Shown: positions 1-64,000 of the stretch, piece by piece
Layout: each line of letters opens with the position of its first letter
How positions within the stretch are numbered: the stretch's first letter is position 1
Assembly (NCBI GenBank): GCA_015143295.1
Contig: CM026568.1
Location: forward strand, 21,582,607 to 21,646,606
Direction: 5' to 3'
DNA length: 64,000 nucleotides
Source: Tetracentron sinense
Taxonomy: Eukaryota; Streptophyta; Magnoliopsida; Trochodendrales; Trochodendraceae
The notes under the pieces: model-generated
Database searches by the model: none
What the model was told of the DNA's origin: nothing
Seen by the model: the letters and a program-made list of their open reading frames with translations, nothing else
Made by a program: the position numbers and the translations under genes

Positions 1-541
1 CTCAATCCTAGATTATGATTTTCCTTGGAAATGATAAATCAATTATAGAACACAAGGAATGCAGGTCATGGAGAGATATATCAACACAAAAACTCTTTGG
101 ATTTTTCAAGTTTTCTAATTGTTTTTGGATTTTCTCAATTTCAAAAGCAAAACATCATAATTAAAGCAAAGAGAAACATCTTAACTGAAATAAAGGAAAA
201 ATTCTTTTTGAGTTTTTGATGCAAGCAAAATAAATGCAGAAATATATAAAGCAAGTAAGACAATCTTACTACTAGTATAACACTAGGAACAAATATGACA
301 ATCAAGCACACCCTAGGATAGGGCTACGTGAAGCCCTTGAGGTTTTTCTTCCTCATCCAAATGGTTCTAACAGTTTGCTTGACCCTTTGGTCCTTAACCA
401 TTTCAGGAGAGGTTTCTGGCTTGACCTTCTGCCTATGCCTCCTAATCCTCCTCATTTTAGACTTTCTCTTAGGATTCTTGAAGGCCTTATGATACACCCT
501 GTTACTTCTTGCATAACCCATGAAAGTAGGAGTGTCCGGAC

Positions 542-1022
542 AAGTGTTATCTAGTTCGCTACCTACTAAAACGAACAGCGAATCTGTTCGAAGCGAACCA
601 ATTCATGATTCGGTTTGTTTGTGTTCGTGAAAATGAGCGAACCCGCTACCAAAACCCAATAGCTTTGGTTCGGCAAACTTTTTGTTCGGGTTTGACGAAT
701 TTATTCTTTAAGTTCGGCGAACTTATACTTTGAGTTTGGCGAATTTGTCTTCTGGGTTCACGAACTGACCAAAAAACCTTTTTTAAAAAAAAAAATGTTT
801 TTTAACATAAATATTTATAACATATTTATTTACATGGATAAAATATATATGCATTAATATTATATAAGTGAACCAAGCTAGCGAACCAAACTAAAGAACC
901 TAAGTGAACTGAGAAACGAATTGTCCATCCTACCTCTAGCGAACTGGGTTCGCTCTAGAGTGGCGAATTGCGAACCCGAATTCGAATTCGAATCGGGTGA
1001 ACTGATGAACCAGGTAACATTG
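542..1022. mobile_element. hAT-type MITE inserted in Copia-A
   Basis: A 481-bp non-coding element flanked by 8-bp repeats GTCCGGAC (534-541) and TTCCGGAC (1023-1030), 7 of 8 identical. Its ends are imperfect inverted repeats: AAGTGTTATCTAGTTC on the left and, reverse-complemented, CAATGTTACCTGGTTC on the right (12 of 16). The interior is rich in GCGAAC/GTTCGC words. An 8-bp TSD with CA(A/G)TGTTA-like ends fits the hAT superfamily. The copia gag sequence continues on both sides, so this element came later. Confidence 0.75.
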
Positions 1023-2512
1023 TTCCGGACCATTCCTCTGTCTAGAGAGTTGAGCTATCTTCATCACATCCTCACTCAAAGTCCTAGACATCTTTGGTAA
1101 TTTCTCAATTTGAATTTTTGAGATTCCCTCGATTATTCTTTGTTGGTTCCCAGAACCTTGACGGGGCATTCTCCTCAGAGTAGGACATCGAGGCCTAATA
1201 TGACCCTTTACTCCACAAAGATGACATATAGGAGTAAAACAAGTAGAGGGGTCCTTTCTTCCAACTAAAGGTTGCTTTTCAACAACAAACTTAGTGCCAA
1301 AGGTGGAGTTTCCTTTTCATTAGGATACTCAAGATCAATCACATCTCCATCCTCCTTCCCAATACCCGAAACTTCATTCACCATTTGGGCACAATTGGCA
1401 CACTCTAGATCTTGTTCAAGATCAGCCACCTTGATTTCAAGGTTTGTCTTTTGGCCAAGACAAACATGCAAATCATTCTCAAGGAGCTCAATCTTGATGA
1501 GGAAGGAAGCTTTCTCTTCCTCAAGCCAAGACACTAGAGCTTTCAACCCAGAAGCAACTAGGTTTGATGCATCTTTTTCCTTTCTATTAATTTTACTCAT
1601 TCTTTCAAGGAAACTTCAGCTTTTTTTAACTTAAGGCTTTCCTCATACAACTCCCTATAGGTTGCCTCGAGATCTCCCTCAGGATCTGAGTCACTATGAC
1701 TCACCTCACCATTTTCATCATCTATATGGTGTTGGTCACTCACACTTGCAAAGAAAGACGATTCTTTAATTCCAGTTGCAGGCACAATGAAAGCTATATA
1801 ATTTTAGTCTTCTCTCAAGAAGGAACTATCCAATTCCTCAGATTCAGATTCACTGTCATCCCTCGCATTGATCTTTGATTTCTTCTTATTTGAGCACTCA
1901 GAAGTGATATGACTGTAGCCTTGGCATTCACGACATCAAACGCTCTGGGATTTTCTGTTGGGCTTGTCAAAGGTTTTCTCCCTTTGTTCGTTTTAAGAAT
2001 TTTCTTTAAAATTTGTGTGAAAGACCCAATTCTTCTTTACTCACCTCATAATCATTATCTGAGCCATCTAGTGATTCCTTTTTAGATTTGAAGACCATTT
2101 TTTTTTAAATTTCTTAGATGGATGCAGATTAATTCATAGGTGTGGATCGAACCCACCAATTCCTCAATTTTGAGAGCATTAATATTTTTGCTCTCTTCGA
2201 TGACGGTAACCTTTGGTTGAAATCTCCTAGTAGAGATCTCAAGACTTTCCTAACAATCTTGGACTCAGATATTCTTTCCTCTAAATTAAAGCAAGAATTG
2301 ACAATGCCACTCAGATTAGCCTAAAAACCATTAAAAATTTCATTCTCATCTATTTTCAAATTTAGAGGTAAGCATTTGAAGTTTAGAAGTCTTAATAATT
2401 GTGGCCCCTTCATAGGTGATTTCAAATATGTCCCATGCCTCCTTTGATGTGTCACAATTACAAATACGCCGAAATTCTTTGGATGTGACAGCATTATAGA
2501 TGGCATTAAGAC

Positions 2513-3076
2513 CATGGTTTAAAAAATTGCCGAAACTGTTACGTATCGCTCGATACGTAATGGTTTCGGTTGCCCCCGTTACCCGATACCGTACCTGTAC
2601 ACTGTTTTTTCAGAAAAAAATACGTATCGCCTGAAACCGTTATGTAACGGTTTCGATCGTAGAACTCATTCGCAATTCTAACGTTATAAAGAGTTCCGAA
2701 TATCTCTAAACTCATTCTAAAACCTCTTCTTTACTTCCTTTCTTCTTCTCTATCTATTCTAACCATTTTTTCGTAATATTCTTTTGTTTGTTGTTGATTA
2801 ACAACTTGATTTGGGATTTGATTCATAAATTTGAAAGAATCCAAGGCAAGTTCTTAATTTCGGGTATGTTTCAACCTTCGACTCATCTAATTTCCTTATT
2901 TCTAAGTTTTGAGCTTTATATTACATGTTTTTATATATATATTTTTTCTATTTATTGAGAATTATTAGATTTTTTAAAGCAAAAAAGAAAAAGGAAAAAA
3001 AAAACGACCGAAAACCGTTATGTAACGGTTTCGGCCGTGTCCGATACGGTGTCCAAAGTCGCGTTTTTAAACCTTG
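2513..3076. mobile_element. hAT-type MITE inserted in Copia-A gag
   Basis: A 564-bp element with a perfect 8-bp target duplication, ATTAAGAC, at 2505-2512 and 3077-3084. Terminal inverted repeats are CATGGTTTAAAAA and, from the right end, CAAGGTTTAAAAA. Removing the element and one TSD copy rejoins the copia gag frame exactly (GWNSKCLN to AIYNAVTSKEF), which confirms both boundaries. The interior repeats words such as GAAACCGTTA and GTAACGGTTTCGG near both ends. No coding capacity. An 8-bp TSD fits hAT. Confidence 0.88.
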
Positions 3077-3375
3077 ATTAAGACACTTTGAATTCCAGCC
3101 ACTAACTATTAAATCCTCCCTATTCCATTTATTGGAAGGTTTGATGAAGATCTTATTTTCTATGGTCTTTGTGGGACGGGTCCAACCCTCTTCAATGGTC
3201 ATCCATACTCTCTCGTCCATAGATTTGAGAAACGTTTTCATTCGAGCTTTCCAATAGGCATAATTACTCCCATCGAACAATGGGGACAATAGATGGATTT
3301 GCCTTCTCTTATTGAATATATTATTCATGGGATTTGACCAAGATCACACTAAAGTAGTTAATTTTAATAGTGAAC

Positions 3376-3390
3376 CCGCTTTGATACCAA
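3376..3390 (-). other. Primer-binding site of Copia-A
   Basis: On the minus strand this reads TTGGTATCAAAGCGGG, the usual copia primer-binding site complementary to the 3' end of initiator tRNA-Met. It lies immediately inside the LTR and about 50 bp before the gag start at 3328. Confidence 0.8.
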
Positions 3391-4629
3391 TTGAAATTTA
3401 CCCCTTATGATGAGTCAAGACCTAGGGGGGGGGGGAATTGAATAGGTTATCCTAAGTTCTGTCTACTAATTTAAAATTTTAACAAATTAAAGTGTAGAAA
3501 TGGTAAAAAACACACAAACCATAACACTGATATTTTTAAGTGAAAAACCCTTTAGGGAAAAATCATAGGACCTCGTCCAGCAAAAGATTATTCACTAAGA
3601 GCAAAGCAAAAAAATACTTACAAGACTCGAACCGTACTCTACCGGATTCAACACAATGATCCTTAGTACTCTGTCCTCCACGCCTTGATAAGAAATCATG
3701 AACTCGCAAGCCTCGTAATCAACTGCAATAATTTGTGCTTCCCTTAGAACTCCACAACCACGATCTCTCTATTAAACTCCGTCGATGATGGCTCCGGATT
3801 ACTCCGACCACAAAAAACTATGATTTCGCAAAATCGATATTCGTCGCAATGGATTTGACATAAGCCAACCAATATCTCACAATGAGTTTGAGGGGATTTA
3901 ATTCAATTTGAACTCAAATTAGAGGAATCACATGTATCATGAAGATCACATATGAGGAAAAGGTGTTTGAAGTTAAACTTGCATCTCTAGCTTAGAACAT
4001 GAGAGAGGGCTCAATAGGATGATCCAATGGCACTTTGGAAACCCTGGTGTGAGCTTGGGAGCCTCAATTCTCTGGCTAAAAAATCCTAATTCGTAATAGG
4101 GGACAAAGGGTTATATAGACAAGCCAAACAATATATTTAGAGGTTTCCAAAAAGGGAAATCCGCAAATTTGGTTCGAACCACTTGCATTTGGTTTGTTCC
4201 AAATCAAAGTGGTTTGAACCACTTATAGCAAAGGTTCTTGAATTTTTCCCCATACATTTTTTTCTCATGTTGGTTCAAACCAAAACAAGTTGGTTCGAAT
4301 CAACCCCTTAGAAAACTTCCAGAAACTGATTTTTTGGCATTCCAAATTTGTGTTTAGACACCTAGGGAATGTGTCACATTGTCTAAGTCAATTCCACCTA
4401 GGTGAGATGGTCTCTAAGTCCCTTATCATTCCTAAACGGAGTTGGTTGCTGAATCTTCGGTCTTCTTCTTCACATGTCTTCAAGCACTTGACCACTTGGA
4501 CGGAGATAAACTAGACACTGTTTTCTCTGCGGGATTAGCTAACCAAAATAAGAATTTACGAAGGTAAATAAGGTCCTACTAGCTCTTGAGAGAGGAGAGA
4601 GAGAATTTGTAGAGGAAAGTTATAGTTGC

Positions 4630-4930
4630 TAGGCATGGAGAGAAGTCTTGGGAGTCAAGGGAGGTATGCAGGCCCCGTGGGGTGGATTTTTGGAAAGGGA
4701 GGGATTATGCATGTGTCAAAATTGTTTCCGCATCATATTAGGTTCAAGGTAAGGCAAGCTCTGAGGTTAGATTTTGGGAGGACTTCTGGTGTGGGCCATC
4801 TCACCTAAAAGATGATTTTAGGAATCTCTTTCTCTTAGCTCTAGATATGGAGCTCATGTCGTGAGTCAGTTTGAGAAGGTAGTAAACGAAGGGAGAAGTA
4901 GAGGATTTTCATTTGCTTCTGAGGCACCTT
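4630..4930 (+). mobile_element. LINE (L1-type) ORF2 C-terminal remnant
   Basis: Two overlapping frames on the plus strand give FPHHIRFKV, then, after a frame change, EVRFWEDFWCGPSHLKDDF. This is the characteristic block after the reverse transcriptase of plant L1-type LINE ORF2 proteins (IRF-VG-G--VRFW-D-WCG). No ORF1, no RT core and no poly(A) tail are visible, so it is a short broken piece. It may sit in an intron of the methyltransferase gene whose exons start at 5414. Confidence 0.6.
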
Positions 4931-5413
4931 TGTGACTCCCCCTATGTGTCCAAGAAACATATGCTAGAGTATGGTGTAAGTTAACAATGGTCGATTTTCA
5001 GTGAGATCATTCTTACATTCTTTTAGATTAGGCCCCTTTATTGTTTTTCAATTTACATATCTTCTATAACTAGAGGTTGTAAAGGGAAATACCTCATATG
5101 ATTTCATATTGAATGCTACCATCGAGTAAGTAATAACAGAGGATTCACTTAACATGAGCTCATTATGTCTCATTGGATTTATTTGAGTTTGAGACGCTGT
5201 AAGTGTTATGTCTCAAACTTGATCTATACCTTCAAGTTGTCTAGTTTTATAACTTTTTGGATCGTATTCAACTTGGTTGAATTTTTTGGACCATAGCTGT
5301 CTTTAGCTTGAAGATTCAATTGATTTCTTCCATATTTGATCTATTTTCCTTCGTTTTTTCTTGGATTTCAACTACGACTCTTGAGCAAGTGAGGGTGTAT
5401 TGTCACTTGTCAG
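4931..5413 (+). other. Probable intron or 5'-truncated flank of the PEAMT gene
   Basis: AT-rich sequence without a recognised coding exon. It ends in a good 3' splice site (pyrimidine-rich tract then CAG at 5411-5413) before the PEAMT exon. The preceding exon that the family requires is not seen here. Confidence 0.4.
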
Positions 5414-6109
5414 GACAAACCTGCTTTATTTAGAACCTTTTTCAAGTGGTTGAAGCCAGGAGGTAGAGTTCTAATCAGTGATTACTGCAAGAGAGCTGGA
5501 CTTCCATCAGCAGAATTTGGAGAGTATATTAAGCAGAGAGGATATGATCTGCATGATGTAGAGGTGTATGGTCAGGTATATTTGAATTCGGAACTTCTAT
5601 CATTGCTTCATTTTTTTTATTTAGATTTTTCTGATCTCCCTCCCTCTCCTCGCGCACATGGCTTTTCCCGCAGATGCTTAAAGATGCTGGTTTTGGTGAG
5701 GTTATTGCAGAGGATCGAACTGATCAGGTTCAACAGAGGGAGATGCTTTATATATGTATATATTATCTGTGTGTATCATTTTGGCTTCTGAAGCTGATAT
5801 AAGTCTTTTTCATATCTGTTTCAGTTCTTAAAAGTTCTACAAAGGGAACTAGAAGTCTTAGAGAAGGATAAAGCCTCATTCATCTGTGACTTCTCTGAAG
5901 TGTGTGCTCTTATTTGTGTGCACCTGTTCTTCTTCTGGGGTTGATAATCTGTTTTATTATTATTTACTCTTCTAATTACTTGCTGGTTATGGAATAATCT
6001 CCAGGAGGACTACAATGAAATAATTGGTGGTTGGAAAGCAAAGATGATCAGGAGTTCATCGGGCGAGCAGAGGTGGGGCCTGTTCATTGCCAAAAAAAGT
6101 GATTGCTGA
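5414..6109 (+). CDS. PEAMT: Phosphoethanolamine N-methyltransferase, C-terminal exons only
   Basis: Plant PEAMT methylates phosphoethanolamine to phosphocholine with S-adenosylmethionine in the cytosol and controls choline and phosphatidylcholine supply. Four exons are seen at 5414-5575, 5674-5727, 5825-5899 and 6005-6109, all with GT-AG borders and all in phase 0. Spliced, they give 131 residues ending in a stop. The family blocks are in order: [69 protein letters not shown] and [10 protein letters not shown]. This is the C-terminal part of the second methyltransferase domain; the full protein is near 490 residues. No frameshift or stop lies within the exons. Upstream exons are absent from 1-5413, so the gene is either truncated or has a transposon-filled intron of more than 5 kb. 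Identity is by remembered family motifs. Confidence 0.85.
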
Positions 6110-6386
6110 TTAATAGTTCGTAGTTCTATATATGTATTTCAAGTTGATGAGCTCACCACTATCAGACTAAAGAATTGGAGTCTGTTTTTTTTTTGGTTTA
6201 AAGTTAGCAGAACTATAAGTATTATGTGGAATCCTTAGGTTTAATTAAATAATGTCATTGTTCAATAATATGCGCATGGAAAAGAAAATTCATCAAATGG
6301 TTACATAGAGAATTATGATTTTCGCCTTTAGAAAATTCTTAAATCACATGGAACATTAATGGCTTCAAAATCTCCACCTTTGTAAC

Positions 6387-6618
6387 TATTAGACGTAACC
6401 GTAAGAGATCACAAGAGATTGTAATTCTCTTGTGATATCTCCTCTGTTCTGTCAACGGAGTAGAACAACTACTCTGCTCTGTAACAGCTATTCTTTCCTC
6501 TTTTGTAACATTCCTCTTTTATACCATTGTAACAGCTAAGGACCCTTCAATATAAATATTCCACTACTCAATGAGAGTAGACAGGAAAAACATTCCAAAA
6601 GTCATTCCATATTCTTTA
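6387..6618 (+). repeat. 5' LTR of Copia-B
   Basis: A 232-bp LTR directly before the PBS. It contains an exact inverted pair, TCACAAGAGA (6409-6418) and TCTCTTGTGA (6426-6435), that can fold as a short hairpin, and a TATA-like TATAAATA at about 6562. The last ~45 bp are matched in direct orientation at 8168-8223; the rest is matched in reverse orientation at 8009-8167. Confidence 0.8.
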
Positions 6619-6685
6619 TGGTATCAGAGCTCAACGTTCTCCTCTGCTAATTTTTTTTTCTTCTCTTTTTTTTTTTTTTACCACC

Positions 6686-7650
6686 ATGGCCTCCTCAGCT
6701 CCGGCCATCACCAATTCTGAACAGCCCTCCTCTGAACAGCTCGTAACTCCATCATCTCCAGCAATACCTGACTCTGCACAGCCCTCCTCTCTTCCCTCCC
6801 ATCATCCCCATATCATCAACATCTCTCAATTTGTCTCGGTAAAACTTGATGGTCTCAACTACCTACTTTGGAAAAATCAGATTCAACCCATCCTTATTTT
6901 ACAAGATCTCTTTGGTTTCGTGGATGGCAGTCTCCCATCCCCATTGCTATTCCTTGAAAATGGCTTACCCAACCCTGCCTTCTTATCTTGGAAACGTAGT
7001 GACAACTACGTTATGAGTTGTATCAATGCAACTCTCACGGAAGGGATCCTTGCTCAAACCGTTGGACTAAACTCCTCTAGAGCCATTTGGGATCTACTTG
7101 CATCAACTTTTCTGCAGCAATCTGCAATCTCATGTTCGAATGATGCACCTTCGCCTACAGCTGCAAACTCTTCGCAAAGGCGCCACTCCTATGGTTGAGT
7201 TCCTCAACCAATTGAAGACCATTGTCGACTCCTTAACTGCTGTTCAAGACCAAATTTCTGACCGCGACATGGTAATGGTTGCATTGGGTGGCCTACCCTT
7301 GGATTATGAATCCTTCATTACAGCCATCACTAATCGAGTGGAACCGATCTCTTTCTCTGAACTCTGCGCCCATTTGCTCACACATGAACAACGACTTCTT
7401 CAATTTACTCCTCACACCACTCCTGGTGGAACAACAACGGCATTCTTCAGTCACAATACCAAATCTATGAATCAGTCTCGTGGCTGGCATCATGGTTGTG
7501 GGTCCTTCAATCCCAATCGTGGCAATCTGAACCATTCTGCACATCAGCGTTCCATCAGGCCTTGCCCTCTTTTTCAATATCATGGTGATACTTCCGGAAT
7601 TCTTGGTGCCTCTCCCAATCATAGCCCACACCTTCACCGGCCTCACTGTT
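6686..7650 (+). pseudogene. Copia-B gag, frameshifted
   Basis: Begins at ATG 6686 after a Ser/Pro-rich leader. The copia gag core follows (VKLDGLNYLLWKNQI, FVDGS, then YVMSCINATL and RAIWDLLASTF). A frame change near 7110-7150 moves the frame; it then continues with TPMVEFLNQLKTIVDSL, LGGLPLDYESFITAIT and SELCAHLLTHEQRL. The zinc-knuckle region is degenerate, with no intact CCHC, and a stop follows near 7650. Such proteins coat element RNA; this copy is inactive. Confidence 0.8.
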
Positions 7651-7745
7651 AAATTTACTCTCAAAATGGCCACTTAGCAATCCATTGTCACCAACGATTC
7701 AACCATTTTTTTCAAGACGAGCAACTTCTACATGCCTTCGCTGCC

Positions 7746-8008
7746 ATGAACATATCAGCTCCCTATGAAGAACATTGGTCTCCGGATACGGGTGCTACTA
7801 GCCACATGACCCCGGACCCTACTCTCCTTCATCAGCCATCTGAATACCATGGTTCTGATCAGGTTGTTTTCAGTAATGGTCATGGCAACCTCATCTCTTA
7901 TGTTGGTAAATCATCTCTTCCCACCTCTATCTCTAATCTTCCTTTAAGTTCTGTTCTTTTCGTTCCCCATCTAACCAAAAATTTGCTTTCTGTAGCTTCC
8001 TTTACAAA
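7746..8008 (+). pseudogene. Copia-B protease remnant
   Basis: Reads HWSPDTGATSHMT, a degenerate form of the copia aspartic protease active site (normally DSGAT/DTGAT). It continues with VVFSNGHGNLI and VLFVPHLTKNLLSVASFTKWN, the usual link toward integrase. At 8009 the sequence switches into inverted LTR, so everything downstream in pol is lost. Confidence 0.75.
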
Positions 8009-8223
8009 GTGGAATATTTATATTAAAGGGTCCTTAGCTGTTACAATGGTACACAAGAGGAATGGTACAAAAGAGGAAAGAATAACTGTTATAGAACAGA
8101 GTAGAACGTTGACAGATATCACAAGAGAATTACAATCTCTTGTGATCTCTTACGGTTACGTCGAATACTACTCAATGAGAGTATATAGGGAAAACATTCC
8201 AAAAGTCATTCCATATTCTTTTA
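8009..8223. repeat. 3' LTR of Copia-B with an inverted segment
   Basis: 8009-8167 is the reverse complement of the 5' LTR from its first base (TATTAGACG) to about 6574, with some 29 bp lost. 8168-8223 then matches the 5' LTR end in direct orientation (CTACTCAATGAGAGTA to TATTCTTTTA). The inversion breakpoint coincides with the LTR terminus. Confidence 0.82.
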
Positions 8224-8228
8224 GTAAC

Positions 8229-10192
8229 GATCCCAAAACCCCACCTTGCTCATAATGCGACTTTGGGCTGTGACATTTCTTATCCCTGCTTGACTTAATA
8301 GCACACAAGGCAATAACTAAATATTAAGTCTCCAAAAATAGCAACCATAAAATTTCTCTATAAACAAATTAACCAGTATATCATTCGACCAAAATACACA
8401 CAACCCATAGTTTGGATCAACTACTGTGATCTCCAAAATGAAACTAAGTTTGAAGCAACCTCTACTAAAGTATAACATGTCTATTACACTTCTCTCACAT
8501 AGTAAAACTGAAATAAAGACTAACAATAATGGTAACGATCTAAGTCCCTCGCTCCCTCCTCAAACAGATCACTTGCTTCCTCTTCTTCCTGGTATTCATC
8601 CTCAACTCAAGGAGCGGCGGTAGGCTCTTGTGCTAAACTTGACAACAATAACAGGTCGACTGAGTATTGAAAACACTCAGCGGATATCTAGTCTAACTAA
8701 TAATAGCAATAACACATGTACATATTTAATATCCGGTTCATGCGACCGATACATAAGCAATAGCAGTTTCATATGACAATCACATAATCAGAGTGCGGAA
8801 AACATGTGAGTATATCATGTCATCACCTTGACTCGTGTACTTGTATGACACTTGGACTTGTACTATGAATTTCATGTATGCTTGTTTCCCACAAGATAGT
8901 GTTTTAGGTTTTTATATCATATCCATGGAGAGCTGCGACGCGAGCCTAAGCTCCTAGAGCATCCTTGTGATAAAAGTCCATGATGCATATATTACCCAGG
9001 ATTTGCAATCGTATCCATGGAGAGCACACATGATTTCTCGGGCTCCTTGTAATTCAGGGTTCATGATTCAGTGTCCTTGTAATTCATGCACCGTATCTAT
9101 GTCATGCCCACATCATGCTTGTGTACCCGTGAGACTTATAACCAACCATACATGTAAACTTGTGCTTGAGTGTCGTGATTAATATTTGAACTCGGTCATT
9201 TCTTAGATATCGATCATCTGCCAAGAAACTCCACATACATTTACCTGGTTAGAGAATTCCCGACTTGGAAGACTTCTTCTAAGTTTTGGTCTAACCAAAT
9301 GTCGATCACCATACAATATTAGTAGACATAATTTAACATGACAAACATACATATCTCTTTAATCTAATTTCTCAATTTCAATAACACCATCTCAACATTT
9401 AGCATTTCCAAGCATCTGAATAAACACATTCAATCCATTATTTATGTACAATTGTAGTTCCTCCATTTTTAACACTCCATCATCTATTCTCATTCATTAA
9501 TAAACCATAATCATACCATCAAACTCATCCATCATCATTTCCATTCATCTAGAAACCATAACAATGCCATTAGACCAATTCATCATCATTTCCTTCCATT
9601 CACATTCAATATAACAATGTCAAATATCATAATACAACATCTATTCCCTTTATCATGTTTAACAAAACCCATAAAAAAATACAATAATTCATTTCCATTT
9701 TTATACACAATAATCTTCCCAAAATCATGTTAGAAATTCAATAACTTTACATTAATCATGTTAAACCTTCAATAGTCTTGTCTTGATCATGTTCAATCAT
9801 GTAATAAAACATAATAGAGTTAGATTAGAAATGATATCGACCTTAGGAATCATTCCCTTCGATCCAAAACACTTGCAAGAGACTTTGGGGTTGATCTCCA
9901 AGTCAATCTTCTTTTTTTCCAAGCAAAATTCTTCTACCCCAAGCAAATCTCTCTTGAAAACCTAGGATTTTCTCTTCTCCTTTGCCAAATTAGGTTTAGA
10001 ATAGTTAGGAATTCTAAAACCCTTGAATTAGAATGACTATTTATGGCCCGAGGGACTCTAATTTTCGCAACTTTTGAATAATTCTGTGCGCGCGTTCCGA
10101 TCGATCAGAGCTTTGTTGCGATCGACCGGAGCATTTCAGATCGCTGCGATCGATCGGGGCATACCATGCGATCGATCGGAGCTATGCGTTCA
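8229..10192 (-). repeat. Main body of solo LTR A
   Basis: AT-rich LTR sequence with no credible ORF. It includes the R/U5-like half with a partial duplication (8910-9110) and the U3 half with CGATCG palindromes (10098-10185). Apart from the LTR nothing is recognised here. Confidence 0.6.
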
Positions 10193-11237
10193 ACCTGCAA
10201 TGTTGATTCTTAAATGGATGTTTGTTTCTTGGTAACTAAATAGATGCAGTGCTAGTGTTACAGTTGAAAACTACAATGAGGATTGATTTCTTGTTTCATA
10301 CTGTTCCAGTTGTGAACATGTAAAGAATGTTTTTTCCCATATGAAAGATGTTCATATAATGGAATGACATTACTATTTAAGATGGAGTTACCATTCATTA
10401 TTTGGGTTTATCGCTTTTGAATCTGCGAACTGAGTGCTTCTATAAACTCAACTTCTAAACAGAATTTGACAGCTAACATGATCCAGCGAGATGCATAGCA
10501 CTTGTTTGACTTGTGTTGGTGGAAAGTTGTGTTCTGAATAGCATGGACTGTACGTGAATGTCCCCCAATTCTAAGGGTCTCTTGGGGTCTGTTGAGACTT
10601 GAGAGGTAGGTTTGCCTTGAGATCGAATCACAGCCAATCACGATCGAACTCTGGGAGAGTTCAAGCACACCCGGGGTCATCTGGCAGATAGTACAGAGCT
10701 GAACCGTTGGATTGAAAATCCAATGGTGTTAAAGCATCAAGTGGGCCCACCATTTAAAGCATGTGTGACTTGACACCATTGGATTTTCAATCCATTGGTT
10801 CAGCTCTCGATAGTACCTACTATGGAGAGTTTTAAATCACTTCCCAGACAGATTTACCTTATGAAGCTGCAATGAAATAGAAAATGATCAAGTTACTTTT
10901 CTTTAAACAAGTGTAGCATCTATTCGCAAATCTCCAATGTTTGTTAATATTTGTTCATAAGATGACCGCTAAATAAAGATTTTGTCAAGCACTGCCAAGT
11001 GCCATCCAATAAATGGCCCGATTACTCGACTTACCCCTATCTCACTTAGGAGGGTAAGGGCAAAGATTTTTTATCCGGTTGATAAATTGGTAAGAATTGG
11101 GCAATAGAATCTTTAGCCGCTTGTAAGATAAAAAGGTCATACCCTACAATTTTACCCAAATACCCAAGGGTAATATGGTAATTTACATATCTCTAATCCT
11201 AATTTAGCTATTCCCTTGTGGTTTAGATTGGATGGAT
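10193..11237. other. Intergenic stretch with two MITE remnants
   Basis: No gene is seen. A single arm of the Mutator-like MITE family (GAGATCGAATCACAGCCAAT) lies at 10618-10672. 10683-10845 is a palindromic MITE relic. The rest (10200-10600 and 10850-11237) shows nothing I can name. Confidence 0.5.
10683..10845. mobile_element. Palindromic MITE relic (GGGAAGTG family)
   Basis: The halves are inverted copies: GAGCTGAACCGTTGGATTGA near 10697 and TCAATCCATTGGTTCAGCTC near 10786. The right end reads TTTAAATCACTTCCC like the copy at 46088-46235; the left terminal GGGAAGTG is missing. Confidence 0.6.
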
Positions 11238-11700
11238 TGTAGAGACCCGAAATTCTTTCTGTGTAATCACCTTGCTCTTCAAGGGCTTTTTAGTCATTTG
11301 GTCTTGCTTATGTGTGTCTTCAAGTGTTAATTAATGTTGTGGTGTGTTTAAGAGGCTTAAAAAATATTTAACCAAGGTAAGAATGGAAGGAAATGAAGAA
11401 ATCAGAAAAAAAAAAAAAAAAATAGCACAGCCGATTGACTAGCCATACTGCTCGGTCGACTAACTGTATTAAAAAAGGGCAACAGGAAGTTTGTGGCCAT
11501 AGCCGGTCAACCGACCACAACTCCGGTCTACCGACTTTATGAAAAATGGAGAAAAAAAAAAAAAAAAGGGAACAATAGCCCCTCGAGCCAACCGGCTGAC
11601 CGCCCCTCCTAGCCGATCGACCGCCACTTGCAGAACTTGGGTTTAAAACCTAATTTACGAGATTTTTAAGGGTAAAATGAGTTTTTCATCACTCTAGGTC

Positions 11701-11708
11701 TATAAATA
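11701..11708 (+). promoter_or_regulatory. TATA box of LTR B
   Basis: TATAAATA in an otherwise GC-poor context about 460 bp into the LTR, where the RNA polymerase II promoter of a long gypsy LTR is expected. Position and motif only. Confidence 0.5.
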
Positions 11709-11901
11709 GCCATCTATTTCGGGAGTTTGAGATTCCTAAATCCTTCAAACCCTAATTTGGCAAAGTAGAAGAGAAACCTAGGGTTTCTAGTTGTTGACTT
11801 GCTTGTGAAGGAAGAAATTGCTCAAGGGAGAAGAAGGAAGCTTGAAGATCACTCTTCAAACCTTCTTAGAGCATTTTGGATCGAAAGGAACGATCCCTAA
11901 G

Positions 11902-12420
11902 GTCGATATATTCTCCAACTCAACTCTAGTATGATTTATGTATGCTTAAGCTTGACTAAGTTAGAGATATGAGATGTTTGACATGTTCATAGTAATGTTT
12001 GACATGTTCATAGTAATATGGTGAACTAGGGAGCATGAATAAGTCGATATACTCTCCAACTCAACTCTACTATGATTTATGTATGTTTAAACTTGAATAA
12101 GTTAGAGATATGAGATGTTTGGCATGTTCATAGTAATATGGTGAACTAGGGAGCATGAATAAGTCGATATACTCTCCAACTCAACTCTACTATAATTTAT
12201 GTATGTTTAAGCTTGAATAAGTTAAAGTTATGAGATGTTTGACATGTACATAATAATATGGTGAACTAGGGAGCAAGAATAAGTCGATATACTCTCCAGC
12301 TCAACTCTAGTATGATTTATGTATGTTCAAGCTTGAATAAATTAGAGATATGAGACGTTTGACATGTTCATAGTAATATGGTGAACTAGGGAGCATGAAT
12401 AAGTCGATATACCTTTAATC
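11902..12420 (+). repeat. 120-bp tandem array in LTR B
   Basis: About 4.3 copies, starting near 11902, 12043, 12163, 12282 and 12402, each beginning GTCGATATACTCTCCAACTC or a close variant and containing ATGGTGAACTAGGGAGCA. The first unit has an extra partial copy of GACATGTTCATAGTAAT. Confidence 0.85.
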
Positions 12421-13077
12421 TAACTCTATTGAGATGTTCTATATGTTATAGAAAGCTGGAAATTGAGATCTATGTATGTTTTCGTGTTTTATGCTTAAAT
12501 TATGGATATTAGATTATGAAATGGGAACTTTAGATGATTTAAGAATTTTTATTAATTATATTTCGCTATTATGGAAATGAAATTGTAATTGAATATGATG
12601 AATGAGATGAATGGAGGATGAGAATGAGAATGCTATGGAGGATGGGATGAATGACTGTCTATGGTTTATGGATGATGTGTGTGATGAATGAACTTCAATT
12701 ATGGATGAAATGGTGAAATAGAATGGACTATAGAAGTGAATTGTGATGTTATGTTATTATCATGTTTAAAAGAAATGCATAATTATAATAAGGAAATATT
12801 AATATTTGGTGTGTTAAACTATGCCCTATCTACCTTGTATGGTGATCGGTATTCGGGTAGGTGAAAACATAGAGGAAATCGTCAATGTCGAGAATTCTCT
12901 AACCAGAGAGATTTAACCTGGCGGAGTTTCTTGGCGAAGGATTGGAATCTAATGGAAGACCCATTTGAATTCCAATCATGACACTTGCTCACATTTTCAC
13001 CTGCATGTTAAGAAGTAAGGTTTATGGGTCTACGTGTCTCACAAGATCATGCATTGAACATGTAAATGCCATGTACT

Positions 13078-13282
13078 ATGCTATGAAAGAATGATCCCCT
13101 GGTCACGATCATACCACTCTATGTGTTGCCGCGATATGTGACACATGTCAAGCAGTATGCTATGAAAGAATGATCCCCTGGTTACAAACATACCACTTTA
13201 TACGTTGCCGCGATATGTGATACATGTCAAGCATTATGCTATAAAAGAATGATCCCCTGGTTATGAACATACTACTCTATGC
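13078..13282 (+). repeat. 78-bp minisatellite in LTR B, interrupted by CACTA
   Basis: Three units starting near 13078, 13156 and 13235 (TATGCTATGAAAGAATGATC and variants). The third unit is cut after CTATGC by the CACTA and resumes at 27178 with GTTGTCGCG, matching GTTGCCGCG of the other units. Confidence 0.85.
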
Positions 13283-13302
13283 CACTACTAAACTACATGT
13301 CT

Positions 13303-13680
13303 GTAACAGTGGTTTTTTAACAGCGGTTCTGAGAAACCGTAGTAGCAGGTTACTTATAACAACGGTTCTAAACAACCGCAGTAGAAGTCTAGTTGTCGCC
13401 TCTTTGTAACGGCGGTATTTTAATAACCGCAGTTACTGTATTGATTGCAACGACAGTTTATTAATAAATGCCGTGACAACCTCAATTACCACGACAGTTT
13501 TTTAAAAACCACCGTGACAAATAGTTCCAACCACCTTTTCATCTTCCAGCCCTGTCACTTCCCGCCTTGATTATAGCGGCGGTAAATTTAATAACCGTCG
13601 ATATAAACATTAACAGTAGCTACAGTTTTAAAATAAACGCCGTGATAACTAAATTTTAGTAGCAGTAATTAAATACCGAT
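13303..13680. repeat. Left subterminal repeats of CACTA
   Basis: Repeated GGCGGT/ACCGC/ACGACAGTTT words in both orientations, e.g. AACAGCGGTTCTGAGAAACC and CGGCGGTATTTTAATAACCG. Their mirror set is at 26774-27160. In CACTA elements such short subterminal repeats bind the TNPA-like protein. Confidence 0.75.
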
Positions 13681-16600
13681 GTTACAAATCTTTAAATACT
13701 ACCTCGATGTTTTCCCCTCATTTCATTCTGTTTCATCGATTTTGGCCTCTTGCTTGTGCTCCCCTCTCCTTCTCCATCCTCCGGCCTCCGTGCTCTGGTC
13801 GTTAGCTCCGTGCTCCGATCACCATCTCTGGCAGCACCCTCTCTGGCATCACCCTCTTCGACATCACCCTCTCCCCTCTCCGGCAGCCACACCTCCAGCA
13901 ACACCTCCACCCTCTCCGGTAGCACCTCCACGACCACTCCCCTCTACGGCATCACCATCTTCGGTAAGGCCGTCTTCTTCGGCATCACCCTCTTTGGTAG
14001 TCTCCCCTTTGATTTTTCTTCTTGCATGCATTGAGTATTAAGTGTAGGTTTAATGATTTTAAATGTAGGCCCTCTCCTCGCTGTGCTCTCTCCAGTCGCC
14101 TTCTACGACCACCACCTCCACGGTAGCCACCTCCTGCTTGGCTTCCTGCTCGTAAGTTCTCTCTCTCTATCTCTCCCTCTATCTCTTTCTTTCTCTCCTC
14201 TGAGTGTCTCTCTCTAACTCTCTCTCTCTCTCTCTGCAGGTTAGCTTCTACTGGCCACCCACTCCGGCCACCACAAAAATTGACCATCAAGCTCTGCCAC
14301 AGTAGCAGCTAGCTACCACCCTCCAAGTTAACCTCCACGTTGTTGTGCATAGGTGAGCTCCTTATCCACCCTCTATCTCTCTGTAATTTAGGAGTTTTTT
14401 TAAAAAATTAGTTAATAGAAGGGGAATTAGTTTTAATCTTTTCGTTAGATTGGTGTTAATCTAGTTTAGATTAGTTTAAACCAATTAGTTAGTTTACTGT
14501 TAATCTAATTTATGTTAGTATTAATATTTTTAAGATAAATTGGATTTAGATTTGGTTTGTAAAAAGCTGTTTTTGGTTAGAATAATTAGATTTTAAGTTA
14601 GTTTATTTAATCTAATTAATTTATGTTTGCTTAGAACCAATTAGTTTAGATCGGATTAATTTGATATTTGGTATTAATTTATTTTCTCTAAATTGGTTTA
14701 GGTTAGTAACTAATCTAATTTTTTAGTCATTTATTGATTTTTTTTTAGGTTAAGATAATAATTAGTTTAGTTATTAAATCGGATTCTTAGGTAAATTTTT
14801 AGATATTTAGTAGATTAGTATTAAACTGATATCTGTAGGGTAGTTTAGTCTATGTTTTTATACTTGGTATTAGTTATTAAATCTGATTTTTAAGTTAGTA
14901 GGTTAGTTTAGACTTAATTACCCCCTCCTTTTGGTAATTAAGTCCTGTTTTTTTTTGTTTAGATTACATTAATTAGTTAACCTTAATCTGATTGAACTTA
15001 ATTGTTTAGTTTAATTTGTTTTCTAGATTATTAATTTTAGAACATTCATAATGTTGATTTTCCTACTTTATATAAATGAAATACAAGTCCTGGGGAATTT
15101 ATAATATTTTAACCAAATCCTCTTTTGTTGTTATTAGTTTTATTAAATGTCACGAAATTGGAAATGTTAGGATCATTATGCTTTATCACTTAGTTTAATT
15201 CCTTGACAATTTAGTGAGATTACTATACACTTGATTTGCAGTTCATAATGATTCCCAAAATATGAGATGCTTTATCACTAAGTTTAATGGGTATGCCCCA
15301 TCCAAAAGGTAACAATTGATTGCTTTAGATTCTTGATCATATACATGTTTGAACTTCATAAATTAAGTGACCGTGCTTGACTATCTTGACCATGGGTCGC
15401 CTTAAATCATTGTTTTTAGTGGTTACATTAAAACTTACTAACCATGGTTCAAGAGCAGTTAAATGGACTTTGTGAGGTTATGAAATCTGCTAAGGGCATA
15501 ATCTATGACCAAATCCATGTCCCATAGTCCTTTGCATTAATCCATGGCAAACTCCTTGAGTCCCATAGAGGGTGATAGTGGCCCAACCTAGTTTCCAACC
15601 CAAGAATAAGAAAATCCCAAAAGAAAAATTATTGGATCCACACAATAAACCAATAAAGGTGGTTGGTTTACTAACATATTTCCTTATCTAATGGAGAAAA
15701 TTCTATTTTCACACCACTTTGAAATTACAGAAATACCACGGCCCTGTGAAATTACATAATTGAGAAGTTTTTTTTTTTTAAAAGAATCTATTAAGGCCGA
15801 CCACAACCCCCAATGAGTATCTATTCATGAATTAGAGAGCCTAACATTTAGGCTCTGTTCTTTTGGACAAGAGGCAAGAGTTTGGTACAAGAGGGGAGAA
15901 GGTTTCTAACCTTACATGATGGTATTAGATTTATTGTGTTCAATTTTATTAGTACCAAAAAGCTTAGTCTGCAATATGTTAGATTAGTTGTTTCTTAATG
16001 CTAACATTTGATTAGTTTTGATCTAAAAATAGATTAGTTTTAAGGAAATAGGTTACCATAAAAGCTAGTTCTTAGGTTATCTTTAGCATAGGTTTAGGTT
16101 AGTTAAAGTTTAGTTTTAGGTTAGATCGTAAGATATTTAAAGTCTAATTTGTAAAGTTGTAGTTCAATTTTAACTATGGTCCATAGATAGATTTTAGGTT
16201 AGGCTATTATTAGTATAATATTTCATTTAGTTCTAATGTTAGTTTTTACTAGTTCTAAAGTTAGTCCAAGGTTAGTCCTTAGTTAGTCTAGGGTAGTCCC
16301 AAAATTAACCGTAGGTTAGTCCTTTCATTAGTCTTATATATAGATCTTAACCTATTTAAAAATCTGATCTTTGTTAGTTCTAGTCTAATTATAACTTATA
16401 TATATGTAGGTTATTTTTGGTTAGTTTCTAGGTTAGGACTATCTTAGTCTAAATCATTTTTGGTTAATCTTTCTAGGTTAGTTTAAACTTAGTTAAAATC
16501 TGTTATTTAGTTAGTATTAAATTTGTTTTGGTTAGTTTTAACTTAGGTTTAGGCCAAATTATTTCTTGGTTAGATTTTAGGTTAAATCTTAAGTCATTTA

Positions 16601-17769
16601 AAATTTGACAAGTAGGTTAGTCTTTGACTTAATCTTAGTCTTAGGTTAGTCCTTGATTTAATTGTAGCTTAGCCCTTAAGTTAGTCCTAGGTTAGTACTT
16701 GAGTTAATCATAGGATAGTCCTTAATTCAGTCTTAGGGTAGTCCTCAAGTTAGTCTTGAGTAGTACAAAAGTTCATCTTAATGTTTACTACTCATGTGTA
16801 GCTAAGTTAATCATATCACACATGATGCACTATACGTGTAGCTAACCCATGCATCTCCCTTGACCTTGTCCTAAGGTTAGCCTAACCCTAGTGAACTTAC
16901 TTGACTTTAATACAACCCAACAGTAGTGTGCAGAGAGGAAACTCCTGACTAGCTGAGGAAAAGTTTTGTCTTTCACCCTATCTTTTCTATCAAAAATTTC
17001 CAACAATTGTGTTCATAATATTGAGCTGGCCATAATTGATAATAGTAGATAATTATGATTCCTCCTTGAAATGTCTTTTTGATGGTAATTGTAAATTAGT
17101 ATAAATGTTAACTGTTTAAAATGCTTAAGAGTATATAAACTTCGTGTTTATGATGGTTGGATTTTTGTATTGGTTTAATTTCATACACATGCATGCATAG
17201 AACCTTAGATCTCCCGTTCAAAAATCATTGTGTGACAAGTGCATTTCTTGTATCACCTATTTGGACGGATTACTTGTAAACTATGACGTTTATTTCTCTT
17301 GTGGGCTAAATGTAAGTTAACAACTTTTTGGTATAGTTTGTGATAAAGTGTATTTGTCTGTATATGATTCTTGAATTATCCGGTTGGACAGTTTGGAAAT
17401 GCATAATCTCAAGTATAGTCAGTTGCTCATGTTTTGTCCAGATTGAGAAAAATTTTGTCAGTCGTTTATCTTATTCTCTGGGTACATATTTAGACAATGT
17501 AGAGGGCTTACCCCTAATCTAAGTTGTGTACTTGGAGAACCATAGGGAAATGCTGCTGAAATTTCCTTGAAATTGTACAAAGCACCTGAGCTATTGACTG
17601 ATGGAGATTATGCATTCCTGAATAGGATAAGAACACCCCACCCTTTCAAAGAGGAGTTGATGGCGATAGAAAGCATGCATAAATATTATAATTGACTGAT
17701 GATATCGAACTGTTGCTATTTCTCAGAATAGTAAACGAAGAAGGACTTAGAAATCTTTTCACAACCGTC
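13681..17769 (+). other. Non-coding 5' region of CACTA
   Basis: 13730-14150 is C/T-rich with imperfect GGCAGCACCCTCTC-like repeats; ORFs on both strands there are compositional. A CT microsatellite lies near 14156-14240. 14380-16760 is AT-rich with many degenerate TTAGGTTAGT(C) words, without a fixed period. No protein-coding gene is recognised before the transposase start at 17770. Confidence 0.55.
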
Positions 17770-20700
17770 ATGGATAGGAGTTGGATTGAAATGTCAAGGT
17801 ACCTTCTATTCATAATTTTGTAAACAACATCGAATGATAAAGTGTTAATATCTAAGCAATTGTGAGTGTCTTTTTTGTATTAAATAGGGTTTCAAAGGAA
17901 TATATAAAAGGGATGAAAGAGTTCATAGAGTTTGGGATAGCTCGTGGAGCGACCGATAACACCGGCGGTATAAAGTGTCCGTGCCCCAACTACAACAATG
18001 TCCTTTATCAAGATAAGGTTACAATGGATGAGCATATGATTTGTGATGGTTTTGACTTGAATTATAAGATCTGGTTTCATCATGGGGAGGGCATATTACA
18101 ACACTGACCAGTTACCCAAGTGTCTCAAAATCCTGACATTTGTAGGTTAGACAGACATAATGAGATGAAAGATATGGTGCACAATGTGTTCGGGGTCCCA
18201 AACGAAGATGAGAGTACCAGTAGTCGGGATCCCAATCCTAAGTCTGATAAATTTTTTCAATTGATAAGGGATGCGGGATAACCTTTGTATCCAGCATGTA
18301 AGAATCATACGAAGTTATCTGTCATTGTAAGCTTATATCACATTAAGTGTCTTAGTGGATGGAGCAATAAGTCATTCACCATGTTGCTTGAGTTGTTGAG
18401 GGAGATACTCCCCGAGGGGTCAACACTACCAGATACTTACTTTCAGACAAAAAATGTGATGTTAGACTTGGGGCTTAACTATGATAAAATCGATGCATGT
18501 CCCAATGATTGCATGCTTTACTGGAAAGAGTCTGCAAACAAGACAATATGTGACATCTGTGGTGAATCAAGATGGAAGACAGGGGATGGTTAAGAGGAAC
18601 GCAAGAAGAAAACTCCAGCGAAGATTTTGCGTTACTTCCCGTTAAGACCCAGGTTACAAAGGTTATTCATGTCGTCCAAGATTGCTTCTGAAATGAGATG
18701 GCATGACGAGGGTCGAACTAGGGATGGGAGGTTAAGGTATTCTGCAAACTCACCGGCTTGGGAAAATTTGAAAAAAAAAGTATCCTTTTTTCACTTCAGA
18801 TGCTCAAAATGTCAGGCTTGGGTTGGCGAGTGATGGCTTCAACCCATTTAGGACGATGAGTATTGCTCACAACACATGGCATGTGGTTCTTATTCCCTTC
18901 AACTTACCGCCGTGGCTGTGCATGAAGCAATCGAATTTCATTTTGTCATTGCTTATTCTCGGTCCCTCCGGGCCAGGAAATGCCATTGATGTGTACATGA
19001 GGCCTCTAGCCGAAGAGTTGAAGGACTTGTGGACGAATGAGTGCCAACTTATGATGCATCATAAAAGGAGACATTTGTAATGCATGCGGTATTGCTCTGG
19101 ACCATTAGCGACTTCCTAGGGTATGTCATGTTGTCAGGTTGGAGCACGAAAGAGAAGTTGGCATGCCCTTCATGCCACAAAGACACTTGCCACTTATACC
19201 TGCCTAAAAGTAGAAAGCATTGCTACATGGGGCACCGTCGTTTCTTAACGGTGGATCACAGGTTCCGGAAAAATAGAAACTCTTTCGATGGCAATTCTGA
19301 GTTCAGATGTGCTTCAACTACAATGTCTGAATCCGATGTGATGCATCAGTTGGAGAGTAGTAAATTCTCCCTTGGGAAATAGACTGGGCAAAAACGACCA
19401 CGGCAAACGGGCCATGAGGATATGCCCTATAATTGGAAGAGGACCAGTATATTCTTCGAGTTACAATATTGGGAGCTAAATTTGTTGAGACACAACCTTA
19501 ATGTAATGTATATCGATAAAAATGTATGCGATAATGTGCTCGGGACTTTGTTAGGTATGAAAGGAAAATCTAAGGATGACTTAAAAGCTCGACTTGACTT
19601 GGTTGATATGGGCGTGAGACGTGCACTTTACCTTGAGTTCCAGCCTGACAAAAGCAAAGTTTATCTGCCCCTGTATACTTTTCGATGGACAAGAATGAGA
19701 AAGAGTTGTTTTGTAAGGTTCTAAAGAGTGTGAAGGTTCCAGATGGTTACTCGTCAAATTTTGCAAGACATGTTAATGTGAAAGAGCGTAAAATTTATGG
19801 ATTGAAGAGCCACGACTCTCATATTATAATGCAACAATTCCTAGCATTGGCTTTGAGGAAGGCATTGCCGAAGAATGTAACTTCAGTCCTAATTGAATTG
19901 AGCAACTTCTTTCTGACATTATGTTCCAAAGTCTGTCAGGTCGAGGATTTGAGACGGTTAGAGGAGAAAAGTACGTTTATGCTTTGTCATTTAGAGAGAA
20001 TTTTCCCGCCAGCATTCTTTGATGTTATGGTACACTTGCCTATACACCTGGCCGCAGAGGCAAGACTAGGTGGACCTGTCCAATACCGGTGGATGTATCC
20101 CATCGAAAGGTATGCCATCAATTATAATTTATCGAATGTTGAAACTTCTTGTTATAATTGTCTTGTTGTCTTACCTAAATTTAATTCGCATAGGTACCTA
20201 TATACATTGAGATCTTCTGTCCGTAATCGAGCTCGACCAGAGGGTAGCATTGCAGAAGGATACTTGGTGGAAGAATGCTTGACATATTGCTCAAGGTACC
20301 TAAATGATGTAGAATCGAGATTGAACAAGTCGGTGAGAAATGACGATGAGACTCCAATAGGAGGTGCGCAGCCATTCGCTCTAATTGAATTAGAATGGCA
20401 CCAGATACATTGTTATGTGTTGTTCAACTCTGACGAACTCACAACATATTGAGAGTAAGAAAAATATTATGAAGGCTTTCCTCTATTATCTTTTGTTTAA
20501 ACTCTCAGTTTTCACTTAAAAAAAGGAGATTTGAGCACCACTTGACATCAAATGGTTCCTTACAGTCAGCACACGAATAAACTGAGGATGACCAATCCAA
20601 GACTCATTAGTTCGGCTCCCACGAACTCCAAAAAAGTACAGCGAACAATTTAGCTCGTTATTTAGGGGCTATGTAAGTCCTATTTTTTTAACTGGACACA

Positions 20701-21527
20701 TTTGTTCCCATCCCATTATTAATGTTTTGAGATTTGAATTGATTGCATTTTGGCCTTCAAATAGGTTCAACTACTGCGTTATTCAGGCAACCCGGTGTCT
20801 GACAAGATTACATGGCTCTCATACGGTCCATAAAAAGCCGCAAAAAGGCTTACGAGTTTACGCCATAAATGGATACAAGTTTTGTACAACACTTAAGGAG
20901 CGTGGACGTAAGAGTCAAAATAGTGGTGTTGTGGTCATAACAACGACTACAAGCTATGCAACTTCCAAGGACAGAACCCCCATTGTCACAGATATCACCT
21001 ACTTTGGTCGCTTAATAGAAGTAGTTGAGGTGACGTATTCTGAAAGCTTAAAATTTTTATTGTTTAAGTGCGATTGGGTTGATGTGAAGACACAGGGTAG
21101 AGGAATAAAGACCAATACAATTGGGTTTAAACTCGCGAACTTCACACACTTGCTCCCAGCACACTTAGTGTCGAGTGATCCCTATGTTATGGCATCTCAG
21201 GCAGAGCAGGTATTTTATGTTGAAGATCCAACGGAAGAAGATTGACATGTCGTCATCAAGACTAAACCAAGAGACTTATTTGACATGAATAAAGAATCTC
21301 TTGCGGACGATTATGCATTTAGGGAGAACGAGCCATTCAACGACCAACAGTTGGATGACACCTCACCTGATGATGATGAAGGTGCCAGTTGGGTGAGACT
21401 AGGGATTACTGGAGCAACTGTTGATGCGCCTCCTGAATTGCTACAACAACAAGCATCTTCTACCAAATCCAGTGATGATGAAGTTGAGAATTCAGACTAT
21501 AACGATGAAACGGATACAAACGACTAA
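17770..21527 (+). pseudogene. CACTA transposase (TNP2/TNPD-type), degraded
   Basis: Exon 1 (17770-17798) reads MDRSWIEMS; a GT-AG intron at 17799-17887 follows. Then comes the transposase-associated N-terminal domain (VSKEYIKGMKEFIEFG, GGIKCPCPNYNN, MICDGFDLNYKIW). The TNP2 domain runs about 18290-19700 (LKARLDLVDMGVRR near its end). A DUF4218-like domain runs about 19750-20340 (FFDVMVHLPIHLAAEARLGG, RNRARPEGSIAEGYLVEECL), with an intron at 20110-20193 that rejoins IERYLYTL. A DUF4216-like domain follows at about 20850-21240 (DITYFGRLIEVVEV), then an acidic tail to 21527. In-frame stops (for example 18105 and near 18280) and frame changes show that it is inactive. The family cuts and pastes CACTA ends. 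Confidence 0.88.
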
Positions 21528-21639
21528 TATGTGTCAGCTTATGTAATTGCTCATTGTTGAATGATGTAATTAGTTGCTACGATGTAATTAGTTGCTACCA
21601 TATAATATTTGAAACACATAAATGAATGAGAATTTGACC

Positions 21640-22375
21640 TTTAATATATTATTTTCATGTTAGTGATCTCAATCCACAGACTTTTATATGTTTAAACTCT
21701 CGGTGTATAATAAATATGCTATAGGTTGTTTATGTTTATGTTAGTAAAGAAATTCATAGACTTTTATGTTTTTAAACTCTCGAATTATGATAAATCTGCT
21801 CTAGGTAGTTTATTTTAATGTTAGTGAAGAAATCCATAGACTTAGGTTGGGTTGAAAACTCTTGAATTATGATAAATCTGCTCTATGTTGTGAATTTTCA
21901 TGTTAGTGAAGAAATTCATAGAATTTTATGTGTTTAAACTATGTAATTATGAAAAATCTACTATGAGTTCTTTATTTTCATCTTTGTGAAGTAATGCATA
22001 CACTATTAAATGTTGGTTCTCTGTAATTATGATAAATCTGCTCTAGGTAGTTTATTTTAATGTTAGTGAAGAAATCAATTATGTTTGGTCGAAAACTCTC
22101 GAATTATGATAAATCTGCTCTAGGTTGTGAATTTTCATGTTAGTGAAGAAATCCATAGACTTTTATGTGTTTAAACTATGTACTTATGAAAAATCTGCTC
22201 TGAGTTGTTTATTTTCATGTTAGTGAAGTAATCCATACACTATTAAATGTTGGTTCTCTGTAATTATGAAAAATATGCTCTGGGTTGTTTATTATCATGT
22301 TAGTGAATAAATTCATACACTTTTATGTGTTTAAACTCTGTAATTATGAAATATTTGTGATGAATTGTTTATTTT
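21640..22375 (+). repeat. Degenerate tandem array after the transposase
   Basis: Repeated units of roughly 80-120 bp built from GTTAGTGAAGAAATCCATAG, TTTTATGTGTTTAAACT and ATTATGATAAATCTGCTCT. Unit length varies through internal loss. No coding capacity. Confidence 0.75.
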
Positions 22376-23146
22376 GCATATGGACCCTACACAGTCGTTG
22401 GGGGGGGGGGGGGGGGGGAGGCTGACCTCCGCCCCCAACACATCTGGTGTTGCATTGCCCCATTCCCTCCAGGACCTATTAGGAGGGTTGAGGCAAGAAT
22501 AGAGTCTTGCCCTGCATAGACTACCTCCCGGGGTGAAACAGAGAGTACTGACCGACGATAGAGCGCAACCTGTAGAAAAGGCTGCGAAGATGTTGGCTGA
22601 TTACCTCAGTAATCTTGCCCGGGTGGGCATTTGTTTAGGCTTGATGTGACCGGTTGGATTCTCATCGATGTGGAGCAGAAACAGCGAGCTTTACAGTTGG
22701 TTCGGGTAAGAATAAAAAATATCTGAAATTTGGTTTAATTTTTAGTGGTGGTGGTATTGGTGGTGGGTGGTGGTAGTGGTGATGGTAGTGGTGGTGGGTA
22801 GGTGATGGTGGTGGTGGTGGTAATGGTTGTGGGTGGGTGTATGGTAGTGGTGGTGGGTAGTGGTGGTGGGTAGTGGTGGTGGTAGTGGTGGTGGGTAGTG
22901 GTGGTGGTGGTAGGTAGGTAGGTAGTGGTGGTGGTGGTGGTGGTAGTGGTGGTGGTGGGTAGTAGTCGTGGTGGGTAGTGGTAGTGGTGATGGTAGTGGT
23001 GATGGGTAGTAGTCGTAGTGGGTAGGTGATGGTGTTGGTGGTGGGTAGTGGTAGTGGTGGGTAAGTGTTATTGTTGTGGTGCATGTCAAATGAAACCTTG
23101 AATGTAATTGGCAAAAAAAAAAAAATCTGCCATGCCTTGGTACTAA
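22376..23146. repeat. G-run and GGT microsatellite in CACTA
   Basis: A run of 19 G at 22400-22418, then about 300 bp of unrecognised sequence, then a long GGT/GTG-rich microsatellite at 22742-23070 with interspersed TAGT. The His/Pro/Thr- and Tyr-rich ORFs opposite this repeat are artefacts of composition. Confidence 0.8.
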
Positions 23147-23610
23147 GAGCATTCCTAGCAGCCTTACCAAATTTTACTCACCTAAACCTACAAACTCACA
23201 AAAAGTTATTTTGGTGAGCAACTTTTTTAAAACACTCCCAGTAGCCTCACCATTTTAACTAAAAAAGGAGAGAGAAATAATATTTTATTATTTGTGTGGG
23301 AAAACAAAAAAGAAAGGGCGAGAGAAACATTATTTTATTTTTTGTGTGGGACCACAATAAAGGAAGGAAGAGAGAAACCTTTATTTTATTATTTGTGTGG
23401 GCCCACAAAAAAGGAGGGAAAGAGAAATTTTAGCTTCGGTGAGTGTACAGTAACTCACCAAACTTGGTGAGTACTGTACACTCACCAAACCTAAATCTTT
23501 ATTTTGCTGAGTTTTGGTGAGGCTGCTGGAGAGAGATTTCAGCACTTTTTAGCTATTTGGCTCACCAAAATAACCTTTTGGCTATTTTGGTGAGGCTGCT
23601 AGGAATGCTC
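23147..23610. mobile_element. PIF/Harbinger-like MITE
   Basis: 464 bp with TIR GAGCATTCCTAGCAGCCT and, at the right, AGGCTGCTAGGAATGCTC; TSD TAA on both sides (23144-23146 and 23611-23613). The interior repeats TTTTATTATTTGTGTGGGA three times. A related copy lies at 48223-48556. Classification rests on the 3-bp TAA target and ends of this type. Confidence 0.78.
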
Positions 23611-24014
23611 TAATCCATACTTGGGTTATTTGAAAAGCAATAATAAATTTGATACATAAAAATCAGATATGCTAGGTATTGATGCACACTAGAGTTGTTT
23701 GAAAAGAAACCATGGACATACCTGCCAAAAAACAAATTCTGCCATGTATAGTTATTGGTCTATACTTGAGTTATTTGGAAAGAAAACCATGAATACACTC
23801 ATGTAAAAATCTATCATGTTTAGTTATGGACATATACTTGAGTCATTGTGGATAGAAACCAAGGACATACTTTAGTCACCAAGTCATGCCTAGGCTTTAC
23901 TCGATATATACCTCAGTTGCCTTGGAACGAAACCTTGAATGTAATTGGATAAACATATGTTATACATGGTTCTTGATCCATCCTTGAGTTGTTTGAAAAT
24001 AAACCCGATTAGAA

Positions 24015-24110
24015 TTTGGTGTGAGGTTGTAGGTTTAGGCCAAAGTAGACTTCTAAATCTGGAATTCGGTCTTGTCGGTGCCCAAATCGGGCATCGAAAG
24101 GTGATGATGT
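24015..24110 (+). repeat. Isolated partial unit of the 179-bp repeat
   Basis: Contains GGTTTAGGCC and CGGTGCCCAAATCGGGCA in the same orientation as the array at 25303-26330, but lies left of the SUVR inverted repeat. The inverted repeat is therefore bracketed by the same repeat family. Confidence 0.6.
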
Positions 24111-24198
24111 AACTCCAACATTAGCTAGCGCTAAATTCAAAACAAAGGTAAAGTTTGACCTGCAAATTGCATGTTTTGCCTCGATGTACCACCCACCC

Positions 24199-24654
24199 GG
24201 TTCCTACACTGCTTATTACAACTACATTTACTTAAGACTATACTTGATAAATTTTCTTACTAAATGACCCTCGAAGGTGTCAGGAATGTTCTCATTCTTG
24301 GACTGCTCATGCGGGCACTCGTTACAATAAAAAGTCCTGTCATGTTGAGTTTCATGATTTATAGATGTATATTCGTTTAGAAACTCTTCATTGACCAAGC
24401 CTTCACGTGCGCATGGACACGGAATGGATGATGATAACATACAGTGACCAAACCAACATGAACAACAATATTTACCTTTGGTTATGTCGTTGACATTGTG
24501 GAGGGTTCCGTGCTACTGAACAACCACCAAACTATGTGCATTTGAATAACCTATAGCTTTTTTATTTCTTTCTCTTCTTATCCCTTTCACCATTACAGGT
24601 TTCTGACAACTTTCTTTATGGTTTAGATGGAGGTCATCTAAACCATTTAGAGAT
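24199..24654 (-). pseudogene. SUVR-type histone methyltransferase fragment, inverted arm 1
   Basis: On the minus strand this encodes NVNDITKGKYCC, SSSIPCPCAREGLVNEEFLN, RTFYCNECPHEQSKNE and FEGHLVRKFIK, then, after a frame change, KCSCNKQCRNR. These are pre-SET motifs of plant SUVR1/2/4-type proteins, which methylate histone H3 lysine 9 or act in RNA-directed silencing. It is a diverged inverted copy of 24851-25306; by eye about four in five bases pair. Its upstream part carries stops. The SET domain is absent, so no enzyme can be made. Identification is by remembered family motifs. Confidence 0.72.
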
Positions 24655-24850
24655 AGACGTACGGGACTCTTGATGCCCAAATCGGTCTGACTTCCACATA
24701 CCTAGTCTGAATCCCGTTCTAAAATTAGTTGAAGATAAATATCCTAAATCATATAGAATTATTGAACCTACTTTTTCTTTGATGAAACTGATGAAAGAAT
24801 TGTGTGAATGCTTTTTTGGAAATGGGTACTGATTAGACGGATAACAAACC
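24655..24850 (+). other. Spacer (loop) between the SUVR arms
   Basis: 196 bp separating the arms. On the plus strand it reads SYRIIEPTFSLMKLMKELCE then CFFGNGY and a stop. This may be an upstream exon of the same captured gene, since it lies in the right order and orientation before arm 2. That origin is inference. Confidence 0.45.
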
Positions 24851-25306
24851 ATCTCTGAATGGTTTGGATGACCTCCATCCTAGAAAAGAAGTTGTTGTGA
24901 ACGATACTGGTGCAAGGGATCATAAGAGAAAAAAATCAAAATCCTCAACCTATTCAAATTCACATAGTTTGGTGGTTGTTCAGTACCACGGAATACTCTA
25001 TGATGTTAACGACATAACCAAACATGAATATTGTTGTTCACGTTGTTTTGGTCATTGTATGTCATCATCATCGATTCCGTGTGCATGTTGATGTGAAGGC
25101 CTGGTCAAGGAAGATGTTCTAAAAGAATGTATATCTATGCATCACAGGCCTCACCCTCACCGGACCTTTTATTGTGAAGAGTGTCTGCATGAGCGGAAGA
25201 ATGAGGACAATCCTGACTCATGCAAGGGTCATTTACTAAGAAAATTTATCAAGTATTTTCTTCCATAAATGCGGTTGTAATAAGCCGTGCAGGAACCGAC
25301 CTCGGA
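24851..25306 (+). pseudogene. SUVR-type histone methyltransferase fragment, arm 2 (sense)
   Basis: On the plus strand this gives SNSHSLVVVQYHGILYDVND, then ITKHEYCCSRCFGHCMSSSS and IPCAC, a stop, then EGLVKEDVLKECISMHHR, RTFYCEECLHERKNEDN, CKGHLLRKFIK and KCGCNKPCRNR after a frame change. The cysteine pattern is that of the zinc-binding pre-SET region before the SET domain. Relative to the family, the segment between DITKG and the CC pair and the segment after IPCAC are missing, in both arms alike. No SET domain follows; the sequence runs straight into the 179-bp array. Confidence 0.75.
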
Positions 25307-26335
25307 TTCCAGCTAAATGAATTCTCACACTTAGGTTGGGTCGAAATACACGTGGTTTAAGAAACGGCATCGAAATCCGACCCTCGGTTTGGATTTGGTG
25401 CGCGTTCCTAAGTTTAAGCCGAAGCATACTAACCAAGTATGGATTTTAGTCTCTCGGTGCCCAAATTGGGCAAACAGCCTCGGATTCTGGTGAAACAAAT
25501 TCTCACACTTAGCTTGGGTTGAAATGCACGCGTTAGAAGAAACGACATCAGAATCCGACCCCCGGTTTGGATTTGGTGGGCGTTTCTCAGTTTAAGCCGA
25601 AGCATACTATCCAAGTAAGGAATCCGATCCTCTTAAGGCCCAAATTGGGCAAACGGCCTCGGATTTCGACGAAACGAATTCCCACACTTAGCTTGGGTTG
25701 AAATACACATGTTAGAAGAAACGACATCGAAATCCGACCCCCGATTTGGATTTGGTAGGCGTTTCTCGGTTTAGGCCAAAGCATACTATCCAAGTATGGA
25801 TTCTGGGCCTCTCAGTGCCCAAATTGGGCAAATGGCCTCAGATTCCGGTTAAACGAATTCTCACACTTAGCTTGGGTTAAAATACAAGCGTTAGAAAAAA
25901 TGACATCGAAATTCGAACCCTGATTTGGATTTGGTGGGCGTTTCTCGGTTTAGGCTTAAGCATATTATCCAAGTATGGATTTCGGGCCTCTCGGTGTCCA
26001 AATCGGGCAAATGGCCTCGAATTTTGACGAAATGAATTTCTACACGTAGCTTGGGTCGAAATACACGCGTTAGAAAAAATGGCATTGAAATCCGACCACC
26101 TGTTTGGATTTGGTGGCCGTTTCTCGGTTTAGGCCGAAGCATATTATCCAAGTATGGATTCCGAGCCTCTCGGTGCCCAAATCGGGCAAATGGCCTCCGA
26201 TTTCGATGAAACGAATTCTCACACATAGCTTGGGTCGAAATACACGCGTTATAAGAAACGACATCGTAATTCGACCCCCGGTTTGGATTTGGTGCACGTT
26301 TGTGGGTTTAGGCTAATGAACTAAACCTTTTTGTT
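25303..26335 (+). repeat. 179-bp tandem array (satellite-like) in CACTA
   Basis: Units recur near 25436, 25615, 25795, 25974 and 26153, with a leading partial unit from 25303 and a trailing one to 26335. Landmarks are CCTCTCGGTGCCCAAATCGG, GCTTGGGTCGAAATACACGC and CCGGTTTGGATTTGGTG. Because 179 is not a multiple of 3, the minus-strand ORFs it creates shift frame at each unit and are not genes. Confidence 0.9.
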
Positions 26336-26773
26336 CAACTCAATAACTATGAAATCTTTACGATTATTTTTTTACTTACAAATTTTTGATTGATGTAATT
26401 CATAAATTTTATCATTTTGCTAGTCTAATAATAAATTGTATTTGATTATTTTTGTAGGAGGGTGTCGGTAGCACACATCTGTCAGGTTTTGGAGCAACAG
26501 GAGCGCATCTGTCGGAGGGACCTGCCAGGCAGCTCTAGAAGTTTTTATTTTACATTTGATACATTTTGATGGACATGTATATATATATTGACGGACATTT
26601 TAGATGATTTATTATGGGATTTTTATGGACATGAATTTATATATTTATGGATTATATTTCGGTGTTTAGAACTTTTGTAGATAATTTGAATTTATTTTAA
26701 ATTGCTTACAAGTACAATTAATATAGGTAAAAAAAATGTTATAAATAATTTTTTTTATAAAATTTTTCATTGA

Positions 26774-27160
26774 TTGCGGCGGTTTTAAAGCGCCGTTATA
26801 GATACAGTACAGCAACGACGGTTTAAAATGCCGTTACATATTTACTTTCTAACAACGGTTTTAATCGTCGTTGCAAATTGATTTGGTACGACGGCTCTAT
26901 AATGCCGTTACATAGTCAATATATAACGGCGGTAAAACCGTCGCTACATAGACAATTCGAATGACCGAATTACTCTTTGAATCGCCGTTATAAGTATAAA
27001 AAAATCGCCGTTATAAATGGGCTCTACAGCTGCAAAGATAAAAACCGTCGTAACATCCATTGTGACAGTACCTATAATGGCATTTGTATGTACTGCCGTT
27101 ATATGTGTAACGACGGTTTTATTATTTATGGCAACGGTTTTCAGCCGCCGCAATAGATCA
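26774..27160. repeat. Right subterminal repeats of CACTA
   Basis: Dense GCCGTTATA, AACGGCGGT and AACGACGGTTTT words in both orientations, mirroring the left set at 13303-13680. The stretch between 26336 and 26773 is AT-rich with nothing recognised. Confidence 0.78.
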
Positions 27161-27953
27161 TGAATTTTGTAGTGTGCGTTGTCGCGTTATGTAACAAAAC
27201 ACTATGAATTATGCATTGACGGGACAAAATACTATGAATTATGCATTGACGTGACAATACACTATGAATCATACATCTATAGGTTAAGTTGGTCATCATG
27301 GGCACGTATGAGTCATGCATATGTTTCGCACATGTATATATTTAAGAGTCACACAAGTACACGAGCCAATATAATGATATGTATGCTAGCATGTTTCCGC
27401 ACTTTGATTATGTTTATGTCATAAAAAACTATTATTGATTATGTAGATATGAATCAGATATTGATGTTGATAATGTACATGTATTTTGTGTTGTTAGTTG
27501 GACTGTATATATGTGGAGTGTTTTCAGTACTCAGTTAACCAGTTATTGTCGGCATGTTTAGAGCAGGAATACACGGCGGAGCTGTGGATTGAGGAGACAT
27601 TCGCCGAGGAAGAAGAAGAAGGTGAGCCTCTGGTTGAGGAAGCTCGAGACTGGGATAGGTGGCCATATCATTAGGCTTTCTTTTACTTTTGAAAATGATT
27701 GTAATAGACTCATGTTATTTCAGAATGTTGCTTAGACTGTTTTACTTTTATTAGCGGTTTTGGATTTTCTAAGTATAGTGGGTTATGTTGGGCATATTTC
27801 AGATGTAAAGGATGATTTGAGTTTATATATCAAAATTTTATTATTCTCATTTTTGGAGACTCGTGTTAGTATGCCTTGTAGATTTGTGCAGGTTTAAGAA
27901 ATGTAGCGACCCAATGCCCCATTTTGGTCAAGGTGGGATTTAGGGTCGTTACA

Positions 27954-29299
27954 TGGATGGTGCTGAAGTAATTGATAAAATGTTTTAAAATTAGTAATTT
28001 TTATTTTAATATTATGTTTTGGTCCTCAAAACTCTTGTTTTATTTCAAAATAATCCCTAATCAAATAGAATAAAATGATTTATTTTGTTTTGTGAAGTGA
28101 CTTGATGCTTGGTCTCTCAAGCGAGACAAGCTCATTTACTTGTGGTTTTACTCTTTGTAAGTTACTCCCAAGTCGGAAAGCTAGAAGAAATTCTTCAAGT
28201 TCTTAAAGCCTTGGAAACCTTATAGATTGCAATCAAGTAACCCATATGATGTATAGTTGTATCATTTTCCTCTCATTTACACCATACATTGGGTGCTTGC
28301 TTACTGCGTGCAAAGGGAAATGAGCTTTGGGCGTTATGAGGCACATGTGTCGTGACTCGCTTCTTATTTTGTTAAATCAAATTCTGAACCATCCATTAGA
28401 TGGACCTTGATTGTGTGGTCACAGTTAGGGCTGTCAATAGAGCGAATTCGAAGTGGGTAGAGGTATATCTGAATTCACACCCGTTTACATATTTGACTAA
28501 TTGAATCCGAATAAATATCCAATGGATAATGAAATATGGTATTTGTATCTGACTCGCTTTGTCAGATACCTATTCGGATAATTATCTGAGTAAAGGAATT
28601 CGGATACGGATAATATTTGTATTCATTGACACCCCTACTTACAGTGAGCCACGTGTCTCAGCTATAGTTGGGCCCATTGAATGGTTTCATATCCCTTGGA
28701 CTTCTATATATGGAGGAGTTGAGATGGTTCAAATCTACCATGCAAAATAGAGTGACTAGGAACTTTATGGTGATTAGAACCAGAGAGTCCAGTTCGTCCC
28801 AAAGAAGATAGGACCAAACCAATCCGGTCCTAAGAAGAAGAAGACTTCTAGACTCAGTCCAACCATAGAAGGTCGAATCATATATAGGCCCAATACGTTC
28901 ATTACATTAATTGGACCAAATCCAATTGCTCTACAGATTCAGATTCTAGTATCTAAAACCTGTTTTGTTTACTCAGACGGTGTTGCTCGCAGCCAAGTTA
29001 TGGTAGCAAGCTCAAAAAGGCTAGCCTAATGGGTAGTCCATACGATTGGCCCAATCTCGAACAAATCAAATTAATTGGGTAGTCCTTGGACAGACCCAGA
29101 ATGTTGGTTGACATGAGATGACTCATTCGGACTGCCTAAGTCATCCTAATAGACCTCTCAAGCAAACCAGTCTAGCCGGTTAGTCCTTGGACTGAACAAA
29201 CCTGACTCATCGACTTGAGATGGTCCAACGACTCAACTTATTGGACTACTCTATATGGACCAGTCCATGTACCGTTATGCTGTCGAAATTACAACAGAT
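27954..29299. other. Intergenic sequence with one hAT-like MITE
   Basis: Apart from the MITE at 28436-28637 I see no gene, RNA or repeat that I can name. The short ORF at 28559-28750 lies mostly in and beside that MITE. Confidence 0.4.
28436..28637. mobile_element. Small hAT-like MITE
   Basis: About 202 bp with ends TAGGGCTGTCAATAGA and, reverse-complemented, TAGGGGTGTCAATGAAT. Flanking 8-mers are GTCACAGT and CTTACAGT (6 of 8). The interior has GAATTCG/CGGATA words typical of such MITEs. Class is tentative. Confidence 0.6.
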
Positions 29300-29580
29300 C
29301 ACTACAACAAATCTACTGATTAGCGACATAACTTTAGAGACAGAATAATAACTGTCTCTAATTCATCACTTATAGATGTAAATGAAATCCGTCACTAATA
29401 GGGACAAAAATAATCCTATGCTAATGTTATATTAGTGACATAAACTAATCCATGCCTAAATTAGTGACAAAATTACTACCTGTCACAATTAATTAATTTG
29501 AGACGGATTTAGTAGGCGATCGAATTCAATGCGTTAGAGACGAAATATTTTCATCTCTAATTAGTGATGGAATATGATTT
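29300..29580. mobile_element. CACTA-like terminus, remnant
   Basis: Starts CACTACAACAAATCTACTG, a CACTA-type end, followed by alternating ATTAGTGACA/TGTCTCTAATT words like subterminal repeats. The opposite end is not identified. Confidence 0.45.
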
Positions 29581-29581
29581 C

Positions 29582-29795
29582 AATTTGGGGGCAGCAAAAG
29601 TGTTTCTTGCTGCTAAGGTGAGGTCTATTAATAGACCATTTGAGTTTATTTTAATTTGGGGCAACAAGAGTGTTCCTTGCTACCAATGTAGGGTCTATTA
29701 AAGATCCCTTTAAGTTTATTTTAATTTGGGGCATCAAGGGTGTTCTTTGCTATCAAGGTGTGGTCTATAAAAAAACTAATGGATTTTAGGGTATG
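29582..29795 (+). repeat. 71-bp tandem repeat, three units
   Basis: Units start near 29582, 29653 and 29723 with AATTTGGGGCA(G/A/T)CAA and include GTGTTCCTTGCTACCAA and GGTCTATTAA variants. No coding potential. Confidence 0.8.
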
Positions 29796-29891
29796 GAACT
29801 TGGTGGTTCGGGGGTGTAGCCCCCAAGAAATTTTTTTCTTTTGAGAAATTCTTTTTTTCGGTTATGCCCTTTTTGAGAAATTCTTCTTTTC

Positions 29892-30158
29892 GGTTATGCC
29901 CTTGAGGTTGCCACGTGTCCCTATTGATACCCTTAACTGTGGTTAAGGTTCACCCACCCCGAAGGTTCACCCACCTATCCTTGGTTTTGTTTTTAAATAT
30001 CAAAATTTTTTTCGAACCCTATTTAAAATTCACTACTATTAAGCTTAAAAAATTTTCATTATTTTTTCCTAAAACTAATGATAAGTATGTGAACCGTGAA
30101 TTTTAACCATAGTTAAGGGGTGTCAGTATGGACATGTGGCAACCTCAAGGGCATAACC
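29892..30158. mobile_element. Mutator-like MITE with long inverted ends
   Basis: 267 bp. Left end GGTTATGCCCTTGAGGTTGC, right end GCAACCTCAAGGGCATAACC, exact inverse of each other. Inside each end come CCACGTGTCC/GGACATGTGG and GGTTAAGGTTCACCCACC-type words shared with all other members of this family in the window. No clear 9-bp TSD for this copy. Confidence 0.72.
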
Positions 30159-30346
30159 TGACTCCATTGAGGGGCCAACTATAATAAAATTTTTTTTAGA
30201 AAAGAACCTCAAAAAAAAATTGAGGGGACAAACTATAATACTAAAAAAGAAGTTAAAAAAATTGAGGGGTACCAACTATACTAAAAAAAAATTTAAAAAT
30301 TGAGGGGCCCACTATTTCATAACATCCCAAAGAAGGATTTACAATT

Positions 30347-30377
<31 letters not shown>

Positions 30378-30844
30378 TGTGTGTGCAAAAATTAAAAAAT
30401 TGAGGGACCCACTATTTCATACCACCCCAAAGAAGGATTTACAAAAATTTTGGGGGGACCATGGCACCCCCCCGCCTCTGGGCTCCGTCCCATCCCATCT
30501 CTTTGTCTCATGGCTAAACCATCTTAAACTAAATAATTTTCATGCCTACGCCCTCTTAATGTGTAAATTTATTTATTTTTTCTCCTCAAAAGTTCACGGG
30601 GAGCCCCCATCTCCACTCGGCTTCACCCCTGCTCTCAAGGCTACGTCCATGTTAACGCTAGACAAATTTTTTTTCCAAAGTTCGGGGGGCCTTCGGCTCC
30701 ACCCCTACTAACCACTAACCAGGGTTGTGGCCTAACTGTGTATCTCTTACAAAAAAAAAAAAAAAGACAAAATTTCGACCTGTAATTTTTTTTACATGAC
30801 TTTTAGAGGTGATGGAAACAATTCTGCCGGGTGAGCAGGAACAA
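30159..30844. repeat. Low-complexity and duplicated G/C-tract region
   Basis: Contains several copies of AAATTGAGGGGCCCACTATT and CCCAAAGAAGGATTTACAA, and a run of 21 G at 30357-30377. ORFs here are compositional. No gene is seen. Confidence 0.6.
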
Positions 30845-30993
30845 AGATCAGATTAGAGCCAATCGCGATTGAACACGGGGAGAGTTCAATCATGTCAACA
30901 AGTATCCTTTTAACTCTTATTGACTGTGGTTAAAAATCACTAACCCTTATTAGGGTTAAACAATCTATCCTTAGTTTTTAGAAATAAAAAAAT

Positions 30994-31162
30994 GGGAAAT
31001 GCTACTGAGACCCCTTTAGGGCCGAGACCACCAAGACCGTGCTCTAAGAGCACGGGATTTCAGGTGGCGCCTACCATGTGAAATGGGCCCCACCTGAATC
31101 CTGTGCTCTTAGAGCAAGGTCTCGGTGGTCTCGGCCCTAAAGGAGTCTCAATAGCAAAGTCC
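30994..31162. mobile_element. Palindromic MITE
   Basis: About 169 bp, nearly a perfect hairpin: GAGACCCCTTTAGGGCCGAG on the left against CTCGGCCCTAAAGGAGTCTC on the right, with GTGCTCTAAGAGCAC repeated near the centre. It is nested in the MITE at 30845-32206. Flanked by A-rich sequence, so the TSD cannot be read. Confidence 0.7.
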
Positions 31163-31215
31163 TAAAAAAATTAACCTTAGGGTTAAAATTTCTTAACCCT
31201 AGGGTTAATTTCTTT

Positions 31216-32090
31216 TAAGAGTAATGCTAGATCCACTTTTTTTCTCATTTACTTTCATCTCTAATAGACAAGAAGACAGAAAAAAAAGGTGATGTTAGGT
31301 GCACCCCAAATATTTGATGACTACGCCCCATTTTTTAAAATTGATGACTACACACCATTAGTTTCTTAAAATATTAAATACACAACAAAATCAAAAAAAT
31401 ACTTATAAAATTTATAGTTACACACCAAACTTCAAATTTATTAATTATAAGAATAGAGGGTAATGCTAGCTGCACTTTAATTTAAAAGTCACTTTACCCA
31501 AGAACAAATAATGCAATCACCACTTGTTTATTAAAGAGTTAGAATTTCTGTTACAATATTTATGGGTAATAATCTATGCAAGTACACTATGGTAGTGTAC
31601 AAAATTTTCAATACCGTTAACCTTTTTTTTCTCCTATTTTTATGAATTTCTCTTGCTTGAATAGAAGGAACTTCAAATAATCAAAAATTGTCACACAAAT
31701 AATTGAATATTTAATAGTTATCCGTAAAACAAAGAAAACAAAGGCATATGAGAGGTTATATAATTAATTTTTAATAAAATGAATAAAATATTAAATAAAC
31801 AAAATTGTCAAACTAAAAAATAGAAAAATTTTGTTAATGGAGAAATGATGACTAATTGAACCCGTAGAGAGGTGATGACGAATAGAGAAGAAGTCAGGTT
31901 GAAAAATAAAAGAATTGTGAATTGGGAGTACATGTATAAATATAAAGAACTTTAAAATATTGGTGTGCACATAACACCACCAAAAGAAAAAATTATGATA
32001 GCTTTTTGTGGGGCCAACCATTATTTATTTGTCCTATTATCCATAAAAAGTGAAAATGAATGAGGAGAAAAGTGGACTTAGCATTAGTCT
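31216..32090. mobile_element. AT-rich element with short inverted ends
   Basis: Ends AGTAATGCTAGATCCAC and, from the right, ACTAATGCTAAGTCCAC. The interior is AT-rich and non-coding; the ORF at 31791-32021 has no recognisable domain. Superfamily unknown. Confidence 0.5.
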
Positions 32091-32258
32091 TTTTTAAAAT
32101 ATTTATTTTAAAAACTTAGGTTGGTTGTTGAATCCTGAATTTTAACCACAATTAATAGAGGTTAAAAGGGACACGTGTTGACCTGTGAGTGCAATTGAAC
32201 TCGTAGAGAGATCAATCACGATTGGCTATGACCCAATCTCGCAGTGACAAGGCGGGTA

Positions 32259-32558
32259 TCCCAACTCCATTTTTCTTTTTTTTTTTGCAACCCAAGTTAG
32301 CAAGGTTAGCACGTTTCCAAGGTTAGTGTTCGGGTGAATTTTTCAACATAACACCCTATCCCAACTCCATTTTTCTTTTTCTTTTTTGCAACCCAAGTTA
32401 GCAAGGTTAGCATGTTTCCAAGGTTAGTGTTCGGGTGAATTTTTCAACATAACACCCTATCCCAACTCCATTTTTCTTTTTCTTTTTTGCAACCCAAGTT
32501 AGCAAGGTTAGCATGTTTCCAAGGTTAGTGTTCGGGTGAATTTTTCAACATAACACCC
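32259..32558 (+). repeat. 101-bp tandem repeat, three units
   Basis: Near-identical units start at about 32259, 32360 and 32461 with CCCAACTCCATTTTTC and end TTTTTCAACATAACACCCT. The T/C tract length differs in unit 1. The high identity implies recent amplification. Confidence 0.9.
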
Positions 32559-33082
32559 TCCCCAAACTTGATCCTGGGTCAAGTGTGTGGAGCTAGGCAC
32601 ACTCAACCAATGGGGCAACTGGCAAGCGTTGCTTCCCAGGTACAACCAACTTTCTGTTGTGATTCAATCTCCACCAATAAATTTCTACTATCATGCAAAG
32701 TTAATACCGCAGTGAGAAACACCAAGAAATTGAATCTAGAAAATAAGTAATAACACAAGACAAGAAATTACATGGTTTGGTTCGGTGTAAAAGTTTACGT
32801 CTGCGGAATTAATTTGCAAGTCTTTCAACTATGAGAATGGGAAAAAAAAAAATTCAAGTAGGTGTATTTCAATACCCGAAATGCACAACCAACAACCCGT
32901 CTACACCCCTCTCTCTCCCACTCTCAAACCCGTGAAAACTTTACAAAATAGCACAATTCTCTTTTAACGAATCTAAAAATCTCTCTTTTATAATACCCCG
33001 TTTATAAAACCTAATAAGCAAAAGAGTCTTAACTGTTAGATCAAGAGATGATTTAATGGTTAAGATAGACATAAACCTAACA

Positions 33083-33964
33083 ATCTCTACCTTGACTTTA
33101 TTTACAGTCCCATGAAGATCTTTTATTTGCGCCTTTGCCTATGACACATGTCCACCCTTTCACCTCAGTCCAAAATAGCTAAAAATACCTTGGAGATAAA
33201 TCACACATGTCTCCCTCAATAAAATTTGCATCACCAATATCCGGGATACACCTTCACCTCGAAGCTGAATCAACTCACCATTGACTCAGTTACATGTTTG
33301 CTATCATCACAAACAATTTTTGGCCTTAAAGAATCAGCAGCTACACACCCCATCGAATCTAAACGGTCTTAAATTCACCTAACTTGATCATAATATGACT
33401 AATGTACATGTGTAGCCATCCCGAGTCGACTCCCTAGTCAACTCCAAAGAGAAACCTCAATGTGTCATCTCTAATTGCAAGAATTATCTCACCATCATCT
33501 GTAACCTTGAAACCTGTTATATTTATCTTTGCTCCTATTGTGAAAGAGACTTTGTGTATGTGCATATACCACACCTTATAACCCATTTCTAACTACCCAT
33601 CAAAGCCTTAGAAATACCATTTATCACGGTATTCCCTACTAGACGATACAACTTATTGCACTTCCTTTTTTCATCCGGACCATACAACAACATGTAATTC
33701 TCATAACTCCACCTTCAACTGAATACCTACAACCCTTGGAGTCCAACCTGCCAATTGGTATTAAATAATTTCGCATCTATGGAACAAACAATACATCGCC
33801 CAAAGTGTGTGCCACCCCATTAAACATTAATTTATTTATTTTAATCATCCAATATCTTTAACATCACAATTGTACCCATCACCTAAGGATATAACACTCA
33901 TTATCTTTTCTTGTAACGTATCAAAATACTTTCTTGTAGCATATATGAACAGAACAATCTAAAT
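33083..33964 (-). other. Non-coding interior of Copia-C
   Basis: Between the 3' LTR and the zinc-knuckle remnant. No reading frame with recognisable pol motifs is seen; it is probably decayed pol/untranslated sequence. Confidence 0.4.
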
Positions 33965-36125
33965 TTAATAATCACTAATCATGAAAAGAAGTGTCCATAC
34001 ATGTAAAGACTGTGAGAACATCTCTAAAGTATTCTTTACTTTCTTTGTCATTCCCGACTGCAACCATCGCATTACTAAGATCACCTCCATTGTTTCTTTT
34101 ATCAGCACGTTTAGGACAATCCCTATTGATGTGATCATTTTCATTGCAGTAAAAATATTGCATTTTCCATTTTCCGTCAATTTAGATCCATCCCTAACAT
34201 TCCAAGATCCTTTATCCGAATTTCTTCATCTTTGATTCTTTCCACAAGCAACTAACCCTTGATCTTGAATATCCTTAAGATTAGGCTTCCTCATAATATC
34301 ATTTGATATGAGCAATTGTACATTCTCAATTTAATATACCTCGTAATAGTATTTATTCTGTAGAATAATGACTAGTAGGGTTGTCGAACTATAGAGGATT
34401 GCACTGATTTCATTACATTCTTATCAAGATTATTTCTAAATTAATGGGTGACAAAAGTTGATTTAAATTAAACTAAAATAGAATTTAACTAATGACTTGT
34501 AATTATGGAATCAACTAATGTATTTTTGGTGATCTTAAGGAGAGAAGATCTAGGGTGTTTGAATCCACCACTATCCTCATAACTGATCTTGAATGCATCT
34601 ATTTAGATTTCTCGAAGTGTAAATAATTATAGTGAGAGTGACTACAAGTCCCTACTCAACAGATCGAGAATGATACAAGAAATCAAATCATATGCATGTC
34701 TTATCTACGGTTAGCATGAGTGTACACATTAAACTAAGGTAGTGAAATCACTCATCTTCGCTAAACATAAAACATCCCAATATTTAATCTCTTGGACAAT
34801 TAATACCATAAAACTCACAATTAATAATCACAGAAAATTAACGTGAATGATTTTAATCTCAATATCATAACACCTGAAACAAGGATATAACTCCTTTAAA
34901 ATTCAATATAATAAATAAAACTGGTTATTTCACAACTCTCTTATTATGCAATCAATGTTTACAATCTTAAAATCTAAATAAAAACAATAACATAGATACA
35001 GTTACTTGGCTAGAGTTTCATCTAAACCCTAAAACAGGAGATTAGTTCATGGCGAGGGAGGAGAACACTGTCTTCATTGATGAACACGAAGAACACATAC
35101 TCAAACTTTCACAGATCTATAGAGCTTCTTCTTCTTTTTAATTCCCGAAATTCTGAACTTCTTTTATGACCAATAGCTTTCGTATTTATAGAGAGAGAGA
35201 GAGTCTTTGAGGAATTAAGGTTTTAAGACATCAATTGGATCCAAACTTCTCACTTTTGTGCGTGTATCTCGAGACCAAATACGTCATTGGCGATCGATCG
35301 CCAGTAGGCTACGATCGATTGCAAATTTTTGGCAATTTCTAGGCATCTACTGTTTTATGGGCGATCGATCGCCACTGTTCTAACTGGCAATCAATCACCC
35401 TGTAGGTCACGATAAATCGCAGCTTAGTCTTTTCTCTAGTTTTCTTCTTTCTTTTGTTCTTCATATGATTGACGTTCTTCTAAGTCTTTGAAGCTTGTAA
35501 ATTTTCAATTTTATCTTCTTTTCCTCACATGAAACTGAAAGGGACAAAAACAACCAAGTGCCGTAAAACAGTTTAAAAGAGAACTCTAAGGAACTAACAA
35601 GTTTAGTTTGAGGTGCATAAATGTGTAACAATATGCTCTGATTAGCGCTCCTGTGCCATTTTAAAACTTCACAATATCCTTTTTACACAAAAGCATCATC
35701 ACCAAATTACCATACGAATCAGAAAGTGAGGTAAGAAACATTAGGGCATTGTTTTCTTTCTCCTTCTTAACATCAACACTTGTGGAGTTGATCTAACATC
35801 TTATTAAACACATTCATGTATTCCAAGAGATTATCGCCTTCTATCTTCAACTCATACAATTGTCGCTTTAGATATAATTTATTAGTTGGGTTCTTTCTCA
35901 TATAGAGATTATCTAATTTATTAGTTGGGTTCTTTATCCATAACGTTAAATAAAACATTATTTACAAAACATAGTAGAATTGTGTTGATTGTGCTGGACT
36001 TAATGTCTTCCCATTCATCATCCTCAATTTTCTTGGGTTTATCTATGTATCCCTTCAACGTCCTACCCAGGGCCTGTTGAACCAAAACGTCCTTCATCCT
36101 CATCTGCCATAGAGTAAAACTGAGA
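33965..36125 (-). pseudogene. Copia-C gag remnant
   Basis: Minus strand, N-terminal part at 36125-35921: MRMKDVLVQQALGRTLKGY and EDDEWEDIKSSTINTILLCF. It continues at 35880-35660 with NPTNKLYLKRQLYELKI, LLEYMNVFNKMLDQL and ALMFLTSLSDSYGNLVMMLL. After the insertion, 34318-33970 gives MRKPNLKDIQDQGLVACGKN and a CCHC zinc knuckle (C-YC-NENDHINRDCPKRA; its first cysteine lies in another frame). Stops and frameshifts make it inactive. Confidence 0.75.
34336..35658 (-). mobile_element. LTR-like insertion in Copia-C gag
   Basis: About 1.32 kb inserted between KDIVKF and QLLISNDIMRKPN of Copia-C gag. On the minus strand it has CGATCGATCG palindromes (35292-35370), a TATA box (TATAAATA near 35190), and near its 3' end AATCCTCTATAGTTCGACAA, a phrase resembling gypsy Tat/Athila-type LTR ends. 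Flanking 5-mers TAAAA/TAAAT are only a weak TSD. No second copy or coding region. Lineage is uncertain. Confidence 0.5.
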
Positions 36126-36470
36126 AACTTTCATCAAATTTCTTTTGAAATTGGGCACCCATACTCTTTACTTTTATTGCTATTAACTACAAGCTTGAAG
36201 AATTAAAAAAATACATTTTTTTAATTATGAAAATGATGAAAAAGAAAATATAAGAAGGTGTATTTCAATACCTGAAATCCACACCCAACAACCCTTGTAC
36301 ACCTCTCTTTCTCTCCCACTCTCAACAAAAGATCACTTTCACTCTTAACAAATCCAAAAATTCATTTTTATCTTTTATACTACCCAATTAATAAAATCTA
36401 GTAAACAAAAGAGTCTTAACTATTAGATCAAGAGATAATCTAACAACGATGATAAATACATAAACCTAAG

Positions 36471-37082
36471 ACTTGCTGTACCCATGTCTTGGTTTTCATC
36501 ATATTTCACTTCAGGACGAACTTGGGTTGGATGGGATGGTACCTTCAGAGCTTCATGTGCAAGAAATATCCTTTCTCTGTCATTACCGGCAAAAATATGT
36601 TCCCTTCCCAAACGCTAGTGTTTCCGGCTTCGATGTTATCACATTTGTTTGTCCTGTCAAAGTTAATTTGGAGACTAATCATTTAGACACACAGAATGTA
36701 GCAAGGTGTTTTCTGTATCTCGAATAGGGAATGAGATTTGGTCTGGACCTTGCCAGAACAAAACCGTCTGCCCCATGATCTATTGGCCGCCATGTGTCTT
36801 TTTTAATACTCATTAATTATAGTTAAGATTCACTCACTCCAAAGATTCATACAGCTAACTTTGGTATTTAGAAAATAATTATTAAAAAAAGATTTAACTT
36901 GAAGTGTTACCAAATCCCATCTCCTCGAATAGATGCTCCCATGTGCGTCTCTGTTTGGCAACAATTGCTGAAGATTTTAGGGTTTACGGCCAGTGTCACG
37001 AGATCCATGTTTCTGATACTAGCTTACAATTTGTAATGTATTACCCAAATTCTGTGGAAGGAAGGGAAAGGATAAAGACCGA
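36471..37082. other. Intergenic stretch with a MITE fragment
   Basis: 36770-36900 carries one arm of the Mutator-like MITE family (CCATGTGTC, TTAAGATTCACTCACTCC). The ORFs at 36423-36727 on both strands show no known domain. Nothing else is recognised. Confidence 0.4.
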
Positions 37083-38018
37083 ATCACAGCCAATCGCGAT
37101 TGATCTCAAAGAGAATTCAATTACACTCACAAGTCAACACGTGTCCTTTTTTTTTTTTTTTTTTTACCCCTATTAAAAAAATGAAAAGGCACAATCATTT
37201 TTTTTGGAAGGTTGAAAAGGTACAACCATGTTATACTATTTTGGTAAAATCTGAGGTCCCTCTTGGTCACGACTGATGGCCTAACGTTGTCCTCTCTAGA
37301 ACTTATAATTAATAACACCAACTGGGCAATGTTGGCGCCAGATTCCCTCTTTCTCAATTTCTCTATCATACCAATAAATTATTAGAGATAAGTTTAGAGT
37401 GGTGTAATAAGGTCTGTAGATTTGAATTTAAATTTTTTATTATCAAATATTAGATTTGATTAGGATTTGATTTGATAATGATGTAATTATGTTTCTATGT
37501 TGAGATTCATATGATCTCTATATTATAATCATCAACGATGAGTCATTGTAATCATTCAAGAATTCTCAATAAATATTTTTCTTATAACAAATTACACTAT
37601 TTTCGGGTCAAATTTTCAAAACTTTACAAACAATACAAATATAAAAGTGAGTGTAACAAAGTGAAGAAAAGAAACTGGCGCCAGCATTTATCAAGTTAAT
37701 AATCTGGTTGAAATTTTTTCTTTCTAACCTTTTAATTCCTATTAACCGTGGTAAAATTCATTAATCTTTAGGGTTTAACAATCTAACCTTGGTTTTTTAA
37801 AAAAAATATTAAAAAAATCAACCTTACGGTTAAGAAATTTTAACCATAGGATTAATATTTTTTAAAATAAAATATCTAAAAACCAAAGTTTGATTGTTGA
37901 ACCCTAAGGGTTAGTGAATCTCAACCATGGTTAACAAGGATTAAAAGGGACACGTGTTGACTTGTGGGTATGATTGAACAGTCCCCAAATTCAATCGCAA
38001 TTGGCTATGATTTTACGC
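37083..38018. mobile_element. Mutator-like MITE split by an AT-rich insertion
   Basis: The left arm at 37083-37165 (GAATCACAGCCAATCGCGAT, AACACGTGTCC) pairs with the right half at 37730-38018 (ACACGTGTTGACTTGTGGG, CAATCGCAATTGGCTATGAT). The AT-rich segment at 37166-37730 between them, with GGCGCCAG at both 37333 and 37678, may be a separate insertion of unknown type. Confidence 0.55.
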
Positions 38019-38483
38019 CAACAGAGTTGGAATGATTGGCAAGAGTGCCACAGGACTAGGGCCTGAGATTGTCTCTAGCAAACCTAGAAACACCTTGTCT
38101 TAGGCAACCATAGAATAGGAGACAAGTGGTGGAGAAGTCAAAATCATGGGCCCCATGATTTTGACTTCTCCACACACTATACGACACATGACGATAAAGT
38201 ATTGAGATAAAGGGGAAGAGATATCAAGTGGGGAGAAATCAAAATCATTAGGAGAAAATGAAATGACTTTTCTCATTTTTATCGCACATGTCCCCTATTC
38301 TATGGTTCGCCAGAGACAATCCAAGGTCGAGGACTAGGAACTATTGCGGGCGGGCGATGACGGGTACTGTACAATGAGCCAATGGACTTGATGGTTTTTT
38401 TTTTAAAGGAATGCAAGCCCTACTCTCAATCAACTCATACTCTTACTTTCTATCAATCATTTTATATTTTTTTTGGGACATAA

Positions 38484-38830
38484 TCTTCTCCAATTGTAAT
38501 CGGTTTTGCCAAAACCGGTTACTTCCCCAAGGTGGCCACATGTCTCTTTGGACATCTGTTAACTATGGTTAAGGTTCACTCACCCCTAAGGTTCACCCAC
38601 CTATTCTTTGTTCTTAAAAAAAATAATAAATTTTTTTCTTAGCTGTAGTTAAAATTTACCAACTCCTAGGGTTAATTTTTTTAAAATATTATTTCTAAGA
38701 ACCAAAGAGAGGTGGGTGAACCCTAGGGGTAGGTGAATCTTAACCACAGTTAAGGGGTGTAAACAGAGACATGTGGTAACCATAGGGTTGTAACCGATTT
38801 TGCCCAAAACCGGTTACAACTGGAGATGAT
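38484..38830. mobile_element. Mutator-like MITE
   Basis: Ends are inverted: CTCCAATTGTAATCGGTTTT on the left, AAAACCGGTTACAACTGGAG on the right. Internal landmarks are ACATGTCTC, GGTTAAGGTTCACTCACCCC and their mirror GGGGTAGGTGAATCTTAACC. 38019-38483 and 38831-39189 on either side contain inverted CATGGGCCCCATG and AT-rich sequence but no gene. Confidence 0.68.
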
Positions 38831-39389
38831 CACCGGTCTATTTTTTTTTTTGTGAAAAAAATGCTTTAATTTTAATAAAAGAGCCAGGTGATTGGTGGAT
38901 AGTGATCCGTGGATAGTGAGAATAGAGGTTGACGGAGATTGGGCTAGCCCTTTTTGTTTTTTTTAATCCTTACTAAAGCGGCGGAACCCAAATGGAAGGG
39001 CATTGGGAGCCGTAGTTTACCATAAATGGAAAAGAAAATAGCGGGACCAATCTATCGATATCATACACCCTTTCACCCTTGTCGTTTACTACTTTTCCAT
39101 TCAACGCGGTTGTTTGCCATTGCCATCACAATCTAAACGTGTTTTGCACATCACTCTATTTGTGTCTATCCACTCATAACTAAGGAGATGACAATGATTC
39201 TCTCTAGTTGTAACCCAACTCGGGAGTCCAGTTACGCTGTTAATGCTGGCACGAGTCCCTGTGACACCCCTTAATTGTGGTTGCGAGATTCACTCACCCT
39301 TAAGGTTCACCCATTTATCTTTAGTTGTTTTTTTTAAATATTAAAAAAAAAATTAACCCTAATTAAAGTTCACTAACTCAAATGGTTAA

Positions 39390-42340
39390 TGTAGAGACCT
39401 GAATTTAAATTCTTTAGCATTCGTGTCATTTAATATGAATTTGTAGAATAATATGTCTGATTTTAATGCATGTATTCCTATAAGAATTAATATGGAATGC
39501 CTACATGTAGAAACTCAAATATCTCATTTGTTATTAACCATTTTTATGATGTAATTGCATAAATTGAAGATACCAAAAAATTGGTAAGACCGTGAATTCT
39601 TCCTTAAATAATAATAATAGTTATTAACTTATTATTATTATTAAATTAAAGTTTCGAGTCTTCGGGGTCATCTCATTGCCTCAGGTTAAGATATTTATTT
39701 TCTAATTTCTAGGAGTTTAGGGTTCAAACCTTGAGTTCTCGGTACTAACCCAAATGTTTTGGAGTTCTCTCATATTTTATCCAAATTAATGAACAATTTT
39801 GACCTCCAATGACTTAAAATTGTCACATCTCTATTAGATAAGAAATTATTCATTTTCGAATAACGGTTCCAATGCATCTTGAATCGTCTAATTCCGATAA
39901 CTTAGTCAAAAGTTACAAGTCAAATACCGGAGCAGGGTTTGAGAACAAGATTTTTTTCGAAAAAACGCTGATTCCAACTTTTAAAATATTTTAGGATTCC
40001 AAATCCTATATATATTCCTTATTTCGTGAGTTTAGGGTTTCAAAAGTCTCCTAAACCTAAGGGAGAGAGAAGAGAGTATTCTGAAAGATCCAAAAAGGGA
40101 AGACCTAAAGATCATATGATTTCATTGGAGAAGAAGGAAAAGACCTTGAAGATCTAGATCAAGCCCTATTCGCAAGCGTAAGATCATAGAGAAGCGATTA
40201 AGATAGGTAAATAATAATCCATAGTTCTCAATTTCATGAATGTTAATATAAATGAAGATTTAAAAATGATAGATCTCAGTAAGAACTTGAATATAAATGA
40301 GATCAATGAATTTCTATCATTCCTTATGTATTGTTTTCATGAAAGTTTAAAGTAAGATATGAATAACTTAAGTAGGATGTGAATAACATGAGTAAAATGT
40401 GAATAACCTAAGTAGGATGTGAATAACCTGAATATGATGTGAATAACCATGTGAATATTATATTTATGCTTCAACAAGGGATTGAGAATTTATGATGGAG
40501 GTATGTGAATGTATGTGGAGGAGGAGATGAATTTCTGAAGTTGAATGAAATATATGAAATATTTAAATGAATGATAGATGTGGACTCTTTGTGATATTAG
40601 GATTATATGTTAGTGTGATTTTTAGATATACTCTATGAAAATTATGATTAACAAATTATATGAAATGTTTGTGATTTAATCTTGATTAAAAAGGGTGTTG
40701 TTGATATTGTATAAATTGCGAATAATAAATATTGAAAAATAAATTATGAATAAAGCCTATTTAAATTGTTGGAACCATAAATATCATGTTGTGTTTATTT
40801 TATTTTATTATACGTGATCTATTCTCGGGTAAGAGAGCATTTGATGAGAGTCTTGCTTGCTTAGGTCTGTTATCATAGTAGAATAAGACGCTGTGATGAA
40901 ATTTCCTATAACTTTTGACTATTAGTCATGAGTATAATTTAATCGAGAATGTATCACTGTGCACTCATTACGATATAAGCACATGCACAATGAAATCATA
41001 AATACATAAAAGTAAAAGTTACACGAGTATTATTGCATGACCGAGTTTTCTCATAACTACGAAATCAACAAAGTAAGATTCTCATGAAGTAAGAGTGCCA
41101 ACGCGGTAAGTTGGTCAAGAGTATTTTATTCAAGGGTATTTTATACATGGCTTAAAGTAAGTTGTTCAAAGAATGCTAACGCGGTGAGTTGGTCAATGGT
41201 ATTTTATACCCGACTTAAAGTAAGTTCGATGCCAACAAGGTAAGTTGGTAAATGGTATTTTATACATGACTTAAAGTAAGTTTGTTGCCAACATGGTAAG
41301 TTGGTCGAGGGTATTTTATACCTGACTTAAAGTAAATTTCATGCTAATATGGTAAGTTGGCCGATGATAATTTATATCTGGCTTAAAGTATGTTGTCACA
41401 AGAGTATTAATCATCTGGTTTCAAAGTAAGTTCTCCAAGTAAGTAAAGGAAGAAAAGTAAATATTTGTATATACAATGAAGATTTGTAAAGAAAAAGTAT
41501 CGTTTTCCGCTCTCTGATTCATGCATGTAAGTTGACATTGTTGAACTTGAACTTGTATATTATATTGATGATTATGATATTGTTTGCTAGAAGGTGCATT
41601 TGCGGAGTATTTTCAATGCTCACTCGAACTATTAATTTCGGAAGTGTTTATGTTTGTGTGATTATTTATGTAATTATGCCTTGAAAGTATGTTGATGAAT
41701 TAAAAAGATTTATTATTTATGTCTGTTAAAGTATGATTTATATCCATGATTAAAACACGCACAAACATGAAGAAAAAAATTAAAGGTACTACTAATGAAC
41801 ACATGTTTTCCGCACTACTCTGATTTATGTTAGTGAGTGAAATTGAATTATTAACTGTATGCATGTCAATGTTCATGTTATTATTTACTATGAGTTATTA
41901 TATATGTGGATTGACTTTGTTACTTAGTCGATAATTTTATTGTCGGCAGGTTCTTGATTTGATATCTATACTTCAGAGCCGTGGGTTGAAGATAAATACA
42001 TACAAAAAAATCTAGTAGGTGATCATCCTGAAAAAGAAAGATATCTTGATCATTATTGAGTTTGGTTTATTAGTAGTGATTTGAATTAATAAAGAATTGT
42101 GATTGAAGTTATTCTGGATTTAAGTTTATTTTAGTTTGGCGGTTAAGGATCACGATGAATGATCATGATTTTATTATATTTCAATTGCAGTTATGAATTA
42201 TGGATTTAATTGATATCATTAATTGAAAAAAAAATTACGTTAAGGTTTTAACATGCTTTTATTACTTATTAAATGGATTAAGTCAAGGAAGTCACATGTC
42301 AAAGTTCTAATTCTCTTAAGGGAGATTTTGAGACATGACA
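39390..42340 (+). mobile_element. Solo LTR D (Ty3/gypsy-type)
   Basis: 2951 bp, TGTAGAGACCTG to GAGACATGACA, with a perfect 5-bp TSD GTTAA at 39385-39389 and 42341-42345. It shares the TGTAGAGACC start and overall layout with LTR B. A TATA-like TATATATATT lies near 40008. A minisatellite of about five units (58-65 bp, GCCAAC(A/G)(C/A)GGTAAGTTGG and TATTTTATAC(C/A)TG) lies at 41095-41400. No coding region, PBS or polypurine tract adjoins it. Confidence 0.85.
41095..41400 (+). repeat. Minisatellite in LTR D
   Basis: Five imperfect units, each with GGTAAGTTGGTC, GGTATTTTATAC and GACTTAAAGTAAGTT. It lies in the same relative part of the LTR as the arrays of LTR B and the chromovirus. Confidence 0.8.
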
Positions 42341-42510
42341 GTTAATCTTCTTAATAATATTTTTTAAAAAACAAAGGATAAGTGGGTGAACGGTGAGCCC
42401 TAGGAAAGTGGGTGAATCTTAATCATAGTTGATGAGTGTCAAAAGAGACACGTGACAGCGTCAGTGGCTTAACTAGACTCCCCCGAATCCGTTTACAACT
42501 GGAGATGATT

Positions 42511-44151
42511 ATGAGTTAAAGAGAAATGAGAGTATATTGACAAAGAGAGTGTTGCTTAGCATTTAAAAAAAAAGTGGGGTATGTTTGGGTGAAGGTTGAG
42601 AGTGTGTGGTGGGTATGTGTGTCGGTGTGTGTTTCCTTGCTTTGACTGCAGCTTTCAGCTTTCCCTTCTTGTGGTGTAGTTGCCTTAGACCAAAAAGATT
42701 TAGAATTGTTAGATGGACGACTGGTAGTTGATTGATCTTGAAAGAAGTGCAGCTGTCTTATAAGATACTAGTACTCCCACAAGTTCATATGATTGCCACT
42801 ATTTGCTGTTTAAAAACCAATGCATTAAAAAATGTTTGTAGAATTAGATGATATTTGCTATCATATCTCGAAAGGGTCGTCAGCTGCGTGTCCATGCGTG
42901 TCTGTATGTGACATGTTGGATATAGCGGAAGTTTTCCTAAGGGCATGTGTATGCATTAGAATTTGTCTCAAACTCTCTCCAAGACTCACCGAACTTTGGA
43001 TATTGTTGTGTGTTTAGAGAGTGTGTTAATTACGTAACATCATTTCAGCTTTAAAAAAAAAACCTTTGGATATTATTTCCTTTATATTGAGGCCTGACTA
43101 ATGGTCTTTTGGGGTTTTCCTTCGTAGGAACGCAATTTGAAAAATTCCTTTGTTTACAAGACAAGGGAATTGGGTTTGAGATGTCTCAACATCGAAGTAA
43201 CTTTTTTTGTGGCTCTTGTGGAAATGTGCTTTGGAGTGTGCTCCCAGGGAGAACGGACTCTTAGCCATCTCATTTTTTTTAAAAGTACAATTTAAATGTC
43301 ATAATGTTAATATCTGATAGTGAAGACCCAGTACTGAAAGCTTGGCTAAGGGTTGCGAGACAACCAACGCACCCCTCATTTTTCATGGAACCTCCTCTCC
43401 TAGTGAGGGAATACACTACTATTCATTGGCTTACCACACGGTGTGTACCTCATTGTCTCTTTAGGAAGTATAACTTTTGACCCTTGGTGTGGGAATTGAG
43501 CTTTTTTTCAAAACTTACTCGAGCCAAGGTTTGAAATCAGGTATAAATCAGCGATTTCGATCCACCAAACGAAATCAAAATTTCAAAATTTTTGGATTTC
43601 TTGGCTAAATTTTGAAAATTTTATTATTATTAATATTTTATTAAAATTTCAAATTTTCTAAAATTTATCAAAATTTTAGCTTTTTAAATTTTGGAAATTA
43701 CGGTCAAAATATATGTTTTTAAATTTAATATATTTATAAGCAGGGCTACATCACTTAACTATGCTAAAAGGCAAAACCAAACAAAAGAAATATAAAGTTC
43801 GTTCACTCTCAAGAAAAACATCTTACAGTGATTAGAATGATAAAGAAATTCAATGACTTTGGGTTTGCACACTGTAATACTCAGTCATTTCCCGGATGAA
43901 ATCCACTCGAGCCAACTATCCAAATCGGTCTCCATAACTTTAACATTATTATCTTCCGCTAGCATTATCCATAATAGTTTAAAAACGGGAATCCAAACTT
44001 GGCAAATATATTGTCCTTTGACAACCCAAAAAAAAATAGCATAGGATTTGTAGTAAACTTGAAGAAAATGAGGAAAAGAAAGAAAAATCCGACATAGGGT
44101 GGAATATGATTAATACTGTCCTCTCTTTGACTACAAGTACAATAAAGGTAA
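42511..44151. other. Unrecognised AT-rich sequence upstream of the MYB gene
   Basis: I find no gene, RNA or clear transposon. 43505-43720 is rich in AAATTTTG/CAAAATTT words. Short ORFs (42832-43017, 43853-44044) lack known domains. Confidence 0.35.
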
Positions 44152-44546
44152 GGCCCAGGATTCTCTCAAGTTGCAACTTGAGAGAATCTCTCAAGTCGGA
44201 ATCCCTAGAGGTCACCACGTGTCTCCTTTGACACCCTTTAACCATGGGTAAGGTTCACCCACCCCTAGGGTTCAGTCACCCATCCTTGGTTTTTTTTTTA
44301 AATTTTATATTAATTATTATTTTTTAAATAAAAAACTTTTTTTAATATTAAAAAACTCTAAAAACAGTTTTTTAATTTAAAAAATAATAATTAATATAAA
44401 AAAAAAAACCAAGGATGGGTGAGTGAACCCTAGGGGTGGGTGAATCTTACCCATGGTTAAGGGGTGTCAAAGGAGACACGTGGCGACCTCTAGGGGTTCC
44501 AACTTGAGAGATTCTCTCAAGTTGCAACTTGAGAGAATCCACTCCC
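44152..44546. mobile_element. Mutator-like MITE in the MYB promoter region
   Basis: 395 bp with a perfect 9-bp TSD TAAAGGTAA at 44143-44151 and 44547-44555, the Mutator signature. Ends GGCCCAGGATTCTCTCAAG and, from the right, GGGAGTGGATTCTCTCAAG. Long inverted arms of about 150 bp include CCACGTGTCTCC and its mirror. It ends about 340 bp before the TATA box of the MYB gene. Confidence 0.9.
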
Positions 44547-44888
44547 TAAAGGTAATTACAATAACAAATAATGCTGTAAAGTTAGGTGATTCTCCTTTCA
44601 TATCTCAAATGGGTCAACCCATCTCTATTTTACAACTACTGTCGATCTTTTAAGCAACACGAGATTTATCAATGAGACTTGTTATTACAATGAGACTTGT
44701 CAACCCATCTCGAGCAATAGGTGTAATTTTTATTTTATTTTTTGGATTTGTTAGTTGGACTGGTAGATAATTGATATTTGGGAAGAATTACTGTTCTCAT
44801 ATGAAGTTATCACATGGCATTTTCTCATGCCCTTGTGGTTAGGACATAGGAAACTCTCCGGAAGCCTGAAAAAGGGATTAAAATAGCA

Positions 44889-44896
44889 TATAAATA
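44889..44896 (+). promoter_or_regulatory. Probable TATA box of the MYB gene
   Basis: TATAAATA 100 bp before the first (frameshifted) ATG at 44996 and about 280 bp before the ATG of the intact exon copy. Position and motif only. Confidence 0.5.
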
Positions 44897-44982
44897 AGTG
44901 GGGTTGGAGGCTATGAAATTTGAAACCAGCTTAGTGAGTTTGACTCACAAGTACGCATGCTCTCTTAGTAGGTAAAAATATA

Positions 44983-45340
44983 ACACCACCCGGATATGGA
45001 GAGTTCGCTGGTGTAAGGAAAGGTGCATGGACACCTGAAGAAGATCTTCTTCTAAGGGAATGCGTTGAGAAGTACGGAGAAGGAAAGTGGCATCAAGTTC
45101 CTTTCAGAGCTGGTACGTAGTACTGGGATTTGCTTAATGAGAGTACATTTTTCATTCTATTCGACACCACCCGGATATGGAGAGTTCGCTGGGTGTAAGG
45201 AAAGGTGCATGGACAGCTGAAGAAGATCTTCTTTTAAGGGAATGCGTTGAGAAGTATGGAGAAGGAAATTGGCATCAAGTTCCTTTCAGAGCTGGTAGTA
45301 CTGGGATTTGCTTAATGAGAGTACATTTTTCATTCTATTC
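44983..45340 (+). repeat. Tandem duplication covering MYB exon 1
   Basis: Two nearly identical units of about 180 bp (44983-45162 and 45163-45340), each with the end of the 5' leader, exon 1 and the start of intron 1. Unit 1 lacks one G in the CTGGGTG of unit 2 and has GTACGTAG instead of GTAG at the exon end. Few other differences, so the duplication is recent. Confidence 0.9.
44996..45112 (+). pseudogene. First, frameshifted copy of MYB exon 1
   Basis: Begins ATG GAG AGT TCG CTG GTG TAA, so translation stops after six residues because one G is missing. The remainder still encodes the R2 start in another frame ([20 protein letters not shown]). It keeps a splice donor at 45113. If transcribed together with copy 2 it would act as a short upstream ORF. 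Confidence 0.85.
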
Positions 45341-48300
45341 GAGTAAGTAGGCACTAATTGGATTATGTTTATTTCAATTTCAGGCTTGAAACGGTGTCGT
45401 AAAAGCTGTAGAGTGAGATATTTGAACTATCTCCGGCCAAATATCAAGCGTGGACAGTTCATGGTAGATGAAATTGATCTAATTCTCAGGCTTCATAAGC
45501 TCCTAGGCAACAGGCAAGTGCAAAGGTTCAAGAGTTCTTAATTGGCTAATTTTTACGTGATTAAATTTGGTTTGAGTGATTAAGACTCTAAGGGGCATAA
45601 AATCTCACCTCTAACCTATGGAAAAAGAATCCTTGGTTTGAGGGGGTATGGAATCCAAACATTGGGGGTACATGGTATATAGTATAGGGCTCAGGATCCT
45701 CTCGAGTTCAAACGGGGATACTCTCTCCGGTTTGAACCCCTAGAGGTCGCCACGTGTCTCCTTTGACACTCCTTAACCATGGGTAAGGTTCACCCACCCC
45801 TAGGGTTCACCCATCCATCCTTGGTTTTTTTTTTTTTAATATTAATTCTTTTTTTAAAATTAAAAACTGTTTTTAATATTAAAAAAACTCTAAAAACAGT
45901 TTTTTTTATTTAAAAAATAATAATTAATATATAAAAAAACCAAGGAGGGGTGGGTGAACCCTAGGGGTGGGCGAACCTTACCCATGGTTAAGGGGTGTCA
46001 AAGGAGACTTGTGGCGACCTCTAGGGATTCAAACCGGTCTTCCTGGTTTGAACTCGAGTGAATTCTGAGCCATAGTATATACTATATGGGAAGTGCCCGA
46101 TTGAAAATCCAACGGTACCAAAACATCAAGTGGGACCTATTATTTAATGCATGTGCACCTTGACGCGGTTGGATTTTTAATTGGATGGCCTAGCTCTCTA
46201 TAGTACTTACTATGGAGAGTTTTAAATCACTTTCCATACTATATATATTCCCAAATTCAGCTTACTAGGCACTTCAATCGTCCGCGAACATCAAATAAAT
46301 TAAATTCTTTGTATACAATTAGAATAGTTTATGAACAATTTAACTATGTTTACTACTCCATTAGCACCGGTGATCTAGTCCTCCATAGCAATGGGACTCA
46401 TGGCAGGGTGAAGTACAAGAGAGTAGCTACCTTTAAGGATCACTATAACAAAAATAAAAGGGTGGTAACCTTGAGTGTTAATATTCGTTATTACATACTG
46501 TATCTTACAAATTTGATTCAGAAATGCTAGTCGCAGTCTTCCAAAGATGCGAGGTGGTGGCAACAAGTGTCATTGCATCCATTATGCATATTTGGAAAAA
46601 ATTGACTTAATTTGATTTGGAAATGCTAGTTGCACTCTTCCAAAGATGCAAGGTGGTGGCAACAAGTGTCATTACACCCACTCTGCATATTTGGAAAAAA
46701 TTGACTTAAAATCTTGGGCTAGTACTCCTCGATTTGATTTAACAAATTAATAAGATAAAAGGAAATAAAACAATGTATAAACGTTATTAAATCCCTGAAT
46801 TATAAGGATAATTGTCATTTCCGAGGGACAGACAATTAATAAATACCATTATTTTATGGGAAGTGATTAGAAACACTCGATACCTGGATAGTATGTACTA
46901 TCGAGTATCGAGTGTGTGAGCGTTAGATTTGGACTCATCCAGATGATCACAAACTCTTGAGCCGTTATTCAAGTCGGTTTAGACTTTAGAGTTGCATACG
47001 GCTCAAGAGATGAAAGATCTCTTGATTTTTTTCCCTTTTTGGCTTTTGCAGACGTACACTGCCCTTCCTCTCCTCTTTGTCAACCTGATCAAGTGTCCAA
47101 GTCCTTCTAGTCAATTGACATTGAATTCTTTAAGTTCAATTGCACCCATAAGTCAAACACGTATCTCTTTTAAACAATATTAAGTGAAGGACTTAATATT
47201 TATTAACTCTTAGATTCAATTGATCTAACTTATTTATTAGAAAAAAAATATTAATCAACTTCAAGGGTTAAAATTTTTTTCACAAGAGATTTTCTTTTCA
47301 TATTTAATCCTGGGTTAATATTAACCCTTATGGAAAAAATATTGACACATTAAACGTGGTTAAGATTTACTAACTCTTAAGATTCAACAATCTATCTTTA
47401 ACTATTAGAAAAGATATTAACCCTCGGGGTTCATTTTTGTTAAATAAGTATTATTTCTGGTTAATATTAACCCTTTAGGGGAAAAATAGGAAAGAAGGGT
47501 ATGAATCTTAACTCAAGGTTAGATGCTTTAACCTTTAAAGGGAGTTACACATTAATTTGTTTCTAAAAACTAAGGTTAGATATTTTAATTCCAACGATTA
47601 GTGAATCTTAACCACAGTTAAAGGGAACATGTTAGTTTTTTTAAGAAATTTATAAAAACCAAGGTTAGATGTTATAACTCTAAGGGTGAGTGATTCTTAA
47701 CCACAGTTAAAGGGAGTTGAAAAGGGGACATGTTAATTTTTTTTATTTTAAAAATCAAGGTTAGATACTTTATTCCTAAGGGTGTGAATCTTAACCACAA
47801 TTAAAGGGAATTAAAAAGGGGACACACTAATTTTAAAAAAATTCAAGGTTAGATGCTTTATTCCTATGGGTGTAAATTTTAATCATAGTTAAAGGGAGTT
47901 AAAATGAGACAAATTAACCACAAGCGTTAAAACTTGTTAACCATATATTAAGGGCGGCATTGAAAGGCTTTGTGAGGTTATGAACTATCTAGAGGGTATA
48001 ATAGTCATTTTACTAACCCTAACAAATAAAAGTCTTAACAAAAGTAAGGGTTGTGATTGGTTTTAAGGGTTGTGATTATTGTTTGTCCAACGTTGCAAAA
48101 CCATGAGTTGATTTGCAAAGTAGTTAGAATGTAGTAACTGATATGCAAAACTTCATTTTTGTCTCATGTGGGCTTTAGGCCTTCTGCAACTGTAAGCCGA
48201 CTTCAATAGCTAGGCTTTCTTAGAGCATTCCTAGCAGCCTCACTAAATTTTACTCACCAAAATAACCGAAACTCACATTTTCTTATTTTAGCTATCATAT

Positions 48301-50274
48301 GTTTTTAAAGCACTCCCATCAGTCTCACCAAAATAGTCAAAACTCACATTATTATATTATTTGTGTGGGATCATAATAATACGAATGGAGAGAGAAATCT
48401 TTATTTTATTATTTATGTGAGACCACAATAAAAGAAGGGAGAGAAATATATAGCTTTGGTAAAAAGGCTGGTGGAGACTCTTTTTAAGCATTTTTTAGTA
48501 CTTTGACTTACTAAAATAACTTTTTGGTTATTTTGGTGGGGCTGTTAGGAATGCTCGTACTAAGGAAACAACCGGCTCAAGACTTGAGAGTTTCCATCAG
48601 TTTGCAATCATCTTGAGGACATCTAACGGTCACAAATTCAATAGTACACTTCCCTTATTGTATATATGGGCATTATTTATCAATATCTTGCTATAAAGCT
48701 GTTATTTATGGTTAGAAGCATCTTAAGCATACTCTCAGAATCCCTACTCTCATCATTTTTAGAAAAAAATTAACTAGAAAATAAAGGAGGTTTGATTGGA
48801 GGGATAACAGACCCAACCCAAATATGCCTACAAAATGAGCAATAGTTCACCCGTGGACGAGGAGCGAACTGTTGCTCCTTGCTTTCACAAAGCCCCTTGA
48901 GCTGGGCTGGTTAAATTTTTTTGACCTCTATTGTTAATTTTTTTGACCTCTATTGTTAATTTTTTTTCTCTGAAAACTAAGGGTAGATGAGTGAATCCTA
49001 GAAGTAAGTGAATCTTAACCATAGTTAAAAGGAGTTTAAAAAAGGGAACATGTGACTAGAAAAGGAGAGCCGAGAAGCCCTCCTTGCATCCCCGATCGAG
49101 GAAGTGATTATTTTCCCTACAAAATACCCTTCTTTTATTGTTAGGCATATTTTGGATTGTTCTGATTATCTTTTCACCGGACCTTTTGCTCATTATAAAT
49201 CTCTTTAGATAATAAAGCAAAATCAGATTTGCTTAATGGAGGAGTAACATGTGTCTCTTTTAACTCTATTTAACTATGGTTAATATTTTTAATCTTAGTA
49301 TTTTTTCTCTACCACACATGCGAACAGAGAGTTCAATTGCAATTGACTATGATCCTATCTCAGTCGTGCGCATAATCTAAAACTTGTTAAGAGTATGGAT
49401 GGTGAGAATATGCTTAGCATTCTTCTGAATTTTTTTTTTTTAGGCCTAATCATTCTTTTAACAGATAAAAAGGACCATACTAAATTTGTTTCTTCTGTTT
49501 TCTTGGAGATCAAATCATAGCCAATTGCGATTGAACTCGGGGAGAGTTCAATTGCACCCACAAGCTAACTCGTGTCCCTTTGAACCCTATTAATTGTGGT
49601 TAAGATTCACTAACCCAAAGGTTTCAACAATATAACCTTCATTTTTAGAAAAAAAATTAGCACTTAAGGGTTAAAAATTCTTAACTAAGTAAAATATTTC
49701 TTAACATTTTTTTCTTCTAAAACCAAGGTTATATTACTCCGAACCCTGCAAGTGAACTGGAGGGAGTTCAATCGCAATTGGCCGTGATTCGATCTCGTTT
49801 TGTTCTAGATGGTCATTAATTGCCGGTAGACTTCCGGGAAGGACAGCAATTGATGTAAAGAACTACTGGAACACTCACATCCAGAAAAAGCATGTTTCTC
49901 AGAGCGAAGAAGTGAAAGCTAACACCCAAGAAAATGAGGAGAATAAGGTTATAAAGCCCCGGCCTAGGACTTTCTCCAAAAATTCCCCATGGTTGAGGAG
50001 GAGGGAGACGACACCTGTGGAAACTAATCAACCGGGAGATGTAGTTGCACCCGAGGATTGGACGCAATTGTGGGAAAATTTGTTAGTTGGGAAGGAAGGG
50101 GAGAAAGGGAAATCTTGCTCCACTGTTGGGTCAGCTGGGGAGGAGTTTCTTACAGACCTTTGGGTTGAAGAAATAGAAGCAACGACAAAGGAAGGGGTCA
50201 GTACCTTTATGGAAGAAGGCAAAAGTGATTGGGATTGGGATGACTTTTGTTTTGATGTGAATCTTTGGAGCTGA
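45177..50274 (+). CDS. R2R3-MYB transcription factor, subgroup 6 (anthocyanin activator type)
   Basis: Exons 45177-45294, 45384-45513 and 49809-50274 join to 714 bp, 237 residues. Exon 2 is 130 bp, the usual size in R2R3-MYBs. R2 is residues ~8-60 ([20 protein letters not shown] to [10 protein letters not shown]); R3 ~61-112 ([27 protein letters not shown]). The bHLH-contact signature [DE]Lx2[RK]x3Lx6Lx3R is complete ([20 protein letters not shown]). KPRPRTF, the subgroup 6 motif, follows R3; the tail is acidic and ends [15 protein letters not shown]. Family members enter the nucleus, join bHLH and WD40 partners and switch on anthocyanin genes. The ANDV box of typical members reads AIDV here. 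Intron 1 is GT-AG (89 bp); intron 2 is GC-AG (AG|GCAAGT) and 4.3 kb long, full of MITEs. Whether it is expressed is unknown, given the upstream exon-1 duplicate. Confidence 0.9.
45688..46071. mobile_element. Mutator-like MITE in MYB intron 2
   Basis: 384 bp; 9-bp flanks ATAGTATAG (45679-45687) and ATAGTATAT (46072-46080), 8 of 9 identical. Ends GGCTCAGGATCCTCTCGAG and, from the right, GGCTCAGAATTCACTCGAG. The arms are very similar to those of the promoter copy at 44152-44546, including CCACGTGTCTCC. Confidence 0.87.
46088..46235. mobile_element. Short Mutator-like MITE (GGGAAGTG family) in MYB intron 2
   Basis: 148 bp with a perfect 9-bp TSD ATACTATAT (46079-46087 and 46236-46244). Ends GGGAAGTG and CACTTTCC. 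Internally palindromic around ATTGAAAATCCAACGGT. It landed in the TSD of the neighbouring MITE. Confidence 0.85.
46245..46857. repeat. Intron 2 sequence with a ~100-bp tandem duplication
   Basis: 46515-46610 and 46618-46710 are near copies (GAAATGCTAGTCGCA(G/C)TCTTCC, GGTGGTGGCAACAAGTGTCA, GCATATTTGGAAAAAATTGA). The rest is AT-rich with nothing recognised. Confidence 0.75.
46858..48654. mobile_element. Large GGGAAGTG-family Mutator-like element with nested insertions
   Basis: Ends GGGAAGTG and CACTTCCC with 9-bp flanks TTATTTTAT (46849-46857) and TTATTGTAT (48655-48663), 8 of 9. The subterminal arms pair (CACAAACTCTTGAGCCG against CGGCTCAAGACTTGAGAG). The middle (about 47130-47960) holds several degraded copies of the CACGTG-type MITE arms (TTAACCACAGTTAAAGGGAG repeated), and a PIF-like MITE at 48223-48556. 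Confidence 0.68.
48223..48556. mobile_element. PIF/Harbinger-like MITE in MYB intron 2
   Basis: 334 bp, a relative of the MITE at 23147-23610: GAGCATTCCTAGCAGCCTC to GGGGCTGTTAGGAATGCTC. Flanks TTA and GTA, so the 3-bp TSD is imperfect. Confidence 0.75.
48655..49505. other. MYB intron 2, with MITE arm fragments
   Basis: Contains a duplicated TTTTTTTGACCTCTATTGTTAA (about 48918-48960), a partial MITE arm with GTGAATCTTAACCATAGTTA (49010-49060) and another (49255-49365, CAATTGCAATTGACTATGAT). No coding sequence. Confidence 0.5.
49506..49796. mobile_element. Mutator-like MITE abutting the MYB exon 3 splice site
   Basis: 291 bp; ends GAGATCAAATCATAGCCAAT and ATTGGCCGTGATTCGATCTC; 9-bp flanks GTTTTCTTG (49497-49505) and GTTTTGTTC (49797-49805), 7 of 9 identical. 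Its right end is 12 bp before exon 3 (49809), so the duplicated target supplies the pyrimidine tract of the acceptor (GTTTTGTTCTAG). Confidence 0.83.
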
Positions 50275-50521
50275 TTAGGTCACAAGTCATTTTCTACCTT
50301 ACGAAAATGAATTGTAGTGTTCTATTTCCATTTATAGTTTTGTTCTTGGTAAACTCAATCATATCACAAGGCAAGGACTGAAGGCTCCATTTATAGTTGA
50401 TAAGCGACTCTCAATGCATTTGGGTTTTGCTTGATGAGTTAAAAAATCAGTTTAAATAGAAAAATCCTATGCACGTCTCCATAGCCTTTTGCACGTTGCA
50501 ACTCTACAACAAACTAACGTT
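50275..50521 (+). other. 3' flank / probable 3' UTR of the MYB gene
   Basis: About 250 bp between the stop codon and the solo copia LTR. No strong poly(A) signal is obvious; nothing else is seen. Confidence 0.4.
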
Positions 50522-51559
50522 TGTACTTACTCTTATTGATGTTTCCCAATCATCTTGGCTCCTTCGCCTGGACCATCTATTGCTCTCTCTCTCTCTCTCA
50601 ATTTTGTTATCATTCACAACGTGTTCGGTAATGAGGAGAGGGTAAAGACCAATGTTTGTCCGGAGCGCAAAAGCCTCTAACAAATAAAGTGAATGGATGC
50701 TATGATAAACAAAATTACAATAGGCAAGAATTACGTGGTTCACTCATCACTACATCACACTTGAAAAATTCCAGATATACTTCTACTAAGCTAAGAGAAG
50801 ATTACAAGAGAACATATAAACAAGAATGCACGCTTCAAAGACTCTACCACAACCCTTGAAAGGCTCTCACACAGCCCACAATTCTTTGTTCACTTTCCCA
50901 ATCCAAATCAAAGCCGAATCTCTACAACGAATCATTTCACGTATAAGGGAATCATTCCGTATCCTTTGAGGTGTAAGGATACCAACCATTCCATAGGAAT
51001 TCGTTGCCACCGCTCGAGTGGCTTCCCGTCTCCGCCCCATAGAACCAAAAATTGTTGAATCCATCACCAACCGCTCGAGCAATTCCTGTCTCCGCCCGAG
51101 CGATTTTCCGTAGATCTGGATTCCTAATTCCTTTCGTGAGTCCTTTCGGGTATAAGGACAAACCAACACTCGATCCCACATCAAGAGTGCACCACGAATG
51201 AATACTCTCCACCATTGAGAGTACACCGAGATAAGCCGTGAATACGCTCTTCTTACTCGAGACCTAACAAGAGTTTTCCATGGGAGATGTCTTCTCTCTC
51301 CATGGTAACCCTACCACACACCTCACATCCTTGACTTCCTCTCCTCCTCTTGGTTGGTTGTTTCCTTGGTTAGTCACCACCCTAAGCTTATTTATAAGCA
51401 AAGAAAGAATACTAACCCAATTAGAATTGCCCAATAATTCTAATTCTAAACATATTAGGAATCCCAGAATTCTAATCCCGACAGGTAACTTCTAAATCTA
51501 ATATAATTACACCCAAAATAGGATTTCTCCCAAAATAGAATTCTAGGTGATTCCCAACA
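50522..51559 (-). mobile_element. Solo Ty1/copia LTR downstream of MYB
   Basis: 1038 bp; on the minus strand it begins TGTTGGGAATCACC and ends GAGTAAGTACA, giving TG...CA ends. Flanks ACGTT and CCGTT (4 of 5). Internal phrases such as AATTACGTGGTTCACTC are typical of copia LTRs. No second LTR or coding region; ORFs within it are not genes. Confidence 0.7.
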
Positions 51560-51564
51560 CCGTT

Positions 51565-52765
51565 AACATCCATGGATTTGTTATGACCAAGCTACAATGC
51601 CAAATCCAATGAAATTTGAAGAGTTACATACTAGCATCCTATAAAAATATATAGAGAAACGACCCTAGTGTGAGCATGGATTTTTACCTCACTCTCACAA
51701 AATGTTTGTTTGACTGAGAGTGGCCACTTATTCAATCTTAGGAATAGGTCTTGGGTATCTGTTCATTTGGATAAGGCAAATGGTCTGATCAGAGTTAGAG
51801 TAACGGTTCGATTAAGCCTTGTGAAAGGTATTAGGCACCCTAGAACCCCCGTTTTATAACGGTTACCTACTCCCTAAACTTAAACCAAAGTTTAATCTCA
51901 ATATTAATTAAAATGTCCAGAGTATTTAAGAGAAGGCTAATCCAAGAAATATAGAAAGCTAGATGTTTAGGGTCGAACCCGGATAGGGTTGCCTACGTAC
52001 TCACAAGGTGAGATCAAACCAAGCGTAGTTCTGGTACATGGGCCCGTGCCAAGGCTAAGGGGTGTGCGTGTGTGCATAAGGGCGGCTTAGGGGTCTAGCC
52101 CGAAGGGCTAGGGTTTAGTTGACCGAGGAGGTCAAGTACTCAGGGGTGAGGTCTAACAGTAGTTAGAAGGGTGTAACTAAGGTTAAGGACTAACCCTAGT
52201 TAGGAAATAACCTAGTGAGTCTCTTTTTGGGTTTTTTTTTGGACTTTGCATATTTTGTGATTTTATGTGATTTAAGGGTATGTGCAAACTAACCATGGTT
52301 AAACTAGCCAAGGTTGAGTTAACCATGGTCAAGGATCAATTATGGTCAAGGGGAAGATAGCAAGTCAATGTTTTTTGGTCTTTTTTGAATTATATATTTT
52401 TTTGGATTTTATGTGGATTTTTCAAAAGGGGGTAAGCTTAACCAAGGTTAAAGGTTAACCGGGGTTGAACTAACCCCGATTAGAAGGTAAGGTCAGGGGT
52501 CTCAATGGGCTTGGCAGACATGGCAGGGCCTTAATGGGCCTAGGCCTTAGTGCAAGGCTTCTGTAAGCACCCAATTTTTACACCCTATATAACCATGGTT
52601 AACCTCTGTTAACCATGGTTGTCCCTGACTGAACCCTAGTAGCCCTAGATAAACCCTAAAACCTTAGGTTCAAATCACATGGGCATAAGGCCCATTTTAA
52701 ATAAAAGTATCTAAACCATAGTTTAACCCTAGGCTAACCCTAGTTGAACCCTAGGACTAACCCTA
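51565..52765. other. Older repeat into which the chromovirus inserted, left part
   Basis: No gene. Phrases such as GTATTAGGCACCCTAGAACC resemble a plant LTR-retroelement. 52100-52760 is dense in AACCATGGTTAA and AACCCTAG words, and similar words resume at 62654, so both flanks probably belong to one older element. Its class is not determined. Confidence 0.45.
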
Positions 52766-52770
52766 TGTAT

Positions 52771-55133
52771 TGTCACGCCCCAAAATACCCCCTAGGAGTT
52801 TTGGGATATTTTAGATGTGACACTTCGTACCTGCCAAACCATCCTGTAATGCACAAGATAAACACAGTACTAAACAATGATAATCAGAGCGCGGAAGCTA
52901 AACATAATTTACGGAAGCGAAAACTAAATTTTTCTTTTCTTTATAATGATCCAAAATGTAGTATTTCAACTTAACATAAATACAAAACACGCCTAAGTCT
53001 AAGGTGGACAGGCCCACCTATCAAAATATCAAAATACATAAGACCCAATACTTTCTCGATCAATAGTCACCCCCGTGGGGCCAATGGTCTAAGTCTCTCG
53101 CCTCCGCCTGAGGCTCGACTACTAGATCCTCATACGGTTCTTCCTCCCCGTAGTCCTCCTCTATCCAAGGACCCTGATCACATATGTCAAGAGGGGCTCG
53201 CGCACCTGCCGACATGAAAGTACGGCTGAGCATGGAATACTCAGCGAGTACAAGCTACTAGCTAGCCATAATAATAATAACATACGTAATAGTAATACCA
53301 TATAAAGCAGTAATAGAAGTATCACAAACTAAACAGTGTTTGGCATGGTACAATACAATCATCTAAAAGTGCGTGCATGAATGCAAAAACACTGATAAAA
53401 CCCAAGCTTGAAACCCATGTCCTGTCTCGATATGCCTCGTAGAACTCATGTATGCGTGCATGCATGAATGCATGATCATCATCTTGTAAACTTTCATCTT
53501 GTAACTTATGAGCCAGAGGCTAGCACCCGAATCTCTCTGGGCTGCCAACCTCCTTGATATGCAATGCACTTGTGAGCCAGAGGTTAGTACCCGAATGTCC
53601 ATAGGCTACCAAGCTCCTTGATATGCAATGTTTGGTTTTCTTGTGAGCCAGAGGCTAGTACCCGAATCTCCCTGGGCTACCAACCTCCTTGACAATAGGT
53701 GATTTTTATTACTTGTTTAGTTTTCTTGTGAGCCAAAGGTTACACCCGAATTTTCCCTGGGCTACCAACCTCCTTGACGTGCAATATTTTCTTGTTGTTT
53801 ATTATATGCACATGCTTTTGAAATCTCGGTTCATGCTATCATGCGTGCTCGTGTACGTGTCAATAGTGACAATCATGATAATGAGGATAACCAAGATACG
53901 GCATTACAATTCAATTCATGATATGAACATAGGTAACTTAAGTAGTTTGCATAACATTTGATCAATTTATCATTTATAGGAACGCATGCATAAAACCCAT
54001 TTCTATATTCTTCATTGAGATCATTTATTCATAGTTTAGGTATTTTGTCAAACACTTTCATACATTATTCCTTAGTAGTTTATCTCCTTCTTTTAATGCA
54101 TATTTTCCATTCAATCACACAATTGTAAGTTTGTTATTTGTACAATGCCCATCCTCCATTTTCCAATCCACAACCCACACATCATACATCACACATTCGG
54201 CATCCAATCGCCGTATCCAACCTCCATCCAAGCATCCCTACCCTTTCTTTATCTTGTTTATATTTATTATAGACGACACATTTTGCAAGGAATAAAACAT
54301 ACTAACAAGAATCATATTTCATAAGGAAAACCTAGATTTATTGCTAGGGTAAGTTAGTAGGGTGTACTAACTTTAAATCAAGGCTTGATCTTGGTTGTAA
54401 ACCTTGATTGGAGCTTCCACTTGAAAAGAGGAACCCTTTGCTTGAAGGAGACTTGTGTTGGGGAAGAAACCCCTTTCAAAAACGTGAGTGAGTGCTGCCC
54501 TAGCTTGGAGAATGCACCCCACCCGAGCTTGAGCCTTGAACTTGAAGCAATCCAAGTTGAGGATGATCTAGGGTTCTTAAACCCCCTTTGATTTCTCCTC
54601 AAAAACAAAACCCTAGGTTAGAGTTTCTTCTCCTCTCTCAAAATCTCATAAGTATGGTAAATGAATCCCTAAGGCTCGTGCAAGCCTTAAGAAGAAAGGG
54701 TTTAACCCCCAAAAGACGAAAAAGCCCTTAATGAAATTTCTGCAAAAACGCGAAGACCGAGCGATCGGTGGTTATGACCGATCGATCGGTTGCCTACCGA
54801 GCGATCGGTTGATTGACCGAGATCTCGGTCAAAAATCAACTCTCTGGAAAATTTCCCCATACAAATTTTTCGACAAGTCGATAGCCTCCGATCGATCGCT
54901 CCATGAACCGAACGATCGGTGCTCTGCTGGTCCCGACGGTTTTGGCCATATCTTTTGACTCGTTCGTCTGATTTTGACGATTCAACTTGCGTTGGATTCG
55001 TCTCTCGAAAACGCACATTTCTAACGTTTCAGAATTTCCGATTTCTCTACTATTTATTAATTAGACTACGCGGAAGGCCATTCAACTACGAAATACTTAT
55101 TCATTTAAAGATGGAAAAGTCTGGGGTGCTACA
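52771..55133 (-). repeat. 3' LTR of the chromovirus
   Basis: 2363 bp. Holds a four-unit minisatellite (about 53508-53790, GTGAGCCAGAGGCTAGTACC) and a cluster of CCGATCGATCGG-like palindromes (54748-54920). It lacks the CAGTTTTGGACCGATCGATC segment present in the 5' LTR. Confidence 0.93.
53508..53790 (-). repeat. LTR minisatellite, four units (3' LTR)
   Basis: Units start near 53508, 53572, 53643 and 53728, each with GAGCCAGAGG(C/T)TAG, GGCTACCAACCTCCTTGA and, mostly, ATGCAATG. The same array is at 60996-61278 in the other LTR. Confidence 0.9.
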
Positions 55134-55145
55134 TTCTCCCCCCTT
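55134..55145 (-). other. Polypurine tract of the chromovirus
   Basis: On the minus strand AAGGGGGGAGAA, immediately before the 3' LTR. This is the plus-strand DNA primer site in reverse transcription. Confidence 0.85.
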
Positions 55146-55224
55146 ACAAAAATTTCATCCCCGAAATTTGGACGATACATACATGCACAAAATCAAAAAA
55201 AAATTACAAGCCATATGCACAAGT

Positions 55225-58200
55225 CTATTCAAACAACTCGGGATACTTTGCTTTGACTTCGGCTTCACGCTCCCACGTGGCTTCTTCTCGTGCATGATGT
55301 TGCCATTGCACGAGGACTAGCGGAATAGTCTTGTTGCGAAGTACTTGGTCTCTTCGATCCAAAATATGAACCGGCTTCTCAACCAAAGTGAGGTCCTCTC
55401 GAATCTCAACCGGATCAAGCTCGATGACGTGAGAAGGACCTGAGATGTACTTCCGAAGCATGGAGATATGAAACACATCGTGGACCGCCGCCATGTGAGC
55501 GGGCAAAGCAACACGGTAGGCAACTTCACCGACTCGAGTAATGATCTCGAACGGACCCACATATCTCGGGCTAAGCTTGCCTCTCTTCCCGAATCGCATA
55601 ACACCCTTGGTTGGTAAAATCCTTACAAATACAAAATCACCGACTCGGAATTCAAGATCTCTCATTCGATTGTCGGCATAGCTTTTCTGCCTATCTTGGG
55701 CGGTCTTTAACCTCTCTCGGATAAGCTTGACCCTATCCGCCGTTCGTTCAATCAACTCGGGGCCCAAAATCTTTCTTTCTCCAACTTCATCCCAATACAG
55801 AGGGGATCTACAACTTCTTTCGTACAAGGCTTCAAAAGGTGCCATTTGTATGCTTGCTTGATAACTGTTATTGTAGGCGAATTCCACCAAAGGTAGGTGA
55901 TCCTCCCAACTTCCTTTAAAATCCAACATACAAGCTCGGAGCATGTCTTCTATCACCTGATTCACCCTCTCGGTCTGCCCATCCGTCTGTGGATGGAAGG
56001 CCGTGCTAGAGTCTAACCGGAAACCCATGGCACTCTGAAAGCTTTTCCAAAACCTGGAGGTAAATTTAGGGTCCCGATCCGAGACAATGCTCACGGGCAC
56101 CCCGTGCAACCGAACTATTTCTTTGATATACAATGCAGCCAACTGATTTGAGTTGAATGTAGTCCGGTACGGTAAGAAATGAGCGGACTTCGTGAGTCTA
56201 TCAACAACTACCCATATAGCATCAGTCTTCCTAACCGTCTTCGACAACCCCACGATGAAGTCCATAAAGATATGTTCCCATTTCCACTCGGGAATAGGGA
56301 GAGACTGCAAAAGACCCGCCGGTCTCAAATGCTCCGCTTTCACCTGTTGGCACACCAAACACCGTGCCACATACTCCGCAACCTCCCTCTTCATGTTTCT
56401 CCACCAAAAGTGACTCTTGAGGTTCCGGTACATCTTCGTACCCCCAGGATGCACTGTGTACTTTGAACGGTGAGCTTCATCCATGATCTCTCTCCGAAGG
56501 TCTGCATTGGCTGGGACACAAAGTCTTCCCTTGAATGTAATAGCACCCCGGCTAGTGAGAGAGAAGTCCTTGCTACCCTTGGCAACTTCCTTGTCCCGAA
56601 AAGCCAACAAGTCAGCATCCGTGGCTTGATACTCTTGGATCAAATCTATAAGGTACGGCCGAACCGTAACATTTTCCAAAACGGGACTGAGGACGGAATC
56701 ATTCACACTGATGTCCAAATTTGCCAAATCTTCTAACAATCTCCATTCTCGCACTAACATGTGAGCCAACAACCCCGGTGGTTTCCTACTCAAGGCGTCT
56801 GCCACCACGTTTGCTTTTCCCGGGTGATATTGGATAGTGCACTCATAGTCTTTTAAGAACTCAATCCAACGTCGTTGTCGTAAGTTTAACTCTTTTTGGG
56901 AAAAGAGATACTTGAGGCTCTTATGGTCCGTGTACACATAGAACTCCACCCCGTACAGATAATGTCGCCAAATTTTGAGTGCAAACACGACCGCCGCAAG
57001 CTCCAAGTCGTGAGTGGGGTAGTTCTTTTCATGCTCTTTCAACTGCCTTGATGCATAGGCAATGACTTTCTTGTGTTGCATTAGGACACACCCGAGTCCG
57101 ACGTGCGAGGCATCACTATACACACCTCATACCCAAAAGGTCCAGATGGCACAGTAAGGACAGGGGCTGTGGTGAGGCGTTTCTTCAACTCTTGGAAACT
57201 TACTTCACATCGGTCACTCCAACTGAACTTTGCATTTTTCCTTGTCAAGTAGGTGAGAGGTGCAGCCAAACTGGAGAATCCCTCCACAAATCTCCGGTAG
57301 TAGCCTGCCAATCCGAGGAAACTACGTATCTCCGTGACGCTCTTGGGCCTCTCCCAACTCATGACTACCTCAACCTTGGCTGGATCTACAGAAATGCCCT
57401 CGGCCGACACCACGTGTCCAAGAAATGCGACCTTCTTTAACCAGAACTCGCACTTACTCAATCTGGCATATAGCCTATGCTCTCTCAACATCTCCAGAGC
57501 AAGGCGAAGGTCTCGTGCGTGATCTTCCCGTGTCTGGGAATACACCAAAATGTCATCAATGAATACAATCACGCATCGATCCAAGTAAGATCGGAACACC
57601 CGGTTTATCAAATCCATGAATGCTGCCGGTGCATTCGTCAGCCCAAAAGGCATGACAAAGAACTCGTAATGCCCATACCGAGTCCTGAATGCCGTCTTCG
57701 GAACATCTTCCGCCTTGATCCTTAATTGATGATACCCCGATCTAAGATCAATTTTGGAGAAGAATCTCGCTCTCTTCAGTTGGTCGAACAAGTCATCGAT
57801 CCTTGGCAAGGGATACCGATTCTTGATAGTTACCTTGTTCAACTGACGGTAGTCTATACACATTCTCATTGACCCATCTTTCTTCTTCACAAAGAGAACC
57901 GGAGCTCCCCACGGTGACACACTTGGTTGGATGAAACCAAGTTGTTGTAACTCCTCAATTTGCTTATTCAATTCTTCAAGCTCTATCGGGGCCATTCTAT
58001 ATGGGGCTCTTGAAATTGGAGCGGTGCCCGGAGTAAGCTCTATAGCGAACTCAATCTCCCGATTCGGAGGTAACCCGGGAAGTTCCTCCGGAAACACGTC
58101 CAAGAACTCACTCACGACCGGAATGGCCGAGGAGTTTTGTGCTTCTGGGTTTGCTATACTCAAGGCTGCGAGGCGAGCAATGTCCCTCTCTCTTAATCCT

Positions 58201-58558
58201 CGGAAGTGAAAAGGCTTACCCCCTTCCGGCTTGAAATTCACCATATTTTCAAAACACGCAACATTCCCGTGATGGTTTGACAACCAATCCATCCCTAAGA
58301 TGACATCAAAATCCAAGTCTTGAAAAGCTAGGACGATGAGATCGGCTAACAGTTCATTCTCCCCCATTTGAACTACACTATCCCTGAATATCTTGTCCGT
58401 ATCCACTGACTTGCCGAGTGGAGTTGCAATGGTCAACTCCCGCTCTAACGGAGTAGACTCAGTCAAAAATCCCTTTGCGAAACTAGGTGACACAAAGAAG
58501 TGAGTGGATCCTGTGTCGATCAACACACGGGCGAGATACTCATTCACTAATAAAGCAC
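55225..58558 (-). pseudogene. Chromovirus pol (PR-RT-RH-INT-chromodomain), one frameshift
   Basis: Starts at the inferred splice acceptor (58558) with [11 protein letters not shown]. Aspartic protease [12 protein letters not shown] with [31 protein letters not shown] and the catalytic FIDDILVYS near 57550; RNase H ([20 protein letters not shown]); integrase HHCC zinc finger ([12 protein letters not shown]), then the DDE core ([27 protein letters not shown]); C-terminal chromodomain ([13 protein letters not shown] to KYPELFE). Two extra bases in the ACAC tract near 57119-57126 put RNase H onward out of frame from RT; otherwise the frame is open for the whole length. It copies and integrates element DNA; as read, integrase would not be made in this copy. 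Confidence 0.93.
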
Positions 58559-58694
58559 CTGTGCGATTAAGTAACTACTATTAGTAGATTTCAAACAATC
58601 ACAAGCATCATACATAGAATAACCCTTAGTATAAATAATCACATAATAAACCATAGAAATTTTACACAACTTAGACTCTAGAATTTTTGCGTAC
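58559..58694 (-). other. Probable intron between gag and pol
   Basis: 136 bp, AT-rich, minus strand: donor CAAG|GTACGC, acceptor CGCACAG|GTGC, branch-like TACTAAT about 25 nt before the acceptor. Unspliced, gag ends at GTQKF and a stop just inside it. Spliced, the frame runs [15 protein letters not shown] directly into protease, as in related elements with one gag-pol ORF. Confidence 0.75.
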
Positions 58695-59931
58695 CTTGCA
58701 CGACATCGTCGGATGCACGTGCGTCTCTCTCCGATAGGGCGAAGACTCGGCCCTGGGTGGCTGGGCGAGGAGGCCGGGTAGACTGTGAGGCCCTCGAAGC
58801 CTGAGAAGAGCCAGGCTGAGATGTCTGCCTAATCGGGGGCCTGCTCTCCGAAGACTGAGCTGGCAATTGACGTCGGGGACAATCCCTAACCATGTGACCA
58901 TGGTCACCACAATGGAAGCAACTTCCTGAAACCCTCAGGCATTCTCCTGCTGGATGCCTCATTCCACAAAGAGTGCAGACCTCATGTGAATAGAGGGAAT
59001 GAGCATATCCCGTAACCTGAGTAACTGCGGGGCGAGGAGCATATGAGGTAGCCGGGCGAAAAGCCGGTGGAGCAAAAGAGCGAGGGGCCTGTGGTGCCGA
59101 ATACATCCTCTGTGACTGAGCCGGGCCTGTGGACTGATACAAGCTAGTCCTTGCTCTTTTCTCCCCTGAACTACTTGACTGTCCTCTCTCCATTCCTCTT
59201 CTCTTAAAGAATTCTTCGGAATTCGACTCGGCCAACAATGCCTTGTCCACAACTTCTGAATATGTCTCATGTCGGAACATTGAGACACGATCCTTGAGGT
59301 AGGCCTTCAACCCCCTCTCGAATTTTCGGGCCTTCATAGTCTCGGTAGCTATCATGTGTGGAGCAAATCGAGATAGCTCTGAAAATTTGGCTTCATAAGC
59401 CGCTACAGACATATTACCTTGCTCCAAGGTAATAAATTCCACTTCCATCTTCTCTCTCATTCCGACCGGAAAGTATTTCTTGTTGAAAGCTTCCAAGAAT
59501 TCCTCCCAAGTCCAATCTTGACCTTGCCGGGTCAACTCTCGGGTCCGAAGTGCGGATTTCCACCAATGGTCGGCCTCGCCTTCAAGCATAAAGGCGACCC
59601 AAGTGACCCTTTCCACTTCTGTAGGTGCCAATACCGAGAATATCTTCTCGAGTTGCCGAATCCAACCATCGGCGACAAGTGGATCAATGCTTCCACAAAA
59701 AGTTGGAGGCCTCATCCTCCGAAAAGCTTCTATCCCGGCTTGGGCTCGGTTAGGAGGAGCCGGTATAAGTGCCGCATTAGGCGGAGTGACCGGTTGCCTT
59801 GCCGCCAACATAGCCAAAGTCTCGGCTATGGATGCGAATGCTTGGGCAAAGTCGGGTTGATCATCGCCCGATGGAGCATCACCTCCATTACCCCTCGTGT
59901 TGTACCCGCGACCCCGGGTATTGCGTCTCAT
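58695..59931 (-). CDS. Chromovirus Gag
   Basis: ATG at 59931 (MRRNTRGRGYNTRG). 412 residues up to the splice donor; unspliced it continues to a stop at 58678. Contains the retrotransposon gag domain (MRPPTFCGSIDPLVADGWIR, WVAFMLEGEADHWWKSALRT, FNKKYFPVGMREKMEVEF, FSELSRFAPHMI), a Ser/Pro/Ala-rich linker and a CCHC zinc knuckle (CFHCGDHGHMVRDC) near the end. It forms the cytoplasmic particle that packages element RNA. The frame is intact. An upstream TTG in frame at 59952 is not taken as the start. Confidence 0.92.
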
Positions 59932-60242
59932 GATTTCTCCTGAGATCGACAATACAACATGAGTCTAACTTGAATACGCATTTAGCACAAATTTCGCAAT
60001 TCGCTCAATACATGTTCATCAAGCATATTTAATAAGCACAACACAATTAATGCACATATGGTATACAACACAACATCATCCATACAATCCGTGTTCCTAG
60101 CGTAGGACTCTAAGTTTGGTTGAGATTCAACCCATTTTGACTAAGACTAACTTGTTAGTCTATACTTGGAATACAACTCTCTAAGGTGATTCTAATACCT
60201 TGTTCAATCATCCAAGTGACCCTAGGGACTCTAATGCCTAGA

Positions 60243-60254
60243 GCTCTGATACCA
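60243..60254 (-). other. Primer-binding site of the chromovirus
   Basis: TGGTATCAGAGC on the minus strand, 4 bp inside the 5' LTR, matching the 3' end of initiator tRNA-Met. Confidence 0.9.
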
Positions 60255-60258
60255 CCTC

Positions 60259-62648
60259 TGTCACGCCCCAAAATACCCCCTAGGAGTTTTGGGAAATTTT
60301 AGATGTGACACTTCGTACCTGCCAAACCATTCTGTAATGCACAAGATAAACACAGTACTAAACAATGACAATCAGAGCGCGGAAGCTAAACATAATTTAC
60401 GGAAGCGAAAACTAAATTTTTCTTTTCTTTATAATGATCCAAAATGTAGTATTCCAAGTTAACATAAATACAAAACACGCCTAAGTCTAAGGTGGACAGG
60501 CCCACCTATCAAAATATCAAAATACATAAGACCCAACACTTTCTCGATCAATAGTCACCCCCGTGGGGCCAATGGTCTAAGTCTCTTGCCTCCGCCTGAG
60601 GCTCGACTACTAGATCCTCATACGGTTCTTCCTCCCCGTAGTCCTCCTCTATCCAAGGACCCTGATCACATATGTCAAGAGGGGCTCGCGCACCTGCCGA
60701 CATGAAAGTACGGCTGAGCATGTAATACTCAGCGAGTACAAGCTACTAGCTAGCCATAATAATAATAACATACGTAATAGTAATACCATATAAAGCAGTA
60801 ATAGAAGTATCACAAACTAAACAGTGTTTGGCATGGTACAATACAATCATCTAAAAGTGCGTGCATGAATGCAAAAACACTGATAAAACCCAAGCTTGAA
60901 ACCCATGTCCTGTCTCGATATGCCTCGTAGAACTCATGTATGCGTGCATGCATGAATGCATGATCATCATCTTGTAAACTTTCATCTTGTAACTTATGAG
61001 CCAGAGGCTAGCACCCGAATCTCTCTGGGCTGCCAACCTCCTTGATATGCAATGCACTTGTGAGCCAGAGGTTAGTACCCGAATGTCCATAGGCTACCAA
61101 GCTCCTTGATATGCAATGTTTGGTTTTCTTGTGAGCCAGAGGCTAGTACCCGAATCTCCCTGGGCTACCAACCTCCTTGACAATAGGTGATTTTTATTAC
61201 TTGTTTAGTTTTCTTGTGAGCCAAAGGTTACACCCGAATTTTCCCTGGGCTACCAACCTCCTTGACGTGCAATATTTTCTTGTTGTTTATTATATGCACA
61301 TGCTTTTGAAATCTCGGTTCATGCTATCATGCGTGCTCGTGTACGTGTCAATAGTGACAATCATGATAATGAGGATAACCAAGATACGGCATTACAATTC
61401 AATTCATGATATGAACATAGGTAACTTAAGTAGTTTGCATAACATTTGATCAATTTATCATTTATAGGAACGCATGCATAAAACCCATTTCTATATTCTT
61501 CATTGAGATCATTTATTCATAGTTTAGGTATTTTGTCAAACACTTTCATACATTATTCCTTAGTAGTTTATCTCCTTCTTTTTAATGCATATTTTCCATT
61601 CAATCACACAATTGTAAGTTTGTTATTTGTACAATGCTCATCCTCCATTTTCCAATCCACAACCCACACATCATACATCACACATTCGGCATCCAATCGC
61701 CGTATCCAACCTCCATCCAAGCATCCCTACCCTTTCTTTATCTTGTTTATATTTATTATAGACGACACATTTTGCAAGGAATAAAACATACTAACAAGAA
61801 TCATATTTCATAAGGAAAACCTAGATTTATTGCTAGGGTAAGTTAGTAGGGTGTACTAACTTTAAATCAAGGCTTGATCTTGGTTGTAAACCTTGATTGG
61901 AGCTTCCACTTGAAAAGAGGAACCCTTTGCTTGAAGGAGACTTGTGTTGGGGAAGAAACCCCTTTCAAAAACGTGAGTGAGTGCTGCCCTAGCTTGGAGA
62001 ATGCACCCCACCCGAGCTTGAGCCTTGAACTTGAAGCAATCCAAGTTGAGGATGATCTAGGGTTCTTAACCCCCTTTGATTTCTCCTCAAAAACAAAACC
62101 CTAGGTTAGAGTCTCTTCTCCTCTCTCAAACTCTCAAAATCTCATAAGTATGGTAAATGAATCCCTAAGGCTCGTGCAAGCCTTAAGAAGAAAGGGTTTA
62201 ACCACCAAAAGACGAAAAAGCCCTTAATGAAATTTCTGCAAAAACGCGAAGATCGAGCGATCGGTGGTTATGACCGATCGATCGGTTGCCTACCGAGCGA
62301 TCGGTTGATTGACCGAGATCTCGGTCAAAAATCAACTCTCTGAAAAATTTCCCCATACAAATTTTTCGACTAGTCGATAGCCTCCAATCGATCAGTTTTG
62401 GACCGATCGATCGCTCCATGGACCGAGCGATCGTTGCTCTGCTGGTCCCGACTGTTTTGGCCATATCTTTTGACTCGTTCGTCCGATTTTGACAATTCAA
62501 CTTGCGTTGGATTCGTCTCTCGAAAACGCACATTTCTGACGTTTTACAATTTCCAATTTCTCCCCTATTTTTTAATTAGACTACGCGGAAGGCCATTCAA
62601 CTACGAAATACTTATTCAATTGAAGATGGAAAAGTCTGGGGTGCTACA
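60259..62648 (-). repeat. 5' LTR of the chromovirus
   Basis: 2390 bp, co-linear with the 3' LTR. Minisatellite at 60996-61278; palindrome cluster at 62252-62440. As the 5' copy it carries the promoter that drives the element. Differences from the 3' LTR are scattered substitutions and a ~27-bp longer palindrome block. Confidence 0.93.
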
Positions 62649-62653
62649 GGTAT

Positions 62654-64000
62654 ACCCTAGACCTAACCCTAGCCTAGCCCTAGTCTAAACCCTAGGGTAA
62701 GATACCTTGGGCTCAAGGCCTATGACAAAGTCCATAAAACCAAAAAATTTTAACCAAAAAGGTTAAGGCCCATGGCCTTTTAGGATTTTATTTTATTTAT
62801 TTATTTATTATTTTTATTTTAAAAAAAAGGGGGGGTTCAAAATTAATGGCGCCAACCCTTGTTTGGCAAAGCCAACAAGGGCAGGCCCATGTGGACGAGA
62901 GGCTAAGGCCCAGATAAGCAAACAATACAAAAAAAAAATCAAAAAATAAATAAACTTTAAACCAAATGGGGAAGACACTGTTCATTGTCTTCCCCATTGG
63001 TCCAACCACCTGCCACGCCCCCTGCTGCCCTGCCTCGTCCTCTCTCCTAGCCTGCTCCTTTGCCGTCCTAATCCTGCACCCACGTTGACCATCCAATGAC
63101 TTCGTTTCCCATATTTTTCTTCTTCCTATTTAAATCCCCACAATGGCCATTGTTGAGGAGGGCAGTTATTTTCTCATTTTTCAAATCTTTTTACAGTCTA
63201 AAACTTCTTCTCCACCCTACCATTCTCCTTTAAAACCCCACCAAAGCCACTGATTGCAAGAGAGACCGAAACAAAAAAGCTTCCAAACTTCTGTACAGCT
63301 CCAAGCCGAAGTCCCCTCAGCCTTCAATCTCACTCCCATACACCCTAGACCTTCCCCAAGCCTATTAGGCATCACCACGACGCCACTATCACCTGTAGCC
63401 ACACCCCCCAACTCGCCAATATTGTCGCGGCCGCCGTGGGTACATACCCCACCCCTTCTTTCTTTCTTTTTTTCTTTTTTTGTTTGTTTATCTTCATTTA
63501 CTTAATTGCTCTGTAAGGGACCCCTGGTCCCATTCCAGGGGTCCCATTTCCCCATTTTTTTGTTTCTTTTATTTTGAAACCGTGGTTTTTTTGGTTGCTT
63601 GAGGTGGCCACGGGCGCACCCCAACCACTGTGCCACCTCCATGGCGGCCTTCCCTAGTATCTGGGGGGGTCCTCAATCCATGAGGAAACCCCCTAGACCC
63701 CCTTTACTCAGACCAAACAATCCCCACAGGTGTTTTTTTTAAAAAAAATTCTGAAAAAAAAACAGATTGGGTCCACTGCCTGTAACTCGCGTTTAACCCT
63801 GGTTAGACTCGGCCTTGGTCGAAACCAAGGCCATTGTTAGACTCTACCCACTTCAGACTACCCCTCTGTAAATTTTCAGCCCCTTAGTTGCACGTTAACC
63901 ATGGTTAAATCGACCCCAAAGCGGGGTCGACAGTGTGCAGAAATGGCGAAATAGGTGATTTTGGGCCTCTGTGGGGCCCACGTACGGCCTCCCCTTAGGC
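62654..64000. other. Older repeat into which the chromovirus inserted, right part
   Basis: Begins with CCTAGACCTAACCCTAGCC words matching the style of 52600-52760. Contains a CT-rich leader-like stretch near 63060-63480, the palindrome GGGACCCCTGGTCCC near 63518, and ends in AACCATGGTTAA/GGGGTCGAC words. ORFs at 62797-63505 on both strands show no known domain. Probably part of an LTR-retroelement; not proven. Confidence 0.4.

Follow-up and report, generated by a model that had tools for sequence, protein, structure and literature searches.

The window analysed here is a 64,000-nucleotide stretch of Tetracentron sinense DNA (assembly GCA_015143295.1, contig CM026568.1, positions 21,582,607 to 21,646,606), and all positions below are those of the window. 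It contains a CACTA (En/Spm-type) DNA transposon of 13,892 bp on the + strand (13283..27174), inside which two SUVR-like sequences face each other as the arms of an inverted repeat. The original prediction had placed inverted arms around a 196-bp spacer within a bounded CACTA having the target-site duplication TGC, and both parts were borne out, the first by arms at 24198-24654 and 24851-25298 with 81% identity and the second by termini at 13283 and 27174 that enclose transposase domains. At the left end CACTAC starts at 13283 after TGC (13280..13282), and at the right end GTAGTG runs to 27174 and is followed by TGC (27175..27177). This end pair was chosen from lists of motif positions; ranked pairs needed at least 11 of 14 terminal nucleotides alike, and the chosen ends, compared by eye, are identical at 10 of 14, below that cut-off. 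Since unrelated CACTA-end pairs within the window are alike at up to 12-13 of 14 nucleotides, and two such pairs have identical 3-bp flanks as well, the terminal match is weak against chance pairs, and the boundaries therefore rest on the TGC pair, the enclosed transposase domains and the repeats near the ends. With a counted motif set applied to the whole window, subterminal-type motifs reached at least three per 500 bp solely at 26500-27499, the left end staying below this density; related AACGG-type repeats were seen at the left end by eye only, and a blastn comparison of the left with the right end gave a best E of 0.002.

Between these ends, Pfam identified the tnp2-type domains Transpos_assoc, Transposase_21, DUF4218 and DUF4216, which together with the open reading frames mark a broken transposase region at 17886..21242 (+ strand). 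Transposase_21 was matched with E values of 1.8e-41 and 2.7e-32 in two ORFs lying in different frames, and because of this split the element copy looks non-autonomous. Having inverted termini, a 3-bp target duplication and a tnp2-type transposase, the element is a CACTA, and its transposase is broken. Two short ORFs in 22377-22643, considered for the second gene of a CACTA, had no match in Pfam; the hairpin described below may lie inside an intron of such a gene, on a by-eye reading of a donor-like site at 22706 and an acceptor-like site at 26457. The CACTA also contains a MITE-like insertion at 23147-23610, which is flanked by TAA on either side as judged by eye, has inverted ends around AGAGCATTCCTAGCAGCC/GGCTGCTAGGAATGCTCT, and which we take to be PIF/Harbinger-like.

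The anatomy and the folding potential of the inverted repeat are directly established. The left arm (24198-24654, 457 nt, - strand) and the right arm (24851-25298, 448 nt, + strand) flank a spacer of 196 nt (24655..24850, + strand), and their alignment holds 363 matches, 85 mismatches and 9 gap columns; at 81% identity the hairpin is thus imperfect. RNA of the + strand has a minimum free energy of -558 kcal/mol, as compared with a mean of -263.4 (sd 8.5) for dinucleotide shuffles (n=40), and RNA of the - strand reaches -531 kcal/mol. In the predicted fold, the right arm pairs with 383 of the 456 left-arm bases, G:U pairs accounting for 26 of these. When G:U is counted as paired, 332 of 437 stem windows of 21 columns have at most four unpaired positions on the + strand and 291 on the - strand, while fully paired windows number 21 and 5, respectively, so that the stem would on paper make a fair Dicer substrate. 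Folding by itself tells little, since 32.5% of maize CACTA elements are reported to carry a hairpin of at least 21 nt (PMC10760457) and short hairpins are common there. Rfam at its gathering threshold gave no match in 13000-27500, and a known RNA family was accordingly rejected as the identity of this region.

We then asked which gene the arms come from. Searching the right-arm frame against 5.8 billion proteins, 2 of 37 candidates passed an E of 0.001, and the better one, which matches with an E of 3.2e-17 and 37% identity over 97% of the query, carries PF05033, PF00856 and PF10440 and so combines Pre-SET, SET and WIYLD domains. As this combination is the make-up of SUVR1/2/4-type proteins, the donor belongs to the SUVR1/2/4-type family, and the domain content of P0001, P0009 and P0015 was counted as further support for this identity. 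A second protein search returned 1154 relatives, and among the 120 matches listed many are named SUVR2, SUVR1 or SUVR4. A set of 121 SUVR proteins, made up of P0001, P0002 and the other matches listed of the 1154 and leaning towards relatives of P0001, was run by tblastn against the whole window; all 571 rows obtained at E 1e-3 start between 24,000 and 25,400, and the best scores on both arms belong to two Nelumbo SUVR2 proteins among the 121 listed. Consequently, the SUVR-type pre-SET character predicted for the arms stands on both the protein search and tblastn. The SUVR sequence is not confined to the arms: the spacer is SUVR-derived as well at 24683-24826, which encodes the SUVR linker RSDFHIP...KLVEDK...LMKELCECF (tblastn E 9e-15 with P0015), and the antisense copy reaches beyond its arm to about 24151 with VVxRGxTCNLQV (tblastn). 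Because the spacer is also SUVR, spacer and right arm form one sense fragment (24683..25299, + strand; linker through pre-SET to KCGCNKPCRNR by translation and tblastn), and the left arm is part of an antisense copy (24151..24654, - strand; SLNGL... to ...VVxRGxTCNLQV by the inverted repeat and tblastn of Nelumbo SUVR2 proteins).

Both SUVR copies are interrupted by stops and frame changes, and the 3' cysteine cluster is out of frame in each. At E 1e-3, the tblastn matches of the element span the region from the linker to just before SET; judged from these matches, what the element carries is a SUVR fragment and not a SUVR gene, the N-terminal WIYLD and the SET domain being absent. Pfam Pre-SET gave no match on the arm fragments, and the one sub-threshold Pfam match on them, DUF629, was taken as noise. 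The 94-aa ORF of the left arm had no counterpart among solved structures at E 10, and no relative comparable to it in length turned up in the protein collection, the latter search saying little as it requires three shared 5-residue words. By eye only, two possible intron remnants were noted, a CAG/GT after NLQ in the antisense copy (24157-24162) and, alike in both arms, a TATTTTCTTCC-type filler that replaces ECWS (25254-25266); if true, they would point to capture from genomic DNA.

Whether the two copies go back to one capture or to two was judged mainly from deletions that they have in common. A segment of ~44 residues after DITK and another of ~10 residues after CACAR are missing from both arms, and either is missing in 0 of the 121 listed SUVR proteins; ~7 residues before LHDVND are also missing from both arms, where the segment is short in a single one of the 121, and the ECWS codons are replaced by similar sequence in both. 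In a FastTree analysis with 44 of the 121 listed proteins, hand-picked for named range, the arms formed a clade at 0.974 and grouped with core eudicots and unnamed sequences at 0.89. Independent captures of two oppositely oriented fragments would account for the fact that each copy holds SUVR sequence missing from the other, the 5' linker being found by tblastn in the sense copy alone and VVxRG..NLQV in the antisense copy alone, and they would also suit the right-arm protein, which resembles the left arm less closely (58% of 127 residues identical) than it does the SUVR proteins of Macleaya (64% of 106) and Nelumbo (60%). The two large deletions, common to both arms and seen in none of the listed proteins, and the sister position of the arms in the tree argue against it, and we disfavour two separate captures as highly improbable. 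Since the shared deletions outweigh the closeness of the right arm to Macleaya and Nelumbo, we read the pair as one capture followed by inverted duplication, and a single origin of both arms appears well supported. Among 60 columns conserved in at least 70%, both arms are intact at 36, the left alone is changed at 12 and the right alone at 5; 4 columns are changed identically in both, one of these sitting at a deletion edge where it may be an alignment effect, and 3 are changed differently in both. Most of the changes being confined to one arm, most of the decay postdates the duplication.

The surroundings of the SUVR pair suggest how such a duplication could have come about. A tandem array of a 179-bp unit, 5.7 copies long (25300..26313, + strand, TRF), begins right where the sense SUVR copy ends; a remnant of this unit, likewise oriented, lies at 24002..24093 and ends at unit phase 173 (+ strand, blastn E 2.6e-12), and a short one at 24662..24685 between the SUVR copies ends at unit phase 170 (+ strand, blastn E only 0.64). 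A score no lower than that of this 24-bp remnant was reached in 2 of 1910 random 46-bp pieces of the window. As unit remnants flank the pair, the capture sits inside the array. Both SUVR copies appear to abut the 179-bp unit at nearly the same point, from which we infer a duplication within the array and then an inversion of one copy. Such a setting, with remnants on both sides, is what would be expected if the fragment had been captured by chance, duplicated and inverted through array rearrangement and never been useful to the element. Gene fragments are indeed reported to be carried by DNA transposons of several superfamilies including CACTA (PMC8903248), and the neutral-like divergence of the arms described below is in keeping with an inert passenger. 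It would leave the origin from a silencing gene unexplained, though one case cannot show enrichment, and the in-frame deletions are slightly odd under pure decay; we regard it as plausible, if well short of an even chance.

Next, we compared the arms for signs that either the hairpin or a protein had been kept. The arm-against-arm dN/dS is 0.67 (bootstrap 0.42-1.12) over 134 codons and 0.70 (0.36-1.57) across the 101 codons from YSN on, and the differences fall about evenly on the three codon positions (34/29/35). On the + strand, 27 G:U face 17 A:C in the stem (p 0.17), a bias that leans towards upkeep and is not significant, and the ratio becomes 27:23 once short flanks are included. The longest perfect run between the arms measures 25 nt, whereas 99 mismatches scattered at random over the 464 columns that the alignment with short flanks comprises give a mean of 20.9 (P 0.19). 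An unusually conserved 21-25-nt block between the arms was not found, and neither was a MIRNA-type miRNA/miRNA* duplex conserved above the rest of the stem. Taken together, four tests gave no sign of hairpin upkeep, and the decayed arms look as if they were drifting and not kept.

One reading frame, SLNGL...FIK, is nonetheless kept through three shared deletions in both arms (24852-25253 and 24243-24653), with one stop in each arm. Plain decay predicts three frame-keeping shared deletions about 1 time in 27 and cannot explain this frame well, so that a past coding phase is conceivable, in which the element encoded a short SUVR-derived pre-SET protein, possibly dominant-negative, that was later duplicated and lost. 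The frame and a dN/dS point estimate below 1 speak for such a protein. The interval of dN/dS, on the other hand, includes 1, variation is spread about evenly over the codon positions, neither copy has its 3' cysteine cluster in frame, and the left arm has lost two cysteines that every or nearly every one of the 121 listed proteins has and that we take to be zinc-binding. On balance, we consider a former coding role very unlikely.

A close parallel to this locus is known from rice, and the likeness to miR820 and OsDRM2 that had been predicted holds, since a rice CACTA is described as carrying a fold-back that resembles OsDRM2 (PMC3459959). According to that report, pre-miR820 is present in five CACTA copies, and its fold-back is similar to both exon and intron parts of OsDRM2; the mRNA of OsDRM2 was observed to be cleaved in a miR820-dependent manner, and knock-down of OsDRM2 raised the expression of several transposons (PMC3459959). 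At both loci an internal fold-back resembles a host silencing gene, and an anti-silencing role has been proposed for the one in rice (PMC3459959). The two differ in that the donor there is DRM2 and here a SUVR1/2/4-type gene, in that the host there is rice and here probably a eudicot, and in that the product there is a miRNA and here would be a long imperfect hairpin. A fold-back derived from a silencing gene thus lies inside a CACTA here as in the miR820 case, and, by analogy, the locus shares the design of that system and not its proof.

By this parallel, hairpin small RNAs could, like miR820 acting on OsDRM2, lower a host SUVR gene on which transposon silencing depends. The same superfamily and layout as in rice, with a fold-back like a silencing gene in a CACTA (PMC3459959), would suit such a counter-defence, and so would the reported action of SUVR2, which has no histone methyltransferase activity, in the transcriptional silencing of some RdDM loci and of many other loci (PMC4260354). 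The hairpin is moreover stable on both strands (-558 and -531), and the right arm retains 48 of the 60 conserved SUVR positions. Against it stand the drift of the arms without detectable upkeep, the broken transposase of this copy and the want of an unusually conserved 21-25-nt block, and we judge it unlikely. Equally doubtful is the wider claim that a second, independent CACTA lineage may have evolved a hairpin against SUVR1/2/4, the inverted pair being the remains of a trans-acting RNA weapon from which siRNAs matching the host SUVR gene could still arise. Of the predicted silencing by the hairpin, the CACTA, the SUVR donor and the foldable inverted duplication held up; its output of small RNAs and the lowering of SUVR expression found no support, and the arms point to drift and not to upkeep.

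Other systems of captured or inverted sequence resemble the locus in part. In Pack-CACTA and other Pack-TYPE elements a host gene fragment likewise lies between CACTA ends; the survey of these separates elements with a transposase match (PMC8903248), whereas a broken transposase is present here, and the fragment here is inverted-duplicated. We rejected Pack-CACTA, a fragment-bearing CACTA without transposase, as a class for this element, inside which transposase remains. In maize, captured fragments are cited in a 2026 review as siRNA reservoirs affecting donor genes; as might hold here, they may yield siRNAs against both the transposable element and the donor gene, and they differ in concerning Helitrons, Pack-MULEs and Sireviruses and 1629 donor genes at large (PMC13317346). 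The word hairpin is absent from that gene-capture review (PMC13317346). In Drosophila, TART elements are described as targeting the piRNA machinery, TART-A sequence being reported inside the host gene nxf2, in this case with a retrotransposon and an animal piRNA pathway (PMC7785250). In the literature searched, which covered few subscription journals, no paper joined CACTA, SUVR and a gene fragment. Mu killer of maize is an inverted duplication derived from a transposon itself, which gives rise to a silencing hairpin against that transposon. The inverted duplication is common to Mu killer and our locus; the arms come from the transposon there and from a host gene here.

In our preferred reading, to which we assign a rough probability of 0.62, a CACTA captured a SUVR1/2/4-type fragment that underwent inverted duplication and is now mainly a cis-acting or inert decayed hairpin; these odds overlap with those of the inert passenger, from which the reading differs on function only, and the odds of the alternatives are partly non-exclusive, as some concern history and others function. 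The CACTA would have taken up part of a host SUVR1/2/4-type gene, comprising the linker and pre-SET, into its internal 179-bp array, and the fragment would then have been copied and one copy inverted, leaving sense and antisense SUVR units facing each other. Read-through RNA would fold into an imperfect hairpin of ~450 bp, from which Dicer-like enzymes could release RNAs of 21-24 nt. At present, these small RNAs would probably act above all by silencing the CACTA family, the host SUVR gene being affected weakly and incidentally, if at all. If a genuine counter-defence role ever existed, it is more likely to belong to the past than to the present, and the locus is a genuine and unusual instance of the miR820-type design and by now probably a relic. 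Should CACTAs have repeatedly made hairpins from silencing genes, counter-defence by gene capture would be a recurrent strategy and not a rice curiosity; should counter-defence fail, the locus would still be a clear example of captured fragments becoming inverted repeats. Inverted repeats from captured fragments have been proposed as a first step to new miRNA genes.

Further repeats and ORFs were observed in the window outside the CACTA. A Ty3/gypsy retrotransposon with a chromodomain occupies 55228-59964 on the - strand and has gag, protease, RT, RNase H and integrase; identical 100-aa ORFs at 53659-53961 and 61147-61449 suggest its LTRs. Copia-type gag and Pol_BBD ORFs lie at 6581-8252, much of them enclosed by a 97-bp inverted repeat of 93% identity (6469-6565/8008-8104), and a MYB-type ORF with a partial Myb domain is found at 49756-50271. 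Nested inverted repeats of related sequence at 44158-46037, with arms 91-93% alike, are 77-80% alike to 38504-38808 and 29930-30012 and probably constitute a MITE family. Finally, a compact fold-back at 31000-31156 has 60-nt arms of 92% identity around a 37-nt loop.
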